From Agarophyton chilense (lineage: Eukaryota; Rhodophyta; Florideophyceae; Gracilariales; Gracilariaceae), in assembly GCA_030374765.1 (NCBI GenBank), contig JARGXX010000075.1, positions 1,550,001 through 1,614,000 of the forward strand: a stretch of 64,000 nucleotides of DNA, in the 5' to 3' direction. Below the pieces are notes generated by a model. It searched no databases. It was not told the DNA's origin and worked only from the letters and a program-made list of their open reading frames with translations. Shown here in pieces: positions 1 through 64,000 of the stretch. Numbering within the stretch: position 1 is the stretch's first letter; each line of letters opens with the position of its first letter. The translations under genes and the position numbers were made by a program.

Positions 1-1005
1 TTTCGGGGAACATCTATGGCCACCAAGGCCTGTCTCGTATGACATTCTTCGTAGATTCAACGCCCCAGTGTCCCACGTCATCATGAAAGGATCTCAAAGT
101 CTTCGGGCGTTTTTCTATTGGTGGAATCTGTCTTAGGCGGTCTTTTGTGCGTCTAAATAGCTTGGACTTCCAAACGAGAAAATGTTTGGCGTTTCTCCTA
201 ATTGCCGCTCGGATCTTTGAGTCATTAGCACCCATAGATATATTACTGAGGTATCGACCGATGTCAGATCAGAAAGGACCTAGATTGTCGAACGGTGTCA
301 TTTCGACTCCGCCCTCAGCGTAGTGTATGTACAAGGGTATCGAGACTTTTTTGCTCGCAAATCTAGAGAGGTATTCCGCCGCCGCATATGCTTTCCCAGG
401 CCTATAAACAATTTCGAATTCATACTCAGCAAGAAGGTCAAGCCATCGAGATAGCCTGCTATGATTTATTTCTTCTTAAATGTATAGCTGAAAGCTTGGT
501 GGTCCGTCACAAGCAAAAATGGCTCTGCCTCTAGCAAATATAAACGAAACTTTTTCAGTGCAAACACAACTGCTAATGCTTCTTTCTCATACACCGAGTA
601 GTTTCGTTCCGATACGTTCAGGGTCCGGCTGGCGAATTGAACAGGGTGGTTCATACCATCTTCCTTTTTTTATGCTAGCACAACTCCCAGGGCCAGAGAC
701 GATGTATCCGTTTCAACGCGGAAAGGGGAGCTGAAGTCTGGAACCGCGAGAACTGGTGGTGACCCGAGTTTTCTTTTCAGAGATTGGAAGGCCGTCATCA
801 TCTCCGGGGTGAATGTCAGCTTCCGCTTTCCAGAGATCGCTTCGTGAAAAGGAGCCGCCTTGTTTACGAAATCTTTGATGAAGCGACGGTTATAACTTGC
901 CAATCCAAGAAAACTACGAAGCCCAGTAGTGTTAGTGGGCACTGGTGCTTCCTGGATCAGCGATACTTTGTTCATGTCAAAGGATACTCCGTTAGAGTCG
1001 ATCAT
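1..1005 (-). pseudogene. Element A RNase H and integrase N-terminus
   Basis: Translation from 1005 gives the region after the RT palm and then RNase H: the segment around 650-470 contains ASRTLNVSERNYSVYEKEALA and VTDHQAF, standard for gypsy RNase H. After a frameshift near 465 the frame continues with the RLSRWLDLL and VYRPGK motifs. At 235-14 a segment with HDDVGHWGVESTK and RPWWP matches the HHCC zinc-binding part of a gypsy integrase; the catalytic core is off the left edge. At least two frameshifts or stops interrupt it, at about 665 and 465, plus a stop near 270. Confidence 0.8.
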
Positions 1006-1029
1006 GTGGCCTAGCAGGGAAATGCGGGG

Positions 1030-1701
1030 TTAAGCAAAATCGCACTTTGAGATCTTGAGTTTTAATCCATGTTCGGAAATGATTTGGATAACTTCCTCTA
1101 CGTGTCTCAGGTGCTTTTCCATAGACCTTGAGAAGATGACCATGTCGTCTATGTAGGCGGGTGCGAACAAGATTTTTCCAAGAATAGAATCCCTCATTCG
1201 CTGAAAGGTCGCTGGAGCATTCATGAGTCCAAAAAGCATGACTTCAAATTGGAAAGTTCCCTGGCGGCGGACGAAAGTGGTCATTTCCTTACATCTGGCA
1301 GCCATTTGGATCTGACAAAATCCGGAGAAGAGATCAAGAGTAGTGAAAAAGCTACAACCACCCAAATCGTCAAGTATCTCATGCATGTGCGGGAGTGGCC
1401 AACGGTCCGGCTTCACGATAATATTTAAGGCACGGTAGTCTACACAGAACCTGGGTTTTCCATCTTTCTTCGTGGCTACTACGACTGAGAATGACCAAGC
1501 CGAAGAATAAGAGCGGATGATAGTATCTTCTAGAATGCGGTCTACTTCTCTTTGAACTACTTCGTTGTACTTTGGTGGCAATCTTAAAACGCGGGACCTG
1601 ATTGGTCTGTCCACTTTCAAATCAAACTCATGCATAACTGGTACATCTGCTGGACGTAAATTGTGCAACGACCAGGCAATAACTGATAATAATGTCGGCA
1701 A
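1030..1701 (-). pseudogene. Element A reverse transcriptase
   Basis: A 223-aa open stretch covers the fingers and palm of a Ty3/gypsy reverse transcriptase. Visible motifs are the FCVDYRALN block, LDLFSGFCQI, FGLMNAPATFQRM and the catalytic AYIDDMVIFS (YIDD box) near position 1150. It lacks a proper initiation context because it belongs to a polyprotein, and a stop separates it from RNase H at about 1029. The catalytic residues look intact although the surrounding frame is broken. Confidence 0.88.
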
Positions 1702-2201
1702 ATCTCTGTCGTGATATTTCGGAGAGGTATTCTAGCCTTCTAAGTACTGTGTTCTGCCATTCCTGGGAGACGGAATCAACACTCAGCAGAGAATCGAAGT
1801 GGTGCGTTTTGGGTTCTGTAATCGTTGAAAGTGGACGGCATACCCCAACACGGCGGCTTTCTGGGTAGTGGAGGACGGCTAGACAGTCCTGATGCGATGT
1901 TGAGTTCCCGTGGTAATTCGCTGTATTTTGTGGTTTGTCCTGTTCTCGGTCTTATTGATTCTATAGTCTATTGTCATCATGTTCTTGATGCTGGAGATCT
2001 TCAGGTGAAGTCTCGACGATGATACCTGGTGGTGGATGGAATGTGTACTCATCGCGCGAGAGATCATCTTCGAAGTAGAGAACGAAATCTCCATCATCGT
2101 CTCCGTTGAGTGCTTCAGTGCGCCCAAACGGTAGTCAGAGGAATTAAACGAGAATGGTAGTCACACTGCCTTATTCTAAGTCGGATATCAAAATAACCGT
2201 T

Positions 2202-3790
2202 TCAGGCGGCTCTATCTTCCGCAGGGAGAACAACTACTTCGTCAATTATCGGCACAATGAGAACTGGGTCACGTAAGAAAGGTGAATTATTTTTTGATTC
2301 CATCTCGGCGTTTTCTTCTTCATCTCTCTGTTTATCTTCTTCTTCCTGTTCTACATTATCCCGTTCTTCATGTTCATTCCCATCTTCAGGTGGCTGCACG
2401 CTTGTGACATCTGGGAATCTTTAGAAGGATTGAGGGTTGGGACCAATTTCTGTAGTATCTGACACTGGGGTAGCAGGGTTGGTCAATTAGATGGCGATCT
2501 CTTCAGAACGTGGCTAATGTTCTAAAAACGTTGTAACCTGTGGTGCTTCCGCCGAACAAATATCGATTGCAGGTGGTATAATAGGGCCATCTGGACCAGA
2601 AATTTGGACATTACTCTGGTAAAGGCTAACCTCCGTGGCCCAAAGGTGGTCATCAACGCGAGCCTGGGCTGTAAAAGTTCTCCAGTGGAACCTCGGACCA
2701 TTCGAAGTTAAGGCATGTGATGGACCTTCAGCTAGGCCTCCCTTGATTGTTGGTCCAGGTCTTGGCATATGCGATTCAGTATCTGCATCGTCCCCATCTT
2801 CTCCTAAATGAGGGGGGCGTCCTTTCGTGACGATTTCGCTACCCTTGTCCAGTGCAACCAGCGTAAAATCTGTATTAAGAAGAGACGAAGGGTAGGTGGC
2901 TGAGTTTTTAAGGTTCACGATCTCTTCTTCGTCAGAATCAGATGGGATGGCATCTGAACCAGAGGTGAAGTCCATACTGTCAGTTTCAGAAAGTGATGTG
3001 TAGGTTTCAAGACCAGTTCGATCCAATTCCACGCCAAGAATAGCTGATTTTTTTTGTACTTCATCTAGACTTCTCGTGCACCAAGGTCGATACATATCTG
3101 AATCTTTCCCAATTTCGAACTACGAATGATTAAGTCGAAAGGTGGCTGTTGAATGACGAGGAACTCTGGCGGAACTCTTAAGTCTTCAAAACTAACGGGC
3201 ACACTGGTCAATATACCAGTTACCACGGCTATATCTCCGTCAGCTACTTTGAACTGACGGTCAGTTGGTTTCGATTCCTGCGACAGTACTTCTTCCATTT
3301 CTGCTGACATGATGTTAGGGATGGCTCCAGAGTCGAGTAACGCCTGCGTCTTCGTGCCATAAACTCTGATTGGAACCACCTTTAGTCTTCGATCACCGCG
3401 AGGTATTTCAGCGGCATTCACTCTTCGGTGAGAAGATTTACCAGATATTATACGACAGATGTTCTTTTTCGCAACTTCGGCATCTCCACGGATGAGCTGC
3501 CCAAACTTAAGTCTTGATGAGGCGTTAATCAATTCCTCTATGACATTGTACTTTTCTGTGCGTTCTTCTGGCATCACTTTATTCGAGGGATTTCTGGAGG
3601 TCAGCTTTTTGGGTTTCTTAGAGCGCCTGCTTTTCGGAAAAGGGTGAGACTGAGGTTTAAAGCTCCTCGAAAGTTGTTCCAAATTTAACAGCGTTCTGAT
3701 GCCCATCCAGTTTTTGGTCCTAGTCTGCTTTGGCAACGGAGCTTCTTCTATGGTCCTTTTCGTAGCTGCCACTAGCTGGTTTTTACTCAA
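2202..3790 (-). pseudogene. Element A aspartic protease and acidic linker
   Basis: The 3790-3065 stretch (241 aa) ends in a retropepsin-like domain: KTQALLDSGAIPNIMS holds the D-S-G active-site triad, followed by a hydrophobic beta-rich part with FDLIIRSSKLG. Downstream ORFs at 3095-2514 and 2399-2202 are acidic and low in complexity and form the spacer between protease and RT. The frame breaks near 3080 and again near 2450. The stretch 2200-1702 holds no further recognisable domain. The DSG triad, with Ser in place of Thr, is found in several gypsy proteases. Confidence 0.7.
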
Positions 3791-4735
3791 ATCATAGGCA
3801 GTGAGTACTGAGACCTGGCTTGGTTTTGGAGGTTCCGCTGCCGCTGGCTGATGATCACGGTGCCCCTAGCGATCTTCTTCACGAGACTCGCTCTTCACAT
3901 TTCCGAATGCCACTCTCATTTCTTGGTTAGGGCCTCGGTTCCAACAGTTTTTTATTGAGTGGCCGTTCTTCCTGCATCTTCCGCAGCGCGGTTCACGGTG
4001 GGGGTTCGGAGGGCATTGGTTTGAATTGTGGCCTGGCCTCTGAAAAAACGTACAGAGTGGCTCTTCTTCTCTTCAAGGCAGAGCAGCAGGTGCTTGTGAC
4101 TTTTTAATAAATAATGCTAGTTTGAAGAGCTGATCAGCGAGGTGATCAATATTTTCTCCCATCTGAGAAGCCCCGCTTACCTTGTTCTTGTATATCACAT
4201 TCTTGGGCGGGAAACCCATGTTGAACGGATTGTGATCTCCCTGAATCTTTTTTCGAGCAGAGAAGTCTTTCGCCAACAATAATAGTGATCTGTAGTCCAG
4301 AGCCGACGGAATATAGCAAACTGCGCCGGATCAGCGTATTGCGTGACGGCATTGCGAAACAAATCGAACTTGGCCTTCTCGTTGAATCCAGACCTCCCGA
4401 ATGAATCTTCCATGTCCTTCATGGATCGTAAGAGGTCACTATACTACAGACGAGCGCTGATTGCCCTTTGGATATGTTCCTCGGGCTCCTCTGCTGTCCC
4501 AAATCGTTCTACGAAAGCCTGACTCACAATAGCGTAATCTTTACCTTCTTTCGTAAGGTCACCTTCCGAAGCAAGTATATCAAAATAGAATTCGAAAGCT
4601 GCGCCTTCTAAAAATCCAAGAAATTCAAGCGCGCGGTTTTCATCATCGTTCCAACGAGTAGCAACATTCTCATAATAGAAAAGAAACTTTCGAAGATCGA
4701 CATTAGCGAACCAGGTTCAAGCAGTAGAGTGTGCT
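3791..4735 (-). pseudogene. Element A gag with zinc knuckle
   Basis: Reading the minus strand from about 4735 gives a capsid-like stretch with repeated aromatic and charged residues (FANVDLRKFLFYYENVATRW, then LEFLGFLEGAAFEFYFD). It is continued in other frames at 4422-4195, 4352-4146 and 4279-4073. Between about 4020 and 3930 a CGRC-x4-H-x4-C pattern (CGRCRKNGHSIKNC) is a CCHC nucleic-acid-binding knuckle. Several stops and frameshifts are present. The assignment rests on position upstream of the protease and on the knuckle. Confidence 0.7.
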
Positions 4736-4753
4736 GCTTCACAACTCAAACGA

Positions 4754-5758
4754 ATGCATGCGTCAAACAAGCAAAGCAGTGTAGACCCGCATAATTTGTA
4801 TGGTAAGAGGCAGAAAACCAGATCTGGATCGGTCCGCGATCGCCTAGGAGAGAGACCAGCGACATTCAGCGCAGGGAGAAGAACTGCTGGAGAGTGGAAC
4901 AAACCTTGCTTTAATAAAGAGAAGTGTAAAGGTATCCAAACCATTAGCAAGTGTCCGGATACCTCGAAAGAAAAGAGACGGGATCTTCTCAACGAATTTT
5001 TCGGTAAGAAAACAGATGGATCTAAAACCTTGAATATCGAAGCGGTCTGGTCCGTACTGGAAACGTTCTCGAACGCTGAAGAAGGCAGATATGATGTAAT
5101 GCTACACGATATCGAGGAAGTTGAACTTGAAGATTCGGGCGCCAGTAACTCTACGGATTTAACCACAGTCCTATCGGCGATTCAGGAGAAGCATCCGGAT
5201 GTCGTGATACAGTGCTTCAAAAATTTGATGATCCTCGAGCCGGCCTTGAAGGGCAATGGACAGGGAATAAAATAAACAGCCTCTGGAAGGGTCGAACTCT
5301 CACTTACGATCATCCTACCAAGGAATGAACTCTCTGTACACATACATAACGTGGAATTTTTCGTAGCAGACGAAGAGATGGAAGAAGTAGTGTTAAGAAA
5401 ACCATTGATCAAAGCAATGGGATTCGATCTGGACACGCATTTAAGACGGGCAGCAACAGTGTTCAACGGAAAGTCCGAAGCAAAGCTGAAAGAAGGAAAG
5501 GGTCGCCGTTCAACCACAAAGCTTAGAGGCTTGAGTTACCAGTTAGTTGAAGATGACCCTATACAGCCACCAGAATGCGTGAAGGCAGGCTTTGGCAGGG
5601 ACTTTGACGCAGAAATTGATGAAGCCTTGAGAAAGGCAATAGGTGACGCTGAATACTCCGGAATGTCTGGAAAGGGGGTTCTAACCTCAATGAGAAGGCC
5701 GCAGATGGGTAATGAGCTACAAAAACTTATGTGCGCAACAAAACGGATGCGCAATTAA
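4754..5758 (+). pseudogene. Element F gag/protease-side fragments
   Basis: Two open stretches (4754-5275 and 5351-5758) lie in adjoining frames. The first has a Cys-poor knuckle-like CFNKEKCKG...KCP followed by an acidic part. The second contains VEFFVADEEMEEVVLRKPLI and GFDLDTHL, which in this lineage is the protease domain and its flank. A stop at about 5273 and a frame change near 5345 separate them. No DTG/DSG triad is visible, so the protease is probably incomplete. Confidence 0.55.
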
Positions 5759-7975
5759 ATTCCAAACTACTCTAAAACAGTGCAATCACTACAAGACCTT
5801 CTCGAGGAAACGTACAAGAAGTCAGGAAAACAGACTAAGAAAGCAGTAGAGAAGATTCGTGTCTGCGAATCTTGGGGGAAGCCACACAATGAAGCCTTCG
5901 AAATGATCTTAACGCAAGTAGCCGCTGCCACGAGACTCTCTCTCCCAAAAGAGAACCACAGAACGTGTTTGTTCACAGACGCGTCGGACACACACTAGTC
6001 TGCAAATTTGACGCAGGTACCCCAACAAGACCAAAAGAAACCAGTAGAACTTCAAGGACATGAGCCCCTGTATTTCTTGTCAGGGGGTGTTCAAAGGATC
6101 CACAGAATGCTGGAGCCTCTCTGAAAAAGAAGGTTTCGCCATCGTTGAGGCTATTTGTAGAATGGACTACCCAACGACCGGAAGAATCACCCCCATATAC
6201 AAAAACCATTCAAACCTCGTCTACATTTAGGATCCATATGGACAAAACCCAGATATTGTACGTCACGCTGCGAACAAACTGATGCGGTGGGCCTTGAAGC
6301 TGAGAAGTTTCAGGTAAATCATAGAACACGTTCCCGGAATAAGGAACGTAAAAGAAAATTCTTTTTCACGCTGGACGCTACAACCGAAGCAAACGGTACA
6401 AAACGAAAATTGTGGACGCATAAGTTCCCTCATCACAGCACCGATCAATCTTGTAATCGAGGAGAAATTCGATGCGCCTTCTGTACCGGACGTATTCCAA
6501 TCCCAGCGCCGCTATGAATCTAACACACCAAAGAGAGTCTCTAAGGAGACACTGCCGTGGCGACTGACTATTGGGGAGATCTGGATTCCAGAACAGGATG
6601 CTGATATCCGACTACGCATTCTTATTGCGACTCACACCGGCCGTACAGGTCATAAAGTGTATGATCTGATATATGGTTCAGTAGCAAAACATTTCTGGTG
6701 AAAGACCATTCGAAAAGACACCTGAGAGGTCGTCACATCTTGCTTCCACTGCATCGCCGCTGAGTCTTGCGCTACAGGGCCAAAACCACTCGGCCACACC
6801 CTCCCTGCGCAGAAACCAAACGAGATCACCCTTTTCGACTACTGTTACATGTCACGAGTCGAGAATGGAGAACTGTATACACTAATCTCGAAGGACGACT
6901 TATCGAAATATGTATGGTTGAAGGCGACATCTCAAGCAGATGCAAACACAACTGCCAGAGTTTTTATGGATTGGTTCGCCTCGTTTGGGATAGCACAGTC
7001 ATGGATCTCCGATTAATGCAGTCACTTTTACAACAAGCTGATGAAATGCCTCGCACACAGGCCGAAATGTAGTCATCATTTCATACTTCCATTCTGCACA
7101 TGGATTAATGGACCCGTCGAGGTGGTAGGTCGGGAGCTGCTGCGGACTTGTAGATCTATCCTACCTGAGTTTCAGTAACCAAATCTGCATGGGCATCTGT
7201 CCTACCCCTAATTCATTTTGCCTTCCGCAACTCGCCACCGCGGCGGCTCGATGGCAAGTGTCCACTTACTGTTTTCTTTGGACTTCCACAGGACTAGCTG
7301 CTGACCGCTATTTCGCGACACACAAACGCCACGAAGGTTTTGTATATCTCTGAAGAAAGAGTTCGAGCGCTCTCAGTGCAGGAGAAGATCCTCAAAGCTT
7401 TGGACAAACTACATCGCTAGTGCGCAGATCGCGCTAAAAAGCAAAGAAAAGCATCAGTTGAGTCTCATAACCGGAGAACCGGCATTTGACCGATTAACTT
7501 TACGGACGGCGATTCTGTTCTTCGTGGCGTTCTACAACGATGCGTGAAGTCAAAGAACAGCCTCAGATGGCACGGACCTTTCGAAGTTACGGCATGCAGA
7601 GAGCATTACGTATTCCATGTGCAAGATTTTTTGTTAGACTTCAAAAAGGACTGGGTTCATGGGAGCCGTTTGAGGTTCTTTCGAAACAAAGACTTTGAAG
7701 TCACTGAGGTGATCAAGTACCATCTAGCTTACCAAACTAACGAACTGAGGGAAATCGAGGATTTAGGGATATTCGTCTTCATAAAGGACAGCTAAAGCTA
7801 CTTTTGAAATGGAGAAGATTTTCAGAGGAAAAACCGACTGGGTCGGATTTGATTCACTCCAACAAGACGTTCCCGATATCTTTCGCGAGTACATCGCCGA
7901 ATTGAAGCATTTTCGCAACCAAAGACCTCGCAGAACCGCGGAAGCCTTTGACCTACAATGACCGAAGAATTTTTT
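5759..7975 (+). pseudogene. Element F RNase H, integrase and chromodomain remnants
   Basis: Around 5965-5990 LFTDASDTH is the first catalytic Asp segment of RNase H. Around 6065-6290, in shifted frames, the element shows SEKEGFAIVEAICRMDYPTT and ANKLMRWALKL. Integrase zinc-binding residues (HTGRTGHK ... CFHC) fall at 6630-6755, and core sequence with ENGELYTLISKDD and DANTTARVF follows to 7015. A basic GPFEVTACREHYVFHVQ stretch lies at 7565-7625. At 7860-7960 LQQDVPDIFREYI resembles the end of a chromodomain. Many stops and shifts. Confidence 0.7.
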
Positions 7976-7990
7976 TGTCCATGGGGGACT

Positions 7991-9090
7991 GTTGATGGGA
8001 CGTGCGCTACATAGGCGCAGGCGAATGTGCCGTAACCAAAAAATGATCGAAATTGCCAAATCACGGTACTGTTTGGGATACAATACAGTACAATCGAACA
8101 TCCAGAAAAGAGGCAGAGTTAAAAAAAAGCCCACGCCAACGGCAAAAGTGCGACGGCGGTGGGCGGGTGTCCCCACAAAAGTTCTAAGGGATTCCGGTGC
8201 CTGTTATCCCCTGCGTGTTTTGCAATCCGTAGACAGTTCACGCCGTCTATGAGGCAGTATCCGTGATCAACACAAGCTATTAACGAGGAACGTATTTGAA
8301 CTCAGATTGGCTGGGCCATAATGATCATCAATTAGTGAAGTCGAACCGTGGCAACAATATCAATGTATATGAGTACCTCAAGATCTTTTTTTCAATTGTT
8401 TAGAGATAATTTCAGCTCTTACATTTAGATTGCGTTAACACAAATCTTTTCTGAAATTGTTCGTAAGAACAACTCCAGCTAAATTATGGCTGCATTTTCA
8501 AGCAGAATATGCAAACTGTGAGCATCAAAGCTGACTTTGGAGTCGAAGACCAGAGTGTGCCTTGTGCTCGTCTTTACACGGTTCTGGATTGCAGGGTAAT
8601 AATTTTCTAGTCATCATCAAGTTCTACGTCCTAGGTGTCCGATACGCATAGACTGACATTGTAAAAAGGCACGCAAGAACTGCTTTCAGAACATCTTCAA
8701 GAATTCGTGAGGACGTATTGAGTTGATCAGAGATGACGTCTGAATTCGGCATCGATATGAATGTTCGAATCTGAATGGTTGGGTTTGTATCAATGGTTGC
8801 TCGGCAACCGTTTGTTTTGTATCATGTATCTGTCAAAATGGTTTAGCCAGGTACTTACGCTTTGATGCACACAAGGTGATCGAGGGACTAGCGAAGTCAG
8901 CTCCTTCTGTTGATGTTTAGATTCTAATCAAACTGTTTCTGTGTTGTTTGTTCCCCAATATCTTTTAGTTATGTGCCCAGCTTCAAGTTTCAGTTCTTTT
9001 GATCTACCTAGTTGTTTTCGCTTCTCATGAGATTTTATACAAGCCCCATGAACCCACAGGAAAGATGATCAAAATCAGTATGCACGTTCT
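7991..9090. other. Non-coding, degenerate stretch after element F
   Basis: No convincing gene. The first part may be the 3' LTR of element F, as it follows a purine run and begins TGTTGATGGG, but no second copy is present in the window to confirm it. The 86-codon frame at 7992-8252 is arginine-rich and has no recognisable domain. From 8280 to 9090 the sequence is AT-rich with no ORF, tRNA or repeat that I could identify. Confidence 0.4.
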
Positions 9091-9411
9091 GTGAAGTTGT
9101 GCGAGGTATTTCATGATGAGCTTCCTACCAATAACAGAAACAAAATTGTTCTTAATTTTCGTGAGATTATGTTACTTTTCCAATCGTATGAAAGAGCCAA
9201 AAGCTTGTGCCAGAATATCACAAATGGTGTGTTGAAAAGCAATGCTGGTTTCAAGTCTTCAGTCGATGCCACTTACAAAAGAGATGCTTTGGCTTTTAAT
9301 AGTGAAGTCTATGCTGATTTCTTGGATCTTCTATCTACAGAACGATATTTGAACAAGTCGTTTCGTAATTTTAGACGACGATTTGAAGCGAAAGGTGGCG
9401 ATTTCAACTGA
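9091..9411 (+). CDS. Hypothetical 106-aa ORF
   Basis: An open frame of 106 codons with a mixed, protein-like composition (KLCEVFHDELPTNN near the start, a helical middle with LLFQSYERAKSLCQ, a basic end with NFRRRFEAKGG). The frame may start upstream, since the first ATG falls within an apparently continuous segment. No family is recognised. It lies between the relic of element F and broken LTR pieces of element B, so it may be a gag fragment of another retroelement rather than a host gene. Confidence 0.25.
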   Translation: MKLCEVFHDELPTNNRNKIVLNFREIMLLFQSYERAKSLCQNITNGVLKSNAGFKSSVDATYKRDALAFNSEVYADFLDLLSTERYLNKSFRNFRRRFEAKGGDFN

Positions 9412-9429
9412 ATTTTAGTAAGCTACACA

Positions 9430-9545
9430 AAGGAGGTGATGATGCTACATGTTGGACTTGAATGGTTGCCGGCATGCGCCATGTACTAAAGTGGGTTAGT
9501 TACCAATAAGTATAGCTTTTTACTAATTTAGTATTAGATACACCA
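9430..9545 (+). repeat. Element B LTR fragment (5' part)
   Basis: Matches the beginning of the element B LTR (compare 28610-28725): ggaggt-atgatg, then gttggac-t-gaatggttgcc, ending at tttagtattagata. It stops at 9545, where an inverted leader/PBS segment begins, so this is a truncated and rearranged copy. Confidence 0.7.
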
Positions 9546-9740
9546 GATTCTAAGTCGGGAGACCAAAATGTGGTATAAACTAAAACCGTAGCGGGGTTGT
9601 AAGACCTGTCGGTCTTATGGAGCGCGCAACGGGCTCGACCTAGGAGACGGAGATTGAAGATACCTGTAAAATGTGGCAGTACGAGCCACTGAATGATACA
9701 TGTAGCGAAGTGAGTTACCCCACGGATGTAATGATGCCAT
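9546..9740 (-). repeat. Inverted element B leader, PBS and LTR end, followed by an LTR start
   Basis: On the minus strand, 9701 to 9546 reads the last ~130 bp of the element B LTR (ending ACCACA), the 3-nt spacer, the primer binding site and 7 nt of leader, equivalent to 19343-19501 in the opposite orientation. At 9702 the plus strand switches to an LTR start (TGTAGCGAAGTGAG...), which runs to 9740 and is then cut by the Plavaka-type transposon. The same head-to-head junction (gctaca/tgtatc) recurs at 19342/19343, showing that the rearrangement was symmetrical. Confidence 0.7.
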
Positions 9741-9763
9741 CGTCTGTGTTCTCGGAATGCTAG
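9741..9763 (+). repeat. Left terminal inverted repeat of the Plavaka-type transposon
   Basis: Begins CGTCTGTGTTCTCGGAATG and pairs with 18386-18408 at 22 of 23 positions (T/A difference at position 5). The base pair AT at 9739-9740 is repeated directly outside the right end at 18409-18410. The flanking LTR sequence resumes at 18411 exactly where it left off at 9740, which fixes the boundary. Confidence 0.85.
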
Positions 9764-9873
9764 ATAAGTGTGCTAGATAGCTAGTTTTGTAAATAAAAAG
9801 CCAAAAAAACTAAGAATTTGGCAGATTGCGCTAGTTCGGTACCTGAAAAAAAAATATTGGAAATAATAACTGC
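9764..9873 (+). promoter_or_regulatory. Left subterminal region with repeated CTAG motifs
   Basis: Just inside the left end are repeated tgctaga / gctagttt motifs (9761-9790 and again near 9829). The right subterminal region 18205-18285 has the same motif several times in inverted form (aactagaaa, gctagttt, aactagcac). Subterminal repeats of this kind are transposase binding sites in CACTA-group elements; binding here is inference. The region must also hold the promoter of the methyltransferase gene, since only about 110 bp separate the terminal repeat from the first ATG in frame. Confidence 0.5.
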
Positions 9874-10773
9874 ATGCATCTTAGTGTTCTGACCACTTGA
9901 TGCAGTTTAATCTGCATTTGCAGTTTACTGGTCACTTTTGACCGCTCTAGGTGAAGATCCATACCAAGGCAGTTGGTTCTCACGGACCCGCCGTATAATA
10001 TACGTGCGAAGAAGAACAGGAAAAACAGCTGGTACGACGTTCTTAACCGGCAAGACATGGTGAAGACGGCGAAGCTCATCTCTAAACTTATGCGTCCGGA
10101 AGTGCATTTCGTTATATTCTGCGCGATTGAGCAGGTGAACGAATGGAAAGAAGTGTTGGGTCGAATTGGTGCAAAGGATGAGAATGGACAGAAGAGCAGG
10201 TCGTTTGTCGTGGACAAGGTCCAGCTGCACTTCATTCGCTCTCAAGGCAATCCGATGCGTAATCCCGGACGTAGTTCGTGATCCCTGTTTCCCGGAACAG
10301 AGTACACCATTCATGGAGTTCGCAGCGGGTTGTCCTACGCCGAACAACATGGCATGGTGAACTATGAGAACTTCAGCTATGTACCATCGCGATATCCGGG
10401 TTACCATAGCGGGATTGACCAAGTGCCTCCCATGTCGAATGGTGAAACACTTCTATGGAGAAGGAAGAATGCCAAAGGAGCAGTTACGTATCAGAAAGTG
10501 AGGGCGGAACAGAAGTCACGCGCTTTGCTGAAGGAGCTCATCAGCAGGTTTTCTCAGCCGGGAGACATAGTGGTGGACCTCTTCGCCGGAACATTTTCAA
10601 CGGCCATGGCATGCATGGAACTGGAAAAGCACCGTCAGTTTCTAGGGTGTGAGCCAGATCCGCAGTGCTTTGATCATTCGAAGCACGCCGCTACAGTGAA
10701 ATCTGCGTCATGCATGCGGAACAACGAGACGGACATTTATATAACGCAAGATGTTCGGAACGCTGTGACTTGA
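9874..10773 (+). pseudogene. Transposon-borne DNA amino-methyltransferase (N6-adenine/N4-cytosine type)
   Basis: The catalytic motif LVLTDPPYNIR (positions 9973-10005) is motif IV of DNA adenine-N6 or cytosine-N4 methyltransferases. The AdoMet-binding motif I, DIVVDLFAGTFSTAMACMEL with GCEPD, lies C-terminal to it (10564-10656). The order IV-then-I is that of the beta class. The protein would modify exocyclic amino groups of DNA bases. The frame is open from an ATG at 9874 apart from TGA codons at 9898, 9952, 10279 and 10771. All other codons stay in frame, and no other stop type occurs. The stops could be nonsense mutations (CGA to TGA by CpG deamination would fit); a short intron around 9950 or 10280 is a less likely alternative. 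The start is uncertain: the region before 9952 is not clearly homologous. The ORF runs directly into the SET domain in the same frame. Confidence 0.8.
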
Positions 10774-11565
10774 GTGACATGCTTGTTTCCGGACGTCGTC
10801 ATAAAGCGTTTGAAGTCCTGGAAAACACCTACCGGATTTCCCGAGCATCAGATGTTTCCACCCCATATCGTGGATTTTCTCTCCTCCATGTGGCAGGATA
10901 AGAATATATCGGAGATTGGGCGACAGCAGGCGCTGTATGAGTGGCCAAGAAGTTTTCAAGGAAAGATGTCACTGTTGGATTGGAATGCTATTCTGGCAGT
11001 GGAGGCGACGGTATGTGGTTGTCGGATTGCAAATGCTGGAGTTGGTGTGTACACAACACGCCGGGTGATACAAGGTGAGAATGTTTGTTACTTTTACGGG
11101 ACTTTGGTGTACCATGATCTTTCAAAGCGGAAGGAAGTTCATAAGGCATACGGAGGGGGGCTATTGAAAGCGACTGCTGATCGTTTTCGGCAGTACGCGA
11201 TGGAGATAAGCGTCCGAGGGGAAGTGTTTCACAAGCTACCAGGAAGAATTAGTGGGGTGTCTCTTATTCCGGTGTGGATTGTCCCTGCTCCATTTTGCTT
11301 GGGGGGAACAATTAACGACCCCAAGTATGTGGAAGGGAATAGGGACAGGGATGCGGTTGAAGACGGGTTAATGAGACGCCGAACTGCAAATGTTCGGGTC
11401 ATCAGAACTCTGGGGACGGGGCGGACCCCATTTCAGTTGAGAGACTATAGATTGCTTCCTGTGCAAGCAATTCGAGATATAGAAATAGGAGAGGAGCTGT
11501 TCGCGGATTATGGGACAGAGTATATCTGGAGTATGAATAACACGCCAGTCATAGTAATCGATTAA
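10774..11565 (+). CDS. SET-domain protein methyltransferase module
   Basis: About 264 codons ending in TAA. The SET core is visible as GVGVYTTRRVIQGENVCYFYG (start of the domain), INDPKY followed about 20 residues later by ANVRV in place of the usual NHS-x-x-N block, and the C-terminal IEIGEELFADYGTEYIW with the catalytic Tyr region. SET domains transfer methyl groups to lysines, usually on histones. The first codon after the TGA at 10771 is GTG, and the first ATG is some 25 codons further on (MFPPH), so this part probably has no start of its own. It shares the reading frame with the upstream methyltransferase, and the simplest reading is one fused polypeptide broken by a TGA. The HS of the NHS motif is absent, as in several algal and transposon SET domains. 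Confidence 0.8.
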   Translation: MTCLFPDVVIKRLKSWKTPTGFPEHQMFPPHIVDFLSSMWQDKNISEIGRQQALYEWPRSFQGKMSLLDWNAILAVEATVCGCRIANAGVGVYTTRRVIQGENVCYFYGTLVYHDLSKRKEVHKAYGGGLLKATADRFRQYAMEISVRGEVFHKLPGRISGVSLIPVWIVPAPFCLGGTINDPKYVEGNRDRDAVEDGLMRRRTANVRVIRTLGTGRTPFQLRDYRLLPVQAIRDIEIGEELFADYGTEYIWSMNNTPVIVID

Positions 11566-11889
11566 AAGTGCATCGCTTTTCTTACTTTACTTTATTGTAG
11601 TGTACCAGATATTGTGGGCTTTTACTATGTTTGTCGCTACATATAACGTCAAAGCGTGACGTAGTACATGTGCTAAAGGAAAGTCATGTACACCGAAGGA
11701 GAATACTTTTCCAATATCTGGTGCGTTCGAGCGCATATTTAAAATATCTGAAAAGTTTGGGGGTTTTCTGAGAACACGAAAAGGGTGGAGGTATATTTTT
11801 GGAAGCAGAATGTTTCGAAGCTTCTCTCCCATCCATCGCATTGCAACGCGTGGAAGACCATACCACGATCGCTCTCTCTCTCTTCAACC
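11566..11889 (+). promoter_or_regulatory. Spacer between SET gene and ORF2
   Basis: About 320 bp with no conserved ORF. It should contain the 3' end of the methyltransferase-SET transcript and the promoter of the following gene. The ATG used for the next gene (11890) follows a pyrimidine-rich stretch with cgctctctctctcttcaacc, which could be an initiator-type region. No clear TATA box at a standard distance. Confidence 0.4.
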
Positions 11890-14544
11890 ATGGCTCCGAA
11901 GCGCAAATCGAGAAGCGAGAACACTAGCGGGCGCGGTACAAAATCACGGCGGCATGGAGGGGATGCGGAGGGCAGAAGGGACAAGGGGCGTAGGCTCCAG
12001 GGCGCGAGTGGAGAGAAGGGAGGTGTGCGCCTGAGAGGTAGATCAAGGCAAGATGGTGGGGAAGGAGAGGCGAGTGGGGGCAAAGGAAAGGCTGTTCGCG
12101 CAAAGGAGACGGTGACGGAGGAGAGTGCAGAGCAAATCACGTCGCGTACGGAGTAAATCAGGTCGCCTACGGGAGAGATGGTGCGGAGCGGCGATGGAAA
12201 CCGGGATGGCGTGCGAAGCAACCGCACGCGTGTACCTGGAAGTGGAATGCGGGGGAGGGCGAGCAGAGCTCCAGGGAGGACAAGGAGAGGGGATGCATCC
12301 GAGCGGACTCTAAGTGCTTTACTCACGTCTTCAGCTGATGTGGAGCCGGTAAATCCATGCTCTGTACCTGAAGGAGGTAAAGAGATTCCAAATGAGAGGA
12401 CGAAGGGGCGTAAGGAGGGAGAGAGAATGATCGGAGAACGTGGATCCCGCCTCAGAGACGTTGAAGAAGCAGGGGCATCGTTTACGGGTATGAGGGAAGA
12501 GGACGGTGATGATGAGATACAGCAAGGGAGAATAGAGAGTAGCCGTGGTGGGGAGGGTAGAATAGGTGGACCCAGTACTGGTCTAATCGCGGGCGCAAGA
12601 GTCGTTCGAGAGAGAACAGAAGGAGAGAGAGTTGGAGTTACCGCGGGGGAACGGGCGGAAAGATGGGAGGGGGCGAACTTGGATTACGTGGAAGAAAGGA
12701 GAGAGCGTGCAAGGGAAAGAATGGGGAGTGTTCGAGTTACAGGAAGAAGAGCGATAGACGAAAGGGAAAGCAGAGAAGTGTATGTGAGTGAGGGGGGGAG
12801 AAGGGGGTTTGCTGGAGGGAGAACACGTGGTTCAGGGGAGGAAGGCGATGGAAGAGCAGCAGTTCTTTCTCATCAGGGAGAAGATGTCAAGCGTTTGCCA
12901 CCGAGGAGAGGGGTGGGTTTGGGAGTTGAAGGATTTGAGGTGAACGCAAGGCGAAGGACGCCGGAAGGTATGCGAGTAAGGAGAAACATTGTATTCACAA
13001 GGAATAATCATAGCGGGGAGAATGCGAATTTAAATGTTGTGGAGAACGCCGTCCGTATAGTGGAAGATGAAGCAAATGATGATGACATAGGTTTGTTGCC
13101 GCGATCGATGCTAATTGCGAAGATGAATGTGTTGAAGGGACAAATGGGACGTATGAAGGAAGACAGCTACAGTGTGATGGTGAGTTTGAAAATGACCCAA
13201 ACGGAGCTGGATCGGGCGGGGGAGGAAATGAAGCAGCAGAATGTGCTGATTGAGAGTTCGAGGGAGGCGTTGAAAGGTAGAATCGCTGGGGAATGGAGAG
13301 GGGAGGGAGGCGTGACGCGGAGACGAAAGTATGACATTGGAGTGCAGGAATGCTTTTATGGATTTGCACGTCGTGTGTATGATAGGATTCTTCATTATGC
13401 AAAACTGGAGGCATCGGAACTTTGCTTCGACACCGAGAATATGGGTCGAAGCTGGAAGAATAGAAGTGAAGGGCTTGGGGAGAGTAGGGAGGAAAGTATT
13501 TTTGTGGTGGGAGAGAAGGAAATGGTTCCGAGATGTCCAATTGAGGTTGCATATGATATGAGACCGTATACGCCGTCGACAGAGGGCGGGAGCCATTTGT
13601 TGTTGAAGCACGTGGTAGAGACTGAGTTAATGGGAGAGAAATGGGAGTCGATAAGGGAAGCGGGGAGGAGAGAGGAGTGCGTGGAAAATGTAAGTGCGGA
13701 TAGGTGCTTGAGACAGAGGATGAAGCAGACATTGAGCGATGTGGTTGGGGTGCGGAAGCGAGCAGTGCGTGATAAGCTGTTTTCCATGCTTGGATATGAT
13801 TTGATCGCAAAACGAGCTAAGGTGACTGAAGGGACGGAGCTTTGGGCGGAGTTGAAGAAGCAGATTGAGGAGGGGCAGGAGAAGTTGATGGGATCGGGGG
13901 AGGATGGGGGAGGTAAGCTGTGTGCGTGGAGAACGAGTGCGATTGAAGATATTACTTATTCTGGATCGGAGGTGTCTGAGAACTTAGAGGACTTTGGTGA
14001 GGCAGATATGTATTTTCGAAATCAGGTGTCGTTGAAAGTGTTGGAGGAGTTTATGGGCTACGCGGTAGAGAGTCACAGAAATGGAGAAAGGCAGTATTCG
14101 GATGGGACGGTGATGCATCTTGCGCGACTTGATGCATGGATTGGATGTGTGGTGACCACGATGGATAGAGACGTTGGGTGGGGAGGCCAAAGGCAACTTT
14201 TGTTCTCGACGCTGTTTGGGAGGTTTCTGTCACTGGCTGTTGAGGACATATTGAGGGTTGCCTGGAACATGGTGAAGGATGAGTATGCTGAGGAGTTTGA
14301 GAATGAAGGATTGTGTGAAGGGAATCGTAGAGATGTGAGTGGGAATAAGGAGAGAATCGCGACGGTTGGGCTATGGATATCGTCGAGAGAGAAAATCTAT
14401 CTGGCGATAAGGGAGGAGTTTTTCATGGAGAATCTCACGAGAAGACTTGGAACGGTGTTAGATTGCTATATAGAGTCATGTGGACCAGAAGAACCACGGT
14501 TCAAGCGCTTAGCGTTTGGGAGTAGGCAAGGAGTGGGAGAGTGA
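11890..14544 (+). pseudogene. Transposon ORF2, unknown basic/coiled-coil protein
   Basis: From the ATG at 11890 (MAPKRKSRSEN, a basic nuclear-localisation-like start) the frame is open to TGA 14542, about 880 codons, except for one TAA at 12154. The TAA sits in the second unit of a 21-bp tandem duplication (12131-12151 and 12152-12172), where the first unit has CAA, so it is a C-to-T nonsense change. The first 350 residues are Arg/Gly/Glu-rich and disordered. A coiled-coil-like stretch follows (LIAKMNVLKGQMGRMKEDSY onward, about 13110-13290). The C-terminal ~400 residues are globular with several aromatic motifs (ECFYGFARRVYDRILHYAKL; DAWIGCVVTTMDRD). I do not recognise the family. By position it may be an accessory transposition protein, like the second protein of CACTA elements, but that is inference. 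Confidence 0.7.
12131..12172 (+). repeat. 21-bp tandem duplication inside ORF2
   Basis: Two 21-bp units, AGCAAATCACGTCGCGTACG + G and AGTAAATCAGGTCGCCTACG + G, differ at three bases. The duplication is in frame; the C-to-T difference in the second copy creates the premature TAA of ORF2. Confidence 0.8.
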
Positions 14545-14727
14545 TAAGGTACGGGGGGATAAGGGGGTAACGAGGTGGAGCAAGATGGGGGTCGGCTATG
14601 GAAGAAAAGCAGCGGTGACTATTTTATTGGATCATGTGCCTTGGGAGGTATTATTATGGGTGCCACCCAGTGGTGGTGTTGTGCCACCAGTGGTGGTGTT
14701 TGAGAAGTAGGGCTTGGCAGTTGGGTC
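14545..14727. other. Convergent 3' region between ORF2 and transposase
   Basis: Short region between two converging genes. At about 14661-14702 an imperfect tandem/inverted repeat built from gccacc and ggtggtg occurs, able to form hairpins; it might serve as a bidirectional terminator or polyadenylation region. Nothing else is seen. Confidence 0.35.
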
Positions 14728-17700
14728 TCAGTAGAATCTGTTGAGGTAAAATCGATGGAAGCACCAGTGCAATCGAGGGGTGAAGGGGGGTGCGGGGTAG
14801 TTTTGGCGAAGTACATGAACGGGGCCGAGAATGGAAGAGGATGGTACGAGGCCGAACCAGGAGGAGACGTTGTCGGAGTTGGAAGTGTTTGAGATAAGAA
14901 GGGGGTGGGCGGTGTGGTTTTGTTCGTCGTCTGTTGCCCATCGGAGGCAGATGAAATTGAGAGAGACATCGACTTGATCCCTGGGGTGGAACGAGTTCGA
15001 GGAACTGAACGAAGGCGAACTCGTTATGAGTGGAAGGGGAAGAAGAGGTGGTGAAGCGAAGAAGAGAGTTGAGCTTGCAGACCCAGGCGGTGGGAGTGGG
15101 GTTGGAGAAGCTGGAACCGGCAACGAGGATGTGGGAGAACTTTGGGGTTTTAGAGGGACCGAAGGAGGGAGCAGCGAAGATACGTTGAATGAGTGGGAGA
15201 GGGGGATCTTTGACGGCGAGCTCGTTTCGATCGGCGATGTAGTCGTCTAGGGATGGGGTGAAGCCGCCGACGACGTATGCGGAATTGACGAATGCGAGAC
15301 GGGTTTGGCGGAGAGTGGGGGAGTGTTGGTTGAGAGCTAGTGTTTCGAGTGTGAGTGTGACGAAGGAGGGGAGTGCGAGGGTTCCAATCTGTGAGATGAT
15401 GGCGATAGTTTATGGGGAGAAGAGGTCCTGAAGGGAAGAGATTGTGGAGTGGGGGTTTGCTCGAAGGAATTTGTGAGCGGTGATGAGATCGGAAAGGGAG
15501 GTGTGCTTGCCATCACGGACGAAACCTGGTTTGCGGGCTTGGAAGGGAGGAGGAGGGACATGGGAGGATGAGGTGACGGAAGGATCAGCGGAGAGAGAAA
15601 TCCAATTGTTGACGGCATCGGAGGGTTCGATGGCACGGATGGTTTCGTTGTGCGCTGTGGGTCTGCGCTTGGAGGTTCGGGAGTACTGTGCTTTGAAGAG
15701 GGTATGGGCTTGTTCGAAGATGCCTGCATCGTTGAAGTGGAGACCCCCAAAGCGTCGAATGTCGTCTACGATGTGATCGAGGAGGTGGAATTTGAGGGTG
15801 CCAAGGTGGGAGGTATGGTATGGACCGAGAACATCGACAGCTCTGTGCTTGAAGGAATGGATTTGGGAGGCGAGTTTGGCAAGACGACAAGTGGTCCATT
15901 CGGGGACGGAGTTGTAGCACATGGAGGTGAGGAGGAGGTCTGTGTACTTGGAGAAGACGGTTGTGATGGGAGCGGAATTGGCTTCGTCACAGCAGCGGTC
16001 GAAGAAGGCGCCGATGAAGGGGAAGACCATGTCGAGGGCGCGGTAGTCTTTTGCTTCTAGCATGCAGCGGACGCCGTCAGTTGTGAAGAAGCCGTTGAGG
16101 GACTGCCTGCTTTCGGAAGTAGAGAAGTCGATGTGGAGGCCTGTAGCTGGGGAATGATTTTCGATGGCGGTGAGGATGAAGTTGGAGTGCTTGAGGATGG
16201 AGGTGCGGACGGAGTGGAAGGAACGGCAGGAGTTTGTAAAGCTGATGGTGGTGAAGAGGTGTTCTGATCTGAGACGTTCGATGGCGGCGAGCTTGATGAG
16301 TTTGGAAACGCCGAGGTGGAAGTTGTGGAGGGGTTCGAAGGGGAAGATGTTGTATGGGGTGAGGAGGGGGGTGATGTTGAAAAGGGGGTAAGACTCGAAG
16401 AGGGAGGGGTATTTTGCGAGGGAGAGGGAGTGGAGTGCTTGGAGAGCTTGTTCCTTGAAGTTGCGCGAGACTCTTGGCTTGCGGGCGAGGAGAGCTGCTT
16501 CGGAGTCCTTGAGGAGGGAGAAGTGTTTGTTGCGGGCTGCAAGGGTGAGGGGAAGAGATCGAGGGGGATGGGCGTGAGAGTGTTGGTGGAGTTGTGAGCG
16601 AGGGACAGAGCATCTGTGGCAGGGGTGCTGGGGGCGGGTGCCGTGGGAGATGGCGAGAATATCCTTTGCCTCTGGAATGTCTGCGCAGTAGCTGGCGATG
16701 ATGGGGTGGCATTGACGAAGAACGCCGTCTGCGTCGCGGAAGGGGAAACCGGGGAGGGCGGAAGAGAAGAGAGGTTGAAGGAGGGAGGAAATGGTCTGCT
16801 GTATGAGTTCCATTTTTGTTTGGCGGGGGATGGAGGAGGAATGAGTGATGATATCTGCATCTGGAGAAGGAGTGATTGGGGTGAAGGAGGTGGAAAGATA
16901 GCCGAGGAGTGTAAGATTGTCGGAGATGCATTTGCGGCGAAAAGAGTCGGAGAAGTTGAGAAGGGTGATGTGGAGGGGGTAGGAGGTGATGGAAGAAGAT
17001 TTGAGAGAGGTAGAGGACTTGTCGGAGTAGATTTGGACGAGGCCAATGAAGGAGTCGATACCGGTGGAGTGAGGATGCCAGACGCTGTTATCTTTTGTGG
17101 ACTGCATGATGGCGGTCTTGAGTGCGGGGACGACTTTTGAGCCGAGGGTGGCTGCCATGGGGTGTGCAAAGGTGGGGGAGCCGGAGGCGGATGTTTGGGA
17201 GATGGGGTGGAAAAAGGTGTTCTTGAAGTGTGCGAGGGCGAGCTGTTGTTTGAGGACATGGATTGCGTCTTTCTGGAAGAGGGTTGCGGAGAAGCGTTTG
17301 TGGGGATCGAAGATGGTGGAGGGGGCGAAACCAATGGACCTGATTATCTGGTGGAAGGGGTCTGCCTGGAGCTCGAGGCATTGCTTTGCGGAGGAGACTG
17401 AGTTCTGGAATGTTGATTCGGAGAAGTGGGGATCATTAAGGAGAGTGATGAGTTCGTCAGCCTTTCGTTGTCTAAGCTTGGAGGCGATGGAGGAGATGTA
17501 GAGGAGCATTTTCTCCAGGTGGGGGTTGTCGAGGGGGGGAGTGGAAGGAGGGAGGGGGGAGAGAGCGAGAGAGGAGGGGGAACCGAGAGGGGCAGTGGCG
17601 ACGTGGATGGCGTCCTGGGTGTGGAGGGAGAGAGAGAGCTGGTCTTGGAGGTAGGAGTCATGGTGTGTGAGAGGGACGTTGTCGGAAGGGCTATGTGAGG

Positions 17701-17892
17701 GAGGAGGATGAGGGGGGAGTTGTGAGGTGGACTTGTGGCGTTTTGTGCGGGGGGGGAAGTTGGTTCATTTCCGCCAGGGGAGAGGAAGCGCTTGTTGGCG
17801 GAGAAGCGATGAGGGCACCTTCTCTGGTGCCGCTGGAGGGCGGGGATTTCTCGGGCGAAGAAGGAGCAACCGTTGAAGCAGCAGGAAGGCAT
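14728..17892 (-). pseudogene. Plavaka-type transposase with N-terminal C2H2 finger
   Basis: The minus strand from the ATG at 17892 begins MPSCCFNGCSFFAREIPALQ with H-x4-C to follow: a C2H2/C2HC finger as at the start of Plavaka transposases. A one-base shift in the C-tract at about 17750-17757 leads into the long open frame 17509-15410 (699 aa). That frame contains IQIYSDKSS (an acidic catalytic-core region), a Cys/His cluster (HPCHRCSVPRSQLHQH), FEPLHNFHLGVSKL (the D/E-x-LH motif region) and a helical C-terminal half. A single TAA at 15410 interrupts it, but the same frame stays open to about 14990, where a shift in a CCCC run leads to the conserved end WFGLVPSSSILGPVHVL and a stop at 14728. 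Total about 1,050 codons, with one stop and two one-base shifts. The role is cut-and-paste transposition in the nucleus. Confidence 0.85.
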
Positions 17893-18385
17893 GGTGGGTG
17901 GAGGAGAGGTGGTGGGAAAGAAGTTGGTAGGGGGCGTAGACGGAGAGAGAGTATGGCGCACACAGGGCACGTGACAGGGGAGGGCGGTGGAGAATAATAT
18001 AGAATGCAAGGCACGTGAGATCTGCCAGGTCGGGCTGCGATTCTATTGCGATTGATATGGATGGTACTAAATGTTCAGTTTCTATTTGAGGTCCATTTTG
18101 GGACCGGTTGTTTGTACTAATCGTTCAATCTAGAGCGCACAAAGATTGAATCTGCTCCTGCACCACTTCTCTACTTTTACCTTTAAACTGCGGCGACAAA
18201 AAAAAATTCACGCTAGTTTTACCTCCATCAAAACTAGAAAAACTGCAGATATGTGCTAGTTTTCCTTCCCATACAAACTAGCACTAATGAACGAATGAAA
18301 ATATTTTCGGAAAGTAACCCCTCCAAATTTGGATAAATTCACGGGTTTTTCGGTCATTTCAATTCGTCCTTTTTTGACCACTGAA
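17893..18385 (-). promoter_or_regulatory. Transposase promoter and right subterminal region
   Basis: Between the transposase start and the right terminal repeat are about 490 bp. A TATA-like aataatatagaat occurs at 17992-18004 (plus-strand orientation). The outer part 18200-18300 has repeated aactag / ctagttt motifs in both orientations, matching motifs next to the left end. These are probable transposase binding sites (inference). Confidence 0.45.
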
Positions 18386-18408
18386 CTAGCATTCCGAGAA
18401 CACTGACG
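18386..18408 (-). repeat. Right terminal inverted repeat of the Plavaka-type transposon
   Basis: Reverse complement begins CGTCAGTGTTCTCGGAATG and pairs with 9741-9763 with one mismatch. It is followed by the AT target duplication and then by the interrupted element B LTR (tgtgttagacctgg). Confidence 0.85.
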
Positions 18409-18918
18409 ATGTGTTAGACCTGGATGGTTGCCAGTATGCACCGGGTAGTACATTAGGTTAGTTAGCAATAAGTATAGATTTTTACTAATTTAGTGTTAGA
18501 TGGATAGGATTAAGTAGATATGAAGGCGTACGTTAAGTGCCCCTCAGCGTGGCCACGTGGCGAGGAGGGCCACCGTAGGTCGGGTGGCCGGTGAGATATA
18601 TATCTTCACTAAGCATTGCCACCCCGATCATTATTGTAAAGTTAAGCACCTACTAGACTACTGTTGACGCTTTTCGTATCTATAGTCGATCATAAAGGCA
18701 AGTCTAGTGTCCTTACGGTTTTCCGGACGCGTGTGGGCTGTTCATCACCGTCAACCAACGTGTTCTCAGTACGTCCGCTATTTTTTTGCATCTTTCAGTG
18801 GCCAGTGCTGCCACACCTTACGGGTATCTTCAATCTCTACGTCCTAGGTCGAGCCCGTTGCGCACTCCCTAGATCCAACAGGTCTTATAACCTCGCTACC
18901 GTTCTGATTTATACCACA
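18409..18918 (+). repeat. Element B LTR, remainder of the copy split by the transposon
   Basis: Continues the LTR begun at 9702-9740 and runs to the terminal ACCACA at 18918. It aligns along its length with the 3' LTR of element B at 28630-29141 (shared blocks: gccacgtggcgaggag, ttcact/caccaagcat-gccacccc, ccgttctg-tttata). Together 9702-9740 plus 18409-18918 make a ~547-bp LTR, close to the 549 bp of the 3' copy. Confidence 0.8.
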
Positions 18919-19342
18919 TTGCAACAAGGAATGTCGGGCGTACTGAGACCACATTGGTAGAAGGGGATACACAGCCCACGAGGGTCCAGAAAAGCGTAAC
19001 GACACTATACTTGCCTTTATGATCGACTATAGAAACGAAAAGCGTCAATAGTAGTCTAGTAGGTGCTTAACTTTACAATAATGACCGGGGTGGCAATGCT
19101 TAGTGAAGATATATATCTCACCGGCCACCCGACCTACGGTGGCCCTCCTCGCCACGTGGCCACGCTGAGAGGCACTTAAGGTACGCCTTCATATCTACTT
19201 AATCCTATCCATCTAAAACTAAATTAGTAAAAATCTATACTTATTGCTAACTAACCTACTGTACTACCCGGTGCATACTGGCAACCATCCAGGTCTAACA
19301 CATGGCCTCATTACCTCCGTGGGGTAGCTCACTATGCTACAT
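18919..19342 (-). repeat. Inverted copy of element B LTR (5' ~420 bp)
   Basis: On the minus strand, 19342 reads TGTAGCATAGTGAGCTACCC and continues through the LTR body to about position 420, ending near 18919. It directly abuts the plus-oriented LTR that ends at 18918 and makes an imperfect palindrome with it (18411-18720 pairs with 19000-19313 almost throughout). Confidence 0.8.
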
Positions 19343-19473
19343 GTATCATTCAGTGGCTGGTACTGCCACACTGTACAGGTATCTTCAATCCCCGTCTCCT
19401 AGGTCGAGCCCGTTGCGCGCTCCCTCTGACCGACAGGTCTTACACCCCCGCCACGGTTTTGGTTTATACCACA
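19343..19473 (+). repeat. 3' end of the element B 5' LTR
   Basis: Last 131 bp of the LTR (tgtatcattcagtggctgg ... ttataccaca), immediately followed by a 3-nt spacer and the primer binding site. The LTR part upstream of it has been replaced by the inverted copy at 18919-19342. Confidence 0.75.
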
Positions 19474-19476
19474 TTT

Positions 19477-19494
19477 TGGTCTCCCGACTTAGAA
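19477..19494 (+). other. tRNA primer binding site of element B
   Basis: TGGTCTCCCGACTTAGAA, starting three bases after the LTR end. The TGG start complements the CCA of a tRNA 3' end. The same 18 bases occur in element D (53024-53041, minus strand) and in the rearranged piece at 9551-9568 (minus strand). The tRNA was not identified in the window. Confidence 0.75.
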
Positions 19495-19804
19495 TCTGGT
19501 GTTCACTACGTTTGGAATCGAAAGTGAGGATTTGGAGTTGAATCCGTACCGATGTGTGAAGAAGTGACTGAAATAGCAACTGCTGAATCATTAGTTTACC
19601 TTAATGGAGAAATCATCGAAAAACGCGCCGAGATGCGTCAATAGGGTGCCTTGTGCACCCGTTGGTGGCCTCTCCCCACGGGGAGGACTTGCGCAATTAA
19701 TTCTGGACAACCCGGAGGAAGTTTTTCGGAAGCCAAGAACCACCCAGGTCGATGCGGCAAGACGAGAGATAGAATGACCCTCGATAGAAGCCGGAACCAC
19801 CAAT

Positions 19805-21229
19805 GTGATTAGACAGCAAGATAAATACGCTGGAGCCCGTCTAGAGATCAATTCAATTACCCGTGTGGTGGTGGATCGGGCCTATCAGGAAATGATGGAC
19901 CGTGTGCCGGTATTTATCATCAATTACCTCAAGAACGAAGTAAGAGGGCAAATAGACCAATTGGTAGCGCTATCCCTCCGGACCCATGAGGTTTGCGAGC
20001 CCAAAGTCCGGGCGAAAGAAAACACCGTCAAGGTGGAGGCCCTGACCCCTTTTCAGAAACCTCATGGTTTTTTTAATCTCCAAACCATCCTTTCAACTTC
20101 ACAAACTAGTGGGAAACCGGACGACCGAATTCGGGGAGGGGCAGAGACTCCGGCGATTGAGAGCCCAGGGTATTATTACCCACCGAAACCTGTTCGTACA
20201 GCTGCGCAGAGACCATTGGCGGAGACCCTGGTGGTAAAGATGGGTCGTCAATCTCAAAAAAAGGAGCTATACCGACGACTATCTCGTAAGAAAAAGAAGA
20301 AAACCAAAAGGGCGTAGGGAAAGGGGCACCGGTCGGACCCTGACTCTTCGAGCACGGAAACCGAATCTTATGGGTCAACAGATGACAACCGAGGAGGTTC
20401 ACGGAAACGCAGAAAGGATTTCTGTCGCAAGGAAGAGCAGAGTAAGCGCAAAGATAAGACCAAACGGTATGACTCGTCGGAGTCAGATTCCGACATCGAT
20501 CTCGACCTACAGGTGATCGTTTCGTTGAACGGCCTTCTTACAAAGGTGGTCGGCTACCACACCTATACATTGGAGAACAAGAACTCTGATCATACCAAAG
20601 AGGTTTCTCAGAATATAAAGAAGCATCACCGGAAGCGTAGTTTCCAAAACGGAAATACCGGTTTCTCGGGAGATGACCCCATCGCTATCATCGGCATCCT
20701 TCAAAGGTTCAAAAAAGCATGTGACCAAAATGGGGTTTCAGAGGTGATGGGATGTGGTTATTTCATTTTTACCTAAAACATCAGACCGCCAACATGCTGC
20801 ACAGTCGTTTGTAGGGCAGTACCATGGCGGTGGGTGATTAGCAGACGGAAACGCTGACTACCTACCCATAAGTAGTGAACTTTCTCTTGGAATCCTATGA
20901 AACCGATAAGATAATTAAAGAGGCCTTCTCTGTGGTGCTCACATACCGTCAAAGAGCAGGAAACCCCCGAATTGAAGTATGCACGCTCGCTGTGGGCGAC
21001 GGCGTCCCGATGCAGAATCGTTTTTATTACCACACGGTTGAATCCAATGTATGCTGATAAAATTGAAAACCCAATAATGTTGCAGATAAGGGATGACCTT
21101 GGTACAAACCGAAAGGTGGATGGCAAGGCACTGGCGCGATATGCCCAGGGCCTGGCAAAAACGCTACGATTTGGAAAAAGGACAGTGGATTTAACACCGA
21201 AAGGTACAAAGGATAAACCGAAACGGTGA
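19805..21229 (+). pseudogene. Element B gag
   Basis: The open stretch 19805-20317 is followed in other frames by a Lys/Asp/Ser-rich linker and, at 20513-20760, by NGLLTKVVGYHTYTLENK, then QNGNTGFSGDDPIAIIGIL. The latter aligns with element D gag (YKKLVSYRYYRLENS ... FSGEDPILVLDFL). At 20875-21100 LLESYETDKIIKEAFSVVLT matches D gag LLRSYATNHDIQSAVLAL. The frame is broken at least four times. The zinc knuckle expected downstream was not found. Confidence 0.65.
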
Positions 21230-21657
21230 GTCTTCGGTATCCAAGAAGCATCCACGATTGATGGAGAATCAGCTGGGCACACATCTCATGTGCATACGAT
21301 TCATCTGATCGAAACCTCTCAGTTCAGGGTACATTTGCTTCTTAGTTACCACTAGTCGATTTCAGTACCAGGTAGGATACCGATGGAACCACCGTCGACT
21401 CCTTTACTGATGGTATCTGCTCCACCCCAACCAGTTTTCACAGTACCATATATTAACCAAGTTGGTGGGCGGTCCTTATACAAGACAACCCTCTTTGCTG
21501 GTTTTGTTAATCTCCTCACAATTTGGCGACGTAGTGTGATGGCGTGGCTCCCCAGATACAATCCATGCTCCTGGAGGTGCGGCAGCACAACCATCGGGTA
21601 TTCTTCGCCCCCCAACCCGCAGCGGCTCGCTCTTGAAGGAACGCAAATGCACTCTCT

Positions 21658-22839
21658 ATGAAACCTCAACAGGATAATTTGGTCACGGACGGAACTCAGG
21701 ACGCTGAGCCTGTGCACGAGGCCTTTGAAGTGAAGGCCACCCCCAACCGGGATCACTCGGAAGACCTTCTAATACCATCTTGTTCTAGTATGGATGAATA
21801 CCCATCAGTCACTGAAGAAGAAAAGGTTATGGATGACCCAGTCACTACATGCTCCCTAAAATACAGCAACTACAAGGTAAAAATCACCCTTGAGAATACC
21901 ACTACTCATTTGGTTCCATGTGTTACCGTCCTGGATACAGGAATGGGACCCATTCTGGTAAATTACAGTCTATAACCATCAAGTTTGTTGGGCAGGGGAC
22001 AGCCCTGCGCATTGCAGAAGCCACTTGTGGATGCTAACTAGAAAACTCTTTCAGACCGTAGTTACTTTACCCTCATATACATGGTTAGAAACCTGAAGAT
22101 AAGGGTCCCCTTACTTGTGATCAACCAACTGGCAACGGACTGCACTCTGGGGACATCGTTTATCAACAGCCACTTCCGGGGTATTTTACCCAGATTCCAG
22201 ACGGTTCTTTCCAACAATGACCCCCTCATTTTTATTATTGTTAAGCGCCGAGGACCCCAAAAACAAAACACTAGATGGGAGATTGCAAACCAGCCAGAAG
22301 GAACAATATCCAATAAGGTTCGGCTGGCTCACAAGGTATCAAATCCACCTTTGTACTAAATGGTAGTACGAGTCACATCCTTGCGACCAGATATGGTAGT
22401 CCTTCAAAACCATGCCAAGTTAATGTATAAACACATGACCCTAATAGCCAATGGAATTGTCGAGAATAAACCGAACAAACCGTTAGAGTTATACCTCAGA
22501 AACTCCAGAAACCAAATGGTAAAGCTCCCCCAAAATACTGGTATCGGCTTAGAGCTCCCGGTGCCAGTTCAAATCTTCACAATAAAAACAATATGGTTTC
22601 ACGTAGACTTGAACGATAAGGAGGAGGAGGCGATGGAGAATAAAAACAAGAAGGTAAAGAAAAACGCCGAAAACAGAGAAAAGACGGACACCAACATGAA
22701 AGGAGAGAGGGTGAAAGCTTGGAGAGAAGAAGTAAATATTGGCCTTCAAGGGGAAAGAATCCGAAAAAGGATACTCTTATTATTGGAACCGTTCAACATC
22801 AAGTTGTCGGGACAGCTGGGTGTGATAGAAGCAATTTAG
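21658..22839 (+). pseudogene. Element B protease and RT-upstream region
   Basis: The open stretch 21658-21975 ends with VLDTGMGPILVNYSL, an aspartic protease D-T-G triad equivalent to VLDTGAGPNFIVESL of element D. The rest of the domain continues in shifted frame at 22081-22359 (LGTSFINSHFRGILPR) and 22360-22839, a lysine-rich linker preceding RT. Stops at about 21975 and 22357 interrupt it. Confidence 0.65.
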
Positions 22840-22937
22840 CATGGCATAGACTTGGCGCCAAGTGCCAAGCCTATTCACGTGCAACCGTACCGGGCCAGTT
22901 CAAATTACGTTAGATAGAAGTACAGGAAGTCCAAACG

Positions 22938-23468
22938 ATGCTCCATGAAGGTGTAATTGAACCCGCAAATGGGGAATGGGCAAACTCCGTGGTGCTTGTG
23001 CATAAACAAGAAGAGACTCGAACTAGATTGTTTATCGACTATCGAAAGCTGCATACCGTTACGATAAGAGACTCGTATCCGATACGAAGTAGCGATGAAT
23101 TAATCGATTCCCTAGGGAACGCAAATGCATTCACCATACTGGATGCAAACTGTGGGTATTTACAAAAAGAGATACTCAAGATGGATAGAGATAAGACCGC
23201 GTTCACATCTCACGCTGGACTCTACCGATTCCGAAGAATGTGCTTTGATTTACGGAATTCTCCAGCAACCTTCCAACGAACTCTTGCTGTAATACGGTCG
23301 AAATTCATGTGGGCAACCACATTGGTGTATATAGACGACGTGTTGATCTACTCCAGAACCGTGGAGGAGCACCATGAACCCGTTCGGACCAGCCTGGATC
23401 TCCTGAGAAAGGCTGGAGTAGTTCTATATTTAAGCAAGAGCATGTTCTTCGACCAGAAGGTAGATTAG
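22938..23468 (+). pseudogene. Element B reverse transcriptase
   Basis: A 176-aa open segment with gypsy RT motifs: LFIDYRKLH, ILDANCGYLQKE, DKTAFTSHAGLYRFRRM, FDLRNSPATFQRT and the catalytic LVYIDDVLIYSRT (YIDD near 23328-23340). The usual FGL is FDL here. It ends at a TAG at 23466, after which the frame is lost until RNase H. Confidence 0.8.
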
Positions 23469-23590
23469 CCTGGGCCCACAAGCAGCCAGTAAAACTCCAA
23501 GTAGTTAAACGAAACCTCAAATTGGTACAAGAAGCGATAATTCCGAGTACCTAAACGGAGATACGCTCCTTTATACGTTTCAGCAAGGTC

Positions 23591-24401
23591 ATGCAACGTC
23601 TATCACCGGTTTATCAAAGGCTTTGCGAATATAGCAGCCTCTCTAGAACGACGTCTTCAACAAGGAAAACCAGAAAAGTTTATGTATCTATAATAACACG
23701 AACTAGACGCCTTCCATCTTTTGAAAGCGGTGCTTCTTTCAACTCCTATATTAGCAATACTGAAGACGGAAAAGCCTTACAAATTGGATGCTCATACCTC
23801 GTACGCCTCTATTGGTTGCTTTATAATGCAAGAGCAGGACGATAGATCAAAAGCACCAATTGGTTACTGGAGCCAGGCTCTCACACAGACGGAACAAAAG
23901 TACTCCGTTACGGAAAAGAAATGCCTCGCCATAGTATGGAGCATGTTTAAGCTGCAACTTTACCTATATGGTGCTCGTTTTACTCTATGAATGAACCATG
24001 AAGCCTTACGGTGGATATTGGATCAATAAGACGCCTCCGGACGGTTGGCTCAATGGAGGATCCGACTCTCGGAGTTTGACTATGAAGTCCAATATCGCCC
24101 TACTATAAAACACAGCATCGTGGATGTGATGTTTTGGTTGAATACAGATGGGTTGGACACCAAATCGCTAGAAGATGATATAACATGCTTAACGATTCCG
24201 CTGGCACAACTGCATCGTAAAGAAGAACAAAAAAGATTGAGGGATGATGAAGAAGGACAAACAGTGGGATCACTCGAAAATGTAGGAGATATAGAAGAAG
24301 AAAAAGAAACCCCCAGAACCCGAGAGAAACTCTTGCAAGCGCAAGCTACGGACACTTACTTCAGGATATTGAGCAACCAAGTTGTTATCAAAGGATTGTA
24401 G
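23591..24401 (+). pseudogene. Element B RNase H
   Basis: Frames at 23721-23990 and 24045-24401 contain PIGYWSQALTQTEQKYSVTE, CLAIVWSM and then MAQWRIRLSEFDYEVQYRP, typical of Ty3/gypsy RNase H and its C-terminal flank. The catalytic Asp after the RNH start is weak (LDAHTSYASIGC). A stop at 23988 splits the domain. The last part (24180-24400) is the acidic connection to integrase. Confidence 0.7.
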
Positions 24402-24499
24402 TTCGATATAGACCATAAAGGTTACCTATTGCTTTGTTCTACCCGGAACGGAGCACTCCAGAATGCTGTAACAGAGTCTCTACTCTCGATGGTATAATA

Positions 24500-25710
24500 T
24501 TCAGGGCATCACCTAAAACTGGCAGGTCATCCAGGTGCAACACGATTGTATTATGCATTGAGGAAACACTTCTACTGGTCCGATATGGCCCATAGAGCCA
24601 TACTTCTGAAGAACAAAACCTCCAAGGTCTTGGTTAGAGCCTTCCTGAATGATCTGATATACCCGTACGGTGCTCCAATGTACCTACTGCCCGACAATGG
24701 CTCGAACTTAGCATGGGAGATTTTTTAAGCAGTATGTACCATGCTTGGGTTGAAGCAATACTTCCCTACGGCGTACCATCCGCAGACGAACTGCCAAGTA
24801 GAACCCTTCAAAGGAATTTTCGTGTCAGGAATACGACAATATATAGAAGAACACCAAACTGGATTGGCTGAATATGTACAGCCCCTAAGACATGCCTATA
24901 ACCTTCAGGTATATCGATCTAGGCAAACTACTCCTTTCGACCTGGTTCTATCAGGGACCCCTCACAGTATTGTCCTTCAATAAAGACCCGAGAACTATCG
25001 AGCAGCTGGAGCACTTACCTCCGCTCAGGTCAAAAAGGATTTACTCAAGAACCTCAGGACCACCTAAAAAGAAGCAAATGCCAAATTAACAGTAGCCCCA
25101 AAACGTTATAAGGTCTACTACGAACAAGGCGTGAAGAGGACTGCAGCGATTTAAACTGGCGACTATGATGTTACTGATATCTCTCCCAGTAGATCAAGAC
25201 TGACACCATCCTAGGAAAGAGACGCTATTCGTATCGATGTAGATATCAAACCGAAGCTACCTCCGAAATTTACAGGACCATATGAGGTAGTATCAGGAAA
25301 TGAACATACCATTACTGTTCAATTGAATGGACTCGAAAACACGATATCGATAGACCGGGTCTCAATAGACCCTATGGAATGTGACACGACCGCGGACCCA
25401 GACCTCATCCCGGCACCCCCAGGACCGAGGTCGGACTCACCAATTGGTACGGGAAGGGTTCAATTGCAAGATCTAGAGAAAACTCCAGACCCTACGACAA
25501 CCCTAGGAGCCCAAGATCAGGGTTTCGAACCTGAACCAGGCGGGCAAACTGAGATCCAAGCCTCCGAATGCGCGATCGACACCATCGTAGGTCACAAACG
25601 AACTCCAGCAGGGCCTCGTCACTACGTTCGGTGGTATGGCAATCGCCCTGGAGATGACACATTGGATCCTTACCATAATATACCACGCCACTTCAGATAG
25701 CGGTACTGGC
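24500..25710 (+). pseudogene. Element B integrase and chromodomain-like tail
   Basis: Residues of the zinc-binding domain (HHLKLAGHPGATRLYYALRK) lie at 24495-24560. Core sequence with PDNGSNLAWEIF and TAYHPQTNCQVEPFKGIF follows at 24600-24830; the zinc-binding CxxC and first core Asp are lost to a deletion near 24605. Further on, 25323-25700 gives a linker and then AIDTIVGHKRTPAGPRHYVR and WYGNRPGDDTLDP, a chromodomain-like module at the C-terminus as in chromoviruses. Several stops. Confidence 0.7.
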
Positions 25711-25869
25711 GCAGGCGCAACGCATTCCCACAAACGAATGGACAGCGACCTACAATGGTTCGGTACGCTAAGCGTGGGAAAGGGGACATTCGCTGTACGA
25801 TTCCGCGGCGCCGAGGAAAAGAAAATTTATAGGTAAGAAAAATCACAAGTAAATTGTTAGCTAAGAACC

Positions 25870-28590
25870 CTACAAAAGCCCCTTCAGGAAGGGATCCACA
25901 CCGGAATTGTTAGAAAGTTCTCCAGAAGGCCGGGAACTAGTACCAGGAAGGTTCGGAGTGTTAGACTGTGTGCCTTCACTATACGAATGGGGAGCGAAAC
26001 CTTGAGTCATCAAAGGTAATGGCGGTAGACCGGAAGAGGTACCTGAAGGGAAAGGACCAGTAGGGAAAGACGAAGAGCCATGTATGGGCATCAGCACGAT
26101 ACCCAAAGGGTAATTATTGGCGGAACCCAAGAAAGAACAAACAGTGGTGCTCATGAGGGGTTCGATCGATATATCTGCTCGTTCTACAATGGTGCTGAGA
26201 TCCTCGACGTTATGCATGATCTTTTGCTACATCCCAGCCCGGAACCGACTACGGAAGGAAACCGCGTAATTAATAGCGCCGATGTAGTTCACGTGACGAA
26301 GGATGAGCTGCTCCAAGAATGCCAGAGCTCCTTGGAAGAAGTGCGAACTGGGGGGGTGGAGACGAGAGAAGAGAACGCTATGGATCCTCATAAGCGCACC
26401 ACTAATGGCTGGAGCTGTAAAAGGCTCACCACCACCCTTAGTTTTGAGATTCACCATAAGAGACTGCGCAGGTTCGGAAGAACGAGAAGGAACAGAACTA
26501 AGAACGCGAATAGAAGAAAAGCCAGCGGATTCAAAAGGTGCGGCGATAGCGGAGAAGAGGGTAATACCTTCCGGAGTCTCCGATTCATGGGTAAAGGGCT
26601 GAAGGACCCTCTAATGGGCTCCTCGCCTGGTAATACCCGGCGTGTCTCACTGGCAATGGCTAGCTTCTCGAAGATCCAAACTCTAAATCATTGGTCATCC
26701 TTCCAGGCATGCGACAGAGACATCTAAGGTAAGTCCCAAGCTGAGCAAAGGTGTACTCCGTACCGAAGAGAATCTCTTCCGCATAAATCTGGCTGGTAAA
26801 GTTCACTGTAGAGCGAGGAAGCCTGAAGATACGAAGAAAAGGTTAGAATCCGTTATTTGTAAACCGAGGATCGGGGCAAGAGCTGTCTCAGGTAATACCG
26901 TCGCGGGAAGCTTAAACATCTAAAAGAGGAACGAGAATGGCCGACTCGGCGAGAGCCACAAACCAAATGTTAAGATATTCCCCCTCATTTTGGTCACAAT
27001 GGCTGCCAAAGTATGCCAGAACGGAAGGAGTCGGAAAGAAAAACCCTTTAGTTACCTCGTAGCTCGCTCACCACTCGGGACGAGTAACATACCCCTTGCG
27101 GAGATTATTTGTCGTCTGAGAGAAGAACTCAGTACAGTGGAAACCATGCACTGTACCAACAAGACTAATACGTCAACGGATCCAGGCCTCGGTGGCAGCG
27201 TCGTCGTGCCAAACGTTAAGATCTAACAATTGAATGGTATCGAAGGGTGTGTTGAATATCAACATTTTGGAGACGAGTTTCATCCACTTCGTCGAAGGCT
27301 GGATACGGTGCAATAGTCCCACCCGAGTACGGAAATAGAAGGACTCGTCGATTCACCGCAGATACGGTAGGTCGCTCGAAATAGGATGGAGAATGAAGAT
27401 TCGAAACAGTGAGGGCTGTTGGCGTTTCTGGAAGCAAACTTATATCCCTGGGCGGGAACGACTCTCTCTTGACCTCGTCGACGAAGCTCATGGAACGGCA
27501 CGGAGACTGTAGCTGTCCCAACGGTTCTAAGAGGAATAATTAGGCAGAGTGGGATGCTTAAATTGCGAGCCAAACCCAACGGTGTTGATACGGACAGGCC
27601 AACAGGTGGCCTCCAACTGATTCGTCTTAAGCTCTTTCGAGAGCAATCCCTTAGGGTTGAGTGTTGCCGGCGAGATGCTGAATAAGTACGGATAGTAATG
27701 TCTGCTACGAGAAGGAAAACCAAAGGCCTCACCAGAAATCGGTGACGAAGAGGAAACCAGAAAAATATCGTACTGGCCACGGTCACAACCTCGAGAGCGA
27801 AAGCGTGTCAGAGGCTTCGAGATTCCACGGCTGCGGTTCGAACCGCGGGGACCCTTACCAGAAAAGGTGGCCAGCAGGGATGTAGAAGCAGGCTGGAGCG
27901 GTTTTGCCTCGGACTCACGGCCTATGTATTCTCCGACGGTCGGCTCTCGCTCCCGATGCAAACTATAACAGTCGTGCATTTTGTCTGCAGAGGTGCTATA
28001 ATTCTCCGCTGATTAAGCTGGAAAGAATCGAAGGGGCCCCACCGACACGGAATCCATACCGTTATCGGTTTGGGGACACGGCGAGATCGATCACCGAGCT
28101 CGGTTGACCCTTTGGCGGACATTCCACTGCCACCACGAGGGTTCGGGGAATCTGCACGCATCGCAACCAATGCAAGCCAACTAGTACGGTACGGGAAGAA
28201 ATGGGAGGGGAGACAACCGGAAACGATGACACCAAGAGGGTAACGCGCCACGGAAGGAGAAACGAGGAAGGCGCCAATGAGGTTTAACAGACGTCTGGCA
28301 CGTAACACACGTATAACCTGCGACAGAAAACGCCACAAAAACCAATTGGTACATGAACTCCGGGTCAGCATTGGCAACCCTCGGTGGAATCGTAATTGCG
28401 AAGCCGTTACGAACGAGCACGAGGGATGAACCTCAAGCATGACGACGGTGATCGAAACCGTTCGGCTCACCGCGCTGCATTACAAAACGGTATAGTGCAT
28501 CTCGCCCTTGCGACTGATGCATTGTGGTCTATTGCGCAGGGAAACACACTACGGTACAGCCACAGGCCGCTGCATTCGCTTTGAGGCGAG
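25870..28590 (-). pseudogene. Element B 3' region with decayed antisense ORFs
   Basis: Between the end of pol and the 3' LTR are 2.9 kb. The longest frames are on the minus strand (28470-27922, 27979-27527, 27786-27280, 27521-27216, 26457-26227, 26217-25870) and are broken. By position this matches the antisense accessory gene of the D-family elements, but I could not align it convincingly with that protein, so identity is only suggested by position. No other feature is seen. Confidence 0.35.
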
Positions 28591-28592
28591 TA

Positions 28593-29141
28593 TGTAGAAT
28601 GTTGAGCTACACCACGGAGGTAATGATGTCCCGTGTTGGACCTAGATTGTTGCCAGTATGCGCCATGTACTACAGTGGGGTCGTTAGCAACTAATATATC
28701 CTTTTGAGAATTTAGTATTAGATAGATAGGATTAATTAGATAGAAAGGCGCAATTCAAGTGCACCTCCCAGTGCCCACGTGGCGAGGAGCGCCACCGTAC
28801 GTCGGGTACTGGCTGAGGTATATGTCTTCACCAAGCATGGCCACCCCATTCACTATTGTACAGTTAAGAACCTACTTGACTACTTTTACCGCTTTCGGTT
28901 TCTACAGTCCACCATAAAGGAAATTATAGTGTCGTTACGTTTTTCCGGACCAGCGTACGCTGTGCATCACCGTCTACCAACGTAGTCTAAGTACGCTCTC
29001 CATTCCTTTTGTACCCTTCAGTGGCTGGTGCGGCCACCCCTAACCGGTATCTCCAATCCCCGCCTCCTACGTTGAGCCCGTTACGAGCTCCTTAGAACCG
29101 ACAGGTCTTACACCCTCGCTCCCGTTCTGGTTTATAACTCA
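28593..29141 (+). repeat. 3' LTR of element B
   Basis: Starts TGTAGAATGTTGAGCTACAC just after a purine-rich run (tttgaggcgagta) and ends tttataactca. About 549 bp. It matches the interrupted LTR at 9702-9740/18409-18918 along its length with many substitutions, so the element is old. Confidence 0.75.
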
Positions 29142-29194
29142 TCAACTGCCATTCTGCAAATGATTCAATTCTACCCACTTCTAAAGTTTCATTT

Positions 29195-30680
29195 ATGTTG
29201 ATGGCGAATGCGAGCATAAATGTAAACCGGTCAATTTCAATTTTTGCATTCGCTTCCGCAAAAAATTGCAGTCTGGAATCATCTTCATCTTCCTTTGAAT
29301 TTTTGAAGTTGCTAACCTATGAATCTATCTCCTCCGTTTTACGTTATTTCGATAAGCCGAAGGATGCTAAAGATACTAACTCGCATTCTATTATTCAGGC
29401 TAGTTCCCTGAGAACGCACGGTGCTCGGAAATCCATTGGAAAAAAGCACCTATCAAAAGACAGCAGGCAGATTTGAAGTCAAAGTCCAAGAATCACAAAT
29501 GTCATAAAAAAAGTAATTGATCTAATGATACTGAGTGTTTAGAAAACTCGCCATCTGCTCTGATCAGTACGGATAATAATTATATAGATCTACAAAAGAC
29601 TCTATCTTTTCATATAGTTCGAATTTAAGGTCACGATGAGTTTCTTATGCAGTGAATCGAAACTTTATTAGATGACAGCGATCAATAAAGTGGAATGAGA
29701 CCTAAGGGGTTCAAGTAAATTCTTTCATATGTTTTACCTGATTGAAATGGAACCTTGGAATCTCTTCTTGATATTATTGAGGATCGTCCATACTGGCAGT
29801 ATGGCTCTGGAAACTATTGTAGTTCTTCCAGAAGGATTCTTGTTCGGGGACTCTATCTGCTCCATCTGATAATAGCATGGCTGTGAACATTCGAATTTTA
29901 CTGATCATTGCCTCGTCTCAATGGGTTGTTGGGAGAAGTTTTACTGGCTTTTGCATAATTATTCACATGAATGAAATCACTTTAGAATTTACAACACAGG
30001 ATGAAACCAACGATTTTGTTTCCATTATGGATAAAAAGTTTCACTTCTTTATCCCGTATGAAAGATTCATGATAGAATCCACAGTTTCTAGTTTATCTAC
30101 AAAGTCTGAATTCTTTTGTGCAACTGCTGAAATGAGTTATTTTGTTTCGGATCTTTCGTGGCCCAAACATAAGTCAATTGTTTACAAGGTTCATCTCCAT
30201 ATTTATGGTCATTCTTCGTTCTCATATGTCATGATTCTTCTCTAACGGATTAATATTTGGAGTGCAGACGTGCATAAATATTTATCGTTTGTCGTTCAAA
30301 CATGCCCGAACCGTCAAAAGTCCTGCTTATCACAATCAGATCGGAAAGTTTCTTTAAGCTCTATGTCTCGAGTTTTAACGATGTCGTTTGTGTAGATCCC
30401 GTCTTTCTTGATGAAGTTCATGTGTTTCATGCTATGGATTCTGTGACGCACTATTCTGTTGGTTTTGTTGTTACTGATACCAAAATACTGCTTGCCGTGA
30501 AAGCATTTGACTTAGTCCGAATTTCTCATTTTTGGAGTACCGTCAAAGTTCTGTACGATCCTTTTTTCAATGCGGATGAGTTTATGAATTATCTTACTCT
30601 TGCCGCTCTTGTGGGGATCTATCCGGAAGGGTCCCACTCTGATATCGTCTGGTGTCTAATATCGCTTGTTGGGATTTCTT
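29195..30680 (+). pseudogene. Retroelement relic H with integrase
   Basis: In several plus frames the stretch 29940-30670 shows EFTTQDETNDFVSIMDKKF, MSYFVSDLSWPKH, VHLHIYGHSSFS (His pair of the integrase zinc-binding domain), a CPNR-type Cys cluster near 30302, then VVCVDPVFLDEVHVFHAMDS (first core Asp) and KVLYDPFFNADEFMNYL (second core Asp region). The core resembles that of copia element G (AMDLFIIDKKPMFHGVDIH), so this is probably a relative. The upstream part 29195-29476 is not recognised. It is cut at about 30680, where element C begins. Confidence 0.6.
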
Positions 30681-30898
30681 TATGATCCACCAACCGCTCC
30701 ATCTGAGGAAGGAGAGTAAAACATCAATGTAGACCACGACAGTTTCGAGGAGTACAAAACAGTCATAAGCAATCCACAAGCTAAAGTTGTAGTTGATTAG
30801 TTTCCGAGCAAAGTAGAGACTTCGAAAAGAGTATAGATCAGTGCCAATTGTTTCCAAAGAATTACGATCCATCCATTTTCTCGGGGCCTTAGCAAAAG

Positions 30899-31447
30899 TT
30901 GTACCGGACTCTGAAAGAAAACGTTAGACGCGATACAGTAACGCTAAAGCGTCCGAACTCACCGACAACACCACCGCCGAAGATCTCAAGTTGGAAGACG
31001 AAACAATCTACGGACCAGAGTGCTCCTACCCATCAATTGGAATGCGTACGTGACAGCTCTGCACCCACCTTTGGGATATATACCGATCACAACTAAAGAT
31101 AGACTACTCTCCATTTCACGTCACATGGCGACACAACCGAATCAGTCGTTGAAAATATCACCTCTAAAATGGGGACTAACCCGTAAGATCGTTAAGCACG
31201 ATCCAGAACCCGATCTTGGAGAGCGTTCCACGTTACTGACAGGGCTATTCCAGGAGGTCTACAGAAGGAGTTCGTTATTAACCATATTGTGGAATATTCA
31301 TTTCATGTAGATGGTGACACATTCAGTATCTTGTCCGTTGATACGGGTATGGTTCCAAGGGCGACTCGGATGAAAAGATGGAGCATCTATTACATTCGGA
31401 AAGGGTTTCATATCACAACCCTACGAGAAAAGAGATCCTTGCAATGA
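30899..31447 (+). pseudogene. Element C pol C-terminus with chromodomain
   Basis: The frame near 31245-31430 reads KEFVINHIVEYSFHVDGD and continues with a charged Trp/Tyr-rich end. This aligns with the D element end KEFVVDHIVEHSYHPDGYIK, a chromodomain thought to steer integration to particular chromatin. The upstream part (30899-31240) is a Pro/Ser-rich linker with KDRLLSISRHMATQ. Stops and frame changes prevent translation. Confidence 0.65.
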
Positions 31448-31655
31448 ACTTTAACGACCACGCGGAATATTCCAGCCGCTATGGAAGAGGAGAGAATAGA
31501 AGATAAAATGATGTTTTAGAAAGTGTAATAAAAGTAAAGAAAAATGCACAAGCTGGTTTAATTATTCATTATTCAAGTACATCGGTACCGTAACGAGAGG
31601 TCGCTAACTGCTTTACATTGGAAGGCTATACGCCCCTCTCGGGATCATCATCTTC

Positions 31656-33628
31656 TTATAGATTAATATGGCTACCATGGGAGTGGTTGATTTGGAGACG
31701 GAAAACCAAAACTGCGCGCATATCGGCGACGTCGCCACTGGCAGCGCTACTGCCCAGCCGTACCTCGCGGAAGAACTGAGAGATCCCGTTCGCCTGACAC
31801 GCTAAGACCGTACTTGTCCCATATGGAACGGAGGCACCCCAACCTGTAAAGTCCATTGGCGGGGCAGGAGGTTCACAACCATCTGCAACGGTAGAAGCAA
31901 CCCCTAAATGACTACCCATGTCCATTGATGGCAAGAAAGTGTTCCCGGCTTTTTATAGGTTTTCAATACCTTGGAGGTCAACCGCCTCAGAAAAACCAAC
32001 CACATCATTGGGTTCATTATCGACCATCAGTTTTTCACCGTCGAAGACGTGGAAATACTCGTCTTCTTCCACAAAACCCATCGGATGCTCTTCGGTGATA
32101 TACCGCAAAGTAAACCCAAGTTCGTTAGCTACTTCCGAAGAGGTTTCGTGTCCTTCCCATGGGTCAAAATAGATGAATTACAACTGAGCAGAGTTCGATG
32201 TTGTGCCGATAGGTCCTGTGCCCGGCAACCGGCTGCATATTTACTCTGCACAAAATGAACTGAGGCCCAGTAAACCTGTTCCATGAAATCGAAAAGTTTC
32301 GACACCTCTTAGGCCTCGGTTCTAGAACCTCGTGGGATGTGCGATTCTAAGGCACGAAAGTTGGCGCGACCTAGAAACAGAATGAGCCAGAGTCGATACT
32401 AATCGTAAACCTTCTAAAAAGTTGAAAACCACCATTCGAATAGCCCCCTCAGTGACAACAACGGTCCAAAGTCCGGACTGTGATTTCTCAAAGAAATAGG
32501 ACCCGTATTACGTGATGAACGGAGGGACCTCGATTTGACGGTCTCTAGAAGATTCTAAAGACGTCCAGAAAGAGGTAATAGGAACTTGCAGACCACGTCG
32601 ACTGGCTGGGCAAATTCGTTCGATCTCTGCGTTTTGGTGTGGGACCATGTACCCAAACTGGGTTCACGCTTGCCGCTCAAAGGGAGTCATCGCCAAGACT
32701 TTCGATCTTCCGAGTCATCAAATGAAGCGTAATTCAGCCCGAATGACTATCTGGACCCAGAAAACGGTGCCCTGGGGCACACGAGGAAAGCCTCTCCCCG
32801 GAAAGGTTTCCAAATCTTCATCGCGGTCGAGATATCCCATTTCACCTTGAATGCGGTATAACCTGACATCAGAGCTCAGACTATCGGTGAATGGATATTA
32901 GAAGGAATCCCAGCGGAGCCGGTGATGATCAAGGAGGAAAAAAACCGCATGCACAGAAGCAACAGACTCGTTGCTGAGACTAGTTATTGTAAGAACTGGA
33001 ACAGCCACCCTGTTCCACCAGTTTCGAGAAGTGGTTATGATTTCCAGAACATCTTCCGAGAGAATCGCGTTTCCATCTATATACCCTGTAAAGAGTGCTT
33101 GTTTAAATAGTGTAGTCTGGTGGAGCCACAGCGCAAGACGGAATAAATAAACGTCCATAGTGGGCTGACGATCTAGGAGCCTCTAATAAGAAGGCCACAT
33201 CACTGGTGCGTAATCTCCCGAAGGAAAGCAACCGGCATTCGCAACTGGCGAAACTGGCGTAGCAGTTGCCGCACTGCTCTGCGAAAATGACACTAAAGAA
33301 AAACCCACGGAAAGAAAATATACGGAACGGATTCCAAAGAAGTATTTCTGTGGGGTGTTGTTAGTGCGATTGTGGTTGCTGTTACTCTTGTCCATTGGAT
33401 TGAATATTAACTGACAGTTCAGAAGAGCTGCACGCCGATCGATGGAAAAAGCCAAGGAATGGGAGAGATTGATCGCAAAGGCGCGTACGTGATAGAAACC
33501 GACGTTAGAGAGTATGAACCGCTGTAATACTTAGGTTCCGCTGTCGAGCGTTTGATATGTCTACTGCAAAACTGAACCAGCCAACCAGATTTTATTATAT
33601 GCAGGTTATTCGCAGCTTTACCCGCCAT
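31656..33628 (-). pseudogene. Antisense accessory gene of element C
   Basis: On the minus strand, starting MAGKAANNLH at 33628, pieces in changing frames align in order with the antisense protein of element D. 33455-33183 includes NNTPQKYF and ends GDYAPVMWPSY. 33158-32898 has LALWLHQTTLFKQALFTGYI and VAVPVLTITSLS. About 32190-32000 gives FDPWEGHETSSEVANELGF and EEDEYFHVFDG. 31934-31656 ends ISQFFREVRLGSSAASGDVA. The last two are strikingly similar to D (FDPWEGHEISAEEANELRF; ISQFLRQVGLGTNAASGDVA). The copy is dead but proves that the gene belongs to the family. Confidence 0.75.
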
Positions 33629-33650
33629 CGCGGATGTCGTACTCGCAGCT

Positions 33651-33664
33651 GAGGGGGGGGGGTA
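33651..33664 (+). other. Polypurine tract of element C
   Basis: gagggggggggg followed by ta, directly before the LTR start TGGAGTGCAACC. It corresponds to the purine tracts of elements D and E (minus strand, next to 42790 and 61767) and would prime plus-strand DNA synthesis. Confidence 0.7.
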
Positions 33665-34382
33665 TGGAGTGCAACCTTCGTCTGGATCGTTTCATACGAC
33701 TTCGGCATTTTACCGCTTGCACGATATTATGAATCTTGCCCCGACTAATGGAGCATCATTGCCTGACGGACTGGTCGTGCGCACGTGATGTTAACGTGTG
33801 GTTCTCGCATTTCTGGTTAGTTTAAAGATTTTGTACGCATTATTCTAATTAAGGTAGGAAGTTTATTGTAGCATTCTACACTACATAGTAGGTCGGCGAT
33901 CTCACCTTGCCGCTCAGTAAAACTTCCCCAGCCGGTTTCTTATGAATCTAATTCTTTTCCCCTTTCGCATGCTACCACTATATTCGGAGGTTGTGCCGCG
34001 TTACCCAGGTAGCTTTAACCACCCCGTGTCTTTAAGAGAAGTACTACCGCCTTTGGCTTTTATTACTTATTACTTAACTTATGTTCGCCCCTGTATGTGC
34101 CACTTCCTATTTCGTTTCCTTTGGCTCTCTTGACTTACGCCATGTTCGCCCTACTGGTCGACCGCGTTCCCTTTCCATTTTCGTGGCTTCCTACCCCTTC
34201 GAACCAATACCTGTGTATCCAGCCTTCCCGATTTACTGTTTACGCTTGTCGTGCCGGTTGTCTTCGGGCTTCCAACTCAACTTCGTCGTACATTCTTGGA
34301 AAGACTCAGTTGCTGTGATAACTCCTGGAGAGGAACAGAGAAAACGTCTTTGTGTAGCTTGTTCTTCTGCTCTTGCACTGCA
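33665..34382 (+). repeat. 3' LTR of element C
   Basis: Starts TGGAGTGCAACCTTCG and ends CTTGCACTGCA. It aligns along its length with the minus-strand reading of the D LTR (shared blocks: tattctac-ct-ta-atag, ctcagtaaa-cttcccca, ttggctctc-tg, cttg-cgtgccgg). Divergence is high, in keeping with an old copy. Confidence 0.75.
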
Positions 34383-35400
34383 AAACCTCTTCAGCAATCT
34401 TGAATGGCTTTCTTTAACATATGCAGATGCTCTTCGTCTTTCAGATCTCGAGCTGGCTTAATTTGATTTGAACGTTCAGTCCAGTACTGTCGGAACTTTG
34501 ACTGTTTTCTCTTCGTCATCTACTAAGACATCGTACTTCATTTTCTTCGTAAAAAAAGTTACACCTCTATCATGCGCCAAATGCTTTCGTAAATTCTAAT
34601 TTTGGTTCTCCAAAATCCGGTTCAACTCCTGAATCTTCTTTGATATTTCATAAATTGATAGCTATTACTATTGTTCCTCTTCCCCGAACTCCTACTACAC
34701 ATTAAAAGTGAAACGTCAGTGTCCTAGCCCACTCTTTCCCTTTTTCATCCTACTTCGTGTTCTTCGATCAGCTTGACGCATTCGCCACAAGATCCTCCAC
34801 TTCATCTTAAGTTACTGTTATGCGGACAGGAAAAAATATCAGAGCGCGCCTAGATTACGTGGTCAGATTCCCGTTCGTTTTCAAAGAAAGAAAGTTTTAT
34901 ATGCAAGACACATCGTTCTGACAGGATTTAGACCAGTTTTCCCTGATTATTGTGAATACCTTCTAGGGCTATTGAACAGATTTTTCAATACGACAACATC
35001 TTCATAACGAAGACGTCTATATATTTCTACATTTTCTCTTCTACGCATCCACTAAAATCTTCTCTAGAATCCACTTGGTCGTCATTGAAACGTTTTCTAC
35101 AATCTTTCAAAAGAAATTCCGCGAGAAACTGCAGTTCAATTCCTCAAAAGTCACGTTCTTTCTCACGGAATGAGTCAGTGCGTATTATGATTGCTTATCA
35201 TCACCCATTAAGATGCAAAATCGCGCAAAATCATTCAAACTGAATGAAAGAAGTGTCTGTGCACTTTTTCTGTGCAATGCTTAACAGCGCTTAAAGCCTT
35301 AGCCTTGTGGTTTCATAGCTTTTGGGGATGGTTATAAATCTTCTAAAGACCGTGCTTGATTCGTGCACTTACTTCTTACCTTTTGTTTTTCAACATTATA
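34383..35400. other. AT-rich intergenic stretch, nothing identified
   Basis: About 1 kb between the LTR of element C and the left end of the Tc1-like element. No conserved ORF, RNA gene or repeat was recognised on either strand. Confidence 0.5.
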
Positions 35401-35549
35401 CAGTGCGTTTCAAAAATATATTCCTTTACAAAAACTGCTCCGAAAAGGCATTTCATATGCTATACAGCCCATTTCACACCAAACAAACCCCACAAAGTCC
35501 AAAGCACTGTTTCAAAAGAATATCTTTTATACAATCAATAGCTCAATTA

Positions 35550-36046
35550 TGGCTCGTGGACCGCCTCTGACACAATCCGAACAGCTGAAAATCAAAAGGC
35601 CTATTGCAAAATTGAATGGAATAATTATATCTTTTCTGACGACAAAAAGTTTAACTTTGATGGTCCAGATTGCTATAAATTTCATAGACATGATCTAAAA
35701 AAAGAGAAGAAATAATTTTTGACGAAGCATCTAGAAAATGCGTCAGTAATGGTTTGGACTGGAATATCTACCGAAGAAAAAACTGCTACGGCTTTTATTG
35801 AAACTACGGAGGACTCTTGGAAGTAGAATGAGGTTCTAAAACCCTATCTGTTACCTTTTACATGCTGCATGCACTGAGAAGAATTCAATTTTCAGCAAGA
35901 TAAGGCACCTTTTCTTAAGTATAATTCTATGAAACACTGGTTCAATAGTTTAAATATGTCGGTTATGGAATGGCCTGTGCGCTCTCCTGACTTTAGTCCT
36001 ATCGAAAACATTTGGGAAATGTTGGCCCGAATGGTTCACGGACAAT
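35550..36046 (+). pseudogene. Tc1-like transposase, N-terminal and catalytic part
   Basis: Starts MARGPPLTQSEQLKI, like the N-terminus of Tc1 transposases. An internal deletion removes most of the helix-turn-helix region. It continues with the first catalytic Asp (FSDDKKFNFDGPD), ASVMVWTGIS, the second Asp (FNFQQDKAPF) and the motif PVRSPDFSPIENIWEML carrying the third acidic residue. Stops occur at 35697 and 35824 and elsewhere. The gene is interrupted at GHGQ-type sequence by the copia LTR and resumes at 54522. Confidence 0.8.
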
Positions 36047-36508
36047 TGTTGAAGACGTGTCGCGAGAGGAGAATGTAGAATTACAACACGCAATCTTTTT
36101 TAGATAGCTGCGTAGGTTGCACTTTAATTCCAAGTGGCGAACGTTAGATAGACACGAAATTGCATCTTTAATTTGAATTAGTAGTCTAATCTAGGAGACG
36201 TTCAATTAGAATGACGCTGCTTACTTGGCGCGGTAGAGACCCAAACCAAGCTCCCAGCTACTATAAAACAGCTCGGAACAAGAAAACTACTTTTCTTGTC
36301 CGACATCCTTCTATCGAACAGCTCTCAACCTCTTCCACTACAACAACTCCATCATCGTCACGTCCTTCTTGTTCGTCTTGCTCTTGCGCCGCCTTTCTAC
36401 GCCGTTTACATCGATTTCACCGCACCGACTCCTTCTACGCCGTTTACATCGATTTCGCCGCACCGCCGCCTTCTACACCGCTCACAACGAATCGTCGTTT
36501 GCACAACA
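36047..36508 (+). repeat. 5' LTR of copia element G
   Basis: TGTTGAAGACGTGTCGCGAG ... TTTGCACAACA, 462 bp. It matches the 3' copy at 54098-54521 (424 bp); the two differ by many substitutions and by an extra repeat of a ccgtttacatcgatttc unit (36408-36465) in this copy. Confidence 0.85.
36262..36268 (+). promoter_or_regulatory. TATA box in copia G LTR
   Basis: TATAAAA preceded by agctac; the same box is at 54318-54324 in the 3' LTR (agcaaaTATAAAAgagctc). Conservation between the LTRs and the position in the middle of the LTR fit a retrotransposon promoter. Confidence 0.6.
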
Positions 36509-36851
36509 TTCCGGAATTTATGTGCGCGTTTTGAAGAAATCTTTTGGAATTGTTTTTCTGGAATTTTTTCAAGCGTTATTTTTCAACCCCGATCTTTCAA
36601 GTTTGAACATCCGAGAAATGGCTTAGAAGATAAAATTTGGAATATGTTCGGGAGTTTTTCTTCGTGGTACTGTTCTGTCACTCACTTCTGGATACTCTGC
36701 ATAAGTCGTTGCTTAAACTCGGAGGTGATATAGTTGATAACTTTAAAAAAAAGTTTATTAAGCCAAGAGTGGCAAAGTAATAAGTAAGTTTTTTAAAACT
36801 ACTTTTTGGTATTGTGTGTGATATTTTCTAACCAATTTTTTCTTACATGCA

Positions 36852-37415
36852 GTGCCAAGGTCTCAATCATCTTCCGAATATTCGTCCGATTCTGGAGTCG
36901 AGCACGTGCGCGATAACAACCGAAATAAAAATAGCAACCTAAATATCTATTCCGCACGCGTACCGAGTGTTATCGAACAAGAAGCGGTTGAAGCTGACGA
37001 AAGCTTAATAAACGAAAGCTTGCAACAAACCAGAAACACCGAAATCCTTCCAGTTACTACACATACGCCTTCCATCTCTCGTTTTTCTTCTAAAAAGGTT
37101 CTCTCTGAGAGGCGATCGAGACACATTCTCCACGTCTGTAATCAAGCAGAGCGTCGTAAAAAGAAGCCCCCTCCGAGGGAACGTGCGTTTAAGCGTTGTG
37201 CTGTTTGAAACATCTCTGTTCGCAGTATTCAGCAGCTTAAATCGTATCAGAAAGGAAAAAGTCATCAACGAATGCTTCGCCGGACCAACTATACGCGTGA
37301 AGATATTCACTGCCGCGTTTGCAACATTTCATTTACTGAAGCTCACGACCTCAGGGTTCACCTTCATAGCCGCCGTCATCGTTCTACTCTTAGGAATAAG
37401 AGAAATTCTATTTGA
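36852..37415 (+). pseudogene. Zinc-finger ORF upstream of copia gag
   Basis: About 188 codons in one frame, from MPRSQSSSEYSSDSG to a TGA at 37413, broken by one TGA at 37206. The C-terminus has a C2H2 finger of the short U1/JAZ kind: CRVCNISFTEAHDLRVHLHS then RRH. Directly upstream a second, similar unit reads CAV, stop, NISVRSIQQLKS, with a final KSH; the TGA falls on the position of the second Cys of that finger. The gene lies between the 5' LTR and gag, an unusual place in copia elements. It could bind the element's nucleic acid, but this is inference. The N-terminal part is acidic and disordered. Confidence 0.55.
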
Positions 37416-37439
37416 GTAAAAAGTGCTTTGTTAAAAACT

Positions 37440-37458
37440 ATATATATATATATATATT
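37440..37458 (+). repeat. (TA)n microsatellite
   Basis: Uninterrupted alternation of t and a between the zinc-finger ORF and gag. Confidence 0.9.
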
Positions 37459-37531
37459 TAGCAAAAGTACTTTATTCTTTGCACCAGATCTAAAGACACA
37501 ATCAATCTAGATAGTATTCATAATTTAAGTT

Positions 37532-39240
37532 ATGGTTATGACTAGATCTCAAGAACCTGCGAGGGACCAACTGAATACATATGGTGATCAACTGTCTGCT
37601 TCTAACACACCATTCCGGACACCAGCCAACAGTAGGCTTCCGTTTCCACCTGCAAGATCCTCGATTCCTTCTCCAAGACCGGGTGTTAATTTTGCGACGT
37701 CTTTGACTGTTTGCAACATGTCCGGTGGTGCAGGGAATGTATTTGGAAGTTTACTGGTGATCCGTCATTCATCTCAGAAGAGTCTGTTGGACTCTATTCG
37801 GAGTTACTTGGCCGATCAACCCGGTATCACTAGGAATCAACTCGTGAATCTCATTATAGAAGACTATTCGCCTGATATATTATTCAATCACCAAGTATCA
37901 TCCAATGTAGCTTGGTTCAGCCCAATTGCTCGTCTTCTACAGAAAAAGGGCGTCGAATTGGCCCATCATCCTTCTAGAAGAACTATGAACCGTTTAGCAG
38001 TGACGATCTACGTGAAGAACAAAGACCGAGCCGTTGCTGAAGAAGCTATTCAGGCTTCAAAAGCGTCTTTAACCTTTGCCCCATACTCCGAGCAAATACC
38101 TGCCTCTCAAATCCACCGGGAAGTCGAAAACCCTATTCCGACCATGATTAATCACTCTGACATCCCTTCGCAAACAATCAGAGTGAGCATTAAAAACGCA
38201 GATCTTCCCAAGATCTCACACAATCTGGCAATGCGTTTCCAGGACGAAAACTCTAAGTTTTCTGGAGCCATCGGAGAATCTTTGATGGAGTTTTATAACG
38301 AATATCGTATTGCACTAGAAGATTACATTATACCCGATTACAAACATGTTTAGCTTATGCATAATACTTTAACGGATAATGCTAAGCGTTTCATTAATTA
38401 CCATGTTGTTCAAAAGGCTCAATTTCTGGCTGATGCTATAAACCTCATTGAGGCAAATTTTCATTCCACCTCTAAACAGAAGCGCATTGAAAACCGTTTG
38501 ATGAACATACGAATTGATACCTTCCAATCATAGTACTGTACGGCAACTCAGGCCATTGAAAAATTGGATTCAGAGATATCGAAGTTAGCTTCTCAAGGTC
38601 TATCACATTGTCGTACCGAGGCAAACAAGATTTTTATCTTAGGAAAGCAGTTATTGGACATTCGTGGGCTAGTAATCTACTTAGCCGGTTGGACTCAGAA
38701 ACCCTTTCCTACCAAGAATTATACACACAGCTAGAATGCGCTATTCAGCTCGAAAAAGAAGAGGCTAACTCACGAAAGTCCATTAATGTATTCAAGTTCT
38801 CTAAAAGAAATCCGCAGATGTTCTCTATCACTCTTCATCGAAACGCTATCTTCCTCCTGCTAGATATGGCCGCCACAAGAACAATACGAAGCTTAAGATG
38901 AAGGAAAGAACTTGCTTCAATTGTGGTGAAAAGAGATATATCTTGCGAAATTGTCGGTATCCAAAGGACTCAGCCGCTATCGCTGCAAGGAATGTACAGA
39001 TTTATCAGAAATCCAAGCAATACTCTGATCAGAACCGTGCTTCGAAACAGGTACTTTACGAACTATGCGAACAGGTTGAAGATGATTCAGAAACCGAGGA
39101 TGTCGACACATTCTTCAACATGGAAGAAAAAAACAGAAGACAACATAAGCGCAAGTTCAGAAGACTCAACCGATGATGCTGTTGAAAACCATTTTACTAG
39201 CATTGACGCAGAGAATTCAACCCCGAAACTAGATTTTTAA
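37532..39240 (+). pseudogene. Copia element G gag with degenerate zinc knuckle
   Basis: The first open part is 273 aa (37532-38353: NQLVNLIIEDYSPDILFN, then NAWFSPIARLL-like helices). After a stop at 38351 gag continues in shifted frames to 38901 (YRGKQDFYLRKAVIGHSWA) and 39176. The knuckle CFNCGEKRYILRNC has Tyr where the metal-binding His should be, so it is probably non-functional. The protein would form the particle shell. Confidence 0.65.
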
Positions 39241-39249
39241 TGAGGATCT

Positions 39250-39703
39250 CTCCTATGCGTGGATGTTGAACAAAATTCGAGAAGTTCCCAAAGGCTCGGA
39301 GCATAAAATCCAAAAACAATTCAAACTTAAGTTTAAATGTCTTAAGGTTACAAATGTGGATACTGATTTTGAAACCACCAAATAGTTCAAAGGTGGATGT
39401 CGACATATCGAAGCACAATGTTCTGTGATTGGCAAGGAGCAAGCCAAGGCTTATTGCAAGAGTTATGACTTAAAGTTTAAGAAAAAGCCTTCTAAAATTC
39501 GTTTTCGACTTGGCAGTTCCACCTTCTCCAGTATTGGCCAGATACCCACTCGAATCTGCGCCCAGGACAGTAGAGTACTAAAGCTCACCGTAGACGTGAT
39601 CAAATGCAATGTTCCATTACTGCTTGGACCAGATTTTCTTGACAGAGAAAGAATCTTTGTTGACAATGTAGAGAACCTTCTGATCTGTAAGGATGGATGG
39701 TAA
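39250..39703 (+). pseudogene. Copia element G protease
   Basis: QCSVIGKEQAKAY and IPTRICAQDSRVLKLTVDVI followed by VPLLLGPDFLD are typical of copia retropepsins. The active-site triad before CSVIG reads HIEA instead of DTGA, so the enzyme has lost its catalytic Asp. The frame begins in degraded sequence after gag. Confidence 0.65.
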
Positions 39704-41466
39704 ATGCCTGTCATTCGAAAACTTGGTCATCTATATACCGACTGGAACGAATACACAGCCCAATTCACGAAGGCAGAACTTAGAAAAATGCATTTACATA
39801 TGTATCACCCCTCTTTAGAGAAGCTGTTTAACTTACTGAAACGAGCAAAACCCAAAGAAGCCAATGCTGAAACACGAAATTTGCTAAAAGAGATATCAAA
39901 CGCTTGCCAAAAGTATCAACGTTTTACCCCAAAACCACAACGATTTCGGGTTTCCATTCCTCAAAGAGTTGTTATTAACAAAGATCTCGCTATGGATCTA
40001 TTTATCATAGACAAAAAACCGATGTTTCATGGGGTTGATATACATACCCATTTTGGAGCCGTTCGCTTTTTAGATGGAAAATATATTGAAGACATTTGGA
40101 ACACTTTCTGAGAATGTTGGGCAGCAGTATACACTGGGTACCCCGACTCTATTGTCGTATAGTGGTAGAAGGTTTGACTTTTGAGGTTGTCGATATACTA
40201 CACTGACCTTGTAGGTGATGGATGCGAGGGATCATCGGCCATGCAGCTCCAGGCGAGCTACCATCTAGGTGTTGTCAGCCACGTGTAGTGTTGACATGTA
40301 CCTTCTGGTTGAGAAATAGTTAGTAATTGTAATTGTAATTATGTTTATTTTAGTACAGTAGTGGAGTGGCCACCTGACACTGTAGCCAGAGCTGGCCAGG
40401 TCTCTGACACTAGGTCAGAGACCGTGCCTTGCTGCCTCCTCCTGGGTGATCTGGAGAGTGCAGTCCACTGCATATAGGGAACTGCACCTCTCCCATCCTA
40501 ATCTGATACAGACAGGCATCACTTGGGTCACGAGTATACCTTTTGGTTCATCGTTTCTCAACTACCACACGGGCTTTCCCGCGCGTCGACGCCTACCATC
40601 GTTCATTTACACGGTATAGGCTAGTTGCCCCGCCGTTTGCCCCTGTGGGTTTTCACGGTGCCCTGTTACCATCGAGGTTTATTACGTCTACTTTCTAAGG
40701 TTAAGCGTCAACACGCTCCCTACGGTTGAGCGTGACCACGCTCCCGAGACAAAACAGTTGCATACCCCAGAGTTGATTGTACGACATCTATCCATTGTGA
40801 CCAAGGCTCAGATTTTACGTCTTTTCGATGGAAGCAAATTATGAATGATTTTGGCATCGATTTTATTCTGCCTGGAGTGGCAAGTCATAACTCCATTGCT
40901 TCTGGCGAATGATATCATGATCCTTGATGGCGAATGAATCAAAATATCAAGTTCGATGCCAAAATTTCAAACGAGAACTTAATCTCGCCACCGCTGTGAA
41001 AGCTATGAATGACACCATGAACCCGGAAGGTCTGGTTCCATCGCTCCTAGTCTTCGGAACTTTGCCAAGATTTACTGGCATTCATACAAAGTAACCTGAT
41101 CAAGAGGATCTTAGTCAAGCTCTCTTGACTACTCGTTCTGAAATGGAAATTATCGACAATGAAATAAGACTGAAACGGGCCCTCGAATCACGTCTTCCAG
41201 AAGCCGTTCACCACGATTTATAAGCAGAAAATAAGGTTTTGATCTATCGAGAAAAAGAGCTACCTCGATGGACTGGACCATTTGAAGTAATCAGAGTTAC
41301 AAGAAAACAAATTTTCGTGAAAAAGAAAAATGGCGAGGAAGTACAACATAGTATTACGCAAGCCAAACCTCATATGTCCGAAAATTCTGAAGTCAATTAT
41401 GAAATACCGATTCCTCATGGTTTCGAGAATATCCTTAACTACGTGTTAGAAGAGTTCTCAGACTGA
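39704..41466 (+). pseudogene. Copia element G integrase, interrupted by a solo LTR
   Basis: The zinc-binding domain (HLHMYHPSLEKLFNLLKRAK ... with a single Cys) is at 39790-39930. The first core Asp (NKDLAMDLFIIDKKPMFHGV) is at 39980-40030. At 40148 the frame is cut by the solo LTR and resumes at 40787, where joined sequence reads through the second Asp (CDQGSDFTSF) and the SHNSIASGE glutamate region. A GPFEVIRVTRKQIFVK module (C-terminal integrase) is at 41275-41325. There are stops outside the insertion too. Confidence 0.75.
40153..40786. repeat. Solo LTR in copia G integrase
   Basis: A 634-bp sequence with TGTCGTA at one end and TACGACA at the other, flanked by a perfect 5-bp duplication (tctat at 40148-40152 and 40787-40791). 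It carries no coding sequence and interrupts integrase so that removal of insert plus one duplication restores frame. These are the marks of a solo LTR left by recombination. Its family is not otherwise present in the window. Confidence 0.85.
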
Positions 41467-41478
41467 AATGAAGGAATC

Positions 41479-41995
41479 ACGGGCAACGATGAAGAATCAA
41501 TATATATTACTGAAACCCTGAAACCAAGTGATCCTCGTTGTAATTCCCCAAAGTTACCAGAAGCCAAGAAGAAAGAAATTGATGGTTTAAAGCGACGAAA
41601 TACTTGGAAAGTTGTCACACGTAGTGAAATTCCAAAAGATGCTAACATCAGATTTGTATTAGCAATCAAGAATCCAGGAACTGAGGAAGAAATTCATAAC
41701 GCGAGACTTGTGGCCCAACGATTTTTCGATAAGGAACAGAACTACTTAGGGCATAATGTTACTACCGTTTGCAATAGCCCAGTTCGGCTTATGATGACAA
41801 TCGCTGCAATGTTCGACTACAAGGTATAGAGTCACAATATTACCCAAGCCTACATTCAGAGTAATCAAGACCCTACTCGAAAAGTATAAATACGACCTCC
41901 CAAGGACATGGATATATCCAAAGATTTTCTCCTCCTTCTTATCAAACCACTGTATAGTTTAGCAGATGCCTGTGATTATTGGAATTTGACCATTA
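41479..41995 (+). pseudogene. Copia element G reverse transcriptase, N-terminal part
   Basis: RFVLAIKNPGTEEEIHNARL and VAQRFFDKE correspond to the start of copia RT, followed by SPVRLMMTIAA, NITQAYIQS and IKPLYSLADACDYW. The domain is cut at 41995 by element D before the YVDD box; stops at 41827 and 41887 are visible. A short in-frame continuation may exist at 54002 but is too short to judge. Confidence 0.75.
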
Positions 41996-42789
41996 TGTAG
42001 TGCAACGCCAAGGGCGGCGGAAACACACGAAGATGTCCGAGTCTTCCTCCAAGGAGGGTGGCACGGCGACGGAGCCTCTCCGGAGTGAACACGACTAAGT
42101 CGGGGTGTAAGGCCGAGGTTCACCGGCACGCCAAGTGGGGAGAGTGCGGGATGCTAGAAGGGAGCAGACCAGGTATGAGCTGTATTCCACGGGAGTGGGC
42201 AAGTGATAAAGGGGGGACCACCCAGTGGGGGCGATCGGGGGCATGGGCCACGAGAGCCAAAAGAAATATGTAGCAAACCCAATACTGGGGCGAGAACACG
42301 GCAGTGGTATGAAAGATATACACGCTAACAGCGGTGAGTCTCCTGTTGACGCAGGGTGGGTAAGTCTACCGTTAGTAACGCGGCTTCACCTCCGTAGAGT
42401 GTGGAAGACTCGCGAAAGCGGAAAAAGACTTAGAGCCAAGAACCCTGGCTGGGGAAGTTTACTGAGTGTCAGGGCGAGATCGCCCTGGCACTATATAGTG
42501 TAGAATACTGTAAAGAGCTCCCTAACCTAGTGTAATAAAGCTAAATAAATAGAGAAATATCCAGCTATGCTGTGCCAACCTGTCCTGGGCCACCCGTGGT
42601 ACACGTGGGTAAGTCACACCCGAATCGGGGCCACGGCGCACGGCCGCCGGTGCACTTCGCGTACAACGCGTATACACCTGGCTACGCCAGCCCGCTAGTA
42701 GCGGTATTACTCATAGATCTCACAAGTATCGCCCGAGGCGGAAAAGCAACCAAGTCCTGGAAAACGGCCCTCACGAGGGTTGCACTTCA
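41996..42789 (-). repeat. Left (3') LTR of gypsy element D
   Basis: 794 bp. On the element's strand it starts TGAAGTGCAACCCTCGTGAG and ends GGCGTTGCACTACA. Nearly identical to the right LTR except that it has one copy of a 163-bp unit that is duplicated there. The ends form an imperfect inverted repeat (TGTAGTGCAAC / GTTGCACTTCA). Confidence 0.9.
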
Positions 42790-42803
42790 TATCCCCCTCC
42801 TGA
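42790..42803 (-). other. Polypurine tract of element D
   Basis: On the minus strand a tcaggaggggata run directly precedes the 3' LTR start TGAAGTGC. Element E has the same arrangement (ctaaggagggggata next to 61767). Confidence 0.75.
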
Positions 42804-42824
42804 GGCTCGAGTACGACATCCACG

Positions 42825-44762
42825 ATGGTGGGCGACGCGCCGAGACGAATGCATAAGAGTGCAACCAGCTCGCTGGGATCCACTTCATCCGATGCCCACA
42901 AACGCAGTGCGGCAAAACTCCAGTCTCCTGGCAACAACCGTTCTCAACGTTCCATCTCAACCGAATCCGCATCCTTGCGTGCTAGTCCTCCGATTCCTCG
43001 GCATCGTCTTTCGCTTCGCCGGTCTCCTCTTCCGGTCATCCGGCCTCTTTGCTCACCGATGAGCAACCAAAACAATCAACCCAACCGTCTCCCTGCGGGG
43101 TACTTCTCCGCCTTCCGGTCCGGTCAGCTTCCGCAACGCGCGTCATCGGCTGCGCCGAAGATTCCTATCGCGAACGCGGCTGCTGCTCCGTACGGAATGT
43201 CCCCCCCGAGAGGGTGGCCGCCATACGACATGCTTGTCGGGCGCCATCCTGGGCATCATGCGTCCGTTCTCCGGCTTGCGCCGTGGTTCCACCCGATTGC
43301 GGTGTTAAAGGAAGCGCTCATAGCGATGTACACCGATGGAAACGGGATGCTTCCGGGCGATATTCCGGCCGTGGCGACAACTTCGTTGGATTGGCGACGC
43401 CGCGTAGTGGTTCCGGTCCACGATGTGGCGCGCCGGGGTAGTGAAACCTCGGCTTCCGCTCATGCGGACTTCGTCCTTCTTGGCCATCAACGGCTTCGCC
43501 GGGCTCCTTTCGAATATCCCATCCCCGATGGTCTCGGCACCGACATTCGGCTTTACCGTACTCAAGGTGAGATTGGTTACGTCGACCGCCTGGCGGGTTT
43601 GGAAACAATATCGTGGAGGGGCATCTCGATAGCCCGGCAGGAGGCCATGTCCTGGACGCGACCGATTATCCGGGCATAATTCCGCTACATGCGTCGACTT
43701 GCGCGGGCCAAATTCCTCGCCCTGATCCGCTTCGAGCGTCGAGCACGATCCCGATTCGGATATTTGGTCCCGTATCAGAACGTGGAGATCGAACGCCTTC
43801 GCGTGGCCGACGGACGGGGTCGCTATATCCTCATTCCACCGTGGTGGTCGAACCTCGAGGCCTGCCGGGGCTGTTACATCGAGCTGCCACCAGTCATCAC
43901 GTATTACGGTTCGTACCTCATCGAGGATCCCGAGTCCGGACTGTGGTCGGTGGTGATTACCGAATGGGCAGTCCGCGCGGCGGTGTTCATTCTCTGGGAG
44001 GTGTATGACCAGTACAGACTGTGGTTCCTCCCGTTCCGGTTGAGGTCCGCGATTCGCAGCCTGGACCTGAGCATCCCACTTGGTAAAGTAACCAACGCCG
44101 AAGAACTGGCGGGTCTCCTCGATTATATCGACCAGTTGGACTGGACCACCGTTCCGATTGAACAAAGCGGGCGCACCGTGGGTAGCCGGGGTCAGGACCT
44201 GTCACCAGGAAGGCGTATTCCCTTGGGAGGTGATTTCGTATACTTTGATCCTTGGGAAGGGCACGAAATCTCCGCGGAGGAAGCGAACGAACTCCGGTTT
44301 GCACCACGCCATATCCCCGAGGGGCATCCGATCGGTTTCGTGGACGCGGATGAATATTACCACGTCTACGACGGCGACGATCCAATGGTGGACAACGAAC
44401 CCGACGACGGGGAAGCGTACGCCGAGGCGGAGGTCGAGGGATCCGAAGCGGAAGGTCCCTCTAAAGCGGGGACGCCAGCCACGCCTTACGTTGATTTGGA
44501 TAACCCCGCGGGGGCTGGGTCGGAGTACGCGGTAGCTGGACCACATCCGGTTCCACCGGTGAATCTCCCACGTGGTGGGGCGTCCGCCCCAGGCGATGCG
44601 AGCTCCGCTCCGGCGGGTCAAGCGGCCGTGATCTCCCAGTTCCTGCGACAGGTGGGGCTGGGGACCAACGCAGCGAGTGGCGATGTTGCCGCGATGCGCG
44701 AGGCCTTGATCACCCGCCTCCAGGGAGGTAACCAACCCGGGGGCGGTGAGCCGAACCCGTGA
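42825..44762 (+). pseudogene. Antisense accessory gene of element D
   Basis: One reading frame of about 645 codons runs against pol from the ATG at 42825 to TGA 44760, broken by one TAA at 43677. The ATG lies 35 nt inside the LTR edge, as in elements E and C. The protein starts Arg/Ser/Pro-rich, then has a conserved block with PPYDMLVGRHPGHHASVLRL, WRRRVVVPVHDVA and IARQEAMSW, a middle with several Trp/Tyr motifs (RYILIPPWWSNLEACRGCYI), an acidic segment with FDPWEGHEISAEEANELRF and DEYYHVYDGDD, and the end ISQFLRQVGLGTNAASGDVA. I know no family with these features. A transcript would have to start in or near the 3' LTR in antisense. Conservation in three elements argues for a function in the family. 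Confidence 0.7.
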
Positions 44763-44941
44763 CGGGGCACGCGATCCCGATGGGGAGTTTTCCCTTGTGA
44801 CTTAGAGTAGTATCCCGAGTGCTCGGTATTCCATCGATAGCTTCGAATAAAAACCAAGTGACTGGTGTAACCCAAAACCTTCCTTCACTAGCCTGTTCTC
44901 AAGAAAACGTACTTCTCTTTTCTCTTCCACCGAGGTGGGTG

Positions 44942-47900
44942 TTATCCCACCTGGGCTTTAACAACCGATGCCGGGATTCCCGTCCGCGTTCTGCGGTGAT
45001 ATGACACCACCTTCGAACGTGGGAGATGTTCCATCGGCTCATCCGAATCCCATTCGGGCCCTAAACCGTACCAACTGACGAGGTATTTAATATAACCATC
45101 CGGATGGTATGAGTGCTCCACTATGTGGTCGACCACGAACTCCTTCTCGTAGACATCCCGCCCTTGCGGTGTACGCGTCAGCGGACCAAACCGGTGGACG
45201 TCCGCAGGTGCGTGTGGGCTACTGTGCCCTTCCCCCGAGGGGTCCATGGGTTGGAGTTGCCTTTCCATGCCCTGGATAGGGGAACGAACCGGGTTCCGGG
45301 TTGTTTTGGCCGCTTGGCGGGTTGCTTCCGCTAAGGCGTCATGACAAAGAGCGTCAGTTCGACGGCTTCGGCCGGAGGCCTTCCCGTGGGGCAATTCTCC
45401 CAGTTCTTGGGTCGGAATGCTTTCCGAGAGTTCTCGTGCAAAGGCCACCCTTCGGAGGAACGCGGACTCATCCCAAGGCTGGGTTTCGCGGTCGCGTTCC
45501 GCGAGTCGTCGGGGTGAAATCCGTCGCGACGGTGCTGGACTTGACGCGGGAGGCGGTTTCATCACGGGGCGTCGTGCCTTGCCGGGTGAGCCGCCTTGGG
45601 AGTTGATTGGCGTATCTACCGAGCCGGGTGTCCTCTGGTCACGTGACACGTCCGGCTGATGGCTGGGAGTACTCTGCGCCGTGCTGCGTTCCGCCTCCTC
45701 ACGTGAGGGCGTGTGCAACGGCGCTGCCGGTATGTCTGCTCGCTTGGGCGACAAAGTACCGCGACGGGCGTGCAACTCCGGGTCAACCGTGCCTTCCTCA
45801 CCAACGGGCGGCGAAGTGCGCGGCGAGGAACCCCTGCGGGGAGGAAGTTCGTCCTCAACTATCCCTTTCGAGGGTTCAACTTCACTCGGCGACGAGGTGC
45901 TTACGTCCTTGACGGGCACATTCTCCGGGGTGACCGGTGCGCCTTCGACAACGCTGTCGGGGTCAACCGAGACACTCGGAGTGCGTCCGCCACTGCGCGC
46001 GGGTTCTGAACCAGCATCAAGCGTGCTGGGTGTGAATCTCCCGTCTGCTACGGTGTGCTTGCCTGGCTTAGCCGGTTTGTCCTGCCGTAGAGTACGAGGG
46101 ACCACTTCCGATCGATTCGGCCTAGAGGGGCCTGCGAGGGCGTGCTCTAAGTTTTCCAGCGTAGCTGGTGTCGACGAACCGTGATCCACGGGCTGCGGGT
46201 CAACGCTCGACGGCATAGCCGGTCCAGTATCGCGAGGGCGAACAGCATCCTGCGATGATTTCGGTTTCGCTTCGGCGAGAGGGTTTCCACTACGTGGTGC
46301 GTCCTGTCGAGTAGAGTCCCCGTTGGGAGTGTGATCAGACGCAGATGCGGTGGCGCTTCCCATAGAGGGTTCAGCAACGGCTGTAGCGCGCAAATGTGGA
46401 CATGGCACGTCGGTAGACGGGACGTCCGGGTCACCGTTGTTCTTGCTGGTGTGTCCAGGAGTCCGTGCACCACCGTTGTCATGACACGACGAAGCGGTTT
46501 CCGTCTCTCGACGAGAGTTATGAGCCTCCTCCCCCTTTTGAGACGGATCGGCATGGGGAGTGGTTGAAACGCCCAACGGGCGGGGGTAGACACCGCGCTG
46601 TGGCGTGAGAGAAGAGAGGCCATTTTGGCCTTTGTCCGATAAGATCGAAAAGTCAGAGAATCCCCGGGTAGGGTGTGGTAACGCAGAAGGTCTGGAAACC
46701 ACGGCAGTGGGCTGAGCCACTGTTGTGTGCCGAGCACCATCATCCTCAGAGAGGGATTGTTGACCCATTTCGGTTACTTCCAACGTCGGTGGCAGGGCGA
46801 GTACAACGCGGTCGCGGGAGATCCGCTCATGAGCGTCGGCAATTTCCACCACGATGGTGTCGTCTTTCACCGAAATGACCTTGTAAGGACCGTCCGCGAC
46901 GGAAGAAAGCTTGTGCTTCTTTTCCTTTTCAGGGTTCCAGTACTCCTTACGAACAAAGACGAAGTCACCGGCTTTGATTGGCGGGGCCTTACCGCGTACG
47001 CGAGAGTCGAAATCACGCTTGTAAGCGGCTTGGGCACGAGCCATCGAGCTTCGGGCGACCGGGATCAGCTTCGTAAGCCACTCTTTCCACCTGTGGCGAT
47101 AATCCTTCACGGAAGGGAACGCATCCAGCGTGGGCTGGGGTTCTAACGCGACAGCGGGCGGAGGGTGGGACAAGACCAGTTCGAATGGAGTCGAGCCCGT
47201 AGTACGGTGTACCTGCGTATTGTACGCGAACGTCAAGGCGTCGGTATATAAATCACATGTCTTTGGGTGGTTGGCCACGTAAGAACGGAGAGACGCTAAT
47301 AGCGTTCGGTTAAACCGCTCCATTTGCCCATTACACGGGGGGTGATAGGTCGTTGTGAACAGGTTCTTGATGTCAAGAATCCTGCACAAGTCCTCGAAGA
47401 ATCGCGATGCGAACTGTTTTCCGTTATCGGATAGAAGATTAACCGGCGGGCCGTAGACGAATACCCAATGGGTTACAAATGCTTGTGCAACCGTGAAAGC
47501 GGATATCTTCCGTAAAGGTACGGTCCGAACCAGTTTTGAGAAACGATCCGTGATAACGAGTAAAAACTTATGCCCACGTCGTGTGGTGAGGAGCTCGCCG
47601 AGGATGTCAATGGCGACAAACTCGAGAGGAGCCCGTGCCGGGAATAGTTTCAACTTCGTTGAGTACTTGCGAAGTTTCACCCGATTCTTAGCACATTCGG
47701 TACAAAACCGCACCGTTGCGTAGCAATCCACCGCCCGGGCGGGCCAGTAGAAGTTCCTTCGCAAAGTGAGGTAGAGTTTCCGTCCACTGGCGTGTCCACC
47801 AAGTTTCGCATAGTGCGATAGATGCAAAACTCTAGACTGTAGAGTATGCGGCACCACGACTTGTGGGGATGACTGAACCGTCCTGACGAGGTATCCAAGA

Positions 47901-50188
47901 TCGTTCACCTCGAAAGGGAGTTGAGCACCGCCATTAAGCCAGGCGCGAATCTTCGTACAGAAGGGGTCACCCTGCTGTTCTCTGACCATCTCCTCCGGGG
48001 GTATCGGCACAAAATTACCCGGCGGGGGTTTCTCTGAATCGTCCGAGACGAGCAAGGCGTCAATATCATCATCTGATTCCGGGCTTTCGTTCCATTTATC
48101 GTGTAACCAATCCGGGTCCCCCGGTGTTCCATCGTCTACGACGAAGCAAGGTATATCCTCGTCATCGACGGCTAGAGCTTCCCCATTCGTGGGTAAACGC
48201 GAGAGCGCGTCCGATTGCGCGTTCTGATTGCCCTTCTTGTAGATCACTTCAAAGTCATAGTCCGCGAGGCGGAGTCTCCAACGAATTAAGCGGCCTGACG
48301 GCTCCGAGATGGTCATGAGCCATCGTAGGGACGAGTGATCCGTGTAAACGGTAAAGTGCACACCCATGAGGTAGGGGCGGAGTGTAGAGAGGGCCCACAC
48401 AACTGCGAGGCACTCCTTCTCCGACACGGAGTAGTTCCGCTCGTGAACATTGAGCGAGCGTGACCAGTACGCAATGGGTTTGCGTTCTCCTTCGGGAGTA
48501 GTTTGAAAGAGCGCACAGCCTAACTGGTAGTCGCTAGAGTCCGTGTCCACGGAAAACGGTAGTCCGGGTTTCGGTATGGATAGAATCGGTGCTGATGTGA
48601 CAGCCTCCCTAAGGGAGTTAAAAGCATCCGTCTGGGCGGACGTAAAGGGGTCCGGTTTAGGTGGTTGACCTTTCCGCAGAAGCGCGTTCAAGGGGGCCGC
48701 GATGTCAGCGAAGTTAGGGATAAACCGTCGGTAGACGATGACCAATCCTAGAAAGGAGCGCAGTTCCGTCTGGGTAGCGGGTTCTTTCGCCTTGCGAAGG
48801 GACCTCACTCGAGCTTCCTCGATCATTACACGTTCCGGACGGATAATGTGCCCGAGATACTTCACAGTATCGGTAAAGAACTCACATTTCCTCAGTTTGA
48901 GGGTTATTCCAGCATCACGTAGCGTGGTCATTATGTCCCTGACATGGGTGAGATGGTCATCCAGATTGTCTGAGAATACAATGATATCGTCCAAATAGAC
49001 GAGGCAAGTACGCCACTTAAAGCGGGCCAACAAAATGTCGATAGCACGCTGAAAGGTAGCGGAAGCATTGGTTAGACCAAAAGGCATCCGTTTGAAACGG
49101 TAGAGTCCCGAGTGACAGACAAACGCAGTCTTATCTTGGTCCTCCTCCCTAACGGGAACCTGCCAATATCCCCAATTGGCGTCCAAAGCCGTGAACACGG
49201 TAGCAGTGCCGAGAGAGTCGATGTACTCATCTATTCGTGGGATCGGATACACGTCCTTGACGGTAACATCATTCAAGCGACGGTAGTCGATGTACTCATC
49301 TATTCGTGGGATCGGATACACGTCCTTGACGGTAACATCATTCAAGCGACGGTAGTCGATGCAAAAGCGCCAGGACCCATCGGGTTTTGGAGCCAGTACC
49401 ACTGGGGATGCCCACGGCGACTGAGCCGGTTCGATCACTCCAGCTCGGAGCATTTTGTCCACTTGGAACTGTTCCTCTTCTCGAGCCTTGGAGCCTGCCC
49501 TGTAAGGATGTTGAGCCACCGGCCGGGTGTTCGGCAATAAATCTATCCGGTGTTTCGTTGTATTTATCTCACCAAGAGAGCCATCCCACATTGTGGTAAA
49601 CTCCCGTAACATCTCACGCAGAGTTTCACGGTGTGACTCCGGTAAATGACCGAGGTCGAGTTCCTCGAGTTCTTTCACGGGGTCTACCCGGTCGTAACTC
49701 GTCGGAACGGGCTTCTTTTCTGTTTCGGCAGGTTGCGATTCCGAATCATTCGGTGATTGGACGGCAGCTTCCTCCCCCTCCTTAGAGTGGACGAGACCGA
49801 GGACTTCGGCAGCGGTCAGCCTAGTGGGGACCATCGCGGTGGGGTGAGGCATTGCCGATCCAATAACTTGGTTTTTCACCAGTGACTGGGGGGTTGAGCC
49901 CAGATTGGCAACGAGCACGGTGAAGGCCTTGTCTGGGACAATCTGCGCGACTCCATTCGCCACGGCGAGTTGATATCCATCGTACAGAGATGAGAGAGGC
50001 TGAATGACTCGTAAACCGTGTTGACGGGAAGTGACACGCACCCATACTTGGGACTCTGGCGGGATTCGGACAGACGCAGCCACGCGGAGCTTGGTAGACT
50101 CCCGAGAAGCGGGTGGAGGTTCCTGTGCGGCAGGGAGCGGTACGTGCTTCTTGGAGGCACGCCGCAGCGGACGACGGACAATCGGGAC
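44942..50188 (-). CDS. Element D pol: RT, RNase H, integrase, chromodomain
   Basis: The frame continues the protease frame after a single TAG at 50189. The stretch from the first Met (50083) is 1,713 aa. RT spans about residues 200-430 with CIDYRRLNDVTV, ALDANWGYWQV, FGLTNASATFQRA and LVYLDDIIVFS (YLDD). RNase H (about 540-660) has DTDSSDYQLGCALF and VYTDHSSLRWL. Integrase has the HHCC knuckle (HYAKLGGHASGRKL ... CTECAKN) and the D, D, E core (FVAIDILGEL; LLSDNGKQF; NGQMERFNRTL), then a GPYKVISVKDDTI module. A Pro/Ser/Thr-rich insert of about 450 residues follows before a C-terminal chromodomain (KEFVVDHIVEHSYHPDGYIK). A 69-bp in-frame tandem duplication lies within RT (49218-49355). It copies RNA to DNA and integrates it; the chromodomain should guide integration. 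Confidence 0.88.
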   Translation of the reverse strand, partial: VPIVRRPLRRASKKHVPLPAAQEPPPASRESTKLRVAASVRIPPESQVWVRVTSRQHGLRVIQPLSSLYDGYQLAVANGVAQIVPDKAFTVLVANLGSTPQSLVKNQVIGSAMPHPTAMVPTRLTAAEVLGLVHSKEGEEAAVQSPNDSESQPAETEKKPVPTSYDRVDPVKELEELDLGHLPESHRETLREMLREFTTMWDGSLGEINTTKHRIDLLPNTRPVAQHPYRAGSKAREEEQFQVDKMLRAGVIEPAQSPWASPVVLAPKPDGSWRFCIDYRRLNDVTVKDVYPIPRIDEYIDYRRLNDVTVKDVYPIPRIDEYIDSLGTATVFTALDANWGYWQVPVREEDQDKTAFVCHSGLYRFKRMPFGLTNASATFQRAIDILLARFKWRTCLVYLDDIIVFSDNLDDHLTHVRDIMTTLRDAGITLKLRKCEFFTDTVKYLGHIIRPERVMIEEARVRSLRKAKEPATQTELRSFLGLVIVYRRFIPNFADIAAPLNALLRKGQPPKPDPFTSAQTDAFNSLREAVTSAPILSIPKPGLPFSVDTDSSDYQLGCALFQTTPEGERKPIAYWSRSLNVHERNYSVSEKECLAVVWALSTLRPYLMGVHFTVYTDHSSLRWLMTISEPSGRLIRWRLRLADYDFEVIYKKGNQNAQSDALSRLPTNGEALAVDDEDIPCFVVDDGTPGDPDWLHDKWNESPESDDDIDALLVSDDSEKPPPGNFVPIPPEEMVREQQGDPFCTKIRAWLNGGAQLPFEVNDLGYLVRTVQSSPQVVVPHTLQSRVLHLSHYAKLGGHASGRKLYLTLRRNFYWPARAVDCYATVRFCTECAKNRVKLRKYSTKLKLFPARAPLEFVAIDILGELLTTRRGHKFLLVITDRFSKLVRTVPLRKISAFTVAQAFVTHWVFVYGPPVNLLSDNGKQFASRFFEDLCRILDIKNLFTTTYHPPCNGQMERFNRTLLASLRSYVANHPKTCDLYTDALTFAYNTQVHRTTGSTPFELVLSHPPPAVALEPQPTLDAFPSVKDYRHRWKEWLTKLIPVARSSMARAQAAYKRDFDSRVRGKAPPIKAGDFVFVRKEYWNPEKEKKHKLSSVADGPYKVISVKDDTIVVEIADAHERISRDRVVLALPPTLEVTEMGQQSLSEDDGARHTTVAQPTAVVSRPSALPHPTRGFSDFSILSDKGQNGLSSLTPQRGVYPRPLGVSTTPHADPSQKGEEAHNSRRETETASSCHDNGGARTPGHTSKNNGDPDVPSTDVPCPHLRATAVAEPSMGSATASASDHTPNGDSTRQDAPRSGNPLAEAKPKSSQDAVRPRDTGPAMPSSVDPQPVDHGSSTPATLENLEHALAGPSRPNRSEVVPRTLRQDKPAKPGKHTVADGRFTPSTLDAGSEPARSGGRTPSVSVDPDSVVEGAPVTPENVPVKDVSTSSPSEVEPSKGIVEDELPPRRGSSPRTSPPVGEEGTVDPELHARRGTLSPKRADIPAAPLHTPSREEAERSTAQSTPSHQPDVSRDQRTPGSVDTPINSQGGSPGKARRPVMKPPPASSPAPSRRISPRRLAERDRETQPWDESAFLRRVAFARELSESIPTQELGELPHGKASGRSRRTDALCHDALAEATRQAAKTTRNPVRSPIQGMERQLQPMDPSGEGHSSPHAPADVHRFGPLTRTPQGRDVYEKEFVVDHIVEHSYHPDGYIKYLVSWYGLGPEWDSDEPMEHLPRSKVVSYHRRTRTGIPASVVKAQVG
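49218..49355 (-). repeat. 69-bp tandem duplication inside element D RT
   Basis: Units 49218-49286 and 49287-49355 appear identical. The protein therefore repeats the 23-residue segment around YRRLNDVTVKDVYPIPRIDE. It is in frame but lies in the fingers of RT, where an extra copy is likely to disturb folding. Confidence 0.9.
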
Positions 50189-50797
50189 CTACGAGCCGTC
50201 TTCCATCTCAATACGCTTTAAGCGGGGCCTTATGGCGTCAACGAATCTGTCACAGAAGTCACATCCCAAGATGATGGGGGCAGCTAATTTCCGCCATACA
50301 ATAAAGTCGACTTTCACCAGGAAGGAACCCAAGCCAACGACGAGAGCGACGGTTCCAACCGTTGACAACGGGTTGTTATTCGCGTCCGCGACGTCGGGCG
50401 CCACGCCAAGGCGGATCTGAGACCGCAAGGGCGGGGGCAGCAGTGACTCCACGATGAAATTCGGACCAGCACCTGTGTCCAAAACAGTAAGGACTCGAAC
50501 CATAAACTGGGTAGAAAGGCCAAGGTCGGCATACACCTTGTAATTGCGCTTGGCCATCACTAAGACTCTATCCGGGAACCGGCGGTTAAGAACACGTTTC
50601 CACGGTCGACGTAGAACACCAAAGTGTTCAGAGTCCATGTCTGAGACGGCCTGTTTCCTCGTGAGGATTGTGACCGGGGAGCTAGGCGGAGACGCCTCGG
50701 GCGTCGTCAACCTCACTGTTGGAGACGCCTCTCCCGAAGGGGAGACTCCCGAAATCAGTTTTCCTGAGTCCCATCCGCCTGGGGCGGGGCCTCAGAA
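50189..50797 (-). CDS. Element D aspartic protease
   Basis: Open from about 50797 (after a TGA) to the TAG at 50189. This frame is -1 relative to gag and overlaps the gag end by some 40 nt. The retropepsin triad is VLTVLDTGAGPNFIVESL, with the second half AAPIILGCDFCDRF. The overlap and the purine/A-rich sequence aggaaaac just before the gag stop suggest -1 ribosomal frameshifting (inference). The TAG separates the protease from RT in the same frame: it may be read through or be a mutation. Confidence 0.75.
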
Positions 50798-52884
50798 TCC
50801 TGAACCACTAGCAATGGGGCGCCAGAAGCGGGGTTTGAAGGAACGGGGCGGTGGTCGGGAGCCTGCTCGGCAGGGTAAAGCAACGCATTGCGCGGTTTCG
50901 CCTCCGGAATACTCCGTGGAAAATCGATCTTCGCTCGAAGATACGACGTCATCGGAACAATCCGCTTTTCCACTGGGGTCAACGCCTCATAATTACCGAT
51001 TACTTGGGCTACTTCCCTCATGGTGAGGATACAGTCCGGTGAAATGTGACCGTGTTCGTAGCATATGTGGCATATGAGTCCCGGGCGTGAGGGCTGCAAA
51101 CTGGAGCGAGCATCCGTGAACTTCACCGCTTGGCGGGTATCCTTCCATCCAGGGCGACTCTGTCGGAGCGCACTGTTTGAATACGGGATGCGAGGTCCGT
51201 GAACACGAGGAGAGTCTGCGTACAGCAGGGGTCCATCCTGGGCCGTGTCATATGAGTCGTCCGTCGTAGACGGTAGTTCGGTTGTCGGGACCGAATGGAT
51301 ACCGCTTCGGGCGAAGTGTACGTTGTCGTACTCCTGTTGGGGGCGCTCAATCGCAACCAGCGATAGGGATGGCGACTTCGTTTCCATCACCAACGCCTTG
51401 GCGGTTCGCGAACTGTGTCCGGGGGCACGAGCTCTTAAAGCGTCACCTTCCGCTTGCACGTGTTGGACCAACTCCAGGTACGTGGTCTTCCTTCGGTCTT
51501 CCCGGTAACGGGCCACGAGTGTTCGGATAGCGGGGTCCAGTCCATCGATGAACATGGTGCAGCGCTCTCCGGGGGAGTGTACGTTCCCACTACGGTGGAA
51601 AGCCTTGTTCAGGCGCACCGAGAATTCGGTTTCCGTTTCTCCAGACTTCTGGCGCGTATCGCGAAGAGCGAGAACGGCCGACTGAATGTCGTGATTAGTG
51701 GCGTAGGACCTCAAGAGGTATTGTACTGCTTCTGGCCAGCAGGTTACCCCTCCTTCGGAGGCTCTAGACGAACCTCTTACAGAGTTGTATTGATCTTCGG
51801 CGAGGCCTTTCATAAAGTACGGGAGTGCAATAAACGCCTGTCCTTCGGTCATACCGAGAATATCCGCTTCGGCGACGAACCTCGCAAGGAAATCCAACAC
51901 CAAAATGGGGTCTTCTCCAGAAAAGCTCTGGTTCCTGAGGGACAGTTGCATACGCTTTATGCAATCCTTCACTCTACCCGTGCCACGGGGCGTGCGATCC
52001 AAAGAGGAGTTCTCTAGCCGATAGTATCGGTAAGAAACCAACTTCTTGTACAGGGGGTTGGTGCATTTCAGCTCCTTCAACCCGGAGTGTTTCCTTCCCT
52101 TCTCGCGGGCGTGGATCACACCTTGGGTGGCCGACGACCGTTTAGAACGGGATGAACGCCTGCGATGGCCATCTTCAGAAGACGAATCTGACGAGTCCGA
52201 CCCATTTGAATGGTGAGAGCCACGCGACGACCGTGAGGAGTTCGACGAGTCCGAGTCATCGCTGTTACGCTTTCCACGCCGACGGCGGGTATCGTCCCTT
52301 TTCCTCTCTTGTTTCGCTTGGTGCGACACAGCAACCGACTTCTCCGGGACGTCTTCCATCAAGATGGTTTGCTCTAACGTCTGGAGACGGGCGCTAACAC
52401 GATTGAATCGGGTCTCGACACCTTCCACGTAAGCGGCGGGACCACCAAAACATTCCAACAGGGTGTTGACGTCCGCCCGCAACAAGCGGAGGTCGTCAAC
52501 CTCTTCCTTCATAGAAGAGCCATCACACCTGGACCGCAGGGCTTCGAACTCTTCCACGAAGGCATTGTGCGCTTCCCGCATTACGCGGATCTGCTGCCTC
52601 ACACTTGAATTGGTTTTGATGTGGAACTCGTTTTTCTGGGCCTTTTCGTCGGCAGGAGCCGAGTCATCCACGGCAGGGGCCGGTCCAGCACCAGAATTGG
52701 GTCCATTCTTTGACGCCTTAGGCGGTAGCTTGTTGTTCTTGGAGGAGTTCGACCCCTTACTCTTGCCTTTCGGAGCGGCTTGAGGTAACGGCGGGGGAAC
52801 CCTTCCAGGGTCCGCAGGCACCACGTCATTGACGGAACGGCTCCGCGTGATTGCGGGTTCCGCTTCCGACGGTAGTCGTGACAT
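50755..52884 (-). CDS. Element D gag with CCHC knuckle
   Basis: 709 codons from MSRLPSEAEP; the frame extends upstream to 52947 without clear benefit. The N-terminal third is Pro/Lys/Ser-rich, then a Ser/Arg/Asp-rich low-complexity region. The capsid-like part contains YKKLVSYRYYRLENSSLD, FSGEDPILVLDFLARF and YLLRSYATNHDIQSAVLALR. Near the end LICHICYEHGHISPDC is a perfect C-x2-C-x4-H-x4-C knuckle. The protein forms the particle and packages the RNA. Confidence 0.88.
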   Translation of the reverse strand: MSRLPSEAEPAITRSRSVNDVVPADPGRVPPPLPQAAPKGKSKGSNSSKNNKLPPKASKNGPNSGAGPAPAVDDSAPADEKAQKNEFHIKTNSSVRQQIRVMREAHNAFVEEFEALRSRCDGSSMKEEVDDLRLLRADVNTLLECFGGPAAYVEGVETRFNRVSARLQTLEQTILMEDVPEKSVAVSHQAKQERKRDDTRRRRGKRNSDDSDSSNSSRSSRGSHHSNGSDSSDSSSEDGHRRRSSRSKRSSATQGVIHAREKGRKHSGLKELKCTNPLYKKLVSYRYYRLENSSLDRTPRGTGRVKDCIKRMQLSLRNQSFSGEDPILVLDFLARFVAEADILGMTEGQAFIALPYFMKGLAEDQYNSVRGSSRASEGGVTCWPEAVQYLLRSYATNHDIQSAVLALRDTRQKSGETETEFSVRLNKAFHRSGNVHSPGERCTMFIDGLDPAIRTLVARYREDRRKTTYLELVQHVQAEGDALRARAPGHSSRTAKALVMETKSPSLSLVAIERPQQEYDNVHFARSGIHSVPTTELPSTTDDSYDTAQDGPLLYADSPRVHGPRIPYSNSALRQSRPGWKDTRQAVKFTDARSSLQPSRPGLICHICYEHGHISPDCILTMREVAQVIGNYEALTPVEKRIVPMTSYLRAKIDFPRSIPEAKPRNALLYPAEQAPDHRPVPSNPASGAPLLVVQDSEAPPQADGTQEN

Positions 52885-53023
52885 GGTTGTAGCGTTGACC
52901 ACTAAGAATAGGACAACAAAAGCTTCCACCAAGTGGGTCCAAACCAAGAAATTGGAAAGCAGATCTCGACGAGAGAAGACAGCACAGCAATGTGAAAAAC
53001 AACCAAACCAGGTCCCCCTAGCC

Positions 53024-53041
53024 TTCTAAGTCGGGAGACCA
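53024..53041 (-). other. tRNA primer binding site of element D
   Basis: Minus strand TGGTCTCCCGACTTAGAA, three bases (AAA) after the LTR end CTACA. Identical over 18 bases to the PBS of element B. Confidence 0.8.
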
Positions 53042-53044
53042 TTT

Positions 53045-54001
53045 TGTAGTGCAACGCCAAGGGCGGCGGAAACACACGAAGATGTCCGAGTCTTCCTCCA
53101 AGGAGGGTAGCACGGCGACGGAGCCTCTCCGGAGTGAACACGACTAAGTCGGGGTGTAAGGCCGAGGTTCACCGGCACGCCAAGCGGGGAGAGTGCGGGA
53201 TGCTAGAAGGGAGCAGACCAGGTATGAGCTGTATTCCACGGGAGTGGGCAAGTGATAAAGGGGGGACCACCCAGTGGGGGCGATCGGGGGCATGGGCCAC
53301 GAGAGCCAAAAGAAATATGTAGCAAACCCAATACTGGGGCGAGAACACGGCAGTGGTATGAAAGATATAAACGCTAACAGCGGTGAGTCTCCTGTTGACG
53401 CAGGGTGGATAAGTCTACCGTTAGTAACGCGGCTTCACCTCCGTAGAGTGTGGAAGACTCGCGAAAGCGGAAAAAGACTTAGAGCCAAGAACCCTGGTTC
53501 GGCGAGAACACGGCAGTGGTATGAAAGATATACACGCTAACAGCGGTGAGTCTCCTGTTGACGCAGGGTAGATAAGTCTACCGTTAGTAACGCGGTTTTA
53601 CCTCCGTAGAGTGTGGAAGACTCGCGAAAGCGGAAAAAGACTTAGAGCCAAGAACCCTGGTTGGGGAAGTTTACTGAGTGTCAGGGCGAGATCGTCCTGG
53701 CACTATATAGCGTAGAATACTGTAAAGAGCTCCCTAACCTATTGTAATAAAGCTAAATAAATAGAGAAATATCCAGCTATGCTGTGCGAACCTGTCCTGG
53801 GCCACCCGTGGTACACGTGGGTAAGTCACACCCGAATCGGGGCCACGGCGCACGGCCGCCGGTGCACTTCGCGTACAACGCGTATACACCTGGCTACGCC
53901 AGCCCGCTAGTAGTGGTATTACTCATAGATCTCACAAGTATCGCCCGAGGCGGAAAAACAACCAAGTCCTGGAAAAAGGCCGTCACGAGGGTTGCACTTC
54001 A
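53045..54001 (-). repeat. Right (5') LTR of gypsy element D
   Basis: 957 bp, the left LTR sequence plus a tandem duplication of 163 bp (about 53337-53499 and 53500-53662). The rest is nearly identical to 41996-42789. Confidence 0.9.
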
Positions 54002-54097
54002 AAACTTACGAAAACAACCATCGTGATCACGAATTTAAACAATGGATAATACGTCAATATGCTTGAGCAATTGTTTCGCTAAAAAGAAAAGTACGAA

Positions 54098-54521
54098 TGT
54101 TGAAGACGTCTCGCGAGAAGGGAATGGAGAATTAAAAAACGCAATCTGGTTTAGATAGATGCGATGCGTGGGTTGCACTTTAATTCAAAGTAGAGAAAGT
54201 TAGATAGACACAAAAGTGCATCTTTAATTTGAAATAGTAGTCTAATCAAAGAGAAGTTGAATTAGAATGACGCTGATTACTTGACGCGGTAGAGACTCAC
54301 ACCAAGCTCCTAGCAAATATAAAAGAGCTCAAAACAAGAGATCTACTTCTCTTGTTTTATTTATCGAACAAATTTCAACCTCTTCCATTACAACAAAACC
54401 ATCAAGGCTACCGTCGTTCTTGTTCGTATTGCTCTCGCGCCGCCTGTCTACGCCGTTTACATTGATTCCGTCTCACTGCCGCGTTCTACACCGCTTACAA
54501 CGAATCGTCGTTTGCACAACA
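54098..54521 (+). repeat. 3' LTR of copia element G
   Basis: 424 bp, TGTTGAAGACGTCTCGCGAG ... TTTGCACAACA, with a TATA box at 54318-54324. Flanked on the right by Tc1 transposase sequence that continues from 36046. Confidence 0.85.
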
Positions 54522-54680
54522 GCAAGGAAGGCAATTTGATACAGTTTTGATATGAAAGATTGTATCAAAGATTGCTGGGAAAAGATTGACAGAAATGTTA
54601 TCAATTCTTTAATTGAATCAATGCCGAAGCGTTGCATAAGCGTTATACAGGCTAAAAGAGCTAAACTAAACTACCGAACT
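54522..54680 (+). pseudogene. Tc1-like transposase, C-terminal part
   Basis: Begins GRQFDTV, which completes the pre-insertion motif of the Tc1 family after ARMVHGQ at 36046. It goes on with DMKDCIKDCWEKIDRNVINS and LIESMPKRCISVIQAKRAK, the conserved end of Tc1 transposases (W..I......LI.SMP.R). A frame change near 54557 is present. Confidence 0.8.
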
Positions 54681-54837
54681 CGCGTTAGAGTAAAAAGGGT
54701 GCAATAAAGGTTATGCTTTTGAAACAGTATTTTTGCTTCAAAATTTTTTCACACTGATTTTGTTAATTTTACTGTAGCCAAAACGTCGATTTTCGGAAAT
54801 TTTGGGCGAGGGATATGATTTTGAAACAGACTTTACG

Positions 54838-57384
54838 TCAATTCATATCTAAAATCCTCCCGAAACCTCGGTCAGTGTCTACATCAATGTCCGCAGCGCG
54901 AACAATTGGAGAATGAATGTCTCTTTCGTCGAGAAGCGTTGGCTCCGGCAATGAGCTCGTGCTTGTCGGTGAATTCCCCGAGTCTACTGGAGTCTTGACC
55001 TTCGGACGTTTTCTACAATATTTCCAAATCACAAAGAGAGCAGCAACAAGAAATACCGCGAGGACAACCGAGACCGAGATTCCTATTATTACACCTATAT
55101 TTGATCCTACGTCATCGTCTTCACACTGTGCGTTCTGACTGGATCCAGAATCTGATCGTCCTCCACAGCATTGCCGATCAAAATCGCTTTTAACTTCTGA
55201 CGATTTATCAGGACAAATCGGGTTTGCACGCTTCACCTCCTCTTCGTCATCGGGGCATGTGGGGGAATCCAATAAGTCACAGTCCATTTGATTGAATGGT
55301 TCATATTCCGTAGCCCTCGGATCGAAAATTACTTCTGCTGGGCAGTTTTGAGTTGCGTTGGGACTGTCAATTGGCATCTCGCATATGGCAAACCGCTTGG
55401 CGTCGCATGGGACCACATTCCAATTCTCCTCAACACCCCTCCGGTCGATCGATATGCACGCGTCTACTAAACCCCGATCGTGAAGCGTCTTGATCTGTGT
55501 ATCTAGTGATTCTCGCGCGATGCTGAAGCCAAGACTATCTTTCAGAAACTGCGAATCGTTCACCCAGAGAAGAGGTTTGCTTCGAGAAGCGGCTAATCCG
55601 ATCCAACTGCCATCGAGAGAGCTGATGCTTGCAGCAATTTGATTCTTTCTGATGTTGTCAATGATTGCTAGGTCACTAGCTGCAGATTCACAGTGACCCC
55701 GAGCTTCAGCCCATGTCTGCTCAGATTCAGACCTCCAGTACAACGAATTCCCTGCTCGGAAGCATTTCCAGGGCTTTCCACCTCCAACCAGAACATCTGC
55801 ACACATACCACCGTATCGCTGGCGAAGTTTTTGCCGTTCACAACCACTTAGAATCCTGGGTTGACAGCCTCTGTTCTCACTTTCCCACTTGCTTCTTACA
55901 CCAGATATAGCAGTCTCTCTATCCCCCACAGCTTCGGCGGCCTCTCCAATCGTGGTATCAACCCCTACAACCCCAACCAAGCGCCTTGATTCCTGATCGT
56001 AGACGGGCTGAGCTATTGTGAACATTTCTCCCAACCCGAACGCATCAGTGTAAACAGCAGATGTATACTGTTGCCTCGTTTGAGTAAGAGATGCAATGTC
56101 CGTGTACGCAAGAAGAGATGTATCGGGACTCTGGTTCGATGACACATGGCTCCACACGCCTGGGTTTGAAGACTCGCATACCAAAGACCGGGCTAGACGC
56201 TGAGCATCGTTATTCTTTCCTTCTGTGAATGTCGTTATAGAGACTTTGTCGTCTGCAAAGCTTTCTTGTTTGAGTTTGATCTTTCTTATTATTTCAGATG
56301 TGCAACGGCACCCCTCCGTTTGCGCTTTAGATGATCTACATCCCACGAAACACTCTGGCTCACTACCAAGTAATAACACAATAATCTTGGAGCAATAGCT
56401 AGATTTTTGTTGCCCTTGTGATGCATGAAGTAGATCAAAAGCCTTCAGAAATGCGTACTCAATAGCTGGGTTTCCGCTTGCCGGTGGCAAACGTTTCAAC
56501 TCCGACAGTAATAACTCTTTCACGTCTTCCGTCGCACTCTGAAGAGTTGAAAAGTTACCGAGTATCTTTGGTTCCTCGTCCACTGCGAATACAGCGACAT
56601 AATCGCTCCGTTCTAGAGCTGTCAGTGCTCTTTGCAAAGAGTTTGAGAGCACTTTATCAGCAGAAACCAAGGAAGTCGTGTCCAAGAGAAACACAACATC
56701 TTTAGAGCCAGAGGCGGCGGCAATATACCAAGGACGACTCATCGGAACATATCCACATCGTTCAATATCGGTTTTTTGGCGTTCTCGTGCACTCCCTGGA
56801 TAGGTCATCATGAGCCCTGTAGAAGTAGAGGCATACAGCCAGCTCTTAAGCTTGTGGTTCCGAAATGATTCACGCAAAGAGCTGCTCATTGATTTGACAG
56901 CACAGGCATCTCTAATAAGATCTTGATCGCGCACTCTAATGTTGTGTTTACCATCCCGTGTTTCGTGTTGTAATGAACCAGGTGTGAACGAGAGAAAGGG
57001 GACTTGTAAATTCAAAAGCCGTTTTGTTGGGCTACAGCTGGTAGGACATATTGATTCTCCACTGGACGCCAAAAGCAAACCAGAACAGCGATATCCGGAC
57101 TCGAACGCATCATTGGCACAATCGGTTGGAAGACAAGAGTCTCGATTGCAATTCTGGGAGGCTCGGCATCTCGCTGAGGGGGCCATGACCTTAGCCAGGT
57201 TAACGGCTACATCTCGTACAGCCTGGTTCTTCGCTTCATAAAAGGTGTCAAACGCATCGTTCTGCTGCCTGGAATTCGTGGCATGAGAAAGAAGGATAAA
57301 GCATGTCGAGACGATGAAGGCGATGGGTTTTGCACCCCGAGCTCTGAGCATTGGCATGAGACAAAGTCTTCTTTTCGCTTGCAC
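54838..57384 (-). CDS. Single-pass membrane protein with Cache, VWA and C-type lectin domains
   Basis: Intronless 848-aa gene. Residues 20-35 are a hydrophobic signal peptide after a basic start. Residues 150-222 end in SWLYASTSTGLMMTYPGS and YVPMSRPWYIAAASG, as in the Cache/VWA-N region of calcium-channel alpha-2-delta-like and CACHD1-like proteins. A VWA domain follows (about 227-400), with the metal site reading DTTSL rather than the usual DxSxS. Residues 430-480 (VYTDAFGLGEMFTIAQPVYD) look like the second half of the Cache domain. Residues 541-671 form a C-type lectin-like domain (CFRAGNSLYW, WIGLAAS, FAICEM). A Cys-rich stalk precedes a transmembrane helix at 762-788 (IGVIIGISVSVVLAVFLVAA) and a basic stop-transfer and 60-aa tail. 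It is probably a cell-surface sensor or adhesion protein. The start choice among Met1, Met10 and Met12 is open. Confidence 0.85.
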   Translation of the reverse strand: MQAKRRLCLMPMLRARGAKPIAFIVSTCFILLSHATNSRQQNDAFDTFYEAKNQAVRDVAVNLAKVMAPSARCRASQNCNRDSCLPTDCANDAFESGYRCSGLLLASSGESICPTSCSPTKRLLNLQVPFLSFTPGSLQHETRDGKHNIRVRDQDLIRDACAVKSMSSSLRESFRNHKLKSWLYASTSTGLMMTYPGSARERQKTDIERCGYVPMSRPWYIAAASGSKDVVFLLDTTSLVSADKVLSNSLQRALTALERSDYVAVFAVDEEPKILGNFSTLQSATEDVKELLLSELKRLPPASGNPAIEYAFLKAFDLLHASQGQQKSSYCSKIIVLLLGSEPECFVGCRSSKAQTEGCRCTSEIIRKIKLKQESFADDKVSITTFTEGKNNDAQRLARSLVCESSNPGVWSHVSSNQSPDTSLLAYTDIASLTQTRQQYTSAVYTDAFGLGEMFTIAQPVYDQESRRLVGVVGVDTTIGEAAEAVGDRETAISGVRSKWESENRGCQPRILSGCERQKLRQRYGGMCADVLVGGGKPWKCFRAGNSLYWRSESEQTWAEARGHCESAASDLAIIDNIRKNQIAASISSLDGSWIGLAASRSKPLLWVNDSQFLKDSLGFSIARESLDTQIKTLHDRGLVDACISIDRRGVEENWNVVPCDAKRFAICEMPIDSPNATQNCPAEVIFDPRATEYEPFNQMDCDLLDSPTCPDDEEEVKRANPICPDKSSEVKSDFDRQCCGGRSDSGSSQNAQCEDDDVGSNIGVIIGISVSVVLAVFLVAALFVIWKYCRKRPKVKTPVDSGNSPTSTSSLPEPTLLDERDIHSPIVRAADIDVDTDRGFGRILDMN

Positions 57385-58319
57385 GGGTATCGCTCGAATG
57401 ATATGGGCGGGTTTGGGTGGGGGCTACACGAAGTTTTTACGATATCGCCTACGGTTCAAAACGGGACGATTGTTTGTGCCATCAACGCAACTCGAGTCAG
57501 GAAAAGCTTACGCAACTCGAGTCGTGAAAAGCTAACGCAACTAAATACCGTGTTTTGCAGTCCACCCAATGGTGTTCGGCGCTTAATATAAAGTATCTAT
57601 CCCAATTCGTCGACTGTCCGTTGTTCTCAACAGTGGTCGAAAACTTTGGAATGCACGTGTAACTTTACTGTAGGAGATAAGGTGTTCCCAATTGTAGGCA
57701 CAACAACGTAATTTTTACGGGAAAACGGCAGGGGAGCGTCATCGATGCTTCTAGTGCCACGCTTGGCATGCGGAAGACTGCTCGACCGCTCTCGGGCCAT
57801 CGGCATCTTTATTGACTCCTCTTGACTCAGGTTTTCGAACATGTTTACGACAGATTAGATGCTCACTTGATGCACAAACACTTCTTCATGCACACAGGTA
57901 CTGTACATCTGATCGCAATGCTCGACCAAAGAATTCAGATGAGTGTTCTGGTCACTAGAAAGTGTGCAGTGAAAAAAAAAGAAATAAGATCTCCAATTTA
58001 GGCCAAGCTTTGCAAGGCATAAGGCATAAGGAGTTGCCGACGGCAGCCCCGCATCATGATGACAAGATCATTGGCCGTCGATAATCGCTGTTTGTGATCA
58101 ATGCCAAAGAAGGTGAAGAGGGCTGAGAACTGCAGGCTCGCGTCGGAACGCGGCTTGATTCGCGTGGCTTGCTTTGCTCCGGCTTTCAGCATCGGCAAGT
58201 TGTCGGCGGTAACCCATCATCACGATGATCACGGTGATAGGATCACCCAGCGTGGACGCTGTGCAGTCGTCACGCTGTCGATACTCTCGCCGCCAGCCCG
58301 TCGTCGCCAGGCGCGCGGC
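57385..58319. other. Intergenic region between the two host genes
   Basis: Contains the promoter of the membrane-protein gene (right of 57384) and the 3' end of the S4 gene. At 57476-57540 a short direct repeat occurs (caactcgagtc-ggaaaagct-acgcaactcgagtcg). No conserved ORF. No RNA gene was recognised. Confidence 0.5.
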
Positions 58320-59297
58320 TCACATGAAACGCATCATGCTTACTCGGAATCGTCCCCGTTTCGTGCGGCTCACGTCTTGCACGCGCAGTTTACCAACCCC
58401 CCTCGCCGAGATGGTGTCATCCACCTCAACTCGTTTGCTGCCATTTCGCGCCACGTGCTGGTTGTGACATACAAGTCCCTTCTCCAGCAGCTTAGAGAAC
58501 TGTGCGCGGCTCATGTTCAGTCCGCCACTGCCAACAGCGTCCAGCCGCAAAGACGACTCCACGCTGTTCACCTCCTTCAGCACGCGCTGCGTCTCCTCCA
58601 ACTCCGAGATGGGCTCTACGCGCGTGCTCACCGTCGCGCGACGCACACTCTGCACGCTACCCTGCAAGATGCGCGCTGCTTCGCCCTTTGTGATAACCTG
58701 CGCGCCACGCTGCCCGTCCAAGACGCTGATATCGCCAATCTGCGAGCGATCCAACCCGCTGGACAACACGGCGCCCATGAAGTCTCGATGAGTCGTTCGT
58801 TCATCAAACTTTCCTTCAAGCTTTACAACCACCAGCTCGTGGTTTGCTGCGTCAAGCAACCGTTGCTCGTCTTCCACACGGTATGCGCAGCCAACCACCA
58901 GAAGGCGTCGCTCGGCGTCGCCATATCCTCCCCAGCACATCGCACGAGTGTCTCGTATGGCGCGCACAATGTCCAATACGCAACTGCTCTCCAACGGTGT
59001 CAGAAAGTGTGACGTCAGTATGGTACGTTCCCGCACCGCTCGCTCACTCAGCGCCAACATGTTTTGCGCCAGCATCTTTTCTATGTTGTTGGCGTGTGCA
59101 AAATTCAGCAGCTTCTCGGTTTGCTGCGGACTAAGAGACAGATTTACGCACAACGTGCGTCGGGGGCGGCTTGCACACATTGAGTTAAGCAGTGTTTGTT
59201 GCCGTAAGAACAGCGCGCGCACCGCGTGCGGCGGCGCAAACGCCGTGTGCGTGCACCGATGACTCTGACGCGACCAAAATGAAGACATGTGTCCCAC
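58320..59297 (-). CDS. S4-domain RNA-binding protein (YlmH / photosystem II S4 family), probably chloroplast-targeted
   Basis: 325 aa. Residues 1-50 are Arg/Ser/His-rich without acidic residues, like a transit peptide. From about 85 on the YlmH-family signature is clear: TSHFLTPLESS, WGGYGDAERRLLVVGC, then HRDFMGAVLSSGLDRSQIGD and ISVLDG, and an S4 RNA-binding domain from residue 246 (SSLRLDAVGSGGLNMSRAQF ... DTISARGVGKL) with the basic end RTKRGRFRV. The family occurs in bacteria and in plastids, where the member is called photosystem II S4 domain protein; it probably acts on ribosomal or plastid RNA. No introns. A later Met (Met40) could be the start if the extension is not used. It shows that the organism is photosynthetic or descended from such. 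Confidence 0.9.
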   Translation of the reverse strand: MGHMSSFWSRQSHRCTHTAFAPPHAVRALFLRQQTLLNSMCASRPRRTLCVNLSLSPQQTEKLLNFAHANNIEKMLAQNMLALSERAVRERTILTSHFLTPLESSCVLDIVRAIRDTRAMCWGGYGDAERRLLVVGCAYRVEDEQRLLDAANHELVVVKLEGKFDERTTHRDFMGAVLSSGLDRSQIGDISVLDGQRGAQVITKGEAARILQGSVQSVRRATVSTRVEPISELEETQRVLKEVNSVESSLRLDAVGSGGLNMSRAQFSKLLEKGLVCHNQHVARNGSKRVEVDDTISARGVGKLRVQDVSRTKRGRFRVSMMRFM

Positions 59298-59598
59298 CCA
59301 CTGAGAATGGTGGAGATCAACTTAAAGAGAAAGGCGCATTCGCTGCACAATCTCTATTAACGCTTAGTAGCACGTCACCGCTCGTCCACCCTCAGCAGTC
59401 TCAGCCGTGCCCGTCGCTATGCTCGCTTTGCCCCACTGAAAACCTGCGAGTGACGTAACTCAACGACGCTGTGAAATGAACAAAGCAGACATCCACGCCT
59501 TGCAAACAGCCAGCATGATCTAACAGACCTGTACAGTAAGAGCATCTCCACCAGAGTAGGCTAAATCAACAAATCATCTAAAACGTGTAGCAATATAA
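59298..59598. promoter_or_regulatory. Upstream region of the S4 gene
   Basis: About 300 bp between the divergent S4 gene (minus) and the Harbinger-like ORF (plus). It must carry the S4 promoter. No clear TATA box on the minus strand. The sequence aatataaatgg at 59591-59601 directly abuts the plus-strand ATG and may belong to the transposon. Confidence 0.35.
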
Positions 59599-60209
59599 AT
59601 GGACAGGGCTATTTCCTCGATTTGCTCCACATTATGTTCGTACAGCCCCACCAGTATCGACCCATTTTTTCAAACCTCAAGCCCAATTGACGAAGATATT
59701 GTGTGGCAAAAGGCACACGAGGCCGCCTTCGATGATCTTGTATCGCAGACATTGACAGAATCCGACGAAGAAGAGCCTCCCCGATGGGGTGGCTCTCGTC
59801 CAGAGAGGTCATCGAATCTTGACCGCAATCACGAGCGCTTTGCCACACTTCTCCACAACGTTGCTAATAACCCAATATATTCAAATCACATGTTTTATCG
59901 GCACTTTCAAGTAAGGGCGCTCGTCAGCATGGCAAAAAATCAGGCAAGATCCAAAAATCTTAGGTTTCTGCCGTTACAAAAGACCTAGGTATCCTGAGCG
60001 GATTACTGGGATATCGGCGCCTCCAAAGCGCCGGTCTCCCAGCAGAAGTTTGTCAGGATGCAAAAGATGATAGGAAAAATACTGCATATTCATCCTTTAT
60101 CTGATACTCTATCCAAACATTTTGGATCGAAAGCCACGCGCAGATATTATCCCCTGCGCCAGTTCAAACACACATGTTTGCTCTTGGGACTGCACTTCCT
60201 CTCCGCAAA
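59599..60209 (+). pseudogene. PIF/Harbinger-like transposase fragment
   Basis: The 129-aa ORF 59599-59988 contains GGSRPERSSNLDRNHERFAT and NNPIYSNHMFYRHFQVRAL, which match the N-terminal region of Harbinger-type transposases (GSRPGRxxNxDRD ... PVYxxxxFRRRFR). After the stop at 59986, DYWDIGASKAPVSQQKFVRM and QKMIGKI at about 60003-60100 look like a degraded next part. No DDE core is present. The fragment is dead. Confidence 0.55.
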
Positions 60210-60900
60210 GTTTTGAATGTTCCCCCCCTACATTCCTCCACGACGTCTCTTCTTCCACTAACTTTTACTAGCGCTCAGTTGCAATCGCTTCTTTTTGTAC
60301 TAACTTCTACTTGTGCTCTTTTTCAATCGCGTTTTCAAATGTTCTCGGAGATCGTCCAGGAAAAGATTGCTCCTCTCTCACAAAAAAAACCCATCACAAA
60401 CGTCTCTGCTTAGTGCCGCTGAACCGAACCTTATTTTTTACAGAGCAAACAGTTCAGCTCAATCATGATAGAGACCCCATATTCTAGAGATGAAGACCGC
60501 ACGCTGTAGCCCCTGTTTCAAGGCAAAACTAAAGCTGCTATGAGCCGTTCCGGCGTACAGCCGCCGCCGGCGGGAGCAGCGGCTCGAAAGGTCCAGAAAT
60601 GCAACTGAAAGCAGCTGGCGACGTGTGTTTTGTTGGACGGTTTCATCAATCTGGAGATTTTCGTTCATACTTTGTATGCTTTCTGGTCCGGTGAATCAGA
60701 ACGCATACAAAGTATGCACGAAGATCTGTAAGAACCGCTCCCCGACGGATACGTTTCAGATTTATTCGCGTAGTCGCGGGTTAGTACCAGCGGTTTTTGT
60801 CACAAAAATCCATCCGAAATTTCCGACCCGGTGTTGACGCGCACCCTAACTTAAGAATTACTCAACAAAATTTGTATACAGTGTCAGTTTAACAAAATAT
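60210..60900. other. Intergenic, nothing identified
   Basis: Frames at 60174-60413 and 60625-60837 have no recognisable domain. A short inverted repeat built on atactttgtatgc / gcatacaaagtat occurs at 60667-60716 and could form a hairpin. Confidence 0.4.
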
Positions 60901-61766
60901 TGTAGGACAATGCTTGGAGCGGAGACACCAAGAAGATGTGCGGGATCTTCCTCTCTTGAGAGACACGCCTCAGGCAGAGGAGACGCGTCCCAGCAAAGCA
61001 CAGGAACAGAGCCACTTTGGAAAGGCACGACGGAGTCGGGTGCAAGACCAAGGCCAATCCGGCGGGATATACCTAGATTGTTTAGGTGAGCACGGCACAG
61101 TCCGGGGTGTGATCAATCCTAGGCGGAGCGGTACCACGGCGATTATCGGAAAAGGAGCGAGGAAACACTCATATGAGGTGGACGAGCGGGGTGAGTGAGG
61201 CGGCCACTCACGAGAGCCAAAAAGGAGAAAAAGAGGAAAACGGGGGCGAAACCCTATACAGGGGCGAGACTACGACAAGTGTCGGCGATTAAATATAAAC
61301 CCACGGTGGTGGTAGCACTCTGGTCGACAGAGGGGTGGATGAACTAACGTGCAACGGGCGCTCACGCAGTATGCGGTGAAGACGCGCCGAAGGCGAAAAG
61401 TTCAGAGCCAAGACTCCCTCCTTGGTCTCCCAAGAGGGTGTTTACTGGGAAGCAGTGCTCAACCTCCTAAGTAGTGTGGCGCGCGGCCCCTGACAGTAGG
61501 CGCGCGCCCGAAAAATAGACACTAAATAGCGATATCGTAGCTAAATAACACTAACCATTAGGTACAATCCGGGCCACGTGTGGCACGCCTCGCACTCGAG
61601 CGTCGGCATCTGTGCAGTCCACGTGTTCCACCAGTGTGCACTTCCGGCCCTAACCGGCCGTCAGCACGCAAATAGCGGTATAGCTTGTCATAGCCCAAGC
61701 TATTTCTCAAGCGAGCGAAACGTCTAAGTCCTGCGAAGAAACCCCCTTGAAGGACATTGTCCTTCA
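60901..61766 (-). repeat. LTR of D-family element E (3' LTR)
   Basis: 866 bp. On the plus strand it starts TGTAGGACAATGCTTGGAGC and ends GGACATTGTCCTTCA, followed by the minus-strand purine tract at 61767-61780. Its termini are an inverted repeat (TGTAGGACAATG / CATTGTCCTTCA). Sequence blocks shared with the D LTR include gccaaaa/aggaga, ggcgaga, tagagccaaga and taaata, but overall similarity is low. Confidence 0.8.
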
Positions 61767-61780
61767 TATCCCCCTCCTTA
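61767..61780 (-). other. Polypurine tract of element E
   Basis: Minus strand ctaaggagggggata immediately before the LTR start TGAAGGACAATG. Same sequence type and place as in D. Confidence 0.7.
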
Positions 61781-61801
61781 GGTGACGAACACGCCGTCGA
61801 C

Positions 61802-62167
61802 ATGGCGGGGAGGCAACGGTCCAACCTGCATAAGAGCGAGCCGCGTAACGCGTCCAGCGACCACTCGACTGTCGAAGGCAGAGCTGCACAACAGAACGAC
61901 AAACGCACCAACGCGGTAACCACTCTTCGAACTTCGAGCGCTCTTCCGCATCGTACGCCAACTTCCAGCGACCACATCCCGATACCTCGGCGACCAGTAC
62001 TCCCTATGAACGGTGGTAACAATCCCCGCCGGGGTTACTTGCCGAGCCGATCCCGGGGTCCCGTTGAAGCTTCAAGGCACATCACTCCTGCGGAGGACAC
62101 CTGGCCCAGTTACGACGAACTTGTCGGGTTAAACCCGCGTCAACATGTATTATTTAGTAATTTTTAG
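61802..62167 (+). pseudogene. Antisense accessory gene of element E, N-terminal fragment
   Basis: Starts MAGRQRSNLHKSEPRN at the ATG at 61802, 35 nt from the LTR edge. It goes on to NGGNNPRRGYLPSRSR and TWPSYDELVGLNPRQH, which align with D (NQNNQPNRLPAGYFSAFRS; WPPYDMLVGRHPGHH). At about 62150 it runs into the inverted LTR and stops. The alignment with D and C fixes the start codon of the gene. Confidence 0.7.
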
Positions 62168-62819
62168 TGTTTATTTAGCTACGCTATCGCTATTTAGTGT
62201 CTATTTTTCGGGCGCGCGCCCACTGTCAGGGGCCGCGCGCCACACTACTTAGGAGGTTGAGCACTGCTTCCCAGTAAACACCCTCTTGAGAGACCAAGGA
62301 GGGAGCCTTGGCTCTGAACTTTTCGCCTTCGGCGCGTCTTCACCGCATACTGCGTGAGCGCCCGTTGCACGTTAGTTCATCCACCCCTCTGTCGACCAGA
62401 GTGCTACCACCACCGTGGGTTTATATTTAATCGCCGACACTTGTCGTAGTCTCGCCCCTGTATAGGGTTTCGCCCCCGTTTTCCTCTTTTTCTCCTTTTT
62501 GGCTCTCGTGAGTGGCCGCCTCACTCACCCCGCTCGTCCACCTCATACGAGTGTTTCCTCGCTCCTTTTCCGATAATCGCCGTGGTACCGCTCCGCCTAG
62601 GATTGATCACACCCCGGACTGTGCCGTGCTCACCTAAACAATCTAGGTATATCCCGCCGGATTGGCCTTGGTCTTGCACCCGACTCCGTCGTGCCTTTCC
62701 AGAGTGGCTCTGTTCCTGTGCTTTGCTGGGACGCGTCTCCTCTGCCTGAGGCGTGTCTCTCAAGAAAGGAAGATCCCAAACATCTTCGTGGTGTCTCCGC
62801 TCCCAAGCGTTGTCCTACA
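62163..62819 (-). repeat. Inverted LTR piece of element E
   Basis: On the minus strand it starts TGTAGGACAACGCTTGGGAG at 62819 and follows 60901-61553 at high similarity, then ends at about 62163. The last ~210 bp of the LTR are missing. Confidence 0.8.
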
Positions 62820-63289
62820 GGTAGGACAGAGGCAGTAGTGCTAAGCTGAGGAGAGGTCAAGCCGTGCTATGATAGAGACGAAACAGATGACCTACATCCA
62901 CCTCTCAGTAGCATTGCATCTATTTGGTTCTTAAGAAGATACATCGAAAGCGCTGTAGAGTACATGAAAACGAGCACACTAGATATGAATCATGTAAGTA
63001 GTCTAATGGTAACATAAAATTGTCGCAAGAGTTTTATCTTTTCTCGCTGCCGCATTTACTAACTGGGACATTTTGAACTACACTATTAGCTACTTTTTTC
63101 AGCATTAACGGATTTATTCAGACGATAAAGTTAATTTTTGGCATTCTTTTAAAGTATTGTTGCACATTGCCATCGTCACTGGTGGTGGGTGCACTAGTGA
63201 ACAAAATCATCTCAGCGTCTGCCTGCATATTTTATTACAGTGGTTTTGTGCAGCCAAGATATTTTCTGTTCCTTTTAGTTTTTTCCGGG
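62820..63289. other. AT-rich intergenic stretch, nothing identified
   Basis: No conserved ORF, RNA gene or repeat was recognised. A second gtaggacag directly follows the element E end at 62820. Confidence 0.4.
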
Positions 63290-63667
63290 CTATCTCGTCC
63301 GTTCCATTAAACTCTTCGCAGTCTTACAAGAACCGACAGGACGAGAGAATGGCTTAATATTCTCCACCTTGTCCGATTCCGCAAAGTCTTCTGACGACAA
63401 ATTGCCGACGTTATCGCTTGTCACCACCACTGCGCTGGTCGCCTTTGTGTCCAACACAGGCATAAACGTAGGGCGTTTCTTAAGCCCCCCACCCCACCCA
63501 TAGATAAATTTGAACTCCGGTTTGCAGTCGTCTGTTGGAGAACTAACATTTACTTCATTGTATAGTACGGTATCCAGATTAAAGTCATATTGATGATTAG
63601 TCTCGCTTAGGTTTTCTCGCGCAATGTGTACAACACAGCCGACAAAAGCAAGACACTCTTTGGTCAC
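63290..63667 (-). CDS. Hypothetical 125-aa ORF
   Basis: The frame has a protein-like composition (ECLAFVGCVVHIARENLSET, DCKPEFKFIYGWGGGLKKRP, VVVTSDNVGNLSSEDFAESD) but no recognised domain. Start and end are uncertain, and it may be an exon or a relic. It is the only candidate gene in the last kilobase of the minus strand. Confidence 0.3.
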   Translation of the reverse strand: MTKECLAFVGCVVHIARENLSETNHQYDFNLDTVLYNEVNVSSPTDDCKPEFKFIYGWGGGLKKRPTFMPVLDTKATSAVVVTSDNVGNLSSEDFAESDKVENIKPFSRPVGSCKTAKSLMERTR

Positions 63668-64000
63668 CTTCTATGCACTCTTTTTGTAGCATCCTTGATG
63701 CCCCTGAGTTCGACCGATCGAAATACTACGAAGTCGCGATACGGCATTCATAAGCTATTGCTTGGGTTCTACTCGATTTTGAGAAGTTATGAGAAGAATT
63801 ACTTCGTGGAAAGATTGGGACAGGAGAAATTTAATTAAGAAGTAATGTGTTTAGTATACACTGTAAAAGGCCATCACGAAATTTTTTATTTGGTATTATT
63901 TAGATAATTATGTAGTGGCACGACACGTGTATGACTTACTGTACAGTACTTACTTTGCCTCTTGGCACATTAAAGGGCGCAAGGCCCAGGTGAGGACGGC
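63668..64000. other. End of window, no clear gene
   Basis: A 70-codon plus frame at 63626-63838 (SRYGIHKLLLGFYSILRSYE) overlaps the hypothetical minus ORF and is not supported by any motif. The remaining sequence is AT-rich. Confidence 0.3.

Follow-up and report, generated by a model that had tools for sequence, protein, structure and literature searches.

DNA transposons that carry one epigenetic enzyme are already known. In the available part of PMC12730594, fungal Plavaka transposons carry dioxygenases of the TET/JBP class, and HarbingerS and MuDR transposons of Phytophthora carry SET genes. The element described here, from the red alga Agarophyton chilense, shares with the former the Plavaka transposase lineage, a 2-bp target duplication and a dioxygenase cargo of possible epigenetic use, and with the latter the combination of a DNA transposon and a SET lysine methyltransferase. 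However, there are also significant differences. Unlike the fungal elements as far as they are covered there, it has a PhyH-type dioxygenase that is fused to a ParB-like part and has no Pfam TET/JBP match, a fused methyltransferase-SET gene, a palindrome array, termini of the form CGTC..GACG, and a red algal host; the Phytophthora elements belong to other transposase superfamilies, and a fusion to a DNA methyltransferase is not mentioned in that part of the source. The N4CMT methyltransferase of bdelloid rotifers, which marks transposons, comes from a host gene and carries a fused chromodomain, SETDB1 being a separate protein (PMC8885841, in the part available), whereas the methyltransferase here is transposon-borne and fused to SET. 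For the 'Plavaka giant repeats' of Amoebidium, the accessible part of PMC11244446 mentions no methyltransferase-SET gene, ParB-like gene or palindrome array. In the literature searched, which took in few subscription papers and some sources in part, no description was found of a DNA methyltransferase and SET in one protein, a ParB-like dioxygenase, an array of its own and a block common to another mobile repeat.

The window, by which we mean the whole stretch of 64,000 nucleotides that was analysed, has a GC content of 48.6%. A first-pass annotation had placed in it a Plavaka-type transposon with 23-bp inverted termini and an AT target duplication. Both are present: the left terminus is CGTCTGTGTTCTCGGAATGCTAG at 9741-9763, its inverse lies at 18386-18408 with 22 of 23 positions matching, and the AT copies stand at 9739-9740 and 18409-18410. 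The element is surrounded by a host foldback repeat, the inverted second arm of which represents the same site without the insert (9540-9740 corresponds to 19302-19502 at 92.5%, and 18409-18777 to 18935-19303 at 94%) and so reveals the unoccupied target.

Within these ends, the left terminal segment (9741-9973) is joined directly to the middle of a methyltransferase-SET gene on the plus strand. The DNA amino-methyltransferase part of this gene occupies 9973-10773, with DPPY near its start and DLFAGTFSTA later, and the C-terminal part with the SET domain (about 11038-11514) occupies 10774-11565. The first-pass annotation had named the two separately; their presence inside the same ends holds, but they form one fused gene that two TGA stops (10279-10281 and 10771-10773) split in this copy. 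Downstream on the same strand lies ORF4 (11890-14544), the large unknown protein of that annotation, which is Arg/Glu-rich, has no Pfam match and no assigned function, and is interrupted by TAA at 12154-12156. The transposase (14635-18042, minus strand) shifts frame near 17755 and again near 14983, and is interrupted by a stop at 15410-15412. Compared with a long copy on contig C10, about 10.1 kb is absent: left-end base 228 is fused to approximately base 10345 (element coordinates of the C10 copy), with a 5-bp microhomology, GCAGT, at the junction (9969-9973). Judging from this microhomology, such deletions probably arise in gap repair after excision. Two other readings of the breakpoint were rejected. 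Retrotransposon 5' truncation is ruled out, as the deletion is internal and shows microhomology, while the copy retains its true left end; a separate repeat inserted into the transposon, suspected because the methyltransferase match starts sharply at position 229, was dropped since long copies carry the cargo inside the same ends. Overall, 9741-18408 derives by internal deletion from an autonomous-type Plavaka-lineage DNA transposon of about 18.8 kb and is itself dead; its truncation, stops and frame breaks leave it unable to encode the functions of the cargo.

Genome searches with the ends, the transposase and the methyltransferase yielded further copies with each part; the family comprises 40 members or more. 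With the window copy included, there are at least 40 matches by the left end (the best 40 of 126 candidates scored), at least 43 by the transposase end (40 of 259 candidates scored) and at least 40 by the methyltransferase part (40 of 190 candidates scored). Twenty copies were read at both ends, the window included, of which those on C2 and C12 have identical flanks and count as a single insertion event; the 2-bp target duplication is perfect in 19 of the 20 copies and CA/CG in the other, and the duplicated dinucleotides comprise TA, TT, AT, CA, TG, CG and AC. By end coordinates, the longest ordinary copies measure 18.8 (C10), 18.8 (C117), 18.5 (C2), 18.9 (C12), 18.6 (C73) and 18.1 kb (C99), and 13 shorter ones range from 5.4 to 17.6 kb; a 23.6-kb copy on C97 probably holds a nested insertion.

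The copy on C10 that served as the reference (C10:918487-937296) was read over its whole length. In its element coordinates it contains a reductase-like gene (1219-1974, plus strand), an unassigned protein that may be a membrane protein, ORF2 (3899-7639, minus strand; 1247 codons, with ParB/Noc-like and PhyH-type 2-oxoglutarate (2OG) dioxygenase parts), a palindrome array, the methyltransferase-SET gene (8835-11963, plus strand; 1043 codons), ORF4 (from 12291, plus strand) and the transposase (15035-18445, minus strand). The roughly 10 kb lost from the window copy contains the reductase-like gene and ORF2. The C10 copy itself is not intact throughout: a frame change divides ORF4 into two open stretches of 350 and 583 codons in different frames, so that neither the window nor C10 has an unbroken ORF4, and the reductase-like frame has 252 codons, whereas among other copies 24 of 57 rows have 300, 19 of these 24 being stop-free. 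Similarity of this gene to 2-dehydropantoate reductases is weak (E 0.016 and 0.036), with scores well short of the family cut-offs. Ratios of amino-acid-changing to silent differences, counted as distinct changes among copies, are 0.80 for the methyltransferase-SET gene (11 loci), 0.74 for the transposase (25 loci), 0.63 for ORF2 (6 loci) and 0.51 for the reductase-like gene (4 loci). As the bias against amino-acid change is only mild, selection on the present copies would seem weak or recent.

The annotated transposase type is borne out by the PF18759 Plavaka domain, with E values of 2.3e-22 in the window and 1.4e-22 in C10, above the cut-off of 26.3 bits. Its frame, broken in the window, is open over 1137 codons in other copies, and the zinc finger and C-terminal motif that had been noticed correspond, in the intact C10 frame, to a zinc-finger-like motif at codon 54 and LVPSSSILGPVHVL at codon 1066. 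Plavaka elements are characterized by a 2-3 bp target duplication and by a C(2)C and H(3-4)H pattern between the second D and the last E of the transposase (PMC12730594, in the part available). The family makes 2-bp duplications, and the pattern is present as CHRC at 476 and HLLDH at 754, between ADIPE at 455 and FNDAGIFE at 771, the choice of this D and E being ours. According to the same partial source, fungal PlavakaA and PlavakaB end in TGT..ACA or CATCA..TGATG. None of the 20 copies read at both ends has such termini; the left end is CGTCTGTG in 19 and GGTCTGTG in one, and the right end is ACTGACG in all 20. Judged by its transposase sequence, the element is of the Plavaka lineage, and its differing termini place it outside both described subgroups.

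In the long copies, methyltransferase and SET domain form a single frame of 1043 codons. The first part has the features of a beta-class DNA amino-methyltransferase, namely PF01555 (N6_N4_Mtase), DPPY preceding the AdoMet motif and the CcrM/RsrI fold; in the window the C-terminal half of PF01555 scores 48.4 bits and the N-terminal half 17.3, under the cut-off of 26.7. DPPY suggests adenine specificity. Rotifer N4CMT also matches this part. The SET domain (PF00856, cut-off 22.4) scores 23.9 bits in the window and 23.4 in C10, and is also listed for 40 of 88 homologs. Its N-H motif reads N-D in the fusion protein; N763 and Y828 are invariant in 13 sequences, and across 57 sequences N763 is conserved at 90% or above and the C-terminal tyrosine, Y828, at less than 90%. 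The fusion is conserved across the distant sequences of this 57-sequence alignment and recurs in Chondrus and metagenomes.

ORF2 has no Pfam match, and PDB sequence searches with it and its alignment gave best E values of 0.69 or worse. One relative was found directly and 16 more via that one; one of the relatives is in Gracilaria domingensis. A fold search was based on a model of the metagenomic homolog P0089, of modest confidence (pLDDT 69.6). For its N-terminal part, Foldseek gave Noc 7ol9 as the best match (E 2.9e-4, the only one below 0.001), followed by the ParB structures 7bnk (E 3.7e-3) and 6sdk (E 4.9e-3), with TM-scores of 0.38-0.40 by target; as a weak pass, the model suggests a ParB/Noc N-terminal and helix-turn-helix fold. 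The C-terminal part has a 2OG dioxygenase fold with PhyH-type enzymes in the Foldseek listing, a double-stranded beta-helix and an HxD...H iron site conserved in the alignment, as in PhyH-type 2OG-Fe(II) dioxygenases. Neither ORF2 nor P0089 has a Pfam match to TET/JBP, and TET/JBP enzymes do not appear in the fold-search listings for P0089, which are uninformative on absence.

The neighbourhood of a bacterial-type beta-class methyltransferase and a ParB-fold protein, together with a motif of the type DG(R/H)HR that most of the aligned ORF2 homologs covering the ParB-like part possess, might suggest an addiction system resembling restriction-modification, in which the ParB-superfamily domain would be a nuclease, the methyltransferase would protect, and loss of the element would harm cells. 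However, a dioxygenase fold makes up the end of the ParB-fold protein and SET shares one protein with the methyltransferase, and we consider such a system highly improbable. The reading that we prefer, and to which we give about an even chance, is that the cargo is a self-marking module by which the element marks its own DNA and chromatin, with nucleation at palindromes.

These palindromes lie in the divergent promoter between ORF2 and the methyltransferase-SET gene as inverted repeats ending in TGTCGGCCGACA, a 12-bp palindrome, with nine exact sites in the C10 copy and seven in C2. No TGTCGGCCGACA site occurs in the window within one mismatch. Genome-wide there are 487 sites, compared with 5 for the reversed control, and, when positions were compared by reading, eight of ten clusters listed fell within family matches or a few kilobases from them, the other two being on C3 (184.7 and 196.7 kb) away from family matches. 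The clusters are real, and their role as binding sites of the ParB-like protein is putative. Bacterial ParB and Noc proteins act with parS and NBS palindromes. The likeness lies in a ParB/Noc fold and, next to it, a group of perfect palindromes of 12 or 16 bp; in contrast to bacteria, the putative counterpart here is fused to a dioxygenase and resides in a eukaryotic transposon.

For the self-marking module, the following sequence of events can be proposed. The ParB/Noc-like part would bind the palindromes between the two divergent genes and, with the dioxygenase attached, may spread along the element. The methyltransferase-SET protein would put a methyl mark, probably N6-adenine, on the DNA and a lysine methyl mark on the histones of the same DNA. 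Together, the marks would fix the chromatin state of the element and in this way its expression and transposition.

A second mobile repeat in the same genome carries related cargo. There are 116 PF01555 matches in the genome, and, by reading, 26 full-length rows constitute a second family, many of them near contig ends. In its copy on C10 a single frame encodes methyltransferase and SET, and a zinc-finger/DEAD-helicase protein comes next; the fusion shares 35% identity with that of the first family and 59% with metagenomic P0002. On C76, a reductase-like gene (44% identity), an ORF2 relative seen in its dioxygenase part (49-60% in tblastx pieces), an array of 773-bp repeats, each with the 16-bp palindrome ATTGCCTGCAGGCAAT, and a PF01555 match at 21711 in a 1141-codon frame succeed one another in the order and orientation of the first family; this common order comes from that one contig, read as far as 18300 apart from 12501-14299, and covers the dioxygenase part of the ORF2 relative. 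Genome-wide, ATTGCCTGCAGGCAAT occurs 177 times compared with 0 for the control, and among the places listed it adjoins methyltransferase matches on C4, C16, C21, C22 and C25. A tyrosine recombinase had been considered for the second element by motif reading and was rejected, as Pfam gives just helicase domains. ORF2, the palindrome array and the second element all lie outside the window copy and are thus invisible from the window alone.

The second element stands in tandem with its arrays of 773-bp repeats, and some shortened copies of the first family retain palindrome clusters: a 5.4-kb copy on C1 has 7 sites and no methyltransferase match, and the loci L035 and L042 have 8 and 6 sites just behind the left end. 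This would fit a maintenance role, in which the ParB/Noc-like protein and the array serve parS-like partition or tethering during an extrachromosomal or clustered phase and the enzymes are accessory. However, the remaining loci compared with L035 and L042 have no array in the stretch examined, derivatives without one include the window copy, and ParB is not known to us to be employed in the nuclei of eukaryotes. Maintenance appears rather unlikely to us.

That methyltransferase and SET belong to the transposon is supported by their spacing. For 56 of 123 PF18759 matches in the genome, a PF01555 match lies 2-12 kb away on the expected side and strand, compared with 0/123 on the wrong side and 1/123 after a 50-kb shift. 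At least one of the 56 pairs may be a coincidence (C95:2973592 with C95:2984630, a family-2 methyltransferase). The other 67 of the 123 transposase matches have no methyltransferase within 2-12 kb, so that shortened forms spread without it, presumably in trans. The case that would have spoken against the first-pass annotation, separate insertion of the cargo as judged from copies lacking the methyltransferase, was not seen: the six of these 67 that were inspected (L083-L088) are of the same family, 95-97% identical, and four of them (L083-L086) have a common internal deletion.

The many transposase matches without a methyltransferase nearby, the near-neutral ratios among copies and a reductase-like gene with no evident chromatin role are what one would expect if the acquired genes were hitch-hikers that do nothing for mobility, their enzymes acting elsewhere or not at all. 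But passive cargo would not be expected to recur, with related genes similarly ordered, in a second mobile repeat whose fusion protein has 35% identity to that of the first, nor to keep its fusion across distant sequences, and this explanation is in our estimation unlikely. That the cargo would control the element's own expression or chromatin is plausible.

Relatives were found in Chondrus, Gracilaria and Pyropia, in keeping with a red algal host. No match to the C5-DNA-methyltransferase family PF00145 was found in the genome (control positive in 10 of 14 genomes); introns might hide a gene, though exon matches would be expected. In 12 copies, CpG transitions number 27 at 511 sites (5.3%) compared with 86 at 2038 other C/G sites (4.2%), and hence there is no clear excess that would indicate marked CpG decay. 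The host seems to be without cytosine-C5 methylation of its own. MT-A70 (PF05063) likewise has no genome match, but its control is silent everywhere too. Escape from host silencing, which had been proposed for the element, is disfavoured in the form of cytosine methylation by the PF00145 and CpG results. Anti-silencing against an RNA- or histone-based host system, SET adding an activating mark and the dioxygenase stripping a host mark, has a precedent in the TET/JBP transposons of fungi and the SET transposons of oomycetes (PMC12730594, in the part available). The missing match to a host C5 methyltransferase, and a dioxygenase that resembles PhyH-type enzymes and has no Pfam TET/JBP match, make this improbable in our view.

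Returning to self-marking, a more far-reaching form of it, which we put forward tentatively and regard as possible though doubtful, is that a bacterial-type ParB-parS clamp loads DNA- and histone-modifying enzymes and spreads them over the element's own DNA, and that in red algae the cassette of ParB-dioxygenase, palindrome array and methyltransferase-SET is exchanged among mobility systems that are unrelated, amounting to private DNA methylation in a host without cytosine methylation. A self-marking cargo would predict that, in some red algae, mobile elements and not the host make the DNA methylation. A high PF01555 copy number is also found in the red alga Asparagopsis taxiformis, for which the available part of PMC12115072 reports 66 N6_N4_Mtase genes under gene duplication; the present result suggests that this expansion may be transposon cargo.

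Finally, it should be noted that a viral origin of the methyltransferase-SET gene was considered and rejected. Scans by two short patterns, which distant relatives may escape, gave no methyltransferase-SET relative among IMG/VR contigs or prokaryote species genomes.

The transposon in the window, a shortened relative of ~18.8-kb Plavaka-lineage copies elsewhere in the assembly, has its insertion point inside one arm of a host foldback repeat, which belongs to a family with inverted arms found at window positions 9416-9740, 18409-19502 and 28592-29142. The long copy at C10:918487-937296 (C numbers denote contigs of the same genome) is located in a repeat that is also found in the window, as its right flank matches positions 61559-61662 at 91%; inverted repeats of ~660 bp lie at 60901-62819. 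Two other long copies, C2:40670-59136 and C12:654623-673556, share their flanks on both the left and the right, and this pair represents either a single insertion in host DNA that is present twice in the genome or a duplication introduced by the assembly. Match positions at C77:799878-819182 seem to indicate an inverted pair, with two copies head to head.

Five matches to the Plavaka transposase domain PF18759 (C3:25449, C3:100257, C16:982980, C96:306216 and C1:1831104) have in common a stop-free open frame of 725 codons, a pattern that suggests the spread of a truncated form in its own right. For ORF2, the ParB/Noc-like and dioxygenase-like cargo gene of the long copies, one metagenomic relative (P0099) is annotated with a C48 peptidase domain (PF02902), apparently located in a C-terminal extension.

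A second repeat family with a fused methyltransferase-SET gene is found at contig ends, for example at C10:1410, C10:13447, C25:4990, C16:1849946 and C88:3113932, the two C10 copies being spaced 12 kb apart. This location reflects either a subtelomeric position or arrays at which assembly stopped. In these examples, copies near a left contig end are on the plus strand and those near a right end on the minus strand.
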